This document shows positions 1-64,000 of a stretch of DNA of 64,000 nt, piece after piece. Where the stretch lies: contig NC_055991.1 in the NCBI RefSeq assembly GCF_018446385.1, positions 118,277,794-118,341,793 of the forward strand, in the 5' to 3' direction. Each line of letters begins with the position of its first letter. Positions within the stretch are counted from its first letter, which is position 1. This stretch comes from Zingiber officinale. Taxonomy: Eukaryota; Streptophyta; Magnoliopsida; Zingiberales; Zingiberaceae. The notes beneath the pieces were generated by a model. It worked only from the letters and a program-made list of their open reading frames with translations. It was not told the DNA's origin and made no database searches. Position numbers and translations under genes: made by a program.

Positions 1-299
1 GGCCACTTCGCTCGTCAAGCCGGAAGACTTACCCCGTTCGGCTTCCAGCAACCTTTTGGCCTTCTCCAGAGCGGTCGTCGATTGTCTGCTTTCTCCCGCG
101 GCTTTGAGCTTTTTCAGCTCGTCCTCCAGCTCGGCCAGTCGATTGCTGATGGCAATATGCTCCACTCAGTTCTGCGAACGGATATGAACAAGTTAGAAAC
201 TGCGAACGGATCCAAAATAACCAACAAAGCAAAAGAACATACCCCGGTCGCCTGTTGTAAATTGCTGTCGCCGTGCTGACTAGGAGTCATCATGGCAAT

Positions 300-866
300 T
301 CAGAGCCGAGCATCCTCCCAGGCTTTGGCAAGAGGACCCGTAAGGGTAATCTGCTGCTCGGGGACCACTGGCCGATCAGCAGCCGCCATGTATTCCTCCG
401 ACGGAAGACGCAGGACAGTCTTTATCAATCTCGGGCCGCTCGGATCACCCTGCGACGCAGCGGCCTTACCGGACGGCTCACCGGTGGAGGAAGAAGGAAG
501 GTCGCCCAATCGCCTGAGACGTCGCATGGTTCGGGGAGGACTGGAGGGCGGCATTTCAGAGGTAGCCCTTGGAGAGCCGCGCGGCGTGGGGGTACTCTCT
601 ATAGAGACCGTCCCGGATAGCACTGGAGCTTCTTCGCCCCGCTCGGACTGCGATTCATCAGATGGAGTTGGTTGAGATGCTGGCTCTGGCCGTCTGCGCT
701 TTCGAGTTGCCAGGGGAACGTCGTCGGCCGAACGACCCTCTACCTCGACTTGAGTAGAAGGCTCTAGATCGCCCGCGGCCTCGCCGAGAGAGGCAGGAGC
801 GTCTAAGGCTTCGGAAGCACCCTGAGTCCCCTCATCTTCTCCGCCGGCCGGATCAGCTGAGGCCAA
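300..866 (-). CDS. Low-complexity antisense frame, same Tat element
   Basis: This 188-residue minus-strand frame is rich in Ser, Pro, Glu and Arg and shows no recognisable domain. It directly follows the frame at 873-1769 in the same direction. The likeliest reading is the disordered linker of the antisense Tat protein, between its conserved N-terminal domain and the coiled-coil stretch near 30-170. It may not be an independent gene. Confidence 0.35.
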   Translation of the reverse strand: MASADPAGGEDEGTQGASEALDAPASLGEAAGDLEPSTQVEVEGRSADDVPLATRKRRRPEPASQPTPSDESQSERGEEAPVLSGTVSIESTPTPRGSPRATSEMPPSSPPRTMRRLRRLGDLPSSSTGEPSGKAAASQGDPSGPRLIKTVLRLPSEEYMAAADRPVVPEQQITLTGPLAKAWEDARL

Positions 867-872
867 GTTCCG

Positions 873-1769
873 TTAGGCGACCTCCTTATTCTTGGCCGCC
901 TCTATCTCAGCGGCTCTCAGTTTCAGCCGCTCGGTAGCCTTGGCGCGCCACATGACTTCAGCTGCAGAAGCAAAGAATAAATCAGTTAGAACAAAAGAAA
1001 CGGGAAGATAAGAGAACTTACTCATGCTGCAAGGCAGATCGGCTGGGATAGAAGACAAGCCGAATAGATGCAGTACTCCCGGAAGGAGCAGCTTGTCGAT
1101 GTGATATCGCTGGCCGACCAGCCGGTCGGCTGCATGAAGGTAGGCCGGATCGCCCCTGAACTTGCCAAGCTCCGGTTGCGCTGGCATCGCCGTTTGCCAT
1201 TTGATGCGAAAGGTCGGTGGCTCGGGGAAACACACGTAGAAAAAGTGCTCTTTCCAATGTTTGTTGGAGCTTGGCATGTTATCAAAAAGGACGAAACCTA
1301 TCCTAGATTGGAAAACAAAAGTACCCCATTCGGCTTGCTTAGGGTAGTAAAAGTAGTGAAAAATTTTGGAGTTTAGGGGAATGTTGTTCAGTTTAAACAG
1401 AACTATCACCCCGCTCAGCAGCCTGACGGAATTCAGAACTAGTTGGCCGAGCGGGATGCGAAAGTAGTTGCAAACTTGCAAGAAAAACTTATGGGGTGGA
1501 AAGCGTAGCCCGACCAAAAATTGGTCTCGGAAGAAAAAAACGGTGCCGGGCGGCGGTTCATGGGGCCGGTCGGCCGGTGTGGCTAATACTATGTGGTGGT
1601 CGGAAGGGATGTCATAAGTCCGAGCGAGGCGCAGCGCGTCCTCCTCGTCAAACCGGCTCTCCATGGTCGTGTACCAGAGACCAGGAGTGCCGCCGGTTGA
1701 ATGTGAGGTACTAGTCATGGTGTAGGGCAGGGAACGAACGTGGAATGAAAGGAAAAGGAAATAAAGCAA
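873..1769 (-). CDS. Antisense frame of the Tat element, putative gypsy-type transposon domain
   Basis: This 298-residue frame runs opposite to the element that carries it. The part around residues 75-170, with FFFRDQFLVGLRFPPH, PLGQLVLNSVRLLSG and a later WKEHFFYVCF, matches the plant family called putative gypsy type transposon (Transposase_28) as I remember it. That family occurs as an extra antisense gene in Tat-lineage elements. Its role is unknown. A start at residue 18 (MTSTSHSTGG) is as plausible as the first methionine. Downstream minus-strand sequence at about 30-170 reads as a charged coiled coil rich in Leu, Glu and Lys and may be a further part of the same antisense gene. Confidence 0.6.
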   Translation of the reverse strand: MLYFLFLSFHVRSLPYTMTSTSHSTGGTPGLWYTTMESRFDEEDALRLARTYDIPSDHHIVLATPADRPHEPPPGTVFFFRDQFLVGLRFPPHKFFLQVCNYFRIPLGQLVLNSVRLLSGVIVLFKLNNIPLNSKIFHYFYYPKQAEWGTFVFQSRIGFVLFDNMPSSNKHWKEHFFYVCFPEPPTFRIKWQTAMPAQPELGKFRGDPAYLHAADRLVGQRYHIDKLLLPGVLHLFGLSSIPADLPCSMSKFSYLPVSFVLTDLFFASAAEVMWRAKATERLKLRAAEIEAAKNKEVA

Positions 1770-2361
1770 GGAAAGAAGAGGGCAGAATGATAGAGACGAC
1801 TAACAGGAAGAAAAGGAGGGAGGAAGCGATGAAAAGAAAGGCTTACAAGCAAAAGGATGGTCGCAAGGGGCTTCGGGTCGTCGGAGAAGCGAGGTTGCCG
1901 GAGAAGAAAGGAGCGGTGAGGCGTCGAGGATCGATGAAGTTGAAATGCGACGAAGAGGAGAAATCGCGAGCTTTACAATGACGGCCGCGAGCAGCTTCCA
2001 TCGTCCGATTCAGGTCGTGAAGAACGAGGCCATCATCCAGCCGTTCATTTCAAACGGCGGCTGCCCCATCGGAGGTAGCGCCACCGCCATATGCTGACAA
2101 AAGTGGGATCGCCACGTGTCAGCAGGATACAGGGCACATTTAATAAGCACCCTTACTGCACGTAGCGCACGTGATTGGCAGTAAAAGAGAGGATTCGGCA
2201 GGGATTCCAAGGGAATACAAGGCACGGGCAAGACACCGCCGACCGGATGAGCATTCCTATGCATGGCCGAGCGGACTAGTGTAGCGGTCGTTACTCAGTC
2301 AGATCGGCAGTCCAGTCAGTCGGACTTCGCCTCCTTCGACTAGACTTGAGGGGGAGGCAAG

Positions 2362-3205
2362 TGATCCGGCGGTTAGGGCAGGAGACTCTCATTTTGAGAG
2401 GTCAACGCCACGTGAAAGTCAAAGGGCCAGGTGGTCGACCGAAGAAGAATGGGCCGACCTCCCGGCCGGCCGGCCGATGAATAGCCGATAGCAAAAGGCG
2501 CCCTGACAGGGGTAGGGGTTCCGGCGCTCGACTGAACAGTAACGAAGGGCCGAGCGGAAGTCATGCTCGGCCGAAGACATAAGGTAATATACTGCTAGTA
2601 GTCCCTACATAACACCTTACCAAAGATCTCCCCAGCATACCGATGCAGACGGCAGACCGGACGTGATGTGAGTGTCGTCCGGCCGGGCGTAAGATGAGTG
2701 CCGACCGGACGGACGCCCCGTCCAGCCGGCCGGACGATGCCCTGGCATGGGGTAGGGAGAGAAGGACAAGGAACATCTTATGACAGCAGTCAAGTCCTAT
2801 GACTAGGCCATACTCCAAGCCTGGCGACGAGGTGTTCTGCTGTTCCATCGAAGACGTGCCTGGACTGTAGCAATATGGTGTCAGGTAAGCTTTCTCACAA
2901 ACACATACCGAGGTATGAGCTAGGGACACGTGTTTGCCTCGGTAGGTGTGCGTGAGCTCTTTCACCGCTCTATATAAGAAGCCTTATACTTCGCCGGAGG
3001 TACGCGTTCTACAATATTTGGAGCCACTTCTTCACTACTCGCTTACCTGACTTGAGCGTCGGAGGGTCGTCGTCGGGAAACCCTTCCCGGCCCGACTTCT
3101 TTGCAGGTTCGCCGGAGGTTCCTGCGACCAGTCGGAGATCTACGTCATCGACCCGGAGAGCGCCACGTGCCCAGCGTCCGTTGATTCAGCTTTCGGACAG
3201 GATCA
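2362..3205 (+). repeat. 3' LTR of the Tat gypsy element
   Basis: The LTR is 844 bp and begins TGATCC and ends GGATCA, a perfect 6-bp terminal inverted repeat of the TG...CA kind. A purine-rich tract (GAGGGGGAGG, 2348-2357) precedes it. Inside are a TATA-like CTATATAAG at about 2971-2979 and a GC-rich leader. The other LTR is outside the window, so no age can be estimated. A second element with LTRs of similar size and ending in GGATCA on its own strand lies at 47014-49387. Confidence 0.8.
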
Positions 3206-3213
3206 GGAGATAT

Positions 3214-3885
3214 TGTTGGTACAATTGTCCCCAGGTCAAAGTTGACCAATTTAGCTCAAACTTGAGTTTTGATGTTTGACACTATATGGAGATTACATGT
3301 GCAATTATCTATTAGGGAGAATGTTGATGTAAGTCTCCTATGGTTAAAGACTGACCAATTTAAAGTGAGAGAGTAGTCAAGTAGCTCAAGGTTGAGTAAG
3401 GGCAAGACCAACAGGATGGTTGACAAAAGAAGAAAAACCAAATGAGTCAATGTTGACCAGACACTTCGTGTGAAAAGTCCTGGTGAGTGAAGCCAGACAG
3501 ATGGAAAGTCCTGGTGAGTGAAGTTAGATAGTTGATAAGTCTTGGTGAGTGAATTGGATGTGCTAAAAAGTCCTGGTGAGTGAAGTCAGGTAGTTGGAAA
3601 ATCCAAGTGAGTGAAGCTAGGTAGTGAGGAAACCCTGGTGAGTGAAACCAAGTGGGAAAATCTTAGTGAGTGAAGCCAAGTGAAAAAATCCTAGTGAGTG
3701 AAGATAGGTGGTGAAAAGTCCTGGTAAATGAAGTCAGACATTTGAAAATCCAAGTTGATCAAAGATTAACTGTGTAATTAGATCTTTATTGTTTTATTTT
3801 CTATTATTGAAGTTGACATAACTAGATCTTTGTTGTTTTATTTTCCTTTATTCGAGTTCATACATGTTCTAAAATTCATATAACA
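3214..3885 (+). mobile_element. Copia-type 5' LTR plus primer-binding site, element remnant
   Basis: The sequence starts TGTTGGTACAATTGTCC and ends with CA at 3885. TGATATCAAAGC follows at 3888-3899, close to the initiator-Met tRNA primer site TGGTATCAGAGC used by Ty1/copia elements. The primer site shows this is the 5' LTR of an element whose body is missing here, not a solo LTR. It lies 8 bp beyond the Tat LTR. The element is clearly a broken fossil. Confidence 0.7.
3475..3755 (+). repeat. Degenerate tandem repeat inside the copia LTR
   Basis: About nine copies of a unit of roughly 25-35 bp with core AGTCCTGGTGAGTGAAG follow one another with varying spacers. The units are imperfect, and the variation in length argues for old slippage. 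I see no coding or CRISPR-like property. Confidence 0.8.
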
Positions 3886-3899
3886 AGTGATATCAAAGC

Positions 3900-4690
3900 T
3901 ACAATTGTTTCATTTTTTTTTATATCAATAACGTTTTTTTATAGCAATAACGTTAGGATTTTTCATCAATTTCATTATTTCTATGCTGGATTATGTTTTG
4001 CTAATGTAAAATGATGTTTGTTTGTAAAACCTTAGATTTAAGTTCTTGACGGTCCCAGATCTAGGACATGTTTGATTGAATATTATTATTGATAATCTTA
4101 TTTATCTATCTGAGCTTATGCTATTTAAACATGTTTATTTAAGTAATGAATGATTTTCAGATAATAGAATATGTTCGTCAGTAAATGAGGCATATAATTT
4201 AAAATATAATTACCTCATAAGTTTGAGGTTTCACATAATTATAGGGTTAATAACAAAATTATCCTAAAATTATCCTCCGATTTATACCCTTTGAACAAAA
4301 ATTTCTCTAAAATTTTATCAAATCTCCATTCATCCAAATTTTTATTACATTATCTAAATTGAAATAAATAATATTAAAATATATTTTATTCCACATTACA
4401 TTAATCACATAATCAAATTTATGTATGATAACTTAATCAAATCCATAGCGTTTGGAAAGTGATTTTAGGATAATTTAGGAGAGAAAATAATTTTTAATTT
4501 CAATATAGATGTTCTGATTGTAAAATAGAATTTTTAAAGATATTTTAGCATTAATGAAACTTTGAGGAGCAAATCATAATTATTAAATTATGAGGGGAAT
4601 ATTAAAAATTACCTTTCTCCAACCCGTTCGCTGACGGGAATACAGGATTTATATGCCATCGAACCCTGACCGCCATCCACCGCCGCTCCG
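3900..4690. other. Gene-free AT-rich stretch with a MITE-like repeat at about 4065-4460
   Basis: No gene is visible. The block from TGTTTGATTGAATATTATTA (about 4068) to GATAACTTAATCAAAT (about 4441) resembles the block at about 41515-41965 at both ends and in the middle, in the same orientation. The ends of each copy are weak inverted repeats. The last 100 bp before DPH1 should contain its core promoter, but I cannot pick a convincing TATA box. Confidence 0.4.
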
Positions 4691-4695
4691 CCGCT

Positions 4696-6153
4696 ATGGA
4701 AACCGACAAGGTGCCGTCTTCCACCACCAACGCAGCTCCTCTCGTTCTTTCCTCCCTTCCTAACCAAAACCCTAACCTTACTGCTGGTGGCTCCGACGAT
4801 TCCTCCTCCGCGCCGAAGCGGATCTCCGCTACGGCTCCGAAGCGCTTTGTGAAATCGCACATCCCCGAATCTATCCTTTCCGATCCCTCCATCAACGCTG
4901 CCGCCGCCCTCCTCCCGTCCAACTATGACTTCGAGGTCCATAAGACCGTCCACCGCATCGCTTCTTCCGGCACGCGCCGCCCCGCGCTCCAGCTCCCCGA
5001 CGGCCTCCTCATGTACGCCCTTCCCATCGCCGACATCCTCCAATCGGCCGCCGACACCCGCCTCGACGAAGTCCTCATCCTCGCCGACCCCACCTACGGC
5101 GCCTGCTGCCTCGACGACTTCGCGGCCTCCGCACTCTCCGCCGACCTCCTCGTCCACTACGGACACTCCTGCCTCGTCCCCGTCCCCACCTCGCGCCTCC
5201 CTGTCCTCTATGTCTTCGTGGACATTCGCGTCGACACCGATCGCCTCGTCCAGGCCGTCCGCTCCGCCTTCCCTTCTTCGTCCAAGCTCGCCCTCGCCGG
5301 AACCATCCAATTTGTCGCGGCCGTGCATTCTGCAAGGTCACTCCTTTCGGCCGATGGCTACGATATCACTGTCCCCCAGGCGAAGCCGCTCTCCCCTGGC
5401 GAAGTTCTTGGATGTACCGCCCCGACGATCCCCCGGTCCAAGGGTATTGATGCAGTCGTGTTTGTGGCGGACGGCCGGTTCCACCTCGAGGCATTCATGA
5501 TAGCCAATCCTGAAATCCCTGCATTCCGCTATGATCCCTTCCTTGGCGTGCTGGTTCTCGAGAAATATGACCATGAGGGGATGAAGAGGGCAAGGAAAGA
5601 TGCCATATTGGCAGCCAGGGAAGCCAAAAGGTGGGGAATCATACTCGGAACACTCGGGAGGCAGGGTAATACAAGGGTATTGGACAGAGTGTTGGATCAT
5701 ATGGAGGAGAAGGGTCTTGAGTCGACCACGGTGCTCATGTCGGAGATATCACCTGCTAGGATTGCGCTGTTTGGGGACTCCATAGATGCTTGGGTACAAA
5801 TTGCTTGCCCAAGACTTTCAATTGATTGGGGGGAGGGCTTCACCAAGCCTTTGCTGACAACATTTGAGTTGGACATTGCACTAGGATATGTTCCCGGTTG
5901 GTGGGAAAAGGAACAGGTGAGGGTGTCTGTAAACGCCGAGCCAAACACTTGTAAAGAAGAGAGTTGCTCCTGTTCTCGTAATTGCGAGCCTAAGTTATCG
6001 GATTGCAACTGTAAAAGTGATGCACATACAGGTTACCCAATGGATTACTATGCACAAGATGGAGGGGATTGGAATAGCTCCTATGTAAAGAAGAAGCCTC
6101 CTAGTAGTGGAATAAGATTGCAGAGAAGGATAGGTAGCAAAACAATTCATTAG
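4696..6153 (+). CDS. DPH1: DPH1, 2-(3-amino-3-carboxypropyl)histidine synthase subunit 1
   Basis: The 485-residue protein is encoded by one uninterrupted exon. With DPH2 it performs the first step of diphthamide synthesis, moving a 3-amino-3-carboxypropyl group from S-adenosylmethionine to a histidine of elongation factor 2 in the cytosol, using an iron-sulfur cluster. Family landmarks are FVKSHIPESIL (51-61), LPSNYDFEVHKTV (73-85), LQLPDGLLMYALP (98-110), DPTYGACCLDD (131-141) and YGHSCLVP (155-162). The three cluster-cysteine regions are TYGACC (C137/C138), LGCTAP (C240) and ACPRLSIDWG (C371). The terminal YPMDYYAQDGGDW motif is also family-typical. The first in-frame ATG is used, giving an unconserved N-terminus of about 50 residues and a length slightly above the usual 440-460. 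A cluster of seven cysteines at 419-439 is unusual. Base composition is very GC-rich at the 5' end and falls towards the 3' end, as in many monocot genes. Confidence 0.93.
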   Translation: METDKVPSSTTNAAPLVLSSLPNQNPNLTAGGSDDSSSAPKRISATAPKRFVKSHIPESILSDPSINAAAALLPSNYDFEVHKTVHRIASSGTRRPALQLPDGLLMYALPIADILQSAADTRLDEVLILADPTYGACCLDDFAASALSADLLVHYGHSCLVPVPTSRLPVLYVFVDIRVDTDRLVQAVRSAFPSSSKLALAGTIQFVAAVHSARSLLSADGYDITVPQAKPLSPGEVLGCTAPTIPRSKGIDAVVFVADGRFHLEAFMIANPEIPAFRYDPFLGVLVLEKYDHEGMKRARKDAILAAREAKRWGIILGTLGRQGNTRVLDRVLDHMEEKGLESTTVLMSEISPARIALFGDSIDAWVQIACPRLSIDWGEGFTKPLLTTFELDIALGYVPGWWEKEQVRVSVNAEPNTCKEESCSCSRNCEPKLSDCNCKSDAHTGYPMDYYAQDGGDWNSSYVKKKPPSSGIRLQRRIGSKTIH

Positions 6154-8301
6154 TGAATTTATTTTCCTTAATCTACTTTACTTGAATTTCATGATTACTC
6201 TCTCTTTTACATGTTTATGAATAGTGTGTTAAAATGTCTCTAACAGCATCCTTGTTTAGAATTACAATCCATATGCTTATATAGAGAATGAAATCTAGAG
6301 GAACTTTAGTATGATCCTTCAGACAGTTGGGACTGATGTTTCTGAGATGTAAATTTAGTGTTTCTTTCTAAAAATCATCCAAATAGCTTTGACATTCTTA
6401 TTTACATTTTTTATTTACTAGATATTCTACATTCCTAGAATTCACCTTTTACTCTCATGCATGTTTCAAGTCTCATGCTGATTTTTGAATATTCTTAGAT
6501 TTGAACTTCTAGTTAAAAACAAAATGAATACTTGGATATGTATGTTTTAACTTTCAAGGTGATCATCATAAAAGCACCAAATGAATACTTGGTTATGTAT
6601 GGTTTAACTTCTTAGATTTGTTTCGTATATAAGCGGCACCAAATGACCAGTGCCATCTAATCGAGCAAAAAAAATTATTTCTTCTTTCTAGTCATTTGTA
6701 TTGCATTTTTCCTGTTCAACTTCCAGGATTCATATTACATTGTTAACTTCGACATCAAAACGGCAACTTATCACTACTCTTCAATCTATTCCTTTGGTCA
6801 GAAAAACCATAGACTGACACTAAACTAAACGGTTGCTGCTCAATTGCATTTAACAATGAAGTTTTTCTTTGCATTGGAATTCTCCTGATAAAAATTGCCT
6901 TTTGTATCATAAACATCTTGTTTAACCTTCACACATCATAAGCTTGTCTTTCTAAAGACATCTTTATTATTCTGTCAACATCTATATAGATATGCCAAGC
7001 TTTTGCGATGTTCTTCTTTTTCACTTCCCTTTTATATTCTACTTATAATTGCTAAATTGATATTCTTCTTTTTCACTTCCATTTTGTATTCTACTTGTAA
7101 TTGCTAATTTTTTTCAGGGAGACAGTCTGGAGTCAAAACATGAGATGCTTCGACTATTAGACACTGTTTGCTAGTTCTTAGACATGACATGTGGCAAACT
7201 ACTTGCTACGATTTATAGTCGCCAACTTGGATTAGGAATCAAAGCGATTAGAGAAGCTTTGAAGATGCTGTTGGTGGTGGAAGAACACAAATTTTGGCTT
7301 TGCAACCTGATATCGTCTTAAAGATTACTTGAAGCATTATCAAGGCATGCAATTATCTATTTTGTTTTTTCACCTATTAAATGCTGAAATTTTTGTGAGG
7401 TTAAACTGTATCCATGCTGATATTTATTTTCTTTTCCAACTACTAGCAATCAAGTGGATTTTGTTAGTTTCTGGAAGTCTTCATAATGTTCGAGTGGTCA
7501 AGAAATAGAGATTTCAGAGCTTTGTTACTTGACTTCGAGGTTTAGAAAGAACACTAGGCTCTAGCTAATAATTAAACTCAATTTGACATTATTACAATAC
7601 TATTACATGTCTCTAAACAAAAATGGATTGTTAAGGCAAGGTCGCGGAGGAGGGGGAACTGATCCTCATTGTTGATTCAGCCTTGTCATAGCCACCGCTA
7701 TTGCCGCCAATGGATTTAGCAAAATCAACTTCAGTATAGGCAAAGGAAACAACGGTTCCATCTTTCTAGGGATTCTTATGGGAAGACAAGGATAGCTAAG
7801 GATGTCATGGGGATTAGGAAGCATGAGAAGGGCGCGCGCGAGAGATATCAATAAAACTACTTAAGAACTTGCTCCATAAGTTGTAAAACCACAATTCACA
7901 AATCCAAAATGTGCCAAAATTATTTAGAAAGTTTACCTATTTTATTTTTGCTTTTGTACTTAATATGAGTATTTAGTATCACAATAAACTTTGAATAACA
8001 AGGCATCAAGGATGAAAAATACAAGCAAACATAGATTATTTTTCTTGGTTTGATTTTACTTTATTAAAAAATGCATCTTATTGAAACTCTAACTACATGA
8101 GTTCAATTAAGTACCTGATACAAGAGTTCAAGACTTTAATTACATGATGCTTGATAAAATTCAATGAAAAATAAATCTTCAAGATGTGTTTCCTCTTATT
8201 AGGGTGCTCAACATCATGCCCAACCTTCTCTTCATGACAGTGGAACCTTGCTTCAGAATATATATGGCCAATTCTTGTTTGTTTGTCTGTTTTTTTTTTT
8301 C
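6154..8301. other. Convergent intergenic stretch between DPH1 and the CP28A-type gene
   Basis: This holds the 3' untranslated parts of two converging genes and AT-rich filler. Short frames here have no domain. Around 7100-7330 there is a less AT-rich patch after a TTTTTTCAG acceptor-like site, which could be a spliced 3' exon of a DPH1 transcript, but nothing proves it. A GC dinucleotide run lies near 7831-7842. I see no further gene. Confidence 0.5.
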
Positions 8302-10118
8302 TTAGGATTTCTTTCCTAGAGCTAAGCTGACTCGTAATGCCCGACCGTCTAATTCCTGCACAATTTGAAACGAAACATCATCATCAAGTTGAATCTTAGC
8401 TTAAGGATTGCCAAATGCATTGGTATTTCCTTTGATGTTAAAAGCTTGCTACTCAGAATCATGAAGTATTTAATGAGGATTACCATTCCGTTGAGAACTT
8501 CCAAGGCGTGTTCCATCTCTTCCTTAGTTGAATAGCAGACGAAGCCATAGCCCCGAGACCGACTTGTATCTCCGTCGTAAAGAACCCGTGCCCCAACCAC
8601 ATTTCCATGCTCCTGAAACACTTCAGTCAGGACCTCCGAGGTGACTGACCAAGAGAGGTTGCCAACGAAGAGCTTGTGCTCGGTTTCGGGGTACAATGGC
8701 TCTTTAGGCTTTGGCTTGTCGGCGAAGTTCACCTTCATTGTCCTGCCACCGAATTGCTGTAATAGGCAGCATAAGACACAGTTATCTTGATTTTGAACTG
8801 TTTAAGATCGATCAGTGTGATTTTGCTACAAATGTTAGGGCCTTACAGTTCCATCAAGATTGTTTATGACTTGTTCACAATCTTCCACAGAGCTCATGGT
8901 GACAAAAGCAAACCCTCTGCTTCTTCCAGTGTCCCTATCGTAAAGCACCTGAAAGCATGGTCCCAATGGTAAATCCCCCTGGTTAAGCAAAGGAGCAGAA
9001 TAGTTTGCTAAAAGGTTTCAAATTTGTGGTTTTGATTGTGTTTCTGAAACCGAACCGACTGTCGAACCTATTGATCCAACAGAATAACACCACTTTTGAA
9101 TCATACATTCAGGAAGATAAGTGACCTTGAGCCATATACATGAGGTTTTTCTACTTGTCCAACTAGATTGGATTCTCTTTCGGTTCGCGGTTAGCTGATT
9201 GAATTGATCGAATTGAAAGACACTATTTTCAAATTATAGATACCAAGAGATAGAGTGTGACAGTAATGTTCAGCCCTCATTTTGAACACAACAAAGATCT
9301 AAAGAAGCCATTGAGTTGATCCAGTTAGATTGGGTCAGCTTCCAGTTGATCGAAAGACCATCAAGACACTATTTTTCTTTTTTTCCAAGTCTGACTTTCA
9401 ATACAACAAGGATCAAAGATTATCCTAAAAACCATTTGTTAAGGACAATCTTCATTTCACTCTCCATAGAAAGACACTATGATGGCGTTATGTTCTGGTT
9501 GAACAAGAGCTGCATTTGCGCCTGAGAGAAATTCTGTTGGCCAAATGATCTCGATCACTGGCTAAAACGCAGTCTAGAATCGGATTCAAGAAGCGAATGT
9601 TTTTTTTTTCTTTGGAGAATGGGAAGAAATCATTGATGAAAACTAAGAACCGAAGAAGAAGGAAAAGGGAGGCCAACCTCGACCAGCTCGGGGCTGGCGT
9701 ACTCCTGGATGATGCCGGCCAGCTGCGCGCTGTCGCAGTTGTAAGGCATATTTCCAAAATAGAGTTTTGTGGTCTGAGCCACAGCGGCAGTATCGGCAGG
9801 GGAAAGAGAAGCCGCCTCCTCCAGCGGCTGTGCTTCTGCCTCCCCTGTTTCTTCCGCTGCTGCCTCCTCCTCCTCCTCCTCCTCTTGAACGGCCGCGGCG
9901 GTGGCCTCGTCCTGCGCCACCGCTGCCAAGGTCCTCCTCGGAAACCTGAAGCTCTGAGTATTGTAGAGGTGAGCTACGGAGAGTAGGTGCTGCGGGCGGC
10001 AGGCGCGAAGGGGGAGGGGAAGGCGGAGGAGGACGGCGTCAGAGGAGGGGAGCTTGGGGGGAAGTGCTCGTGAGGTGATGGTGGTGGAGAAGCACGAGCC
10101 GACTGAAGCAGAAGCCAT
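8302..10118 (-). CDS. Chloroplast RNA-binding protein with two RRMs, CP28A-type cpRNP
   Basis: Four exons on the minus strand, 10118-9678, 8948-8847, 8756-8484 and 8355-8302, join in phase with GT/AG borders to give 289 residues. Residues 1 to about 65 are rich in Ser, Arg and Leu and look like a plastid transit peptide. An acidic Glu/Ala stretch (about 70-105) follows, as is usual for chloroplast ribonucleoproteins. RRM1 carries RNP2 KLYFGNMPY (118-126) and RNP1 RGFAFVTM (158-165). RRM2 carries KLFVGNLSW (209-217) and RGYGFVCY (249-256). The linker [17 protein letters not shown] and the ending [11 protein letters not shown] fit the Arabidopsis At1g60000 (CP28A) type as I recall it. Such proteins bind plastid mRNAs and aid their stability, processing and editing. 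The exon ending in [10 protein letters not shown] is too short to stand out as a frame but is clear from the acceptor TTGTGCAG. Confidence 0.9.
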
Positions 10119-12119
10119 CGGTGCGTGGGCTTCTGCTGCTGGTTGATGGTGGTGGTGGAGTTAATAGCGATCGAGGGCAGAGGAAGACGAGGGGCAAAAG
10201 AAGGTGGAACTAGTGAAGAGGAGGGCTATCGGGAGTGAGTGAGGTAGAATTGGGATGACGTGGAGGGGTTGGGATCCAATAGGGAAGGATGTTTGGGATT
10301 TTGTGATAAGGTTATTAATTTTATAACTTTGATATTGCATTTAATAGCTCTTTTATTTTCTTTTTATGTTTTTTTTATGTTTGTTTTATTTGGATGAGGG
10401 AAGAAAGAGGTAAAAATAAATATATTTTTGTAATCAGTACCAAGATTTTTATAGAGAATCCATTATAAAAAGATGTCACTCCCGATTTATGATCGATGAA
10501 AAAATTATTTCCATGAGACTGAATCGTCTAGAGATAATCGAAAGTGTTTGATGAATGAACGAAAATGGATGAAATGAAATTTTATATGAATGCAAAGAAG
10601 TTGAATATCTGTATCCAATTTAATTCTTAGCATCTGTTTATTTAGGAAAATAAGTGGAAAGGAATAGAAAAACAAAACGGGGAAATATGACGAGGAAGTG
10701 GGGAGAAGAATTGGAGTCACAGTTCAATTTAATTGAATTAAATAAAATCAGGAAATAGATAAAAATAATAATATAATCCTCAAGGATAAGAAAGAAATTT
10801 ATTTAGTTGAGAATTAGGAAGAGTTGGAAGTGAGGAGAAGAATTGGAATCACCTAACGACATTTTACTACATTTTCCCTCCATCTATCTGAACTAGGCCA
10901 AACGCCTACTGTGACTCAATGGAGATATACAAGCAAGGCGATGAGTTGATGGTGCAGAAAGGACTATATATCCCAATCATGGCAAGTGTAAACGTTGCTA
11001 GCAATGATTTTGTTGTCCTTGATGACCTACCTCGATGTCTTTTGCTTCATCTTCCACCAACCTTCATCGTCTCTCTACTCCAACCAAATGCTTCCATGTA
11101 ACTTCATTCTTCATTGCGCCACCTTCAATAAACTTCTACGTCTTCTCCTCGACACCAACCTCTTCAAAATGGCACGTTTTGAAGCTTTGAGAAACATATT
11201 TTTTTTTCTTTGACAACTCATCTTTCTAGAGACTAAAACACAGCCCTGGAAGATCGAATATGACAGCCATGGAAGATCGAATATGAGAATATACCATGGA
11301 TGAAGTCCAAGACACTCTCAAGGTGAGGCAGAACAACCAATGCCAAACATGCATTTCATTCATGGACAGATACCTTTAAGAAACAAATACTCTCTTCTTC
11401 TTTGAAAAGCCTCAATTAATGCAGCCTCATCTGAAAAAGTAATGATAGAGTATTAGTTTTGGAGCAATTCATTAGTTAGAATACCAAGTGTAAATAAAAA
11501 GTTAATAGCGTCTGACAATAAAATGCCAAGGAAACTATAGACGAAAATGAAAACAATGGCTCTAGGACTGGTGCAAAAAGAAAATAATATTCACAGATCA
11601 TGTTGGGATTGTGAATGCTATGCTGTTCTAGCACCACTTAGTTGAATTGGCCATCTTAAATCATGCTTATAATTTAAACATGACCAGAAGTCAATAAGCT
11701 TTAGCACCACTTTGTCTTCCTTCGCACACGCGCGCACACGGCCTACTTCATTCTCTTATTATGAAGCATGGAAATTTATCAGAGACAGGTAACACGATGC
11801 TATTATGGAAAACTGACAAATGAACATATGCTTCTGTCTAGAGAATGACCGAAAAGAAAATAGGCCACTCTTCCAGAATGAATGCAGCTGATAGAAAGAG
11901 TAGTCGGAGACAGGAAACTACAAACAGGATATTTATTAGGTTAGACCCAATAGATTTGGTACAATGCGAATTCCATTGACCTCTAAAGAGGAAATGGCTG
12001 TAATACTGCCATACTGTTCCTTCAATTAAAGTTAAAATAACTAATTCTTATAACAAACACTTCAAATAAGATAGAATTGCTAAAAGAAAACTACATTGCT
12101 GTCAATATAGTGCAGTAAT
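10119..12119. other. Intergenic stretch upstream of the CP28A-type gene
   Basis: The first 250 bases should hold the 5' leader and promoter of the minus-strand RNA-binding gene; a GGTGGTGGTGGAG-type purine-rich leader is visible near 10130-10160. Around 10915-11210 two overlapping short frames have moderately gene-like composition but no motif I recognise and break quickly, so they may be a decayed gene piece. A direct repeat of GGAAGATCGAATATGA lies at about 11249 and 11271. Nothing else was identified. Confidence 0.4.
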
Positions 12120-12385
12120 AACCACAGAAAATAGATGAACAAATGCCCTTGAGACAAACCAAGATAAGTTTCTTCCTCAAATTTGGCTTACCTTTTTCTT
12201 GACTTGATCGTGGCCACTACCATATCCCCAATGCAAGCAGGACCAAATGGGTTCATGCGTTTATAATCCCCTTGACATATTTAATTTAATTGTGAACTTC
12301 TAGTAGACTGCTGACTGCGGCTGCCACTAGAACACAATTGGCATGAGAAATTTTTTTCTTGCTGTTCCTCCTCTTCCTTTCAAAA
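12120..12385 (-). pseudogene. Decayed copy of cytosolic ribosomal protein uL14 (RPL23)
   Basis: Read on the minus strand, three frames together follow uL14 in order. GRGGTARKKF (about 12380-12350) matches the N-terminal GRGGSAGNKF. LVAAAVS then matches LPVAATVN, and IKYVKGI matches ISVKGIKG. KRMNPFGPACIGDMVVATIK (about 12263-12204) matches NRLPSACVGDMVMATVK, and GKPNLRKKLILV (about 12194-12158) matches GKPDLRKKVMPAV. The frame changes several times and there is a stop in the missing middle, so it cannot encode uL14. The C-terminal 50 residues were not found. The matching blocks run on without introns, which suggests a retrocopied (processed) pseudogene. I saw no poly(A) remnant or target duplication. 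Confidence 0.75.
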
Positions 12386-12777
12386 TAACAGAACCAAATC
12401 AGCATTTGCATGACAATTAAAAATCTCACATTTATTTCAACAGAAACTTTAGGATTAACCATGTTAAAAAGTTTATTCAATATTCATTTTGCCAAAAAAA
12501 AAAAGTTCACCAGCTGAATTCAACTTCGGCAGTTTTCACCTCACTTTGAGGGCCAGAATTGAAATAGCAGAAAACCCTTCTTTAACACAAATTTTGAGTC
12601 ATGTAAAAAAAAGTTATATAATACACTACGCTTATGTCATTTCTACTTGAAATTTAAGATGAGAATCATCTTTCTGGTTTTGTGCAATCCAAAACTATTT
12701 CTATAGAGCAAAGTACTACTTGCAAAGAGAACTCATAAGCAATCATAATTATGACTCTATGAGCAAGATCATATACC

Positions 12778-13629
12778 TCAAGAGTTCGACAATCTAGCAT
12801 CCAACTTTTCCGCCAAAAGACTTATCCATGCCTGATCAATATTGTTGAAGCCTCTTATGGTATCACCACCAATGATAATAATTCCTCTATCTCCAAGCGG
12901 TTGTAAAATGACTGACTGGGTATTACTTGGAAAGAAGGACAGCTCAGACCTTCCTGGATAAAGAGAAAGGTTTGCCAAATAGCTCTGCTTTCCAGATGAC
13001 ATCACATTCTTGCAAAGCGATCCTTTAAGCAGATCATGGACATCAACAGCCATCGCAACGGTATTATCATTTTCGGATACCGCTGCAGCCCCAATTTGGA
13101 GAAGGCAAACGCCTCCATAAACCACCACCAAGGATCTACAACAAGTGCTGGATGAAATGGAGTCCCACACCCATTGCAACTCACGAACGGCAAGATGCCC
13201 GATACCGGTATTCATACGCATACACTCCGCGCCACAAGGAATGACCGTAGCAACAGATTTCGGCCGAATCGACAACCACACAAAACCAGAAAGGAGGTTG
13301 ATCACCGCCAGCGAAAGGGCCAGAATGTCCGCTCTGGATTGTGAACTGGATGCGTCGGTGACAAAAGCGATGCCGGAAAAGACGCGGTTGAGGAGAACTG
13401 CGATCAAAGACAGACCACCGACGTAAATCGGCAAGCTGCGCACGATTCCGTCGTTGTTGGCGACCCAATCGCCCACCAAATCTCGTCTGGGTTTCAGATT
13501 GATGCGACTAAATTGGGAAGAAGAGAAAGAGGATCTAGCGAGAGGAAGCGATGATGGAGATCGAAGGGGGCGGAGAGGAAACGGAGACAGAGTAATCGCC
13601 GGAGATCTCAGAGTTGAAGAGGAGAACAT
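12778..13629 (-). CDS. CCB4: CCB4, cofactor assembly of complex C (cytochrome b6 haem c attachment)
   Basis: A single-exon minus-strand frame of 283 residues is counted from the ATG at 13629. CCB proteins of the thylakoid membrane attach haem c covalently to cytochrome b6 from the stromal side, and CCB4 works in a complex with CCB1-CCB3. The N-terminus (about 45 residues, MFSSSTLRSP...) is Ser/Pro/Arg-rich, like a plastid transit peptide. Two hydrophobic segments follow, around RSLPIYVGGLSLIAVLLNRV and ILALSLAVINLLSGFVWLSI. The conserved blocks DASSSQSRAD, SYLANLSLYPGRSEL, NTQSVILQPLGDRG and TIRGFNNIDQAWIS agree with plant CCB4 as remembered. The frame extends 36 codons upstream to 13737, but a TATAAATA box lies inside that extension, so the internal ATG is the likely start. 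Expression of cytochrome b6f depends on this factor. Confidence 0.88.
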   Translation of the reverse strand: MFSSSTLRSPAITLSPFPLRPLRSPSSLPLARSSFSSSQFSRINLKPRRDLVGDWVANNDGIVRSLPIYVGGLSLIAVLLNRVFSGIAFVTDASSSQSRADILALSLAVINLLSGFVWLSIRPKSVATVIPCGAECMRMNTGIGHLAVRELQWVWDSISSSTCCRSLVVVYGGVCLLQIGAAAVSENDNTVAMAVDVHDLLKGSLCKNVMSSGKQSYLANLSLYPGRSELSFFPSNTQSVILQPLGDRGIIIIGGDTIRGFNNIDQAWISLLAEKLDARLSNS

Positions 13630-13693
13630 CTTGAACGAGATAGAGCCAAGAGAGAAATGCAACGATAATGCGTGGGAGAGAGAAGGATCCAAG

Positions 13694-13701
13694 TATTTAT
13701 A
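13694..13701 (-). promoter_or_regulatory. TATA box of CCB4
   Basis: The minus strand reads TATAAATA here, 65 bases upstream of the chosen CCB4 ATG and inside a longer open frame. Its place fits a transcription start about 30 bases further on and decides in favour of the ATG at 13629. Confidence 0.6.
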
Positions 13702-13886
13702 TGGAGGAGCGTAAGGGTTTATAACGGGCCCTTCCATGGGCCAAAATTGGGCTTGAATACGGTGAACAATATCAATAGAAATTAAAAATGTTTATCTTGG
13801 GCTAATAATTATCAATGATATTTTTATTTTTATTTTTATTTTTATTCCATTTTATCTAATGAAGTTTAAAAAAAATACTTCACGGT

Positions 13887-13887
<1 letters not shown>

Positions 13888-13927
<40 letters not shown>

Positions 13928-14363
13928 TTCTTATGCTGCGGCTCGTTTGGTACAGTGTCGTGTGGTACAGTCCACGTCAGCCGAGCGCGTGAAACAAAAG
14001 AAACAAAGGCGCATGAAAAAAACAAAAAAACACAGGCAAAACCTAGCAAAAGTCATCTCCCTCGCCGAGCTCGGCGGCTGTCCCTCTTCGAAACCTGCCG
14101 CGACCTACCAGCCGTAACTCTCGCCGCCACGAGCAGAGCTCCCTTGCCAAGCTCTGCTCTCTCCCTCGCCGAGCTCTGCTCTCTCCCTCGCCGATCTCTC
14201 TCCCTCGTCGAGCTCTGCTCTCTCCTCTCCACGAGCCAGCCACCAGCCGCAACCCTCGCCGCCACGAGCAGAGCTCCCTCGTCGAACTAAGGATTACGAA
14301 GGGAGCTCTCATTTTCGAAGGTCAAAGGGCCACAGCCAAGAGCGCGGGGCGTGAGTTCAGGCA
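13888..14363 (+). mobile_element. Extra copy of the second MULE's left arm
   Basis: The block starts with (TA)n(GA)n, then AATTCTTATGCTGCGGCTCG, and ends GCGTGAGTTCAGGCA directly against the terminal inverted repeat of the large MULE. It is almost identical, in the same orientation, to 25607-26058, which is the left arm of the MULE at 25607-27714. It includes short degenerate repeats around CGCCGAGCTCTGCTCTCTCC. Alone it has only one arm. It is either a truncated MULE or a duplicate made when the large MULE became lodged here. Confidence 0.7.
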
Positions 14364-15100
14364 GTGAGGCTCTCCTGCGGTGTTTTTGGTGCGGTTTGGT
14401 GCGGCATGGGACAGCGAGGATGCCATGTCAAATGTGGTAAAGGGCATACGAAGCAATCTGCACCAAAAACACCGCAGGTGTTTAACCTCTCCAGAAAAAA
14501 AACCCTGGCGCTCGCCTCTCCTCTCTCGCCGAACCAGATATCTCTCGCTGCGATCTCCCTCGCTCGTTCCCTCGCCTCTCTCGCTGCAGCCGCTCACCAC
14601 TCGCTGCGATCTCCCTCGCTTGTTCCCTCCCTCTCTCGCCTGAAAACATTGTGTCGGGGCTCCCTCCCTCGCTGCGCCTTCCTCACCGGCCTCGCTGCGA
14701 TCTCCCCGCCGCATCTCCCTCTCTCGCCTAAAAACATTGCGTCAGGGGCTCCCTCCCTCGCCGCGCCTTCCTCACTGTCGCCTACCTCTCAACCGAAGAG
14801 AGCCCTAGCTTCTCCCCTGACTGGCTGCCGGTGGAAACGAGGTACCTTGCTACCAATCTGGATCATTAGCTGATCTTTTCTTCATACCCCTTGTTAATTT
14901 GCTACCAATCTGGAAATGAAGTACTTTGCTACCAATCTAGATCATTAGCTGATCTTTTCTTCATACCCCTTGTTAATTTGCTAAACAATGTCAGGTCATA
15001 GAATTTTGTCATGTTAGCAGGATATGCCTCTGCAAATGGTTTATGTAATTGTATCAGACAACTTAAGTTTATTGATAACAATATCAGGTTTAGAGTTTGT
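14364..15100 (+). repeat. Left terminal inverted repeat of the large MULE
   Basis: This matches the reverse complement of about 24870-25606 at well over 90% by eye. Within the first 115 bases a small fold-back is formed: CCTGCGGTGTTTTTGGTGC at 14376 pairs with TGCACCAAAAACACCGCAGG at 14458. The middle is a C/T-rich imperfect repeat of TCGCTGCGATCTCCCTCGC type. The inner end contains a duplicated ACCAATCTGGATCATTAGC block, and part of it recurs at about 15110-15365. Confidence 0.85.
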
Positions 15101-15483
15101 GATCTTTGCAATCTGGATCATTAGCTGATATTTTCTTCATAACCCTTGTTAATTTGCTACAATTACTTATTACCTTTAATTGATCAAGGTTAACTTCGTT
15201 TAGACCATGTTGGAGACTTATAATATTATTCATGATATGATGTATGCTAAACAATGATAGTTCATAGAATTTGGTCATGTTAGCAGGATATGCCTCTGCA
15301 AATGGTTTATGTAATTGTATCAGACAACTTAAGTTTATTGATAACAATATCAGGTTTAGAGTTTGTGATCCTTGTCAAGTTAATTGTAAAACTTAAGTTT
15401 GTTGTTTATTCTAAAATAAGATGTAGTATTTATTTATTTATCTATTGTCAAATATAATGCGAGGGCGCACAAAAATGTAAGAA

Positions 15484-17690
15484 AATAGAGTTGATGATCA
15501 AGAATTCATTTCCCAAGTTGCAGATGATCGAAAGCAAAAAATTGGAATGGAATTCCCATCACTAGATGATGCATATTCATTTTATAACCAATATGCACGA
15601 GAAGCGGAATTTAGTTCAAGGAATAGCACGAGTAGGAAAAACAAGATGACAAATGAAGTGACATGGAAACAAATTGTTTGATTTAAAGAAGGGCATACAG
15701 ATCTAATGCGGAACAAAAAACATCCAAACCCTAATCAATAAACAAAGGAAAGAGCACGTGGCACAGTTAGAACAGGTTGTAAGTCAAATATTGCATATGT
15801 CAAGAAACAGACGGGGCCTAATTGGGTTGTCTGTAACTTCATAGAAACCCATAATCATCCGCTCTCAACCCCATCAAAGGTGCATTTGCTACGCTCACAT
15901 CGTAGTGTTTCGGTAGCTAAGAAAGCATTGACAAAATAGTTTTCAGAAGCCAATGTACCAACTTGTCAACAAATGCGTTTATCGGAGATAGAGTATGGAG
16001 GCCCTGAGTTGGTAGGTTGCACAGAAAAAGATATTAGAAATTTTGAGAGAAATCTTAGGGATGAGCAAAAGGGTATTGATGCCGAAACACTGATTGAGTT
16101 TTTTACCTCTGAGCAAGAAAAGAATTCAGCTTTTTTCTTTGATTACGAGACTGATTCAGATAAGAAATTTAGTAGGTGCTTTTGGGCTGATCATGTATCA
16201 AGAAGGGCATATAGTGTATTCGGTGATGCAGTTGTATTTGATACTATATATAACACCAATAGATATGACTTGATTTTGGCACCATTTGTAGGAGTTAACC
16301 ATCATCATCAGACAATTATTTTTGGCTGCGGGTTTCTTAGTGATGAGAAAACTGAGTTTTTTGTTTGGCTGCTTACAAAGTTCTTAGAAGTCATGACTAA
16401 AGGTGCACCAAACATTATCATCACTGATCAAGATCCTGCTATGACAAAAGCTATTGCACAGGTTTTCTCTCAAACAGTGCATCGATATTGTTTGTGGCAC
16501 ATATTGAACGAATTCCCAAATAAATTAGACCCTTTGACTTTTCGAAACCACTATCACAGCATAAAGAATGTCATTACAAATTCTACAACACCTGATGATT
16601 TTGAGAAGTCATGGGAAAAGACTATCAAGTGTGCTAACTTAGAGAAAAATGATTGGTTATCCTTGATGTATGAATTACGACATAGATGGGTTCCAGTATA
16701 TTTTAGTCATGTGTTTTCAGTAGGAATGTCAAGTAGTCAAAGATCTGAAGGTTCACATGCATTTTTCAAGAAATATGTTTCAAATAAGAACTCATTAATG
16801 GATTTTATCACCCGTTTTAATAAAGCACTGAGACACAAAAGACACAATGAGTTAGTTGCAGACCATATTGATATGAATGAGCATCCCAAGGTTAAGACAA
16901 CCTGGCCAATGGAAACTCAAATGGTTAAGATATACACAAAAAAGAAATGATTGGAGTTTCAAAGTGAAATGACCGAGAGTCATAGTTATTATGTGCAACA
17001 GACATTTACAGGAGTTGCATCAGCAGTTTGCCATGTGATGAAATTTCAAAGTTCTTCTTCCTCAAAATCAAGAGTGCTCACACATGACAAACAAAGGGAC
17101 TACATATCGTGTAGCTACACAAAATTTGAGTTTGAGGGCATTCCATGCAGACACATGTTAGCTTTTTTCGTATTAACCAAGTGTTTCTTTTGCCTAATAC
17201 GTATATACTCAAACGATGGACACGAGATGCAAAAGTTGGAGCAATATACGCTTTAAGAGAGCAAAATGTCAATGATGAGCCTGATTTAGAAAGGTATTTG
17301 ATATCGAGGCACTCGAGGTTATCCTATAAAGTTTCAGTATTAGTTGATGATGCATCTTTGAGTAATGAGAGGGCAATCTTCTTGGATGAACAATTCGATT
17401 ATATCTACAACAAAATTCAAGAGATGTCCATTAGTACAACATGCAGTGATAGAAGTCAAAGAAAGAAATCCATTGATGAGGGTCTTGGTATTATTGATCC
17501 TTCTACAATAAGAACTAAGGGATGTGGGAAGAGATTAAAATCATCAAAGGAGAAATCAACCTCAAATTATAGGCTTTGTCATGGATGCAGACATCGAGGA
17601 GTGTCACATGATAAGCGTAACTGTCCTAATTTGCAGCAAGAGTATGTGTCAATTATTTTTATATTTTTATTATATTTTATTATATTTTGT
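15484..17690 (+). pseudogene. FAR1-type Mutator transposase, decayed
   Basis: The reading frame contains all parts of a FAR1/Jittery-type MULE transposase. An N-terminal FAR1 DNA-binding region (about 15530-15900, with FPSLDDAYSFYNQYA and ETHNHPLS) is followed by the MULE catalytic domain. Likely catalytic acids are the Asp in VVFDTIYNTN, the first Asp of IITDQDPAM and the Glu of QRSEGSHAFF. A SWIM zinc finger with GIPCRHMLAFF (about 17130-17165) and a zinc knuckle CHGCRHRGVSHDKRNC (about 17578-17625) follow. In-frame stops occur at 15679, 15739, 15937 and 16948, and the frame shifts within about 17165-17185, so it is inactive. The longest open piece, 15973-16947, covers most of the catalytic domain. 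Host FAR1/FHY3 genes share this architecture, but position between TIRs marks it as the element's own gene. Confidence 0.85.
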
Positions 17691-17890
17691 ATATAACAAT
17701 ATGTCAATTATCAGATCAATTGAAGATAATAATCATATCAGTCTTAACGACACATATGAACCTGATTTGGGATCTATAGCTGGTACTATCAAAGTTTTAA
17801 TTTATTAAATTATAGTGGTTTATTGTTTATTGAATAAATAAAATTAATAAATTGTAATTTTTATTGTAGGTTCTAACAACATGCTTTAGG

Positions 17891-17990
17891 ATATTGACAG
17901 ATGCATCATTAGCTTATGGATTTGAAAAGAAGAATAATTAACAGGATGCATCTGTATTTGATTTGGGAGGTGGAACCTTTGATGTTTTAG
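17891..17990 (+). pseudogene. Captured HSP70 fragment (plastid DnaK type)
   Basis: DASLAYGFEKKNN, a stop, then QDASVFDLGGGTFDV follows the HSP70 ATPase-domain block NEPTAASLAYGFEKKNN...VFDLGGGTFDVS. The pairing of GFEKKNN with VFDLGGGTFDV points to the plastid/bacterial DnaK branch, not the cytosolic one. The stop is the TAA at 17939-17941. The piece ends at a splice-donor-like GTAACA at about 17991 and is preceded by a TTATTGTAG acceptor-like site at about 17862. It is a gene fragment carried inside the MULE and cannot make a chaperone. Confidence 0.7.
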
Positions 17991-18291
17991 GTAACAGGAT
18001 GCATTAGCTTCTTACTGATTTCATGTCATTTGCTTCTTTCTGTTTAAGAATTCTATCCTTTTTGTATATACTTAACTTAATGTGTGTTTTCTTTCAGTGA
18101 ATCCAATGCTTGAGAAGATTTGACTTGGATTTGGTTTCGATGTGGTTTATTCCCTTTGCTCCAGTGTTAAAGAAGCTATTAAAAACTTTTTTTGTTTCAT
18201 TATATTGTAATTAAAGAATTGTATTTTGATTTCAAAGATTGGTTTAATGTCGTGTTTTTAGTTTACTGAGACTGAAAGAGTAACTGGAAAT

Positions 18292-19200
18292 TGTAGGTCC
18301 CTTTGGAGGCCGACAAGAGGGGAGGGGTGAATTGCCCTACAAAAATAAAACCAAAAACCCTTCTCGGATATTCAACTAACTTAAAAGAACTTGTAATTAA
18401 AACGGCAGAGACTAATTAAGACAGAAAGTAGACACAGAGGAATTACTTGGTTTGCAATCAGAGGATTGCTAATCCAAGGCAAAAAAGGCACACTAATTGA
18501 TTCTCCTCTGAGCGGAGTAGCCTCTTACAGCGTTGAAAACACAGAAAGAAATAACACAAATGAAAGCACTGGATTACAAGTAGTTGTTCTTAATTTATAA
18601 TTGCTTCTGGACCAAGGCTATATTTATAGTCTTGGTCCGGGCGCCTGGAAGGGTTCCGGGCGCCCTGGGGGGATAAATTTTATCCCCAACGGTCGGATCG
18701 AGTCAAAACTCGATCCTGTTGAAAAGTCGATTCCGGGCACCCGGAAGGGTTCCGAGCGCCCCGGTCGGTTCCGGGCGCCTGGAAAGGTTCCGGGCGCCCG
18801 GAGCCCTAAGGTCAACATAAATTGACTTTTCGACTCCGGTTCAGCTCGTCTCGATCCAGCTCATCTCGGTCCGGGTCTGTTCGCTCCGGCTCCGTTTGCT
18901 TGGGTGATCTCGGCCTTCCAAAATAGGGCTCACCCGAACCCATGTTCTGGCCTTCTCCTCGAGCAGCCTTCCTTCCCGGTTTCTCGTCCCTCGAACGCCG
19001 CGACGCTTCTTCTCGTCCGGGTACTCTTCCATGTCCTCGTCCCTGACGCACCGAGCCCGTCGCCTCTCCCCTGCCGTCCTTCTCGTTAGCCGCGTCCTAC
19101 CTGTGTTCCTAAGCTCCTGCACACTTAGACACAAGGGTTAAACAACGCAGGACCTAGCTTAACTTGTTTGATCACATCAAAACACCTCGGGGTTCCAACA
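18292..19200 (-). repeat. 3' LTR of the gag-only copia element
   Basis: The LTR is 909 bp and, on the element's strand, starts TGTTGGAACCCCGAGG and ends CCTACA. It contains a cluster of GC-rich near-palindromic motifs around GGGCGCCCGGAAGGGTTCC (about 18640-18800). The partner LTR is 21426-22357. Confidence 0.85.
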
Positions 19201-19920
19201 ATCTTCCCTTTTTTGATGTGAGCAACACAAGTTAAGCTAGGGAGAAACAGATGCAATAAAAATAATTTATTTGCAATTAAGTCCAAAGATATTTCATAAA
19301 AAAAAATTTATATACCTCCCCCTAGACTTAACATTCTTCTCCCCCTTTGAACACATTAAAAATAAGGGTTCTTTAAACAAGTCTAAGGTAAACAAAATTT
19401 TTAAGTGAATTTTCATAAAAAAAAAAAAAATTCTAAGCCAATTAATATTAATTTGTAAGGCAATTAATATTAATAAAAAAAAATTCTAACTTAAAAAATT
19501 TTAAGTTATTTTTCATAAAAGATTTCTAAGGTAATTTTCAAAGGAAAAATGTATATGACAATATTCATAGAAAAATTTCTAAGTTAATTAAAAAATATCT
19601 AAGTCAATAATTTTCAGAAATTTTCTAAGTCAAAAAAAAATTATTTTCCAAAAAAAATTATTATTATTATTATTATTTTAATTATAAATTAATTTTAAAT
19701 ATTCTCGAACACAAATTGAATAACTCTTTTAAAGCATTAGGTAAATTAAATTAATGCTTTTTCAGTTAGTCAATTAAACTTTTCATTTCGATACTTGGCT
19801 TCCAGGTAGTGGCGAGGCACTAGGCCTTCTTGGTTATTGGAGCAACAACCACTTCCTTAGACAAAGCCTCATAATGAAATTAGTCGTTTAATTTCCTTGC
19901 TGAAAATGCTAAGTCTAATT

Positions 19921-21369
19921 TTAGATTAAACAGGTTTTTGGAACCCAGTAGAGGTTCCTACCTACAGGGTTAACCAAGTATTTCCTAGGTACATAGATTT
20001 TTGATATATTTCTAATTTGACTTTGATGAAATCTATAATACCAATTTAAACCTCTATAATTTCTAAAAGTAGAAATATTTGAACTTATATATTTTTTCAA
20101 TCTTTCTATTTCTTCTTTTAGTTTTTCATTTTTAATTTTAAAATTTTCAAAATCCTCTATAAGACATGATTTTGTCAAAATTCTCTTTGTTTCTAAAATT
20201 TCATTTTCTAATTTGGCATTTTTATTTTCTAATTTATACATGGATTTAGTCATAGCTTTGATACCGGAGTAAAGCTGATCAGGGGGTAAGAGGCATACCT
20301 CACTTACAATGTCGGACTTGAAGCCTGAATCTCCCTTTGCTTCACTGCTTTCATCCGAGGTCGCTCCCCCTTCATCGATGCTAGGTTCTGATATACTTTG
20401 TCTATCATAGCTTGCCATTAGTGCTATCCCGGCATATTCTTGAGCTTCTGATTCGGATGAAGAAGTGTCGTCCCAAGTTGCTTTTAGGTTGTGTTTCTTG
20501 GGAGACTTCCTTTTGACCTTTTTGAGTTCTGGGCAGTCTTCTCTTAGGTGTCCCTCCTTCTGACACTGGTAGCACCGCACCTTTCTTCCACCTTTTTGAT
20601 TCTTTTTATTCTGCATTCTAAATTTATTAGATCTAAATTTTTTTTTAAAATTTCTTACCATGTATGCTTCTTGATCGTCTTCGGAGTCTGACTCGAGTTC
20701 ATCCTTCTGGGTTGCGTTCAGCGCCATAGTCTGGGTTGTATCTTTTGTCGTTCCTGCATACCTGGTTTCATGCAATTCAAGAGTAGAAAACAACTCTTCT
20801 AAAGTACTTACCTCCAGGTCTTTTGAGATGAAGTAGGCGTCGACGATTGATGTCCACTCCGGAGTTTTTGGAAACGCGTTGAGCGCGTAGCGTATAGTGT
20901 CCCGGTTTGTTACCGTTTCACCAAGGTTTTCGAGACCAGTAACTAGTTCTTTTACCTTCGCATGTAGACCAGCTACTTTCTCACCTCTCTCCAAACGGAG
21001 GTTCATCAGTTTGTTGCGGAGGATGTCCCTTCTAGCGAGCTTTGCTTCGGACGTGCCTTCGTGGAGTTCCAAGAACTTCTCCCAAAGTTCTTTAGCAGAT
21101 AAGTAGTTTCCGATGCGGTTGACCTCTTGAGGCGGTAACACGCTCAGCAGGTGATGTTCCGCACGACTGTTTGCTACCAACTCATTCTGCTCCTTCTTTG
21201 TCCAATCGCTCTCTTCTTTTTCTTTTCCATCTTTATCTATTGGAGCTACAAAATCATATTTCATAATAAACCGAATTTCAAAATCTGTTTTTAGAAATAC
21301 CTCCATACGACGCTTCCAGTCTGCGAAGTTCCCCTCGAATTTTGGTGGAACAATGCTCGGTCTGGCCAT
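19921..21369 (-). CDS. Gag protein of the copia-type element
   Basis: The 482-residue frame has a copia gag (UBN2-type) domain over about residues 10-205, with NFADWKRRMEVFL near the start and AKELWEKFLELHEG (92-105). A single CCHC zinc knuckle CYQCQKEGHLREDC spans 266-279, preceded by a Lys/Arg-rich stretch. An acidic serine-rich region and a Lys/Glu coiled-coil-like segment (about 385-440) follow. It is the nucleocapsid-type structural protein of the element. The frame is open throughout, which fits recent insertion or selection on gag in trans-mobilised families. Confidence 0.85.
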   Translation of the reverse strand: MARPSIVPPKFEGNFADWKRRMEVFLKTDFEIRFIMKYDFVAPIDKDGKEKEESDWTKKEQNELVANSRAEHHLLSVLPPQEVNRIGNYLSAKELWEKFLELHEGTSEAKLARRDILRNKLMNLRLERGEKVAGLHAKVKELVTGLENLGETVTNRDTIRYALNAFPKTPEWTSIVDAYFISKDLEVSTLEELFSTLELHETRYAGTTKDTTQTMALNATQKDELESDSEDDQEAYMVRNFKKKFRSNKFRMQNKKNQKGGRKVRCYQCQKEGHLREDCPELKKVKRKSPKKHNLKATWDDTSSSESEAQEYAGIALMASYDRQSISEPSIDEGGATSDESSEAKGDSGFKSDIVSEVCLLPPDQLYSGIKAMTKSMYKLENKNAKLENEILETKRILTKSCLIEDFENFKIKNEKLKEEIERLKKYISSNISTFRNYRGLNWYYRFHQSQIRNISKIYVPRKYLVNPVGRNLYWVPKTCLI

Positions 21370-21425
21370 CTTTGTTGCTTCGATCGGCGGTTAGTCCTCC
21401 TGAAGCGCCTTGCTCTGATACCCCT

Positions 21426-22357
21426 TGTAGGTCCCTTTGGAGACCGGCAAGAGGGGAGGGGTGAATTGCCCTACAAAAATAAAACCAAAAATCCTTCTCG
21501 GATATTCAACTAACTTAAAAGAACTTGTAATTAAAACGGCAGAGACTAATTAAGACAGAAAGTAGACACAGAGGAATTACTTGGTTTGCAATCAGAGGAT
21601 TGCTAATCCAAGGCAAAGAAGGCGCACTAATTGATTCTCCTCTGGGCGGAGTAGCCTCTTACAGCGTTGAAAGCACAGAAAGAAATAACACAAATGAAAG
21701 CACTGGATTACAAGTAGTTGTTCTTAATTTATAATTGCTTCTGGACCAAGACTATATTTATAGTCTTGGTCCGGGCGCCTGGAAGGGTTCCGGGCGCCCT
21801 GGGGGGGATAAATTTTATCCCCCAACGGTCGGATCGAGTCAAAACTCGATCCTGTTGAAAAGTCGATTTCGGGCGCCCGGAAGGGTTCCGGGCGCCCCGG
21901 TCGGTTCCGGGCGCCTGGAAAGGTTCCGGGTGCCCGGAGCCCTAAGGTCAACATAAATTGACTTTTCGACTCCGGTTCAGCTCGTCTCGATCCAGCTCAT
22001 CTCGGTCCGGGTATGTTCGCTCCGGCTCCGTTTGCTTGGGTGATCTCGGCCTTCCGAAATAGGGCTCACCCGAACCCATGTTCCGGCCTTCTCCTCGAGC
22101 AGCCTTTCTTCCCGGTTTCTCGTCCCTCGAACGCCGCGCACGTTCTTCTCGTCCGCCGGTGTACTCTTCCGCGGTCACCTCGTCCCTCGGACGCACCGAG
22201 CCCGTCGGCTCTCTCCCCGTGCCGTCCTTCTCGTTAGCCGCGTCTTCCGCTCGACTTCCTGTGTTCCTAAGCAGAGCACACTTAGACACAAGGGTTAAAC
22301 AACGCAGGACCTAGCTTAACTTGTTTGATCACATCAAAACACCTCGGGGTTCCAACA
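21426..22357 (-). repeat. 5' LTR of the gag-only copia element
   Basis: The LTR is 932 bp, nearly identical to 18292-19200 and in the same orientation. The primer-binding site lies immediately beyond it on the minus strand (about 21410-21424). The same GC-rich palindromic cluster is at about 21774-21940. Confidence 0.85.
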
Positions 22358-22499
22358 GAAATAAAACTGATTTAATGTCTTGTATCTAATTTCTTATGTT
22401 TTGATGTCATCATTGTTATTTTTTATGATATTGTAGTGGCTATCTGCTATATAAATAAGAATGAGTGCTCTATATAAATTCAATAGTGGGGTGGGGTGG

Positions 22500-23003
22500 G
22501 GTGGCCCTGGCCTGCGCCGCCGTCTTCCTTACTAGGAGGGTGCTTCTACCCCTACCTTCAGTTCTTCAACGGCGGCAATGGCGGCGGCGGCGGCTCATTG
22601 GGACCAGAATGGTTCTACTTCGCAGACCAAGAACAGCAGCAAGCCCCAAGAACAGCAACGATCTAGCTCAAAAGATAGTAAAGCAGGTTTTGATCATTTT
22701 GTCACATATTAAAAAAGTATATATGTTTAAATGATTTTTGCAATCTGAATCACAGGTGGAGTACCAGTTCAGCGATACCAATCTGGTTGCAAATGATTTC
22801 CTGATGAAGATTATGAACAAAGATCCAGAAGGATATGGTGAATATATACATTATGATTTTTCAGTTATATATTATTTCAATTGGTCTAATTAAATGATCA
22901 TATATAATTTTCTTCTGTTCTATTCTTGATTCAGTGCCAATGTCAGTGGTTGCCTCTTGGAAAAAGATAAAAGCTCTTGATGTCAATAACTACACGCTCA
23001 TTA
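22500..23003 (+). pseudogene. Captured LARP6-like La-motif gene fragment
   Basis: Three exon-like pieces with correct GT/AG borders are kept. The first ends DLAQKIVKQ at 22686. The second (22756-22837) encodes VEYQFSDTNLVANDFLMKI then MNKDPEGY. The third starts at 22935 and encodes VPMSVVASWKKIKALDVNN. Together they are the N-terminal half of a La motif (Q-V-E-Y-x-FSD-x-NL...) as in plant LARP6 proteins. Upstream, a Gly-rich frame (FFNGGNGGGGGSLGPEWFYF) looks like the LARP6 N-terminus but is in another frame, so the piece is broken. The La motif stops abruptly near 23000, where unrelated repeat sequence begins. Retained introns show DNA-level capture. Confidence 0.78.
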
Positions 23004-23007
23004 CATT

Positions 23008-23341
23008 TTTGACTTGGCTTTGGTTTCGATGTGGTTATTCTCTTTGCTCCAGTGTTAAAGAAGCTATTAAAATCTTTTTTTGTTTCATTATATTATAATT
23101 AAAGAATTGTATTTTGATTTCAAAGACTGGTTTAATGTCGTGTTTTTAGTTTACTGAGACTTGATTTCAAAGACTGGTTTAATGTCGTGTTTTTAGTTTA
23201 CTGAGACTGAAAGAGTAACTGGAAATAGCACTGATTTAATGTCTTGTATCTAATTTCTTGTGGTTTGATGCCATCATTGTTATTTTTTATGATATTGTAG
23301 TGGCTCTCTGCTATATAAATAAGAATGAGTGCTCTATATAA
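23008..23341 (+). repeat. Second copy of a direct repeat that flanks the LARP6 fragment
   Basis: This block matches 18119-18291 joined to 22358-22467, that is, the first copy before the copia insertion split it. Shared landmarks are GGTTTCGATGTGGTT at the start and GAATGAGTGCTCTATATAAA at the end. The second copy contains an extra inner duplication of about 53 bp (GATTTCAAAGACTGGTTTAA twice, about 23115-23210). Confidence 0.8.
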
Positions 23342-24158
23342 ATGAGGTAACAATAAGAATGAGATGTAGTGGCTCTCTGCTGAAGAACAGAAGTGGAAAA
23401 GCCAGATGCAATCACCATGAGCAACTAGGAAAACTACAGACTTAGTAATGAACAAATTGCCTATGTCTGCAAATTGTTGTCTTGAAATTTATTGGAGAAT
23501 GAACCAAGGTGGCCTTTATGCAGGCCTTTGTTTCGTGATGTATGCTGAGTCCTATGATTTGCCTCTTCTTAATGCCTGACTTCAAAATACAGAATGCTCT
23601 GCTTTTAGGCACAGAATGCTCTGCTTTTACCAGAATGCTCTACTGGTAAAATTGGATGGTTATCTTATGCTACAATCACATGGTAAACACATTGATTCCT
23701 GGAACGTGGAAGAGGTTGTGATTCATGGGGATTTAGGATGTTGCTAATCTGGATGGTTATCGAAGAATGGAATCTAGTTAATCAGCCAACAACCTGCTAA
23801 TGATGTGCATTAAGTTTAGTCAGAATCCATTCGAAATAAATATTTTAAACCATGAATTACATAGTACATAGTGAAAAAAATCTCAAATGAGACAAGATTC
23901 ACTTAAACACCAACAATTTCATTTCCTTCAACATGCATCAAGAATTTCACTAAATAGCATAACAATAATCAAGATATTTCAACTTTAACTCAGATAAATT
24001 TTATCTATAACACAAAGAACACCATTATCATACCACAATTATAATATCAACATTATACAACAGTATTTAATGTTTCCAACACCAACTAACAAACTAATTT
24101 TGCATCCAGAATTACAAACATTTAGCCAGTTACATTACAACACGAACATTACCTAACA
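23342..24158. other. Non-coding interior of the large MULE
   Basis: There is no supported gene. A threefold CAGAATGCTCTGC-type microduplication sits at about 23590-23645. The remainder is AT-rich and unremarkable. Confidence 0.4.
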
Positions 24159-24485
24159 CTAACTAACAAGATGAACTAACAACACAATCGAGATTATGTC
24201 TAAGAGAATCAAGTTCACCATCAATGATATCCAAATGAATTTCGGTATTTGGATTATTGCCAGATTATCTCCATGAAAAGCATTGTGTTCACTTTCAATA
24301 TTATCAAATGAACTAGTATTGGTCATCACCCACTTTTGCCATCCATGTTGTCTACACCTGTAATACTGTCTTCCAGGATTCTTGGTTGATCTAGAAATAC
24401 ACACCAATGTTCTTTGTCCGTAGTCCCTACATGTTACAGGTTGAAATCTTGTGTTTTCGATGATGCTAAAACTTGATGATGCCAT
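24159..24485 (-). CDS. Small GRF-type zinc-finger-like protein inside the MULE
   Basis: The 108-residue frame begins MASSSFSIIENTRF. The stretch CRDYGQRTLVCISRSTKNPG followed by RQYYRCRQHGWQKWV resembles the plant GRF zinc finger (CxCG...S.T.KNPGR.FY.C.....F..W). The first CxC pair is reduced to C...Y, and the expected Cys near the end is replaced by His-Gly, so metal binding is doubtful. The last 45 residues are hydrophobic and unlike any domain I know. Short GRF-finger genes occur as passengers or accessory genes in plant DNA transposons and as host genes. I cannot say which this is. An intron may follow residue 60. Confidence 0.5.
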   Translation of the reverse strand: MASSSFSIIENTRFQPVTCRDYGQRTLVCISRSTKNPGRQYYRCRQHGWQKWVMTNTSSFDNIESEHNAFHGDNLAIIQIPKFIWISLMVNLILLDIISIVLLVHLVS

Positions 24486-24869
24486 GAAATAACAACCTAA
24501 TAATCAAATTTACATTACTTAGATTAAAAAAATATATAATATTCTGTATAATTTATAACATTCTGCATAAAACATTGTAGCATAAAACATGAACTATATT
24601 CAAGTAGTCATAAAACCAATGAAACATGTAACTCAGGAAGTTCATTATAACTTCTTTATCCCAACTTATTGAAAAGTGAGCAGTTTCATTGAATGCCAAT
24701 TGGAATAAATGTCAATATTCACTTTCCAACACAGTTAGCTAATTGCAGATGGAGTTGGAAAGTTTTTTACCTCCAACTTAGCAAAAGTAAACAGTTGCAT
24801 ATTCCAACAAACTCTAAAAAAACATGCACCAACAGCAGACAATGCTTCTAAACTTGATATCATTTCCAA

Positions 24870-25606
24870 CAAACTCTAAACCTGATATATCAATAAACTT
24901 AAGTTGTCTAAACCTGATACAATTCCAACAAACTCTAAACCTGATATTGTTATCAATAAACTTAAGTTGTTTGATACAATTACATAAACCATTTGCAGAG
25001 GCATATCCTGCTAACATGACAAAATTCTATGACCTAACATTGTTTAGCAAATTAACAAGGGGTATGAAGAAAAGATCAGCTAATGATCCAGATTGGTAGC
25101 AAAGTACCTCGTTTCCAGATTGGTAGCAAATTAACAAGGGGTATGAAAAAAAGATCAGCTAATGATCCAGATTGGTAGCAAGGTACCTCGTTTCCACCGG
25201 TAGCCGGTCAGGGGAGAAGCTAGGGCTCTCTTCGGTTGAGAGGTAGGCGACGGTGAGGAAGGCACAGCGAGGGAGGGTGCCCCGACGCAGTGTTTTCAAG
25301 CGAGAGAGGGAGATGCGGCAGGGACATCGCAGCGAGGCCGGTGAGGAAGGCGCAACGAGGGAGGGAGCCTCGACGCAATGTTTTCAGGTGAGAGAGGGAG
25401 GGAACGAGCAAGGGAGATCGCAGCGAGAGATATCTGGTTCGGTGATAGAGGAGAGGCGAGCGCTAGGGTTTTTTTCTGAAGAGGTTAAACACCTACGGTG
25501 TTTTTGGTGCAGATTGCTTCGTATGCCCTTTCCCGCATTTGACGTGGCATCCTCGCTGTCCCATGCCGCTCCAAACCGCACCAAAAACACCGCAGGAGAG
25601 CCTCAC
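24870..25606 (-). repeat. Right terminal inverted repeat of the large MULE
   Basis: This is the inverted counterpart of 14364-15100, ending CCGCAGGAGAGCCTCAC at 25606. The (TA)(GA) start of the second MULE follows at once. The fold-back formed by the two CACCAAAAACACCG copies is also kept here (about 25494-25595). Confidence 0.85.
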
Positions 25607-27678
25607 TATATATATATAGAGAGAGAGAGAGAGAGAATTCTTATGCTGCGGCTCGTTTGGTGCGGTATCGTGCAGTGCAGTCCACGTCAGCCGAGCACGT
25701 GAAACAAAAGAAACAAAGGCGCGTGAAAAAAACAAAAAAAATGCAGGCAAAACCTAGCAAAAGTCATCTCCCTATCCAAGTTCGACGGTTGTCCCTCTTC
25801 GAAACCTGCCGCGACCCACCAGCCGCAACCCTCGCCACCACGAGCAGAGCTCCCTCGCCGAGCTCTGCTCTCTCCCTCGCCGAGCTTTGCTCTCTCCCTC
25901 ACCGAGCTCTGCTCTCTCCTCTCCGCGAGCCAGCCACCAGCCGCAACCCTTGCCGCCACGAGCAGAGCTCCCTCGCCGAACTAAGGATTACGAAAGGAGC
26001 TCTCATTTTCGAAGGTCGAAGGGCCACAGCCAAGAGCGCGGGGCGTGAGTTCAGGCAGGCATGCACATACATAAATACGACATACGATAGGTTGAGTATA
26101 CAGTGCTGTTACGTTCGTTGATATCTTTGTTTCTTGCTCGTTTCGATCTACTGTGAAGTGGATTTTTAAAGTGTTTTGAAGTAGTAAAACAAAAAAAAGG
26201 AGGAGAACGTGCGATCGAGAGAGGCCATTAGCTTGCAAGAGTTGTTGATGGTTGCTTCTTTCATTTGATTTTTCATGTTTGTTGTCATCTCTTTCATTCC
26301 TTGTACAAATCTATGTTGAAGGAGCACAAAAGTGTGTTGTTGATCTGTTCGAGTACCTGCTCATTTGTTTGTTTGTTTTGTTTTCCAACAACACACAAGC
26401 AGAGCAATCATTTTCTCAGTTCTATACACTTTGTTGTTTGAAAATTTAAGAAAGAGTCACTTCAATCCTTAGTTTTGATGATCGTTAGTTGCCCCTTCGT
26501 AATCCTTAGTTCCTCTTCTTCTATTATTCCCTATGAGCTGCTGGCAGGGCGGCGCCATTTGTGAAGGAGCAAGTTGATTGCATAGCTGGTGGTGCTTGGG
26601 GTTTGTTTATGGAAATATGAAGTTAAATAGGAAGGGGTTTTCAAAGAGTGTATCGAAAGAAAAGGCAGCAACTCCCAAATGTCATCTTATTCTACCCAAC
26701 TCGCAAGCAAGCATTCAATCAAAACCAGTGTTTTCTAGCTTTTTTTTAGCCTGGCAAAAGAACAATAAAAAATAACAGGATTCGACTAAAGAATACATCG
26801 ACGATAGTAAGACAGAAATTTTAAAATTCATAAATAAGTGGTTCAGTCATTTCCTTACAATAGTCATGAGGAAATCGGAAGCTATCCCTTGTACAAAGCC
26901 ATATATATGCTTTTCTTGCAACGATAAACTTCAAGGAGCTTCCTGAAGGCGGTACACAGTGATCTCTTGCTGCTTGAAATATCGTCGATCCTCCTCGTCC
27001 ACAAGAACGAGATTCAAGAAATATTTAACGTTGAACTTGTTGTTGATGTTGCGATATGTAGGTGTTAACTCATAGGGGCTCAGAAACAATCTTATAGGGA
27101 TCGATTCACCTGATGAAAAAAACGTAAAGGTTACAAAAAGATAAATTAAAAACAAACATTTGTAGCAAATATATGTAGTAACACTTTTTTTCTTTAAAAC
27201 AAGAAGAAAAAAATCTTCCAGAATAATATATGATTGGTTGACAAAGAAGGTTAGTACAAAACATGCATCTTCAATTAAGTTTGGTGGTGAGGGTTGCGGC
27301 TCGGTGAGGGAGCTCTGCTCGTGGCGGCGAGGGTTGCGGCTCGGTGAGGGAGCTCTGCTCGTGGCGGCGAGGGTTGCGGCTGGTGGCTGGCTCGCGGAGA
27401 GGAGAGAGTAGAGCTCGATGAGGGAGAGAGCTCGCGAGGGAGAGAGCAGAGCTCGGCGAGGGAGCTCTGCTCGTGGCGGCGAGGGTTGCGGCTGGTGGGT
27501 CGCAGCAGGTTTCGAAGAGGGACAGTCGCCGAGCTCGACAAGGGAGATGACTTTTGCTAGGTTTTGCCTGGGTTTTTTTTTGTTTTTTTCACGCATCTTT
27601 GTTTCTTTTGTTTCACGCGCTCAGCTGACGTGGACTGCACCGCACGACACCACACCAAACGAGCCGCAGCATAAGAAT

Positions 27679-27714
<36 letters not shown>
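25607..27714 (+). mobile_element. Second MULE (Pack-MULE type) carrying a VPS26 exon
   Basis: Inverted arms of about 430-450 bp, 25607-26058 and 27268-27714, each end in (TA)n(GA)n next to AATTCTTATGCTGCGGCTCG and contain the CGAGCTCTGCTC repeat. No transposase is present. The 1.2-kb interior holds the terminal exon of VPS26 on the minus strand and unassigned sequence. Non-autonomous MULEs with host exons are Pack-MULEs. A target duplication cannot be read because the ends merge into TA microsatellite. Helitron or hAT origin is less likely given the long inverted arms. Confidence 0.65.
26931..27109 (-). pseudogene. Captured last exon of VPS26 (retromer subunit)
   Basis: After the acceptor TTTCATCAG the frame reads GESIPIRLFLSPYELTPTYR, NINNKFNVKYFLNLVLVDEE and DRRYFKQQEITVYRLQEAP, then stop. 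This is the highly conserved C-terminal arrestin-like end of VPS26, the retromer subunit that binds VPS35 in endosomal sorting. No upstream VPS26 exons were found in the 150 bases before the MULE arm starts. The exon is intact at protein level, suggesting a recent capture. It has no start codon of its own in frame within the exon. Confidence 0.82.
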
Positions 27715-28900
27715 ATCTTGTTTAAGAGGTAAGACTCTCAAATCGCATGTCAATCCATATAAGCATCAAGAGTTTAATCCTCTGTAGTTGAGGTAAACTC
27801 CAAATCAAACCCTCTCCTTCGCCACAAGACCAACACCAAATGGGCACATGACACCCAGTGTGGTGGACACACATCTCTCATGCATGCCATCAAAATACAA
27901 CCCCTCTCATGACATTACACGTTCATTAGCCGATACTTGGACTTTGCATTCACACTTACATCAAGCAATTACATTCACTCACATCAAGCACACCACTTAA
28001 AACGTACAAAGACAACCGCCATGACCCTTGCACAGTCATCCACGGATGCAAACCAAGACCGCCAAGCCATCCTCGGACAGTAAGACACAGTGAACTCCAA
28101 GCAGCAACATCAGCAACCTTGGACAGACGAAGATCACACGGACAAAACTCATCAAAATCGAACATCACTTACAAAGCATCCAGCCATAGATCGTCTCCCC
28201 ACTTTTAGCAAGTGGTCAGCTATCAACGAATTTATCGTGTCTTTACCGAGAGCCATTTGCTGCAGACTAGATAGATCCTTATGGTGGATCTATGAACCCT
28301 CTTGGGCTTTTTCGCAAAGCCCTCGCCATCAACAAATTTGGCGCTGTCCTAACCGTGAGCCGTTTGCTGCAGACTAAATAGATTATTATGGTGGATCTAT
28401 TCACCATCTTGGGCTTTTTCACAAAGCCTCAGCCATCAACAAATTTGACGATGTCTTTACCGCGAGTCGTTTGCTGCAGACTAGATAGATCAATTATGAT
28501 GGATCTATTCACCATCCTCTCCCATGCCTCCCAACTCACATCCTCTCACCATATGGCATGTGAACAAAATACAAACTCTCACCACACATAGTAGGCTCCC
28601 TCACTATACAAGTTCTTCTCACCACCAATCACAAGACACACAAGCCCACATTTTGACTTGCATGCACACACCCAAGTCCACATCTTGATTTGCATGTACA
28701 CACACAAGTCCACAATTGCATCACACTGACACAAAGAAACACCGTGATGCTTACAAAAATTCAAACACCCACAAAGCACTCAAAACATGGAACCAATTCC
28801 AACAAATGGACCTAAATCAAAGCACGGGCAACAATTTTAGCAATCGGCTATCAGTCAAAACACAGATAGCAATTCCAATAAATGGACAGCAATCATCATG
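27715..28900. other. Non-coding stretch, probable LINE 3' region
   Basis: There are no supported genes. It may be the 3' untranslated region of the minus-strand LINE that follows, but I found no oligo-T stretch to mark the LINE's end. A 107-bp tandem repeat (28211-28520) lies in it, and repeated CACACAAGTCCACA-type words lie at 28630-28720. Confidence 0.4.
28211..28520. repeat. Tandem repeat, period 107 bp, about three copies
   Basis: The words TTTGCTGCAGACTAGATAGA and GGTGGATCTATTCACCATC recur with steps of 107 bp (CGTTTGCTGCAGACT-type anchors at 28251, 28358 and 28465). The three copies differ at several sites. Confidence 0.8.
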
Positions 28901-29087
28901 GAACGGATGAGTCGACGAACCGATGAACATGGATTTGAATCTTGCAAAACATCCTCCCAACATCAGGAGCTATCCCCTCATATCTGCATCTATTGCGGGC
29001 TTCCCATAGAGTATAAATCATACTGGAAATGCCAAGATAGTGAGCCTTCATTTTGCGATTGTCTCCTTTATAATGTTGTCCGAAAAC

Positions 29088-29333
29088 TTACAGTAACTCC
29101 CCTACTGATCTGAAATCATGTTGAAGCTCCAACCAAGGCTTTACCTTCCCCCATATCTCACACGTTATGGGGCATTCAAAGAACAAATGCTCATATGACT
29201 CATCTTGTTGTCGACAAAGCATACACTTCTTGTTCGGTTCATAGAGCATCCTATCCGTAGTTCGTAACTTTCCATGTACAAGTAGCCAAACAATGGATTG
29301 ATGCTTTGGTAAAATTTCTGGCCTCCAAATCAA
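29088..29333 (-). pseudogene. LINE ORF2 C-terminal zinc-binding domain (zf-RVT)
   Basis: HGKLRTTDRMLYEP followed by CMLCRQQDESYEHLFFECPI is the classic zf-RVT pattern of plant LINE ORF2 proteins (C-x2-C...E...HLFF.C). It is the last recognisable coding part of the element. Upstream sequence to 30365 still reads as reverse transcriptase, but in several frames. Confidence 0.8.
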
Positions 29334-30364
29334 GGATCCCCGGAAGCCCCTCTCGGTCTAAAGAAATCATAAGCATTTGCAATCCCTTTTTTCTTCACCG
29401 CAAACCACTCAATCAACTTCATATTTGCTGCCCCATTTCCATTCATAGCGACTTGAATCTTGTCCTGAATTTGCACAAGTCTCTTGATAAGTGGTGAATC
29501 CGAAGCTTTAGTTTTCCATTGTCAAAATCAGCCCCTTTAACATAGTGATGATGAACCCATCTTACCCAAAGTGAGTTCGTCTTTGATTGAATTTCCTAAA
29601 AGGTTTTGCTTAAAAGAACTTCATTCCACACACTTAGATCTCAGAGGTCATATCCATCATCATGCTTAGGAGACAAAAAGTGTCCCATGCAATTAGAGTG
29701 AACTTAGTAGACCATACAAACATCCGACATATTGCTTTAATTTTTCCAATAACTCCTTCAGGTATAGGAAACAAAGAAAGTCAATAACATTCCATACTTT
29801 CTAGCACTGATCTCACCAATTCAAGTCACCCCGCATATAATAATGTATGTTTTGACAAAGAGTTTATCTTCTTTGTAATAGCCTCAAGTAGGGGGGTCAT
29901 AGTTGGCAATTTGCAACTTCTCCACCGCTAGTGGAATACCGAAACACCGGAATGGAAAAGTTCCATCTTGAAATCCGGTTATCTGTAGGAGCCGACTCTT
30001 CGCCCCCACATCAACCCCAGCCATATATATGTGAGATTTCAATGGATTGGCCTTTATCCCCGCCTCACAACCAAATTATTCCAAATAGCCCGTTAACACA
30101 TTGATGGAGGTTTTATCCGCCCGAGAAAACAATATCAAATCGTCGGCTTAAGCAAGATGAGTGATGTCAACCTATTTGCACATAGGATGATGGTGAAATG
30201 AGGGTATCGAACAAGCAACCTGCAGTCTTTTTGAGAGTACTTCTATACATAAATCGAATAAGAGAGGAGATAAAGGATCACCTTGCCTCTAATCATGTCG
30301 TCCGCTAAAGTATCCATAGATGCCACCATTGAGGGAGATTGAACAAGAAACCATAATACCATAG

Positions 30365-31153
30365 TTACACATTGAGGGAGATTGAACAAGAAACCATAGT
30401 TACACATTCTCTAATCCATCCATAATATCGTTGGAGAAAACTAAAACTAACAAGTGCCTCTATAAGAAATTCCCAATCCACCGTGTCAAATGCTTTCTTC
30501 AAATCAACCTTGATCATGCACCTTGGCGATATTCTTTTTCGAGCATATTTCCGTAGGAGTTCTTGAGTCAAATTAATATTATCACCTATCGATCTTCCTT
30601 GCACAAACGCCACTTGAGCCGGATCCAATAAGAATCCCAAAATCGAAGCTAATCGACTTGCCAAGATCTTGGATATTACCTTGTAGAAAACATTGCAGCA
30701 TGAGATATGCCGATAATTCGATGCCCCCGGGGCTTGATCCGCCTTTGGCACGAAGGTGGTCAATGTATGATTCAATTGATTAAGCAATTTCCCTTCTTGA
30801 AGGAACTCTTGAACTGTTGCCACAAAATCTGAACCTACTATATTCCATGATGAAGTGAAAAATTTTGTCCCATAGTTATCCGGACCTGATGCCTTGTCAC
30901 ATCCATTGTCATATAGGGCTTCTTTGATCTCATCCTCACCCACCAGCCTTGTCAACCCTTCTGATTGGGTTTCATTTAGCTTCCTTCCAGGGATACTACT
31001 GTTGTCTATAGGGCTGCATGTTTTAGTTTTGCTAAACAAGTCATGAAAGAAACTTACAAATTCCTCTGCCATTTCACCAATGCTTGATGTTTGCTCCCAA
31101 TCTCTTTTGGTGAGCGTAATGATAGCATTCCTCTTGTTATTCCTCTTCACCAC
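30365..31153 (-). pseudogene. LINE ORF2 reverse transcriptase, N-terminal half
   Basis: The 262-residue open piece contains GCDKASGPDNYGTKFF, LNHTLTTFVPKADQAPGASN, FYKVISKILASRL, DPAQVAFVQGRSIGDNI and CMIKVDLKKAFDTVDWEFL, the ordered RT blocks of plant L1 elements. The KAFDTVDWEF block holds the first catalytic Asp. The catalytic YADD block lies further on (about 30140-30160) and has its Tyr replaced by a stop. Confidence 0.85.
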
Positions 31154-31293
31154 ATCATTAAAGAATTTAGTGCATTTGTCATATCTCTTTAGGTACGTAT
31201 TCTTTTCCCTTTATTGGTAAAAGTGATTTTTCGTATCCGCAAAAAGTGTGGCTTGTCGTCGGACATGTATATACTCCGTAGGGGCAGCCCCTC

Positions 31294-31429
31294 TGTCACG
31301 CCCCAGACGAGTCCCTGCTAGACAAAAATCCGATAGCATCTCTCCTGTATCGGTGACAATCTAAAGCATACATACAACCACAAGTATATATCAGCCACAC
31401 ACGGCTGGAAAATATAGACAACCACGCAG

Positions 31430-31527
<98 letters not shown>

Positions 31528-34143
31528 CAACCCACTCAGTTGTACTAAAATGAAGAATACGACAGAAATACAACAGAAAACCATTACAAACCAAAAGAAC
31601 CACTACTAATCGGCTAGACTTACACAACACAACAAACCATACAAAACACCACATCACAACACTCCGGAACCAAAACCTAAATTTACATTACTAAGTAAAC
31701 CAAAAACATAGACCAAATAAAGTATAAATGAAAACCAGAAACAGGTCTTCGGATGTGAGGTGGGAACCGACAGACAGGATACTCTAAGCGACTCCATAAA
31801 TATCTACCTGATGTCTGAAACAAAAATATATCAACGGGGTGAGTCCAAATAGACAGGCATAATAAGTTATAACTAATAATAATAATCATGTGATACAATT
31901 TCCTGAACAAAGTAGGAAATGCAGACTGGAAAGTGCTGAAGAAAATTGTATTCACCAGGACCTCCTATCCAGAACATAAGGGTCATCAGACCATATACAA
32001 AATGTCACTTGTATGCATGTCAAACATATGCAACCACCAAAATATAGCAATCAATATGCAGCAATCACAAGCAATAAATGCAATCATGCAAAATGGTTCA
32101 AAGTGACATGTGTCACCCTTGACGTCAGTCAACCATCTCACACGCGATGGTGAGACTAAGTGGGTAGGGCTATGACAACTGTGCACTCTGTCATCACTGC
32201 CCTTGAGTGACCGAGTGGACAGGATGCTATCGGAGGACACCTATCCTCCTACCCCAAACAGAGTGGAGGAGCGCAATGTTCTCATTTCCCTGAGATAGTC
32301 CAGAGGAGGGATCCTTGTCGTGCTACCACGCTGCGTCACGTTACCTATAAGTGGACCAACGGAGTACTAACAGAGTAAACTGCACACACCTTGCCTGATA
32401 TATACCACTAACCCACGAGTAGTTGGGTGTGTAAATCATGTAACTGGTGATGTACTCAATAATAATGGAGTCGATAATCGCTTAGCATGCAATCATGCAA
32501 GATGGTACATGTCACTAAACATGTAGATGTTGACAGTATACACCTCCATATAAAATGACCTAAAAAGAAATAAATCATACAATGATCTAGGAATCGTAAA
32601 TCTAAGTACACAAATCAGATATGACAAATAACGAGTCTACTACACAGTAGGTCAATGTATGTCAGTATTTCTAAGAATAGGAGCACACATGGCAACAATC
32701 AAGATGGTATAAGCATGAATATATAACAGATAAAAATATAGACATACTACAAGAAACCAAATAGTGACATACCAAAGCAAATGCAAACATAAAAATTACT
32801 ACTAGCTATAAACTATTATGCATATCTAAAATGACCATATCAAGGAGATAAGTCAGAAGTACCGCCTCTAAAAGAAGATCATATCAACCAAAAGCCGACG
32901 TCGAGACGCTCGTCTCGAACCAAGGTCCTGCATTAATCAATATATACCTTATATTTAGCTAAAATTCATATGAATTAAATAGCTAACCAAAATCCCCTAA
33001 CCGAGTTAGGGAAAACCCAAATCAATATAATCACTAACCTGAAATATTGATTAACCCACTAATTATCCTCCATAGATCAACTAGGTTAGCTCCATTAATC
33101 TTAATCATTCCATAACTAGAATTTGATCTAGTTCGTATTCGAAACTACCTCCACAACTTACCCAAATCCAATTCTTGCTGTCAGAAATTGATGACCGGAG
33201 CTAGGTAGGGTGGTTGTCCCCTCAATGGTACAAACCTTGCTCTCCGGCAATGGTGACTCTGACCCTAGCAATACAGAGCACACTATGAAACACTGGCAGT
33301 GATGGATCAGGCAACGGTAGCAAGAAGGATCGAGGATGAAGGGCTCGGAGCTAGGGCACGAGAGTGTCAGCTCTGGGAGGCAGAACAAGAGATGGTTACC
33401 TCATTGGTGGCAGCAGTAGTTGCTACACAAGATCCCAAGCGAGGGGAAAAAGACTAATTCAACTCTCTGGCGTCGTCTCAGCCCTCCCAGCGTCGACGAT
33501 GTAGGGCAAAAGATGCTGCAGCGACCCCTTTTGGGTGATCGGGCAGAAGTAGCAGGGATTGGGTGAGGGGATGAGAGGTGAACGTGAGAGCTAGCCGGAG
33601 GTGTCCGGCCCTCGTGGTCGTCGACGCTAAAGAGAAGCGGAGGTGGCGAATCGGGAGGAGAGAGGAGAAAGCTTCGACGTCATTGCCCGACGATCGGCAA
33701 ACGGTGGTGAGGCCTCAGGTGGCAGCAGCGTCGGGGAAGAGAAAGATACGGAGAGAAGAGGATGCAGGCGTTTGGGTTTTCGGCGGAGATTGGGAGAGAA
33801 GAGAGGGGAGTTCGGCGTCGAAGGGAAAGAGGGGAAGAAATCGACAGAGGCATGGGTAAAGGACAAGAGAGGAGATAAGAAAAAAAAATAAGAAGGAAAG
33901 TAATTTAATTTAGTAAACTTAGGTTTGATTTAATCAAACCCTAAGTACTTTCCTAAATCAACTCCTACTTTTGGGTATTTCTAAACAGGTTTTTCCCAAG
34001 CCTATTAATTCATCCCCGTAAACTATGTCCTACGAGTTCTGAAAAATTCACAGAAAATTTCTAAAATGTTCCTAAAAATTTCCTTAATGTTATTCGTCCT
34101 TTAATCCTTATTATTTTATTTATTTTTATTACGATATTTTACA
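31294..34143. mobile_element. LTR-like insertion, probable 2.85-kb solo LTR
   Basis: The block starts TGTCACGCCCCAGAC and ends ACGATATTTTACA and sits between perfect 5-bp direct repeats CCCTC (31289-31293 and 34144-34148). TG...CA ends with a 5-bp duplication indicate LTR-element integration. No internal primer site, protein domain or second LTR was found, so a solo LTR is the simplest reading. Its size and TGTCAC start suggest a Ty3/gypsy family, which is inference. It interrupts LINE ORF2 and so is younger than the LINE. Frames at 33578-33890 are GC-rich low-complexity sequence. Confidence 0.7.
31431..31526. repeat. (TA)n microsatellite
   Basis: About 95 bases of nearly pure TA with two TACATA interruptions lie inside the LTR-like insertion. 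The long Tyr/Ile frames across it are artefacts. Confidence 0.95.
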
Positions 34144-35078
34144 CCCTCCAATATATATTTTTGCATTTTTTCTAATTCTACATTTGCTCTTCTTGCCTTC
34201 TCTGAGATGTGCTCAAACTTTCCCTTGTTCAATTCTCGCAATCGGCCCTTTAACCGGTTCAACTTTAATTTGAGCACGAATTGAGCATATCCTTCGGCCG
34301 GGGCTCTCCAAGAGTCCCTCACAATCCGTTGAAAATCCTGACGAAGAGTCCACATGTTTAGGAATTTGAAAGGTCGGTCTTTCGCCATTATATGCACTAT
34401 CCCACAAAAGTGATCCGAGAGGCATCCAAGAGCCGTAAACTCCGCATACACATCAAATTCTGTCATTAACCAAAAGGAATTAACCAGAACTCTATCCAAT
34501 TTAGAGGAGACCGTACCATTTGTCCAAGTAAGCTAACATCCAATGGAGCGAAGATCCACTAGTTCATACGCTTGCACAAAGTTTTGAAAATCTCGCATTT
34601 CATGATTGGTGACCGGTGCGCCTCCTTGCTTGTCATGTATAGTTAATACATAATTGAAATCCCCCATTACCATCCAAGGTTCAGAAGTAGCTACACTAAG
34701 TTCCTCAAGTGTCTCCCATAGCAGTGTCCGAGTGTCAATCGAATGTAGTCCATAAACAACCGTCACCAAGAAACTCCTTTAAGATATGTTGCATTTGATG
34801 TGATAATGAATGATCTGATCCATTGTCTTAAGAACCTCCATGTCTACCTTTTGTAAATACCAAAGAAGTAAAATACGATCATTATTAGACATATTAAAAT
34901 TATGAGCACAACTCATACCTACGAAACGTCTTTGCATAATTGTAGATAGAGATTCCTCTTTCAACTTTGTCTCCAATAAAGCGATTACTTAGATATCTTT
35001 ATGCCTAAGGAGGTGTTGCACTCCCCCTTGTTTTATGGGCTTGTGAAAATCCTTAATATTCCATGCGGCAACTTTCAT
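34116..35078 (-). pseudogene. LINE ORF2 endonuclease domain
   Basis: ORF2 probably starts at 35078 with MKVAAWNIKDFHKP (family MKVAAWNIRGF...). LLETKLKEESL, WMVMGDFNYVLTIHDKQGG and LGCLSDHFCGIVHI follow, the metal-binding motifs of an AP-type endonuclease. A stop after LLRHKDI (about 34988) and the break between the pieces ending at 34779 and starting at 34769 show it is broken. The C-terminal linker KLNRLKGRLRELNKGKFEHI is typical. The LTR-like insertion begins right after this part. Confidence 0.8.
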
Positions 35079-35242
35079 TGACCAACTCGGCGGACTGCTC
35101 GCGTCCGAAGTTGTCTCCTACAACTTGATACCGGTATGATACTTCCAACAGCCCCACTTGCGTTGTGTGATGTGATTGACGGTAAGGTTGAAATGGACAC
35201 CTCATATGTGATATGAATTGTCTCACTTGGTGCTATATTGCT

Positions 35243-36565
35243 TTAATCAGACGAAGAGGACGAACTTGCTGAGGACTTTGCATGTTGAGCAGCTAACGTT
35301 GGATGCTCCTCTCCACTCCGTGTATTATAATTGAAGACGAAAACTGCACTTTGTGGAATTGTTATTGGTGGATCCTCACCATTAGCTTCTTGACCACCAT
35401 CAGTATGAGATGACGAAGATGACGAACTAGTTGAGGAGGACTTTGCATATTGAGCATTACACAATAGTTGCCCCTCTCCAATTTGTGTGATAATGTTTAA
35501 ATTAGATTTTGCATTTTGGGGAATTGCCATTGGTGGATCCTCAACAACAACTTCTTGACCTCTATCGGTATGAGCAGTAGGTTGTTCAGTCGACATAGGA
35601 GTAGGATTTGCCACCATAATCTCCATGTTATTATGTTCAGCCGGTGCTTCCACATTTAGTCTTTGTTGTGCCAGCCTCCATTGCTGCCGCATTCTTGTTC
35701 TCCCTCGACCCCTTGTTGGTTGTGACCTTGGTCTTCATTGTCGTTGCTCATTGGCACTATTTCTCACATTATCCCCTGAAGGATTTGTTTATTTCCCTGT
35801 CGGAGTGCCACTTCTACGACATGTGTCCAAACGATGACCCAATCTTTTACACACATCAGAGAAATCTGGTAGGCTTTCATAGATGATATGGAGGTCAATT
35901 TGAACTTTAGTAGGCAAAGTGATAGGGACCTCATACACCCTCTCTCCAATCATCGTAATTTCCACCAAAAGTCTAGCATACTCCAAGCAATCTCTTGTAC
36001 GTGTCAAATTATTGGTGTACAGCGATTTGCCCACCTCCGATCCAATCATACTTACCACTTTTTGCGTCCAACAATCCACCGATAGCCCATGGATTTGAAT
36101 CCCAGCAGGGACAAAGCGACAGTCTTTGTTGAAGAGAAAATATCTTGGCATGATCCTCAGAAAAATAGAAATACCAAAGACAAAGTATGGTCCTCCCTTT
36201 AGAACCTTTTCTCGATCTTCTTCTGTGTCAAAGTGATAGACCACCCATTCATTCTTGTGTAAGAAACACGTATGATTAATCTTCCACCGAGTACCAATAA
36301 TTCTGACACCATCTATCCCAGGGTGCTGACCCATGAAGCAACCGACCAAATAGAACCCCATTGCATCTTCGACGCCATCAATGTTAATCCTGTTCAGAAT
36401 TTGAGTCAGACGAAGGCCGGATGAGCTGTCGCTGGTGTTGACGGAGAGGTGACTATGATACCCTTCTCGTATGTGCCCACAAGAATAGACTTCCACGTGG
36501 CGCTGAAGGACGATGATGACTGAACCGGCGGTACTTGAGCTCTGCGCGCACTTAAAAAAGCACAC
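35243..36565 (-). pseudogene. LINE ORF1 (DUF4283 nucleic-acid-binding protein), broken
   Basis: The piece 36565-35789 holds a DUF4283 domain (MGFYLVGCFMGQHPGIDG, EWVVYHFDTEEDREKVLKGG, VPAGIQIHGL) and the start of a zinc knuckle (VCKRLGH). The piece 35692-35243 is its low-complexity tail. The tail contains two copies of a roughly 55-residue unit, HTDxGQExxxEDPPxxIPQ...YAKSS/QHAKSS followed by serine runs. The two pieces are in different frames. DUF4283 is the usual ORF1 domain of plant L1 elements. The true start codon is unclear. Confidence 0.75.
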
Positions 36566-36569
36566 GGAA

Positions 36570-39500
36570 CGTTAGAGGCCAGAAATAGGGGAAAAGTTCC
36601 CAGAAAAAAATCCTCCGACGCTTAAGTGAGGTACCTTTTCCCTAGAAGAACAGTGTACGAAGGAGAAAGAAAAGTAGAAGACAATTGCGAATGTGCGAGA
36701 GAGCGTACCTGCGCAAAGGAGCTGACCTCTCTTTTTATATGACAGTGCGTACTTCTGGAGTCTGACTGATGTCGGAGAATGTCGGGTGTCAGGACCTGTC
36801 TGGTGATGGAGGACGCGTGGCACCCTCTTGTGGACTATAAGAAGGTTCCATTAGCAAATGACTACAAACAATTGGAATATTCCCTGACATACAGCAGCTA
36901 TTTCCTGACAGACAGTTATGATGCTCTGACTTTGTTATCGTGTAGCGCCTCCTATCCTACCTAGGCATGACTAGAGCGGCTCGGGATGATCCGTCAGGTA
37001 TAACACCTGACCTAAGTCTTGAGGGGCAGGGAGAGTTGTGATGAGATTGTTGGTTGTTACTCGGAATATCGTACCAGTTTCCCTGTATAAAAATTTTGTA
37101 CAAGTCCTGAACCATTCCTAACAACGTATTGTGTTTTTTAGAAATTAAATTAGGAATCGCAAGCGGAACTTAACATTATTGATTCCAAATTTAACTTATC
37201 TGTTCTTAGAGGTTTAGACTTGGATCGCAAACGATACTTAACATTATTAATCCAAATCCACCCATGTTACAAATTCAATTAAATATTAATTTCAGAGATT
37301 AGCTTTCAGGTTAAATATGGCGAGGCACTAGGCCTTCTTGGGTATGAGAGCATCCACCACTTCTTAGACAAAGCCTTTCAACGAAATTTAATATTTAATT
37401 TCCTCATAGTAACCCTAGGTTTAACCAAAAGGAACAATCGAATCATAAGATCAGAAAAAAACAAAAGAACACAAACTTGAATCACAAATTCGAAACCTAT
37501 AATCATATGCCTCTTGTGTTTGGTATTTCAAAATCTATATAAAGAAAATTAGTATGATGCGGAATAGAATTACTAGTTATACCTTTCTTTGTAAGCAACA
37601 ACCTCTTGATCTTTTATCGTATTCCTCTTCTTATCTCGGACGCCGTGTGGGCGACGATCTACCGAGACGAGAACCACCCAATCTTCCTTCTTCTCCAAGC
37701 AAGTTTCGGCCACCACAGGAACTCCAAGAGAAGATGAGGTTCGGCCACCACCAAGCTCCAAAGGATGCTAAGAAGCAAGACCTCCTATCTCTCCTTCTTC
37801 CTTTAGCAAGATCCGACCACCAACCAAGCTCCTTGAGATAAAGATGTCGTTGGCCAAGGAAGAAGAATAGGAGAGGGAGAGGAAGAGGAAGAGAGGGGCC
37901 GACCACCAACCAAGGAAGAGAGGAACCAAAGAAAATAGCTTGTTATGAGGTGAGACACCTCTACCCTCTCTTTTATATTCCTTAGTCTTGGCAAATAAGG
38001 AAAGTTTTATTAAAACTTCCTTATTCTTTTTGCCAATAAAAGGAAAGTTTAATAAAATTTCCCTTTCAAACTATATATAGCCGACCACTTTAATCCCTCC
38101 AAACAAGGAAAGTTTTAAACACAAAAGTAAAACTTCCTAATTTGTTTCTGAAAAATTTAAAATAAAAATTTCTCTTTTGAAAATTCCCTTCATGGTTGGT
38201 CATAAAGGAAACTTTTATAAATTAAAATCTCTCTATTAAAACACGTGGATGATTTACAAAAAGGAAATTTTTCTCTAAAATTAAAATCTTTCTTTCAATT
38301 TACAAATAAGGAAAGATATCAAATCTCTTCTTAATCTTTTGTAGAAACTATAAAAGGAAAGATTTAATTTTAAAACTCTCTTTTAAATCATGAGGATGGT
38401 TACAAAAAAGGAAAATTTTATCAAAAATTAAAATCTTCCTTTTAACTACAAATAAGGAAATATATCAAACCTTTTGCTTAATCTTTTGTAGAAAACTATA
38501 AAAGGAAAAAATTAAATTTTAAACTCTCTTTTAAACCATGGCTTCCACATAAGAAAGATTTTAAAAAATAAAAAAAACCTTTTAATTTATTGTGGCCAGC
38601 CACACCAAGATTTGGTTCAAGCTAGGGTCGGCCACCTAATGAAACCAACTCACCTTGGTTTGGCCAACCCTAGCTTGGGCTCCAAGCTAGGCTTGGCCGG
38701 CCATCTTAAGGTGGGTAAGAAAGTGGATATAGGTGGGTATAATACTTTATAAATAAGAGGTTACGATAGGGACCGAGAGGAGGAATTGGTTTTGGTCTCC
38801 TGATGAAATTAAGCTTCTCGTGTTCGCCCCGAACACCCAACTTAATTTCATCAATAATAATTCATATCACTAAAGAATTATCATTGAACTACTGCACCAA
38901 TCCCAAATTATATTTTGGGTTCATTCTTATCATGAGTGTGTTAATCTCTCTGTGTTTAAGATATAGAATGTTCACTAATTAAATGAGTTACTGACAACTC
39001 ACTTAATTAATATCTAGCTCCAAGAATAATACCACTCAACCTTATCGTCATGTCGGACTAAGTCCACCTGCAGGGTTTACATGACAATCCTTATGAGTTC
39101 CTCTTGGGGACATTATCAACCTAGATAACTAGGACACAGATTCCTTCTATAATCAACAACACACACTATAAATAATATCATTTCCCAACTTATCGGGCCT
39201 CTTGATTTATCGAACTAAATCTCACTCATTGATAAGTCAAAGAAATAAATATTAGATATATGTGCTTGTTATTATATCAGGATTAAGAGCACACACTTCC
39301 ATAATAACAAAGGTCTTGTTCTTTTATTCAGTCAGTATAAAAAGAACTTACCTTAAATGATCATGCTCAATACACTCAGAGTGTACTAGTGTAATTTTTA
39401 TAGTTAAGATAAACTAATACCAAATTACACTACGACTATTCTAATGGTTTGTTCCTTTCTATTTTAGTCGTAAGCTACTATTTATAATTTATAAGGAATT

Positions 39501-39870
39501 GATAACATGATCTTCTGTGTGTGACACCACACACCATGTTATCTACAATATAAATTAATTGAACAATTACACTTAGCATATAAATGTAGACATTTGACCA
39601 ATGTGATTCTTTATTTCAAAATAAATGTTTACAAAAAGTTAGGCTTTTAGTATATACTCTAACAGAGATCGCTCAAGAGCTGACCGGGAGTTGGCCTACT
39701 GAGAGAACCAGGCCTGAGTATGACCGAGCTATGAAAACCCGACCAGTCGGAGTGGGTCAGGCATCACCCCGATTGCACATTCTGATTCAGATATGAGATC
39801 CTAATCTGTAAACACTCACCCGAGCATCCTGCGTCTGGCGACATCAGGTGGTCGTACCTCTTCTTTCCCT
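36570..39870 (-). mobile_element. Gypsy-type LTR remnant split by a solo LTR
   Basis: The flanks 36570-37047 and 39665 to about 39870 together look like one GC-richer LTR. CTCCGACGCTTAAGTGAGG near 36610 resembles the Tat-type LTR word CTCCGACGCTCAAGTCAG of 48690, and a TATA-like box lies at about 36735 on the minus strand. The LINE joins it on the left. Its right end fades at about 39870 into sequence with loose TGACTGTTGAC-type repeats. Orientation and family are inferred from these words only. It is a broken fossil. Confidence 0.45.
37048..39664 (-). mobile_element. 2.6-kb solo LTR, copia type
   Basis: The block is bounded by TGTTGG...TAACA ends and a perfect 5-bp target duplication GAGAT (37043-37047 and 39665-39669). 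On the minus strand it starts TGTTAGAGTATATACT and ends CAACCAACA. There is no internal domain, primer site or partner LTR, so it is a solo LTR left by recombination. Its length and start recall SIRE-type copia LTRs of monocots, which is inference. It contains AT-rich near-repeats of the kind AAGGAAAGTTTTA (about 38000-38500). It is nested in a gypsy LTR remnant and is younger than it. Confidence 0.78.
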
Positions 39871-40692
39871 AGCTGCTGACTGTCACGTCCTCCTGATTGT
39901 TGATTGGCATGTCCTTCTGACTGTTAACTATCACGTCTTACTAATTATTGATTGTCATATCTTTTTGACTGTTGACTATAATATCTCTTTGACTCTCGTC
40001 CTACCTTTGTATACTGTATCAAATGTCAAGATGAAAGTTTTCTTCGAATTATATATATCTTCCTTCGATGCAAAGTTTTCTTTTTGACAGGTGAAAGTAA
40101 AAAAACAAGGATGCTTTAATTCTGAAGACAAACTCTGAGATGACACAAACTCAACAGATAGCTTTACTTTTTACGTCTTTGCAAAAGCTTCTCAAGTTTT
40201 CCCTTTCATCTTTTGTTTTTTCCTCTACTTATCTTAAGGTATCCTCATTGGTGTTCAGATACCTAGACCGAGTTGAATGACCGAACGGATCCAATTTTAA
40301 TATGATCGTTGGTTGGATTGAATGGTTCTCTACGTCGATTTATTTCGAAGCTAAAGATAATTTTATTCATCGGCTCGTAGTGAAATTAAAGAGGATATTT
40401 TATCCTATCGAAACAATCCTTCAAACGAGAAAAATAGACATCCAATAAAATATTTTATACTCATTTAAAATTGAATAACCATTCTACATCAGCTTATAAT
40501 TAAGTATACATGTATTCTTAATTTATTTAGTAGGTGTAGGAAGAACAAAAAAAAATGTCTACTTTCAAAATTAATTGAGCAAAATTTGAATATTTAAATT
40601 ATAAAAGAAAAACCCCTTCACTTCATAAGCTCCATTAAGAAAAACTCGAGAGAGGGTTCATATTCTACATATATATTTGTCTCCCTAAAAAT
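39870..40692. other. Gene-free stretch
   Basis: A degenerate repeat of about 26 bp (TGATTGTTGATTGGCATGTC type) occupies about 39875-40000. No gene, RNA or further element was recognised. Confidence 0.4.
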
Positions 40693-41066
40693 TAAGGATG
40701 ACAATTTTCTCCGTAGATTCGGAGTTCCACGGGGAAAATTTGAAATGGAGATAGGGATCCTCGATTTTTCGAGGATGGGACGGGTTTGAGGTGGGTATGA
40801 GAATACTATCCCCATCCCTGAATTCGCCCCGAATATTATTATTAATAAATAATAATAAGATTTTTTTTTAAAGTAATAATAATATTGATATTAATATTAT
40901 CATTAATAATAATGATAAAATAATAATAATAATTAAATATAGGGATGGGGTGGGATGAGGATTTGATCTCCGTGGGTTCCGATTCGAGGAATTCCCGAAC
41001 CCAAAAAAATGAAGACGGGACGAAGATAGGAATGACAAACCCGCCCCCGCCCCATTACCATCCCTG
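40693..41066. mobile_element. hAT-type MITE
   Basis: The element lies between perfect 8-bp direct repeats CTAAAAAT (40685-40692 and 41067-41074), the target size of hAT transposons. Its ends are imperfect inverted repeats: TAAGGATGACAAT on the left, and CAGGGATGGTAAT as the reverse complement of the right end. GC-rich subterminal words (GGGGACGGG type) and an AT-only ATTATTATTAATAA centre complete it. At 374 bp with no coding capacity, it is a non-autonomous relic. Confidence 0.8.
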
Positions 41067-41074
41067 CTAAAAAT

Positions 41075-41798
41075 CAACTCTAAACAACATTTAACTACTT
41101 TGAAATCATCCTGTGGTCTTATTCCATCTAAGAGCATTGACGTCATATTCTTAAACAAAGATTTTATGTTAAATTTTATATTTCACATGAAAAAAAAAAC
41201 CCTTTACATCATACATTTAAATTTGATAAACCGGCATTTAGAGAATGAAATATATTATCTAAATATTAAAATATTATTTTCTCTATTTCTCATATTCTTC
41301 TTTCACATTTATCATTCATAGATAATAATAAAAAATTACAGAAGTGAGAAAAATATTAAAAATAAGTAAATATATGATAAATTATAGAAAAATTGATGTA
41401 CTATTTAATAAAAATAGATATTCAAATTTAATAAAATATTTTTTTTCTATCTTAAATTTTGAATAAAAAATTTGACATAAATGTTCTAACTTATTACCTA
41501 TTAACCTAATACTATTTATTTGATTGAGAATTTTTTTTTGATAATCTTAATTATCTATCTAATGTTATCAACAAAAATTCTATTTAATTTAGATAATTAG
41601 TGATTCTCAAATAATGATTCATACCACATAGATAAAAGAGGCATGTAACATAGAATCAGAAAATCTTAGAAAAATAAGATTTTTCTTAATTCTGCGATTA
41701 ATGAAATTTTTTAATCAAAAATATCCTCAGATATTTACATTTTGGGATAAAAATAACCTTAAAATTTTTATAACGAAAATTTTATTTTAAATTATAAA

Positions 41799-41860
<62 letters not shown>

Positions 41861-42000
41861 CAAATAATATTTTATTTTATTTTATTTTTCATAACCTTAG
41901 TTATGTGATTACCTAATAATCATATAACTAAGATTATATAGGATAACTTAACTAAATATACCCTAAATTCAAACCTCAAACTCTAACCCTCTGTTTAGAT
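41075..42000. other. Gene-free AT-rich stretch with MITE-like repeat and TA microsatellite
   Basis: About 41515-41965 resembles 4068-4450: TTTGATTGAGAATTTT and GATAATCTTAATTATCTATC at one end, GATAACTTAACTAAAT at the other. The inside has been stretched by a (TA)n run at about 41805-41857. The rest is plain AT-rich DNA. Confidence 0.45.
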
Positions 42001-42580
42001 GGAGTGAACGAAAGTTCGTTAATCGGAAGGGGAAGAGAGGGGAAATAAAGTATTTATATTTTTTTATTTGAGAGGGAGGGAAGGTTCATTAATATAACAT
42101 ATGTTACAGTGTTTTGGAGGAAAGTGAAGGTAATGAAAATTAAATATATAAAGTTATAAAATTATCCTTACTTTTGTTATAAAATTACCGGGTTACATGT
42201 GTTCATTAACGAGCGTCAGCGTTGGCATCGACATCAGCATCGTGGAGTGCGAGCATCGGGCGGTGCAAGTCGAGTAGTGCGAGTGTTTTTCGTCACAACA
42301 AAAAGAATATCTAAAATAATAATATTTAGAATTAATATAATAAAATATGGATAAAATCTTAATATAAATTTTTAATTCACTTTATCCTTCCTTACACCTC
42401 AAATTAAAATATAAAAAATTCTTTCATTTAATGAATAAGAAAGATCAAAATTTATCCTTTCTTATTTTTCATTTTGCTCACTTCCTTCCAAATAAAATTT
42501 TACATTTCTCTTCCTTTTATTTATCCTTTTCTCCTCTTCCCTCACCTCCTCTCAAATAGTGCATAAAAAAAAAAAGACGA
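42001..42580. repeat. Possible second MITE-like unit upstream of the CLE gene
   Basis: CTGTTTAGATGGAGTGAACG near 42000 and the reverse complement of CCTCACCTCCTCTCAAATAG near 42545 form loosely matching inverted ends, with further purine-rich/pyrimidine-rich complementarity inside. No clear target duplication was found. This is a weak call. Confidence 0.3.
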
Positions 42581-43123
42581 GATCTTTTGTCTCATAATCT
42601 CTTTGTCTCCTTATATTTAGGACATTTAAACGGTTTTTTTTATCATCACTCAAGTTCTGTCAATATCTCTAAACTCTAAATTTTGATTTCTAATTTCTGA
42701 TTTCTGAATAGAGATTTTATTTTTTTCAGTAAAAAATATATTTTCTTTTATCCTTTAACCAATGGAAGAGGGGATAGGGAGATTACGAGATCTTCTCTCA
42801 AACCCTAAACCTTCCTTCCTAAACCCTGGACGCGCGCACACAGCGTCATGTCAAACCTTCCTTTAGACACAGGAAGCCTCCATCCAGCACTGACACACCC
42901 CATCGGGGCACATGGTCTCATTTAATGGGGACTTTAAGAAACCACCTGATTCTAAAGTGACTGAAAGGGGTAAGCTAGTAGTAGTAAGTCCTCTTCAAAG
43001 CTCAAGTCTTTTCCCCTCCTCCCTCCTTCCCCTCTTAACTCTGTTCATGGGTCTTCCTTCTCCTCTCTTCTTCCAGGTCCTCAAGAAGCCGCTGCTACCT
43101 GCTCAATCCCCATCAATCCCTGC

Positions 43124-43375
43124 ATGGAAAAACAGCACTGCCGCTTGCTCCTCCTCTGCCTCTTCCTGCTGCTCGCACTGCTTCGGCCTGCAGACTCCAC
43201 TCTGAAGTGTCCTCCTCAGCCGCAAAGGCATCTTCTGACTTCTGCTGCAGCTGCAGCTTCCGTGGCCGATCAGTCCATGGAGGTGCACGCCAAGAACGAG
43301 TCCAGAAGCAGCGCCGAGGTTGAGGAGAGCAAGCATGAAGTGCCCAATGGTCCGAACCCTGTCTCAAACAGGTAG
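43124..43375 (+). CDS. CLE peptide precursor, TDIF type (CLE41/CLE44-like)
   Basis: The 83-residue preproprotein has a hydrophobic signal peptide at about residues 7-25 (CRLLLLCLFLLLALLRPADS), a variable middle rich in Ala, Ser and Glu, and the CLE motif HEVPNGPNPVSN at 71-82, followed by a single Arg and stop. The motif differs from TDIF (HEVPSGPNPISN) only by Asn for Ser at position 5 and Val for Ile at position 10. TDIF is secreted by phloem and perceived by PXY/TDR to keep procambial cells dividing and block xylem differentiation. The two Pro residues normally hydroxylated are present. The start is the only ATG preceding the signal peptide in this frame. A longer overlapping frame from 42912 is in another phase and is ignored. 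No intron is needed, as usual for CLE genes. Confidence 0.88.
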   Translation: MEKQHCRLLLLCLFLLLALLRPADSTLKCPPQPQRHLLTSAAAAASVADQSMEVHAKNESRSSAEVEESKHEVPNGPNPVSNR

Positions 43376-44520
43376 AGAGGCCGCGCATGCATGAGCATGT
43401 TTACTCACTGTTCTTGTTCGATCAATTATCAGACACTTCAGTAGTTGTTATTGTTGTTGTTGGTGTTGTTGAATGCACAGTTCTCGGTGTAGTATAAAAG
43501 AAGGTATGGTTGCTTCCTTAGGTGGGAAGTCATTGGAGTGGTGGGAAAAGTTGGGCGATGGTTTTGCTGGATTGAGTTGAAATATGAAAAACAGATAAAT
43601 TTTGCAGCTTTTTGGATGAATCTTTACCTTGTAATGAAACCTGAAAAAGTAGCATCTGGTGTGGGGTGAAAGGTTAAAGTGGAGTAACTAGTTAAATTTG
43701 GAGGATTTCAGTCAAAGTTAAAAAATTAATTGTGCGTAATAATATTATTAGAAGGAGTTCAACTTTGTTGCATTCGATCCAAATCTATCATTTTGCTTGT
43801 CAAATGCAAAGATAAAGGATACTAATGAAGAGTTCATCTTGCCTTCAAGAGCAAGTATTATACCTTTCTTCCACCTATGCAAGTAATGGCATACTTCTAT
43901 TCCTACTTTCCTCCTCTTTTCAATCTCTTTACTCTTAAAATACATGCAATAAGATTTCAAACCTTGTTTATAGAATATTGCAATAAACACTAAAATACAC
44001 GCAATAACTCCTACAATATCAAATAAAGTCCACCATGAACCACAAAATATCATAAGATAGTGTTCACAATTCCGAGGAAGACGGCAAGAAAAAACCAAAA
44101 TTGTCCCAAAACTATTGCTTCCTAAACAACCTTAATCACTTTAGCAATGATAAACTCAAAAATTGTTCAAGAACAACAATACAATCTTTAGCCCAACTCA
44201 GCTATAGAATGCAACTAACCATGTCTAGATGTCTAGAATGGATCACCATAGACTCATCCTCCCGCAAATATTAAAGCAAAATCTAACATACCAACTAGAA
44301 TACATTTTTAAAGTCATTATTAAGAGTATTCAAATAAAAATATCTCTCTTTTATTCATAATTAATTATAATTTAAGATAACGTGCATTACAATTCATTTT
44401 TTAACTGGCCAAAATCTGGCCAGATTTACCATATCAATATTTCTTTATTTGTGGAAATAGGAATCAAGATTGATGAGCTCTAGATCATCATACGCACTGC
44501 ATGGCACTGAACTATCACTA
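43376..44520. other. Downstream flank of the CLE gene
   Basis: This holds the 3' untranslated region and AT-rich intergenic DNA. A (TTG)n-like run lies at about 43446-43470. The minus-strand frame at 43748-44098 is AT-driven and shows no domain. No other gene was found. Confidence 0.4.
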
Positions 44521-44760
44521 TTAAGAACTCATTAATGCATTCTCACTATTCCAAAGCATAAACTCTCGGACTGTTGGATGCTGAAGACTTTGCTTTATGG
44601 TTAGTGTGCTCCAGCTTACTTTAGTCCTCCAACTGGCTGAAAGGGAACTGAAAGCCACAGAGGAATCCTGTGACTCTTTGTGAAGCTTGTAGTTGTTACT
44701 GAACAGGCTTGATTTGGAGTTTTGACAGCCTTTGCTTTGGCTAGCTTCTTGTGCATGCAT
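44521..44760 (-). CDS. Small hypothetical protein
   Basis: The 79-residue frame begins MHAQEASQSKGCQNSKSS. I do not recognise it. Its composition is balanced, unlike the AT-driven frames around it, and stretches such as VAFSSLSASWRTKVSW and HPTVREFMLWNSENALM read like real protein. It could be a small host gene convergent with the CLE gene or the last exon of a longer one. No signal peptide or membrane segment is visible. Confidence 0.3.
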   Translation of the reverse strand: MHAQEASQSKGCQNSKSSLFSNNYKLHKESQDSSVAFSSLSASWRTKVSWSTLTIKQSLQHPTVREFMLWNSENALMSS

Positions 44761-45120
44761 GGTTATGTTTAGCAGCCATGTGTCATTTGCATGCTAGTTC
44801 GCAACTCCCTTTAGTACTTTTTTCACTTTGCTTTTACAGATTAATTGAATCCATGCTCTTCGTTGACGGTCGACGCAGTTGGCAGAGAGCCTAAAAGAGG
44901 AAATCGATGTAAAATAAAGTTTAGGCAAAAATAAAGTTGACATTTTTTTATATATAAAATTATTCCTCTTATAATTTATAATTTATTATTATTATTATTT
45001 AATTGTTTGATTTTTTATTTTTAACTTTTGAATTTTGAATTTTTATTTTTAGTTTTTGAATTTTTATTTTTAATAATCCAGATATTTAATTTTTCGAATC
45101 GATTAATCTTACAAGTGATG
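44761..45120. other. AT-rich spacer
   Basis: No gene was seen. A short run of TTTTATTTTTAATTTTTGAA-like repeats lies at 45005-45070. Confidence 0.4.
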
Positions 45121-46705
45121 AGTTTATGTTAATATGTACATTTATGTATCAAAATATTCCTTATTTATTTTATGAATAATTATTTTATAAAGATAAGTAT
45201 TTATCGTTAATCATTTACTTTTATGTACATGTATGATTAATAATAAAATTCTATTGATTAATGAATATATTAATCTTAAAAAAGTCCCTGATCGAATAGA
45301 TATCTAGAGGGGATATGAATATTTAAATCAATATTGAGTATGATTAGGACAAGATATATCGAGGGATGGATATCCAAGTTGTACATGAGAGTGCCTCGAG
45401 TTTAGAGGTACACGGGATACCATCCGTTTAAAAAGAAACCACATATTAAGTATCATTGGTCATTCCTTTTATGAACAAGTGTAACTGATCTTTTAACTTA
45501 AGATCTTCATTTATTCTATGCGTGAAGTTATATACTTTGACGTCGTTATTAGTAATATTTAATCGGACTATGATTAATACGATAGTTATGTGTATGACAA
45601 AGCGTAGAGAGAATGGTGTTGAGTCAATAAAGAATTCATCATTTTCTTGGATTAGGAGTTAAAATTCTTGCCACTTGATAGATATATTAGTGATTTGGAA
45701 TCTATGACCATGGGAGAAATGATTTTATCATTCAAGAGAAGTCTATTATATCTTGAAAATTAAGTAAAACAATTAATTTGGTGATGATGCATAATATACC
45801 GAATTGATTGGGATGTAGGGTAGATTAAGAGATTGAATTATATAGTAATCGGTTCATAGTGATTTATAATTTAAGACTAATATTAATTTTATCACGTTGG
45901 GTGACTAAAAACTGTTACTAGACGATTACTTTAATTTATGTATGGATTTACACTGCCTTTGTGTATAAAACGTAGAGGGTCACACATATATCACATAGAC
46001 ATGAACATTATCTATAATTGATTATTTTAGTGAATACTAAAATTAATCAACAAGAATTAATTGAATTATTAATTAATTCTAAAATATTAGAAGTTAATAC
46101 GGGTCAAAATCAAATATTGTTTTATTTGATTCAAAGAAGAGGGAGTAGAGAATTTGGATAGATATAATCATGATGATCCTTGAAAAATTTGAAGAGCCAT
46201 GACACTTCATCTTTCTTAAAAAGTTAATGGAAGTCATAATTCTACTTAAATGAAGAATTAATGGAGACTTTAACTCTCCATCTTTCTAATTAATGGAGGA
46301 CATAATCTACTTAATGAAGAATTAATGGAGACTTTAACTCTTCATCTTCCTTAGAGGCTATAAATAGTCACCCTTAGAAAGGTTGGATGGATGAGCTCTT
46401 TTTCACTATTCTTTTCTTCCATCAAAAAGGATCGATAAGGTTTCCAAAAGGTTTTATCGATTCAAAATACTAACACTTAAAGAATCATATCAAGTTCGTG
46501 ATCTAATTCGCATGAATACCGCTAGAGGAGTCATACGTGGATCTCTTATTTGTTTGTGATATCATTCATGCCTATCGAGAACTCGAGGTATATTTTTATA
46601 TTATTTTGTTTAAAACTATATGTATCACAAAGAGATCCATGATTCAATAGAAAAAAAATTAATTTTAATCTATGTATTCCACTGTGCTCCGAATCCATCA
46701 ATTTA
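45121..46705 (+). mobile_element. Probable LTR-like remnant
   Basis: The block reads like a long monocot copia LTR: a TGTTAATATGTACATTTATG start near 45127, an AT-rich upstream half, a TATA box GCTATAAATAG at about 46356-46366 and a leader ending CGAATCCATCA near 46701. Candidate target repeats GTTTA and ATTTA agree at only four of five bases, so the borders are uncertain. No coding domain or primer site was found. Confidence 0.4.
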
Positions 46706-46729
46706 GTCTCACAAAAATTTATCACATGT

Positions 46730-46822
46730 CATTAGGGTAAATTCGAGAAGCATCAAATGGCCCAACAATCATAATAGGGTAAATTCGAGAAGTGTCAAAT
46801 GGCCCAACAATCATAATTGGAT
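46730..46822. repeat. Short tandem duplication
   Basis: AGGGTAAATTCGAGAAG followed by TGTCAAATGGCCCAACAATC occurs twice about 45 bp apart with few changes (46735 and 46777). No function is apparent. Confidence 0.8.
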
Positions 46823-47013
46823 TTTCTGGAATGAATCAAGCCGAGTAAATGTCTTTATTGGAAATTGATCTCAGTTGCTTTAGTTGGCACCACTATTACC
46901 TTACCATTTGTGCTTTATCTCGAGGTATTCAGATGTTTGAGATTGGATTTGAATATGGTTGGTCGGTATTTTAAAACTTCTTAAAAGTTTTTTTTTTTTG
47001 TTGACATTATGTA

Positions 47014-49387
47014 TGATCCTGTCCGGGTGTGAGTAGATGGACGCTGGAAAGGTGGCGCTCACGTTAACTGGATGTCGATTGAAGATGGTGTGGACCTCCG
47101 ACGAGCTAAGCCTGCAACCACAGAGTCGTTAGTGCCGAGCTGGTGAGGGGTTACCCGGCGATGGCCCTTCGACGCTTAAGTCAGCTACCGACGACAAGCA
47201 AATGAAGTAGAGAGGAAAGGAGCAGCAGCATGACTCTAGCTACAGTAGTAAAAACATACCTTCGTCGATTCCAGACTGAATCGGGCTCGGGGTTTTGTAC
47301 CTCCGTGACGAAATCTGCTAAGGACTGTGCCTTAATGGTCGTTCGGGGTTGATATTGGATGTCAAACTCGTTGAGCTCCGTTGTCCATTTAATCAACCGA
47401 TCGGACGTCTCTGGGTTAAGCAAGACTCTTCCCAAAGGGTTGTTGGTCATCACAATGATAGTGTGAGCGAGGAAGTAAGGACGGAGCCTTCGGGTGACAA
47501 GTATTAATGCAAATGCGAGCTTTTCAAGACCGGTGTTGCGAGATTTAACATCCTTTAATATATGACTCAAGAAGTACACAGACTGGTCTTCATCGTTCTG
47601 CCTAACCAGCGTCGAGCCGACAACGTGCTAAGTCGAAGACAGATAGATCCAGAGCGGTTCGCCAGCAGTAGGTTTGGCTAATACAGGTAGCGAGTTCAGA
47701 TATGCTTTAAGTTCCTTGAAGGCCTGATCGCACTCTTCATCCCATTGGAACTTGGTGGCTCGATGCAGGATATTGAAGAAAGGAAGGCTCCAGTCAGACG
47801 ACTCGGAGATGAACCGTGATAATGCTGTTATCCGCCCGGTGAGGTGCCGAGCTTCCTTCAAGTTTCTTGGTGGTGGCATATCTTGGAGTGCTTTTACCTT
47901 GCTGGGGTTTGCCTCAATGCCCCGCTCGGTTACGATATATTCCAGGAAGCGTCCACTCTTCGCGCCGAACAGACACTTCTGAGGATTTAACTTGATTCCG
48001 TACGCTCGGAGGATCTGGCAGGTCTCCTTGATATCTGCACAGAGATCAGCAGCTCAGAGGGATTTAATTAATATGTCGTCGATATATACCTCCATGTTAC
48101 GGTCAATCTACCGTCAGAATACTTTGTTCATCAGCCTCTGGTAGGTGGCTCCTACATTGTTTAGGGCGAACGACATTACATTGTAGCAATACGTGTAAGG
48201 GATCGGTGGCCGGCTAGAAGGGGGTTGGATAGCTAGGTCACCCCCAACTTCTTTTCTTCTCTTCAAAAGATTAGTGTACACGCGGAAATACAACTAACTA
48301 ATGAAAACAATAAAGAAAGAATACCAAATCGTTAACAAGCTCGATGTAACGTGGTTCGGAGATTGCTTGCTCCTACTCCACGGCGTGTCCTTGAGGTGGA
48401 CGAGCCCTTGATCCTTCGGTGGATCAATCCTTGGCAATCTTCGGCTAGAGCTTTCTTCTTCTCGGTGGAGTAAACCTCTCACAAAGGATCTCTTCCTCAC
48501 GTTCCCACATACGACGCCAAATTTGATCCTGTCCGGGTGTGAGTAGACGGACGCTGGGAAGGTGGTGCTCACGTTGGTTGGATGTCGACTGAAGATGGCG
48601 TGGACCTCCGACGAGCTAAGCCTGCAACCACAGAGTCGTTAGTGCCGAACCAGGGAGGGGTTCCCCGGCGATGGCCCTCCGACGCTCAAGTCAGCTACCG
48701 ACGGCAAGCAAATGAAGTAGAGAGGAAAGGAGCAGCATCGTGACTCTAGCTATAGTAGTAAAAACATACCTCCGTCGAAACCTGGGGGTCCTTATATAAG
48801 GCTACCAAGAGGCGCGTGCACACTTCCCAAGGCGTGCACGCTTCTCAAAGCATACTTGGAAAGGACGTATTAGAAAAGCGTGCTTGATGCCATACCTTAA
48901 CAACCCGAACATATCCATGACGCGACAGTGGAAGCTTCCACCGTACGATTCTCTGTCCGACCATGCCGCCGACCATGCCGCCTGCCGATAACACTGGTCC
49001 CTAGGAAGATATCGCCACCTGCTCCTTTTGTCCGTTATTGAGCCGAGTGGGAGAGCCGCTCGGTTAGTCTGTTGTTCGGGTGACATAATGGCCGGGTCGA
49101 GCGTCCGCTCGGCCAGTGATCTATTATCTAGCTCAGGCGAGGGAGCCCTGCCTGCCAAGTCGAGGTTGTGTCCATTGTTCTACCGAGTGGGATGGTCGCT
49201 CGGCCTTCGTCTCTCCCTGCTTGAGCTTTATGAGCGTCAGAAGTCTGGTGTCTGACTGAGTTGTCGGGGCGTCAGACCGGTTACTCTTCCTGCTGACCAA
49301 GAAGGTAGCCCGCCCAATCGGACGCCTGCCCAGGACGTTGACCACTTTGACCTCCTGTCGAATGAACCCCACCTTACCACCAAATCA
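47014..49387 (-). mobile_element. Shortened Tat-lineage gypsy element
   Basis: The whole insertion is framed by a perfect 5-bp target duplication ATGTA (47009-47013 and 49388-49392). On the minus strand it shows a 5' LTR (49387-48524, TGATTT...GGATCA, TATA-like box near 48790), a TTTGGCGTCGT primer-region just beyond it, a leader, a reverse transcriptase/RNase H piece (about 48190-47265) and part of the 3' LTR (from 47014). The RT/RNase H piece includes EKLAFALILVTRRLRPYFLA and LGRVLLNPETSDRLIKW, typical of Ty3/gypsy. The element is much shorter than a complete one and is broken in several places. The LTR parts that can be compared differ by around 8% by eye, so it is fairly old. Confidence 0.8.
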
Positions 49388-49392
49388 ATGTA

Positions 49393-50090
49393 TTTGACTC
49401 TTCAAACCAACTAATCATGAGACGTTGAACTCAATCTTATGAAAATTTTTTAATTGCTACTAAAATAAAATAAATTATGAAGAGCTTATAGAAACACATC
49501 TAGGTGATCAATATTTTTATACTCACTTCTCAGGGACGCAAAATCTCCTCATGCAAAAAATATCTTTTGGAACCTAGAAATAGGATCTTGATGATCTCAA
49601 ATTTCATTTTACCCAGTCGATTATCGAATATTTCACTTAACTTTTTACGATCAAGGTGAATATCAGTTTATCCTCAAAAGTTTTCAGACGTTTTCATTTT
49701 AAACCTACAAAGATGAAAGATGGTTTGAGAATAATATTACTTGGGTGACATTTGAAATACATCTAGCATTTACAGGCTTTTAAAATGCCCTTGAGGCTTA
49801 ATTAATACCAAATACTTCTAAAATACTACTAAATAAATTAGATGATAATTTAAAATAATAAAATAGGTTTGATCTCAGATAGAAGCATTTTGATAATAAA
49901 ATAAATTTTTTAGAACATTTTCTCATTAAAAAACTTGAAGTGTAATGAAAAATTAAATAACATAGGCGATATTTTAATATTTTAAATTATTTGCAAGGTG
50001 AAGTGAATATTAAATAAATATTGGGGCAAAGTGATAATGTTTTTCCCAAATCCGCCGCATTGAGTTGGGTCGATCCGTTCTCGTGGTAGA
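49393..50090. other. Upstream flank of NDUFA13
   Basis: AT-rich intergenic DNA turns GC-rich at about 50045, where the 5' leader of the next gene begins. No clear TATA box was chosen and no other feature was found. Confidence 0.4.
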
Positions 50091-50141
50091 TCAAGAAAGG
50101 GAAAGGGGATCGGAGGAGAACGACGATCGGGCAGGAGAACG

Positions 50142-53100
50142 ATGACGGAGGCACAGGTGAGGAAGAAGCCGGGGATGACTAGCGTGAGGGAGATGCCGCT
50201 GCTCCAGGACGGGCCGCCTCCGGGCGGGTTCGCCCCGGTCCGCTACGCCCGTCGCATCCCCAGCAAAGGCCCCAGCGCCGCTGCCATCGTCATCGCCGCC
50301 TTCGGCGTCATCTCCTGGGGGTTTTACCAGGTCGGGCAAGGGAATAAGATCCGCCGGTTCGTTTTCTTCTTCTCCAACCAACTTTTCCTAATTCAGAACT
50401 CCTATATTCTGCATTATCTGCGAATTTGTTTTATTATTTTATTTTATTCGATGGTGATGAATCTAGATTGGCGTGGTGGATCTTTGTTCCTACAAAAACA
50501 TGACTTTTCCTGATTATTAGATATCCACGGGCCTTGTAAATTTCACTCCAACAGCATTATCTATAAGTTGTTGGCTGGATACTCTATACTGAAGAATCTG
50601 TCCTCACGTGGGCACGTTACATAGCAGTTTGTATGTTTATCAAAACCTTTTTTTGGTACAAAGCATCGATCTTTTGGCAAAATCTTTATGTATCCTTTAG
50701 TCATGCTGCAAATTTTACATGGCTGATTACTGAATCTATCCTAAACATAAAAAAGCATGAACGTTACCCAAACTTCGATTACAAATAGAATTTACATTTC
50801 ATTTGGGTCACGTTAATTTCTCCATTGTCCATGTGACAGCTAAGCCTAGCACATTTTCTCAATGATTTACCAGAATTGAGTATTTAATCAAACTAAGAGT
50901 TAGATTGGATATGCATTAGTTTTTCTCATCAATTCGTTTAGGCTATCATAATTTATCTAGTTGCTCAATTATATTAACATTGAGATGATATGGCAGGTTT
51001 GATCCCTTAAATCGACTGTGTAGACAAGAAGATGGAAAATGTAATAGTATCAGAACATAATGCTACATTTGTTACACATAAAAGTGTGGATTAGATGAGA
51101 GGCGATGTAACATTTGTGCTAGATCTGTTAACTGACAAAGTATGTATTAGGTTTATGTGTAACTCCATATTTGTATGCCCCTTCAATTTTAATTCTTGTA
51201 AAGTAAGGAGGATGAGATCTCACATAAGTGTTCCCCAAAAGAAAGATGATTCTTGTAATGGTCTGGGTGATACTGGTAATGATGATTTGGAGTTACTGCT
51301 TCTCAATGGTATCTATATGTCTCAAACAGTTTCCTCGACACATTATATTAAGCACACACAATCCTAGAGAATTGGCGCAATATCATTAATTTCCAATATT
51401 TTGTAATCTTTCAACCCTTCCTAGAGGTAAAATGATGGGAAACACCCTCCTAACCAGCACACACAATCCTAGAGAATTGGTGCAATATCATTAATTTCCA
51501 ATATTTTGTAATCTTTCAACCCTTCCTAGAGGTAAAATGATGGGAAACACCCTCCTAACCATCACCACCCAGAGAAAGGGGTTCATAACTAAATGGAAGA
51601 AATGCTTAAGAGAAATTCGAAGAAGTATTTTTTAACACTAAGAAACTCTGTATTTAAGGGACATGATGACTGATAGTAAAGTTTGGTTATTTGCCAAAAC
51701 GAAATTGTTGACTGAATGAACTTAATTGTGTTAATAAAGTATGGTTAACACAACTATGATTTCTTTCCTTAAAATACAGCTGTGGTTTTAGTTTGCTACT
51801 AATTACTTATGTAATTAATTTAGTGCTAGAAAAGAAATAACTGGCTATGTTTTTAGCAGATGAATTGTATGTGGTGGTTTTACATTTAATATGTACTTTT
51901 TACTAAACTGTTATATCAATGTGGTTCTAGCTTTTGAGTTCTGCAATGCTAGTGGACATTGCTATTCATGTTTTTGTAGTTATTTTCTACAAAATCAGGG
52001 CACTTGCAATTTTGAATTGTATTTCATTAAGTAATTTTCTGTGTGAATCCAAAGATTAACCTTTCCTAATTTTTTTTAATAAAGATGCTCATCCATTTGG
52101 CATTACTTTCTCTATATAGGCTCTTGTTTAACATGATTGATTAATCTTTTGTCATGTTTGTAATGCTTGTCACTGGGGCATCTTCTGCTTACAAATTTTA
52201 ATACAACTTTGCCTATGTTTTACTCTGAATACAGCTTCCATCTATTTATTTCCTTATTGCAGTTACCTAATACCTTGTTTTATTTGCAAAATTTAATTAT
52301 AACGTTCCTCTTACAAACTTGTATATAGTCGCCATATTTATGTTTCAAGAAGAGGTTATCAATTCCATGATGGCTTTTAAAATAGCATCCGAGACCCCGA
52401 TCCCAAAGTTTTACTTTTTTATGGTAATGTTTAGGCTACAACTAGCAATCTAAAATATCTAACTTTGTTGAGTTCTTTTAGTTACTAGCATGCATCATTT
52501 TACTGGCACTTGAATTGCTGAAAATGGAAGCTGAGAGGTTTGGTTGTATGTCTTGTGTTTTGCATGAATTGAAGTGAAAATACCTATTAGACATCCAATT
52601 CATTCTAATAAGAGTGAAATCCATGGGGATGATTTTAAGTATGCTCTAGGATCTCTAATCTTTTTGCTGAATGGAGTTTTTTCAACTGCTAATACAAGAT
52701 GAGTCTTCCTCAAGTGGAAACGTGCCTGCTAAGTTGATGTGACTCCAAGAAATTCATGTTTTGGGTTTTATGGATCGAGCAATGCGTGGCCATTGCCAGA
52801 ACTTTCTTACAGAGTTACCACTCATTTCTCCATATCATCTTTGCATGTTTTACTTTTTATTCAATAAAAATTTGTTTAATAGTGATTTATTGTACTATTT
52901 ATACACTTTCCTCCTTTCTGGTTTACTTCTACTGTCTATTTTCTTCATTCTCAGTCTCAATCAAACCTTTTCCATTAATTTGGAGAATGTTATGTTGTTT
53001 GTGCCAAAGAACATTTTTCTAAATATGCTTTTGTGATTGGAACCAGTGCTTTGAAGGAAGAGAAATATGCTGCTCGTAGAGCATTAGTGCCAGTGCTTCA

Positions 53101-53491
53101 AGCTGAAGAAGATGAACGGTAAATAAAATATCATTGCTACTAACTTCATTCTAAATTTCTGATGTACATTTCACCTTTTCCATAAACAGTAAACCACTAG
53201 TAATATAAGCTTATTTATGGAAGATAATATTCATGTGGTCACTCTTAAATAGTTGGGATAAACATGATGGGATAAAGACAGTGATGATTATGCATCCACT
53301 ACCTTCCCTTTAATGTTTTTCTCAAGCATTGTACACTTCCTTGTAGGTTTGTCAAGGAATGGAAGAAATATTTAGAAGAGGAAGCTAGGATCATGAAAGA
53401 TGTTCCTGGATGGAAGGTAGGAGAGAGTGTCTACAACTCAGGAAAGTGGATGCCTCCAGCAACCAGTGAGCTGCGACCAGATGTATGGTGA
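50142..53491 (+). CDS. NDUFA13 / GRIM-19 homologue, mitochondrial complex I subunit
   Basis: Three exons, 50142-50356, 53047-53118 and 53347-53491, join in phase to 143 residues, the usual length for plant NDUFA13 (B16.6). It is an accessory subunit of NADH:ubiquinone oxidoreductase in the inner mitochondrial membrane, needed for assembly of the membrane arm. Exon 1 encodes the conserved [20 protein letters not shown] and a single membrane helix (about 44-64, [20 protein letters not shown]) ending GQGNKIRR. Exon 2 gives [20 protein letters not shown], and exon 3 ends [13 protein letters not shown], all family signatures. Both introns split Arg codons after CG and have GT/AG borders. Intron 1 is long (2690 bp) and contains a 105-bp tandem duplication. 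The ATG is preceded by a GC-rich leader. Confidence 0.95.
51351..51562. repeat. 105-bp tandem duplication in NDUFA13 intron 1
   Basis: The unit starting AGCACACACAATCCTAGAG at 51351 is repeated at 51456 with about one difference, so the duplication is recent. It lies in non-coding intron sequence. Confidence 0.9.
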
Positions 53492-55496
53492 TATAGTCAG
53501 AATCCTCCGAATTTGGGGCATTCAGCACTATGAACATTGATCTTCACCTTCTGCTATTTGAATCGTGTAGTGATGAAAAGTCACCTAATTTTGTGTTTTG
53601 GCTATAACATTTGCTGGTCATAATCCTACAATCCTTTTGGAATTAAACATCTTGGTTTACAAACCAAGTGAATAAGATTTCAGGGTTCATAAACTTAACT
53701 AAGTGAACCTTTGCTTGTTCAAGTGTTAGCTGATGATGAATCATGAGATGATGCAAATTATAATTTCAGGGCTTTTTTTCTCTTTAGAAAATATTGTAGT
53801 TTTACAGAAACCTTCAAAGTTCTCTGTAGATTGATAAGATGCGGTTCTTTTTATAATTTTTATTTTTTTTAAGTTGATATTAGGTATTTCGTATATTTTT
53901 TAGTTGGTATTTTCTAAATTCTGGAGGGGATCCGTCTAGTCTTACAAAAATATTTCATTAATCATTAAAATAAATTATAGCACTTATGGATCCATCAGCC
54001 TACTATTTTTAAGATAAAATTTATCTATTAATTTGTTAAAATTGTAACTCTATCTTTAATAAGAAATTAGGAAGATCTTTTACCACTAGCCCCGAGAGCA
54101 ATGAGATGATGTTGTAGTTTGAAAATGATATAATAATGATATATATTTATATCAATTTATTTCAACTTTTATTTTTTTTCAAAGGAATAAAACTAAATCT
54201 ACTTTTTAACTCTTTGTCATGCAAAACCTAATAAACCCACATGCCATCGTCACCTATTTAAGTTGAGGTTTATCTCTTCTTATCTAAAGACAAACTATAT
54301 TCATTCCATTGCTATGTAATTATATTCCCTCGTGCCATTTTTTTTTCCAACTTTTCTTTTTGGATGAGGACTTGTTTGTTCATAAAACTTTTTAGGGTTT
54401 ACATTCTTTCAGTCATGTGTCAATTTTTTAGCAGCCCTAAACAATTGATTAATCATAAACTATTTATATTATGATGGTTAAAAGAGCCTCTAATCCACTC
54501 ATCTCATAAAACTACAATATTTTTGGATCCTCTAAATCTTTGCTTTAGAGAGAAGAGCCTTTTCAGTTACTTTAGCTAAATTCATCTATACTTTCAAAAG
54601 TTGATATGATTAATAAGCGCAACCTAATAGCTTTTCTATGTGTGAAAACATATAGTATAGCAGGAATCATTGATCATGCATTAGAATCATGTGCCTAAAA
54701 CAAAATGCGGGATCACGATCGAGTTTAGGGTTTATGAGTCTAAGGATGCAATCCGTAAAAGGAACTAGTATTTTTTGAACAAAATGACGCATCAAAGTGG
54801 AAGTGAAACACCGAATCTAATGAGTGGATCAGAAGAGCATAAGTTTGAGATTTAGCATACTTAATTAGGTATTGTCCATTAATTTTTGTGGATATAGGCT
54901 TGAAATGTGATTGATTGGGATTATTAACACATGAACTTCATGTTTGAAACGCAATAATTAATTTAGTAAATATTGTGATTGTTTTAGTATGATACATTAA
55001 CTTTAGTTAGTGTATGTTTGCTTGTATATTTAGGGTCATGTGCTAATAGTTGTTGATCCAAGATTGAGATCATGTGCCACATATCATAATTTTTTAAGAT
55101 AATGAGTGTCCTAGATACGATTCATTGTGTTGATGTGTGTTTATTTGAAACACATGATCTTTGGTTCGCGATGAAATCATGTGTTAATACCATAATTTTG
55201 ACGAGTTATTGTTCATTTTGACCAACATAAGAAGAAAATGATAAACAACAAAATGGATGAAGAAAAATTCTCTCTAGTTAATAAGTAACTCGTTACAAGC
55301 TCAAAAAAGTGCTTTAAACACAACATTTAGTATAAACTTGTATATGACCAATGACTATTGTTTCAAATGGTTACATACAAAATGTTAGCTAGCATGATCT
55401 CGTGCAATCTTCCTTTCTCACTCATGCCGTCTTAAGATAATCGATTCCTAACCTTGCTATCGCAAAAGATCTGACTGAATTATAGGTTAATGTTTT
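53492..55496. other. Convergent intergenic stretch between NDUFA13 and the MYB gene
   Basis: The first few hundred bases are the NDUFA13 3' untranslated region. The rest is AT-rich and holds no gene I can support. A word like GATCATGTGC/GAAATCATGTG recurs loosely at 54680-55190. Confidence 0.4.
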
Positions 55497-56737
55497 TCAG
55501 ATTTCCGGCAATTCCTCAAAGTCCCCTGCCTCCATGAACACCTGCATCCAAAAATCTATTCCATCTTCTTTGCCACTGAATGAACAAAATGATGCCAAGG
55601 AATCATCCCAAGAGGTGTCATAGTCGGCGAAGAATGCATCTGACCACATATTATCATCGATATCGGAAAGCTCATACGGAGTAACGATAGCTTCTTTGAT
55701 ATCTTCATTGCTAGTTTCACACATCTTGTTAGAGGAATTGGTGCAAGGGTTGGTCAAGGTCTCACTCAAGGACTGACTTGGGGACGGAGGGCCGTGGCTC
55801 GGGCAATCCAACTTTGGCTTCCTCGTTGCTTTGCGGTCGATGGCCTTAGCCTTTGAGCCAAATTTGGGTGTGTCAATTTGGCACTTTCGCGGAGAATCCT
55901 GCACTGTTTGGGTCGGTTTGATTCGCTTCTTCAAGTGAGTGTGCCATACATTCTTGATCTCGTTGTCGGTTCGACCGGGTAGCTTAGATGCTATTTCTGA
56001 CCACCTGACAACAAAACAACAGAATTTCATACTCATAGTACCTGATCAAATCCAAGAAAGAATCTTTAGGATGCTTTCACTGTCATACTACTCTACTTCA
56101 AACTGTTTGATCAAAACTTCATCACAAAACACCAATATATCACATTCACCTTCAACTTTCTAGAACTTCTTTTGTTTGCCAAGCAATATTTGTCCTACTA
56201 ATTGAGGTCGGCTATATGAATCTTATCCTACATAGAACATCAACTAGAACTCGAACCCTATATTTATCGAAAACATTGAACTAAACCTCACCTATTGCCG
56301 AGAGTCTCATGCAAGTTTATTATGGTCTCTTCTTCCTCCATGGTATAGTTGCCTCTCTTAATGCCCGGTCGGAGATAATTAGTCCACCGAAGCCGGCAAC
56401 TCTTCCCGCACCTCAACAATCCTGAAGTCAATCATATATCATCAAACCAACTGAAACTGAAATGCTTTCATGCCAGAAAATGCATTAGCTTCAGATTCAG
56501 AACCAATTTGAGTTTAGCAAACAAACTGAAACTAAAATGTTTTCTTTTGTTAATCTCAGAGACATAAGAACAAGCAAACAGAAGGCATATAAAAGAACAA
56601 GTACCAGCTTGTTTAGGCAGAGCTCTCCAGTTCTCATGGCCATGCTTCTCTACGTAAGAAATCAGCAGCCGGTCTTCCTCCGTCGTCCACGGTCCCTTCT
56701 TCAAGCCCATGTTTGAGCAACAAGGAGCTCTCACCAT
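55497..56737 (-). CDS. R2R3-MYB transcription factor, MYB13/14/15 group
   Basis: Three minus-strand exons, 56737-56605, 56421-56292 and 56004-55497, join in phase to 256 residues. The intron positions are those conserved in R2R3-MYBs. R2 runs from about residue 14 to 64 ([39 protein letters not shown]), and R3 from about 67 to 115 ([18 protein letters not shown]). The regularly spaced tryptophans are present, with the usual first-R3 replacement by a non-Trp residue. The bHLH-contact motif of R3 is absent. The acidic C-terminal end [20 protein letters not shown] resembles the FW...EAGD..ELP motif of subgroup 2 (MYB13, 14, 15), activators in cold, drought and phenolic-defence responses. The start [15 protein letters not shown] fits the family, and upstream in-frame codons in the leader are ignored. 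Target genes cannot be told from sequence. Confidence 0.9.
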
Positions 56738-56812
56738 GATGCAGGTCGCAGGAAACAACAAACAAGCCGTTCCTTACTGCAAATTTCAATAACAGAGAAG
56801 GGATATCCTGTG

Positions 56813-56823
56813 TATATATATAC
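56813..56823 (-). promoter_or_regulatory. TATA box of the MYB gene
   Basis: A TGTATATATATA run on the minus strand lies about 76-86 bases before the MYB ATG, a normal distance for a plant TATA box with a short leader. Confidence 0.5.
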
Positions 56824-56889
56824 ATAAACGGCAGAAGCAAGTTCGAGGAAGGACAGATTGTTGGTACTCTGATCTCCGTCATTTTAAAA

Positions 56890-58290
56890 AATATTGTGAA
56901 GCCTTTGGATTGGTCGTGTGCATGGCTTGAGTGGAGAATTGTAGATTGGTCAAGACGGCATTGAGGTCACTCCATTGACAAGGAGCCTTTGGTTTGTAGT
57001 AGTGGAGAATGACTGCAGCGTGGGAAGGAGGAGAGGAGGTTGAGGTGTGTTTCAGAGGAAATTTGCAGGGAATTTAACAGAGATTTCTTTGAGGGGAATA
57101 TTTATTTTGTTTATTTTTTTATATATATAGTTGGTCATAAAAAATAATTTAGAATATTATTTCTTTTATACAATTGTTTCATAATTCATTTTTTTTTTAC
57201 TTTATTTCCTCTTTGGAAATGTCAAATGTACATACTTAATCTTTATTGTTAAAGGTAAAGCATCTCTTTTTGAAAGATTAAGATCCTTGCTTAATTAGTT
57301 AAACAAAAAGTTAATTAACCCTTTTGAATTATCTATGCTTAATTAGTCCTTCTAATGTAAAAAGGTTACATCTAGTTCTAGTTCAAAGATAAAAAGAGAA
57401 AGTGAAATGATTGTGACTTTTTGAAAATCCATGCTTGATTAGTCATTCTTGGACCAATACACCCTACTTTTGGACCAATTTCAAATTAAAATATCAAGAT
57501 TTATAAGTAGGAAGTTAACTTTTGGATTGTCCATGAATAACAATTTTGGCCGTTAGAAATTACATTGTATTTTAATTTTTTTAATTGTCTAGCTTACATC
57601 AATTAATTATGAGACTCATTGATTCGACTTCATTAAAAAAAATTTTATCGACCACCAAAATAAATCAAAAAACGTAAAGAATGAGCCATCATCTATTAAA
57701 AAAAATTTATTCGTTAATGTACTAAGGCAACCTAATCTTTCACTCAAAGCAACATCCCTAGTGATATGCTAGATATCTATATTTATGGTCTTATCATATT
57801 CTTTAGTGTTTTTAGAAACTAAAATGATATCTGATTGGGCCTCTACTGGGCTGATCTAGGCCCAGACTCAGCCCATCTCGCTATTTAAGTTGAACTTAAT
57901 AATTAATTTTAAAAACTATTATCATTCCAGTGACAGCTAGACTCAGACTCCAGGCATTAATCCACCAACCATCAACAAACCCTATAAATATATTTTTGGT
58001 AATTAATATTCACATTTTCTTGAATAAAATATGTGCTTTAAAAATAGTGCCGACAGCTGGATAGTGTGATAATACAAAGGCCACCTCTTATCTTATTTTC
58101 GTTAAATATTTGAAAAGATCTTCTATTAAAAAATATTTATAATTTATTTTAATTTATCAAAATTATTTTAATTATAATTATTTTTATCCAAATTGTTATA
58201 TACTGTATTAGTTTTAGCAAAAAAAATGTAATCAATGTTATTTAACTAAAACCAGATTTACTAAATTAAAGGATTATTTTTCTAAACAAA

Positions 58291-58330
<40 letters not shown>

Positions 58331-58690
58331 TAGAATAAAAATATTTAGAGATAAAAAATAGTATGGCGGCCTTTTAAATATTTTTTAAATAATAATATTT
58401 GTGGTTGAAATATTGTTAGATCTAGTGTTTTAATCTTTCTCTATCTAATTATGAAACTTGTCTTTATCATTAGGTCACCAAATTGAATTAACCAAATTAT
58501 TATTTTGCTCTATTTTTTAAAATAAAATTTTGAAAATGCAACGCTAAAATACATCGAATTATTTATTACATTTCCCTATATATTAATTTAATATATTATA
58601 TATAATTTGATTTAATTTGGTTTTATTTTCTCCTAAATTCTCCATTTTTTAAGTGGAAAATGTGACAAAAAAATTAAGGAAGGATTAATT
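56890..58690. other. Intergenic stretch between MYB promoter and epsin leader
   Basis: The MYB promoter side (56890-57100) is purine-rich. The remainder is AT-rich and without genes. A (TTA)n run is at about 58287-58329. MYB and epsin are divergently transcribed, so both promoters lie here. Confidence 0.45.
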
Positions 58691-59008
58691 AAGAACAAAA
58701 TTAATGAGGGGGAATCGCAGTCGGAAACCGGCAGTTGCCGGTCAACGTCTCTCTGTCTCTCTCCTGGAATTATTTCGTACCTTTATTTATTCCATTGTTT
58801 TTCTCTCCGTTTCGCTTCGTTCCTTTCTCTCCGACCATCTCGTTCCCGAACGCAGAACGGGAGAAAGCGAAACCCTAAATTTCTCGTCGAATCGTAGTTA
58901 AACAACAGATCTACCTCTTTTACTTGCCGCGATCTCCTTCCACAACCCGTGGATCTGTTCCCTCGCTTCTCGGATCGATCTGGGCAGCCTAGACCATCTC
59001 ATACTCAG
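58690..59008 (+). other. Probable 5' untranslated exon of the epsin gene
   Basis: A C/T-rich leader (CTCTCTGTCTCTCTCC) ends CATACTCAG at 59008, directly before a GTTCGC donor. The matching acceptor TTCTGGCAG ends at 60165, 66 bases before the epsin ATG. A leader intron of about 1.16 kb is common in plant housekeeping genes. The transcription start was not located. Confidence 0.55.
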
Positions 59009-60231
59009 GTTCGCTAGATGCGCTCTTGTTCTCTTCCCTTTTGCCTTCGTTTACTTGATTTTCTTGTAATTTTTATTCGACTCAATGTGTTCGTTGGTTT
59101 ATATTCCTGATTACGTGTTAAGGGAGTTAAATATTGAGGCAAAAGGTTTCATTTTTGTGTAGAAAATACTAGCTAATGCATCTACAGTTGATTTTTCATT
59201 CCAGTTTTCTTTTTTTTTTTTTAAAAAAAAATCATTTTGTCATTTTCTTTATACAATTGGATTTGGCATTTAACTGGATCCGGTGCGATCTATAATAAAT
59301 TTGAGCTCGAACGGTATCGAACTGTAAGTAAAATCTAAGGCGCACTGATTTTGTCGGCTTTTCTTATTTGCTGTTATTCTTATGGACGAGTTGGATCTTA
59401 GGAAAGATAATTTCTTCAAATTTATCCTTATCCACCGTTTTCTTGCTTTGCATATGTTGTTTTTACATGTGAATCTATCAGTTTTTTTAATGTATTTATT
59501 TATTTATTTATTTTGAGGCTATTTCTATTGCCTAGTACTGGATGTTGGTTGATTGCTTATTTGCCTATAGGTAACCTAGCAAATCACACTCGTGCTTGAG
59601 ATTAGAGCGTATCTGGTTATTTATCTTGAAGTCTCTTTGCTTTGGAATTAATTAACTAGACCCTTGGAATTCATTCCCCCGTTTATTGTCTATTTGATTA
59701 TATGCGGCCTTTCCCTTGATTGGTATGAAATTTGATGCAGTTTGACGTTTACAATATCTCATTGCATGTAATGGAAAAACTTTCCTGTTTCTGAAACCAT
59801 CTATCTTCAATACTGGTAGCTAAAACCTACTTATGTAGTGCATAAACTATCACAGTAGGGCCTAGGTGTAACTTTTATGCCAAAACTGTCTTTTCAAACT
59901 TTGAGTTAGTTCATTTTCCTGTTGGCATATTCGGCATTCTTCTTGAACTTAGGCAAATTGATCTAATTTAGGCTTGTTATTAAATTAATTTCCAACTGTG
60001 GTTGTATCTTTTTTCTCCCTGACATAATCTACCAATGCCATGTCAGTTGTTTATGTAGTTTTTTCTTTGCAACAACATATTTTGTGTATATTCTTTCTAT
60101 TTGCTTATTATTCTATGACCTTTATTGTGAATTAAAAGACTAACCTGTTTCCATTGTTCTGGCAGTTGGTTATTGAGGAAGTATCAGATTAAGGTTGCTG
60201 TAAGACGAAGTACTCTCAATCTGTAAGGATC

Positions 60232-63200
60232 ATGAAGAAAGCTTTTGATCAAACTGTTCGCGATCTGTAAGATTTTTGTAATCTTGCAACTCTTGCCTAT
60301 AACTTGAAGTTAAATACTTTTGACTATGTTATCAAATATATCTATTGGAATGCTTTGCGTGTTTGATACATCCTCCTTTCTATTTCTATTAGTCAAGTCA
60401 CTTAACTGACCTGTTGCACTTTTCCTGTGCTCTAGGAAAAGGGAGGTAAACAAGAAAGTCTTGAAGGTTCCTAGAATAGAGCAGAAGGTGAGTTATATGA
60501 CACTTAAAACATTTCTACTTGAATTCTTGTAAATTGAGAAACTTACGAGAATACCATCTTAAAATGAGGATGGCAATTGAAAATAAAAATATATATAAGC
60601 TCAAAAATAGCATCTGAAATAGAATAATTTTAATTTGAACCAGCTTAAATTGGGCATATTCATGTATTTTTTATATTTTCTTTGGACTTTAGATTCTTGA
60701 TGCGACCAGCAATGAACCCTGGGGACCCCATGGATCACTTCTGGCAGATATTGCACAAGCAACCAGGAACTCGTATGTATTTTATCCCTTCCCATGCTTA
60801 TTCTTACAATTTTGTTTTCTGGAATCTCATATGTTATCCTGTACAGTCATGAATGCCAGATGATAATGAATGCAATATGGAAGAGGATCAATGATACTGG
60901 AAAAAACTGGCGTCATGTCTACAAGGTGCTTCTCACACTTTTTTGTATACTATTCGATCCTATGCATTTATTGTGAATATTTACAATTGCTAGTAGCTTC
61001 ATTATGTTGTGTATTACATTGAATTTAGTCTTATAGAAACAATTCGACTAATATACTCAATTGTTGAGCTTTAGGCGCTGACTGTTCTTGACTACCTAGT
61101 TGCACATGGATCTGAGCGAGTGATTGATGATATAAAGGAGCATACATACCAGATATCGGTACTATAATATTTCTTCTCGCTGATGGTGCATCAACATGTG
61201 CCTATTTTTCTCTGTTTGTTTTACTTTGTATTTGTATAACTGGAAATAGTGCATGTCTTTCAGACTTTATCTGATTTCCAATATATTGATTCAAGTGGAA
61301 GAGACCAGGGAAACAATGTCAGAAGAAAATCTCAAGCTCTTGTAGCTCTAGTGAATGATAAAGAAAGGATACAGGAAGCTAGGCAGAAAGCTGCTGCTAA
61401 CCGGGACAAGTATGCTATCTGAATTTTGGAACAATGCTGACATGATTCACTTTGCCTATTAAATGTGTCTTTTTTTTTTTGCATAGGTTTCGAAGTACAT
61501 TTTCTAGTAGGCCTGGTTCATATCCAAGTCCTGGACATTATGGTGACCGTTATGATGATGAACGTTATGAAAGTCGCTATGGAAGTAGAGATGATGATCA
61601 GTATGGTAATGGAAAAGAAAGAGAATGGGGATATAGAGACGAAGACAAAAGTGGAAGAGCTAGTGACCCATATTGTCGAGAGGGAGATCGTTATGGCAGG
61701 TATTCTGATGAACGTTATGGTAAAGATGATTATAGGGATGATGAGAATAGAGGAGTGCAGGGAAATGATGATTATCAGTATGGTTCAAAAAATACCAGCT
61801 TAGGTAGAGGCCGCTCCTTTGATGATGATGATCGCTCAATTAGGTGATTTAGTCCTTACCTCAATGATATTTGTTTTTCTTTTGCCAAGCTTGAAGGTTG
61901 TTTAGTATTGCTTCTTGTGAAGCAGAAAAACTTTCAAATTTTTAATCGTGTCATTCTAAATTAATGTTTTACTAGTTGGTCAGCATCTGTCACTTCTACC
62001 ATCCTGTTAATTTTTTCTGCAAAGCATTCTATATGATATGCTCTGATTTTGATGTAGAAGTGGCGGTGGCAGAATTGATGATCTTCCTCGGGATGATAGG
62101 TAGAGAGTTTGAATGTCTTTGGTGTTTTTGAGACTATAGACCATATTATTTAACTGTTGCTCACACCTTGATCAATGAATACTAAAATCACAGGCAGCTG
62201 GACTCCAGTCTTCCGGAGCAGAGTATTGGTGCACCACCAAGCTATGAAGATGCGATGAGAGATGCACATAGCCATTTGCAAGAAGATAGGTATGTCTATC
62301 ATTATCATGTTTCTCGCTACTTATTTGGAGTCGTCTATGCAAATCTCATCCCGCCTATGAGTTCTATACTATGCAATATCACTCATTATATTCAAATTTA
62401 AAATCGTTTTTGACTATTGTTTCTTCATTCTTCCTCTATCCCTTATGCCTTCCATTCCAATAAATCTACTCTTTTATCTGTAGAATTTAGAATTTATTGT
62501 CCGTTTTTAACATGCCCATATTATCTCAATCCTATTTTCTCTCATTTTATCATTTATTAAAACTTCACCTAATTATATTCAAATATTAGATGCCTATGTC
62601 TGTACATACATTCTATTACCTTTTTTTGGTGGACAATCTCTTTTTCTGAAAGCAACTCTTCTTGTAGAAATTCAAGGGAAGTTAAAGCAGCTGTACCATC
62701 ATCAAGTTCTCTCTCTGCACCTGCATCAAGCTTTCCTCGGGAAACTGTTAACCAGGATTCATCTTTTGCACCAGCAGCAAGCTCTTCAGTAAAAAGTGCA
62801 AACCATGGTGTAGGTAATGCTCCATCTGGTGTGTCCGCACAAACCAACAACATAGTGAGCAATGGTTTTGATGAGTTTGATCCACGTGGCTCTGTATCAG
62901 GTATTTACATATTATGGCTTTTTCTCAGTGTAGGAATAGCACTTGCATTTCTAGTCTTCACCTCCACAACTGGAACCTAAAATATCTGAATCAAAGTTTT
63001 CAAATTTATAAAAGACACATTAGGTAATGTTCAGAGTTTAATTTTGTCTTTGTTCACTACATCTGATTGAGCAGTTAGCAGTATTTTTTCCACCATGTGG
63101 TATTTAATTCTATTGAGAATTTGGTTTTACCCCTAGAATGTTTCAAAGAATTCCACATGATCCACTTTAACCCAATAATAGATCCTATTGTTCCAAAATT

Positions 63201-64000
63201 ACTCAACAATCCCTTTGCTTAACGCACAAAAATATAAATCCTGAATTTTATGATAATTTAAGCAGTTAGTCATAGGCAATTCAACCTAATTAAAGTTAGC
63301 GTAAGGTAGGGTACATTATTAGTTTGAAATCAATAAACAAGTAAACTTGGACTCTTCCCCTATGTATGTGTGCACGCGCGTGTAACAGAGTTTTTCATCT
63401 GCAATAAGCAATGACGACTTGGTTAATTCTGCTATTCAGCTGCTTCACCTGCTGCTACTAGTCTTGAGACAAACTTTTTTGGATCAGCTCCAGTATCAGA
63501 TCCGATTTATTCACTTGCTTTGGTGCCAGTGTCTATGACAGACACTGGACTCGAGACAGATCTTTCTGAAAATTCAGGTTTTGCTGCCAACTCATCAGCA
63601 TCTGCTGGACTTAATCAGGTATGCACAATCAATGGTTGTCTTGATATTAACCCACCAATTCTAGCATATTATAGCATAAAGTTTGTAAAACATTTAAACT
63701 CACCAATTCTTAATTAGTGTCATCCTGGTGGTCTTCCACCAGATTATTCTGTGAAGTCTGACTCAGGATCTAGATCCTACCTACCTAGGAATAGGAAGAG
63801 GTCCCATTGTCAGATTTCATAATTACTTAACAGGATTATAGAACTATATAAAATAAATAAATATTTTAATCGCCTATCATTTCAATCATATCATGAATAA
63901 ACTAAAATTACTCTAATAGTGCATATTCATGTGTTCCCATCTTTATCTAATAGGTGGCAGCTTCTTTTATGATGAATGATAATTATAAACTAGATGATAA
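60232..64000 (+). CDS. ENTH-domain epsin, clathrin adaptor (EPSIN2/3-like), 3' end outside window
   Basis: Twelve coding exons with phase-matched GT/AG borders are visible: 60232-60266, 60436-60487, 60693-60772, 60847-60925, 61075-61158, 61264-61409, 61487-61843, 62058-62099, 62194-62289, 62668-62900, 63440-63618, and 63954 onwards, cut by the window end. The N-terminal ENTH domain (about residues 15-150) contains [40 protein letters not shown] and [14 protein letters not shown], all family signatures. ENTH domains bind phosphoinositides and SNAREs at clathrin-coated membranes. A long Arg/Asp/Tyr-rich repeat region (exon 7) precedes [16 protein letters not shown], the conserved block of plant EPSIN2/3, and [11 protein letters not shown], a DPF/DPR-type motif for adaptor or clathrin contacts. 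The likely role is vesicle sorting at the Golgi, endosome or plasma membrane. The ATG follows a short second leader exon. Confidence 0.93.

Follow-up and report, generated by a model that had tools for sequence, protein, structure and literature searches.

Structure of the locus

The window, the 64,000-nucleotide stretch of Zingiber officinale DNA analysed here, contains a large MULE, called M, with the following parts.

14364..25606, + strand: element M, a coding MULE (TIRs, transposase, like-built relatives in the host genome)
14364..15100, + strand: left TIR of M (31 differences in 679 gap-free bases from the right TIR)
15481..17696, + strand: broken FAR1/Jittery-type transposase whose frame has four internal stops and changes once (Pfam FAR1 and MULE, translation)
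17897..18040, + strand: HSP70 fragment, an exon part of ~85 bp probably followed by intron sequence (Pfam, PDB, relatives, candidate donors)
18119..18290 and, past the retroelement, 22358-22479, + strand: left and right parts of the first copy of a 290-bp direct duplication (comparison with the second copy)
18292..22357, - strand: nested Copia-type LTR retroelement, non-autonomous, with no domains beyond gag and zinc knuckle
22480..22513, + strand: 34-bp junction filler at the left edge of the LARP6 piece
22514..23003, + strand: LARP6 fragment, parts of three exons and two introns (donor alignment, Pfam La)
23008..23343, + strand: second 290-bp copy, which additionally contains a 47-bp tandem repeat and has its Copia target site unoccupied
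24159..24485, - strand: zf-GRF-like ORF, antisense to the transposase (Pfam GRF)
24928..25606, - strand: right TIR of M (base-level comparison with the left TIR)

M is 11,243 bp long, or ~7.2 kb after subtraction of the nested retroelement (~4.1 kb). Its TIRs (~680-740 bp) pair 14363-15100 with 25607-24928 over 738 columns at 86.7% with gaps, and base-level comparison is consistent with ends at 14364 and 25606. An 18-bp inverted repeat lies inside each TIR start. An earlier note had proposed that a single TIR pair of about 740 bp encloses a FAR1-type transposase, an HSP70 piece and a LARP6 piece at this position, and Pfam, PDB and the TIR alignment bear this out. The nested Copia element, the 290-bp duplication around LARP6, the antisense zf-GRF-like ORF and an abutting element that carries a VPS26 fragment go beyond that description.

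With stops read through for the search, the FAR1 (PF03101, 8e-15) and MULE (PF10551, 1.6e-27) domains fall in one plus-strand frame. These domains and the long TIRs place M among FAR1/Jittery-type MULEs, and a SWIM domain scores only 0.0028, under the curated Pfam cut-off. Four internal stops interrupt the frame 15481-17256, and the C-terminal portion lies in a different frame (17136-17696), in agreement with the earlier note's account of four stops and a frameshift. The transposase gave no match in a scan of viral contigs and none at 0.1 in a PDB search, and Rfam gave none on 13800-28600. The GRF domain of the antisense ORF scores 0.001 in M and 4e-05 in the C4 copy, both under the curated cut-off, and a literature search linking GRF zinc fingers to Mutator transposons found nothing.

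The HSP70 piece is plastid-type and encodes ~30 amino acids at 17897-17990 (Pfam 3e-05, over the curated cut-off; best PDB match 2.4e-04). In relatives that lack LARP6 it is free of interruption and reaches 3.1e-08. A genome search found donor candidates on C1/C2 and C15/C16, split between a longer match at 83% and shorter matches at 92-93%.

The LARP6 piece is 87% identical to C10:140010506-140011028 and 86% to C9:151430668-151431190. This candidate donor has introns, which the alignment includes. The La motif scores 8.9e-09 in the exon alone, slightly under the cut-off, and 3.9e-19 when the three exons are spliced on paper. A genome search with the LARP6 piece gave 15 matches, which are accounted for by six elements of the M family, the donor loci on C10/C9 and, at 73%, a pair on C4/C3. 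Thus, the parental genes that the earlier note expected elsewhere exist as candidates for both fragments.

The two 290-bp copies that flank LARP6 differ at 11 of 289 gap-free bases. The Copia-type element, whose LTRs (18292-19200 and 21426-22357) have 30 differences in 908 gap-free bases, is bounded by a perfect TSD (GAAAT) and splits the first 290-bp copy, so it arrived after the duplication.

A family of related elements

A genome search with the TIRs yielded at least 48 matches, with 40 of 55 candidates scored, and 11 transposase-bearing members of the M family were compared. The transposase and HSP70 regions are present in all 11, and the zf-GRF-like ORF region is too, partially in one; the ORF itself was compared in 10 elements, leaving aside C2 (a split copy) and C19. 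LARP6 together with two 290-bp copies occurs in six (C6, C4, C22, C15 twice and C2, the last split), whereas the other five have a single 290-bp copy and no LARP6. The C19 element (L047), which matches C20 at 95% over 6.4 kb and is probably its allele, was excluded from these counts and from the transposase tree. The case that would have undone the original proposal, in which no other copy holds transposase and fragments between these TIRs, therefore did not arise, and the predicted mixture of copies with and without captured pieces was found for LARP6.

The transposase tree separates the LARP6 carriers from the other elements by a branch with 100/100 support. The right LARP6 junction, read at base level, is identical in the window copy, C4, C22, C15a and C15b, and the LARP6 piece has a single origin in the family. 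Elements on either side of the LARP6 split have the transposase, so the lineage that received LARP6 had not lost it. The HSP70 capture is older than the LARP6 capture, so the two were not one event; no relative without HSP70 is present among the 11 elements. The 34-bp filler at the left LARP6 edge recurs in the window, C4 and C22. It is absent from the donor, and no good match to it was found in the LARP6 donor or the element.

Like a Pack-MULE, M has host gene fragments (LARP6 and HSP70) between its TIRs, but the strict, non-autonomous definition of that class excludes a transposase gene. Because all 11 family elements have the transposase region, M counts as a coding MULE that has captured fragments and falls outside the strict Pack-MULE class.

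No transposase region among the 11 is open throughout, the longest open stretch being 554 amino acids. The damage varies from copy to copy, which suggests independent decay after insertion. Among four pairs of LARP6 carriers, dN/dS ranges from 0.35 to 0.69, with uncorrected p values of 0.0036, 0.043, 0.060 and 0.165 in a test against neutrality. Replacement changes fall below the neutral level for C22-C15a (20 to 14, p 0.0036), and the window-C22 pair gives p 0.043; neutrality is not rejected at 0.05 for window-C4 and C22-C4.

Microsatellite insertion and the neighbouring element

M is flanked by copies of another element, called S, which is truncated on the left and complete, preceded by (TA)n, on the right.

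13888..13905: (TA)9, left edge of the array (in the C5 allele, a (TA)n-type site is all that is present here)
13906..14363, + strand: S-1, a truncated S copy fused to the left end of M (comparison with S copies)
25607..25618: (TA)6 between M and S
25607..27714: S with its (TA)n, a Pack-MULE with ~370-bp TIRs that abuts M (TIRs, interior copies)
26656..27271, - strand: VPS26 fragment in S (Pfam 6.4e-16, PDB 2.9e-17)
27697..27714: (TA)9, right edge of the array

S is 2.1 kb long, shows no transposase domain in six frames, and its interior is present at 92% or more in six places in the genome, one of them in pieces. With TIRs, a host fragment, no transposase and several copies, it is a Pack-MULE in every respect. 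Its VPS26 fragment is 73% identical to the VPS26 gene at C5:26472399, and the C5/C6 gene pair (72-73%) may not be the direct donor.

No 9-bp TSD was found in base-level comparison of the two ends of M in the window. The 8-11 bp TSD that typifies MULEs is thus missing from this copy, and the relatives end in (TA)n, where a TSD is indistinguishable. A TA-type microsatellite adjoins 19 of 21 element ends in the M family, and the left end of M in the window is without one. Microsatellite flanks in place of a TSD characterize MULEs that target (TA)n, an accepted exception to the TSD rule (PMC5907723). M and S abut through (TA)6, and S-1 is truncated where M begins, presumably by insertion or later deletion.

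The C5 allele lacks the array and has an empty (TA)n-type site, with which both array edges align. Because of this empty site, the 13.8-kb array is hemizygous. It is a haplotype-specific structural variant that lies 0.15-0.3 kb upstream of a CCB4-type gene.

A motif, CTGCGG-TTTGGTGCGGT, aligns near both ends of M and S. Of 2000 shuffles, 3 reached its score for the left end of M against S-2 and 3 that against S-3; for the right end the counts were 15 and 19. Against S-1, the corresponding counts were 125/2000 (left) and 355/2000 (right), and two unrelated window tiles outscore the M/S motif (33 versus 32). A transposase-binding motif common to M and S is only suggestive on these alignments.

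Proposed history and alternatives

M belongs, as a decayed copy, to a multi-copy MULE family that bears a transposase and uses (TA)n microsatellites as insertion sites. Its ancestor would have carried a FAR1/Jittery-type transposase, the antisense zf-GRF-like ORF and, already aboard, the short plastid-type HSP70 piece. In one lineage, we infer that a break later occurred just 3′ of the 290-bp internal stretch, that its repair copied ~490 bp of a LARP6 gene, introns included, and that synthesis then returned to the element ~290 bp upstream, which would leave LARP6 with a direct copy of the stretch on either side. Because the source of the 34-bp filler is unmatched, the repair path was not fully templated. 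LARP6 was gained once, with the enlarged element then copied to at least five loci. At this locus, M joined an unrelated Pack-MULE as a module of a (TA)n-linked MULE array and later received the gag-only Copia element. We regard this overall history as very probably correct.

The earlier note had also suggested that capture took place in a once-autonomous element whose own machinery acted in cis. The first part is supported by the presence of transposase in elements with and without LARP6. The second fares less well: the 290-bp scar resembles template-switching repair of a break, and a break of any origin could set that off. Because no transposase region is open throughout, we can only infer autonomy after capture. 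The fullest version of the history, in which a self-mobilising family took up two unrelated host fragments through repair events one after the other, in a lineage whose transposase stayed under selection, carried this cargo into (TA)n at several loci, became stacked with an unrelated Pack-MULE and retained autonomy throughout, has in our judgement an even chance of being right.

The main competitor is that LARP6 was taken up by a MULE that had already lost transposase function and that an intact relative moved all copies in trans. A helper elsewhere could have done so, and both the absence of any fully open transposase region and the two pairs compatible with neutral change agree with it. However, the C22-C15a and window-C22 results point to constraint on the transposase following LARP6 capture, and damage that differs among copies suggests decay after insertion, leaving this explanation somewhat unlikely. 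Recombination between two family members, one adjoining LARP6 sequence, might instead have brought in LARP6 and the second 290-bp copy. Such exchange is possible because family elements can sit side by side, as does the C15 pair (~90 bp apart). Yet in none of the 15 LARP6 matches does LARP6 sit at the outer edge of an element, and the common right junction, intact TIRs at both ends and left filler are a better fit to end-joining with copying, so we find this origin distinctly improbable.

Two further explanations concern the locus as a whole. As direct repeats, S-1 and S-2 sit immediately against the two ends of M, as if insertion of M had created a 460-bp target-site duplication. However, S-1, S-2 and S-3 are equidistant (13, 11 and 13 singletons), S-1 is similarly close to S on other chromosomes (90.1, 88.7 and 88.9%) and to S-2 (89.3%), and the relatives of M sit in (TA)n without such duplications. 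The singleton counts and S-copy identities lead us to reject this very improbable idea. An assembly misjoin, or a chance cluster of unrelated repeats, could be imagined in so repeat-dense a region, and the earlier note had raised this concern. It is scarcely credible given that sister elements on other chromosomes keep the same internal order, the retroelement has a perfect TSD and both array edges align with the C5 allele; matching sister copies and the array-free haplotype thus lead us to reject a misjoin for M.

Relation to known systems

Published accounts still treat the way in which MULEs pick up host DNA as unclear (PMC8277862, PMC3310237). The M family is a good case for how such elements take up host genes because it offers sister copies from before and after the second pick-up. 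A single genome holds the donor gene, pre-capture elements and post-capture elements, the duplication scar is polarised by relatives, and a gap-repair or template-switch model becomes testable at base level. Furthermore, the family shows that an element can capture host sequence and still keep its transposase.

M resembles a Pack-MULE in the host gene fragments between its TIRs and differs in its retained transposase gene, whereas S fits that class fully (PMC3310237, PMC3903597). The contrast with Pack-MULEs drawn in the earlier note was overstated, because MULEs that combine a transposase with host fragments had been described before. Grapevine has MuDR-like and Jittery-like examples with transduplicated sequence of ULP or cellulose synthase, in which transposase and host fragment likewise share one element and introns are kept (PMC2528002). 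Unlike those elements as described, M gained two unrelated fragments in succession, and its pre-capture state with a single copy of the flanking segment is present.

AutoMuTAnT of Medicago truncatula, a 4.9-kb element with an intact ORF, and its MuTAnT relatives share with M a Jittery-like transposase, (TA)n insertion, a coding element beside short relatives and foldback-like ends (PMC4486113). M is larger, decayed and has HSP70 and LARP6 pieces aboard; the available text on AutoMuTAnT does not mention captured host genes or use the term 'gene fragments' (PMC4486113).

The M/S array is reminiscent of SaTar arrays and Autonomous SaTar-MULEs in guayule and rice, in which unrelated MULEs are joined end to end via microsatellites, mostly without TSD (PMC5907723). 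Those arrays likewise include defective autonomous MULEs, occasional fusion by deletion and an empty (TA)n in another genotype (PMC5907723). The word 'capture' is absent from the available text of the SaTar description (PMC5907723). The SaTars described there are small and mostly non-Pack (PMC5907723), whereas in the M/S array a coding element that has captured genes lies directly against a Pack-MULE.

Structure of the MULE and its contents

The MULE that we call M occupies positions 14364-25606 and spans ~7.2 kb when its nested Copia-type element is discounted. An earlier note described one pair of ~740-bp inverted repeats enclosing a FAR1-type transposase together with pieces of HSP70 and LARP6, and each of these parts is recovered here. 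The main features are as follows:

14363-15100 and 24928-25607, inverted repeats of M (31 differences in 679 gap-free bases)
17897-17990, HSP70 similarity of ~30 aa
18292-22357, Copia-type element of 4,066 bp (TSD GAAAT; gag and zinc-knuckle domains only)
22514-23003, LARP6 piece with two introns kept
24159-24485, antisense, zf-GRF-like ORF close to the right TIR (Pfam score below the curated cut-off)

The transposase has FAR1 and MULE domains in a single frame with four internal stops, followed by a frame change, as expected from its earlier description as a relic with four in-frame stops and a frameshift. The Copia-type element, a 290-bp duplication, and the flanking S family of MULEs were overlooked earlier. 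An 18-bp inverted repeat (CTGCGGTGTTTTTGGTGC) at 14375-14477 lies in the initial 115 bp of the M TIR, and the ends are thereby foldback in form.

The zf-GRF-like ORF also scores below the Pfam cut-off in the better-kept copy on contig C4 of the host assembly. Its frame and hydrophobic C-terminal end are kept in at least the window (C6), C4, C22, C8:18.57 Mb, and C15a copies, the last being one of two elements (C15a and C15b) on C15. Instead of being cargo, this ORF may serve the MULE as an accessory gene.

The Copia-type element is gag-only, lacks pol, and has short CCGGGCGCC-rich repeats in its LTRs. The sequence on either side of it (18119-18290 plus 22358-22479) has a second copy, 23008-23343, that differs from it at 11 of 289 gap-free bases. 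The LARP6 piece sits between the two copies of this 290-bp segment. Because the second copy retains a single GAAAT, the duplication is older than the Copia insertion.

Relatives with and without LARP6

A search of the host assembly (3.09 Gb, 211 contigs) with a 437-base TIR query yielded at least 48 matches. We compared 11 elements, comprising the window copy and ten further transposase-bearing elements; a C19 element, probably the allele of the C20 element, stands outside this set. Other copies with the same TIRs, which the earlier note had proposed to seek, therefore exist. Transposase and HSP70 regions are present in all 11, as is the GRF region (partial in a split C2 copy). LARP6 is carried by six (C6, C4, C22, C15 twice, and C2), all of which have the 290-bp segment in duplicate, and is missing from five (C8 twice, C2:109 Mb, C20, and C12), in all of which the segment is single. 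In the transposase tree, the six carriers form one side of a branch with 100/100 support, and each of 200 bootstrap trees contains this branch. Where the right LARP6 junction was read (window, C4, C22, C15a, and C15b), it is identical in all five copies.

The split C2 member, counted as one element, lies at 193.01 and 192.86 Mb, with its halves ~154 kb apart in opposite orientation and the break within the LARP6 piece; an inversion of ~154 kb appears to have separated them. At C15:52963363-52982528, two LARP6-bearing members in inverted orientation are ~90 bp apart and have in common an extra duplication, inside the elements, that involves both LARP6 and segment sequence.

Candidate donors

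A LARP6 query produced 15 matches in the host genome, corresponding to the six elements (several fragmented), a C10/C9 pair at 86-87%, and a C4/C3 pair at 73%. The C10/C9 sequence runs on past both breakpoints of the captured piece, and we take this pair as the putative donor. For HSP70, the donor might be either of two candidate pairs, one at C2:89.2/C1:80.3 Mb (83% over 134 query bases, extending beyond the exon) and the other at C16:20.3/C15:23.4 Mb (92-93% over 84-86 bases). Intact parental genes elsewhere in the genome were among the support that the earlier note asked for; a putative LARP6 pair and two candidate HSP70 pairs can be named. The HSP70 piece presumably resembles plastid HSP70, and the C2:89 Mb sequence, as read, agrees with this likeness.

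The HSP70 piece is uninterrupted in the better copies among the LARP6-less elements, whereas in the carriers a short stretch is swapped for a copy of neighboring element sequence. The stretch at 17897-18010 and its counterparts in the relatives have repeatedly acquired short copies of adjacent sequence around ACAGGATGCATTAGC, one such gain being found in the carriers and a different one in C8:18.57 Mb and C20. This stretch looks prone to templated repair.

Capture mechanism and autonomy

A break in the element was probably repaired by copying LARP6, after which synthesis re-entered the element ~290 bp upstream. One segment copy without LARP6, versus two copies around it, is the pattern expected under such repair. 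A 34-bp stretch at the left LARP6 junction, with no good match in donor or element, fits error-prone joining. The proposed path is of the same gap-filling type as a model discussed for animal Pack-TIRs (excerpts of PMC8277862). Since this path does not need the element's own transposase, the capture machinery may or may not have acted in cis.

The earlier note also proposed capture in a once-autonomous element. Between LARP6 carriers, transposase dN/dS for four pairs is 0.53, 0.69, 0.49, and 0.35 (uncorrected neutral-test p, same order, 0.043, 0.165, 0.060, and 0.0036), computed on codons before the frame change in the window, C4, C22, and C15a copies. These values favor, not decisively, some constraint on the transposase after LARP6 capture. 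None of the 11 transposase regions is open throughout, the longest stretch being 554 aa.

Neighboring S family and insertion sites

M is flanked by S copies, one truncated on the left (S-1, 13906-14363) and one of 2.1 kb that is complete and lies to the right, separated from M by (TA)6 (S-2). S contains a VPS26 fragment (Pfam 6.4e-16, PDB 2.9e-17) and is therefore a Pack-MULE. Because S-1 shows no greater similarity to S-2 than to S copies elsewhere, the S-1/M junction is probably a deletion fusion of the type reported for SaTar arrays (excerpts of PMC5907723).

A TA-type microsatellite adjoins 19 of 21 M-family ends examined, with truncated ends scored at the base adjoining the first match and C12 at the stretch 25-45 bp past the last match; the exceptions are the left end of the window copy and a truncated C15 end. 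S ends elsewhere, found by exact pattern (four ends at three loci), also lead into (TA)n. In the C5 allele, a (TA)n-type site connects the sequences matching positions 13914 and 27702 of the window (flank identity 97.5% and 93.7%), and thus the complete ~13.8-kb array of S-1, M, and S-2 is missing there. Paired hits suggest that C5/C6, C9/C10, and C19/C20 are contig pairs.

A CCB2/CCB4-type gene exon (12778-13791, Pfam 1.5e-56) has candidate start codons ~150-280 bp from the array. Immediately outside the array is a tandem repeat with a 107-bp unit (28216-28516), and a long, self-complementary (TA)n stretch (31429-31528) is exactly where the C5 haplotype differs. Other coding stretches are:

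4606-6153, diphthamide synthesis protein
8352-8801, RRM protein
30368-31210, reverse transcriptase
50064-50510, GRIM-19
55500-56045, Myb

Comparison with known elements

In inserting at microsatellites, the M family behaves like AutoMuTAnT, a MULE that is Jittery-like and targets (TA)n (excerpts of PMC4486113), and SaTar arrays share the insertion behavior of both M and S. Elements of the kind represented by M are already known, because MULEs that combine a transposase with host fragments, including Jittery-like examples, have been reported in grapevine (excerpts of PMC2528002) and among KAONASHI elements (excerpts of PMC13317346). What we consider unusual, with no claim of absence from print, is a stepwise double capture whose pre-capture relatives, donor, and scar are found in one genome, combined with the targeting of microsatellites.
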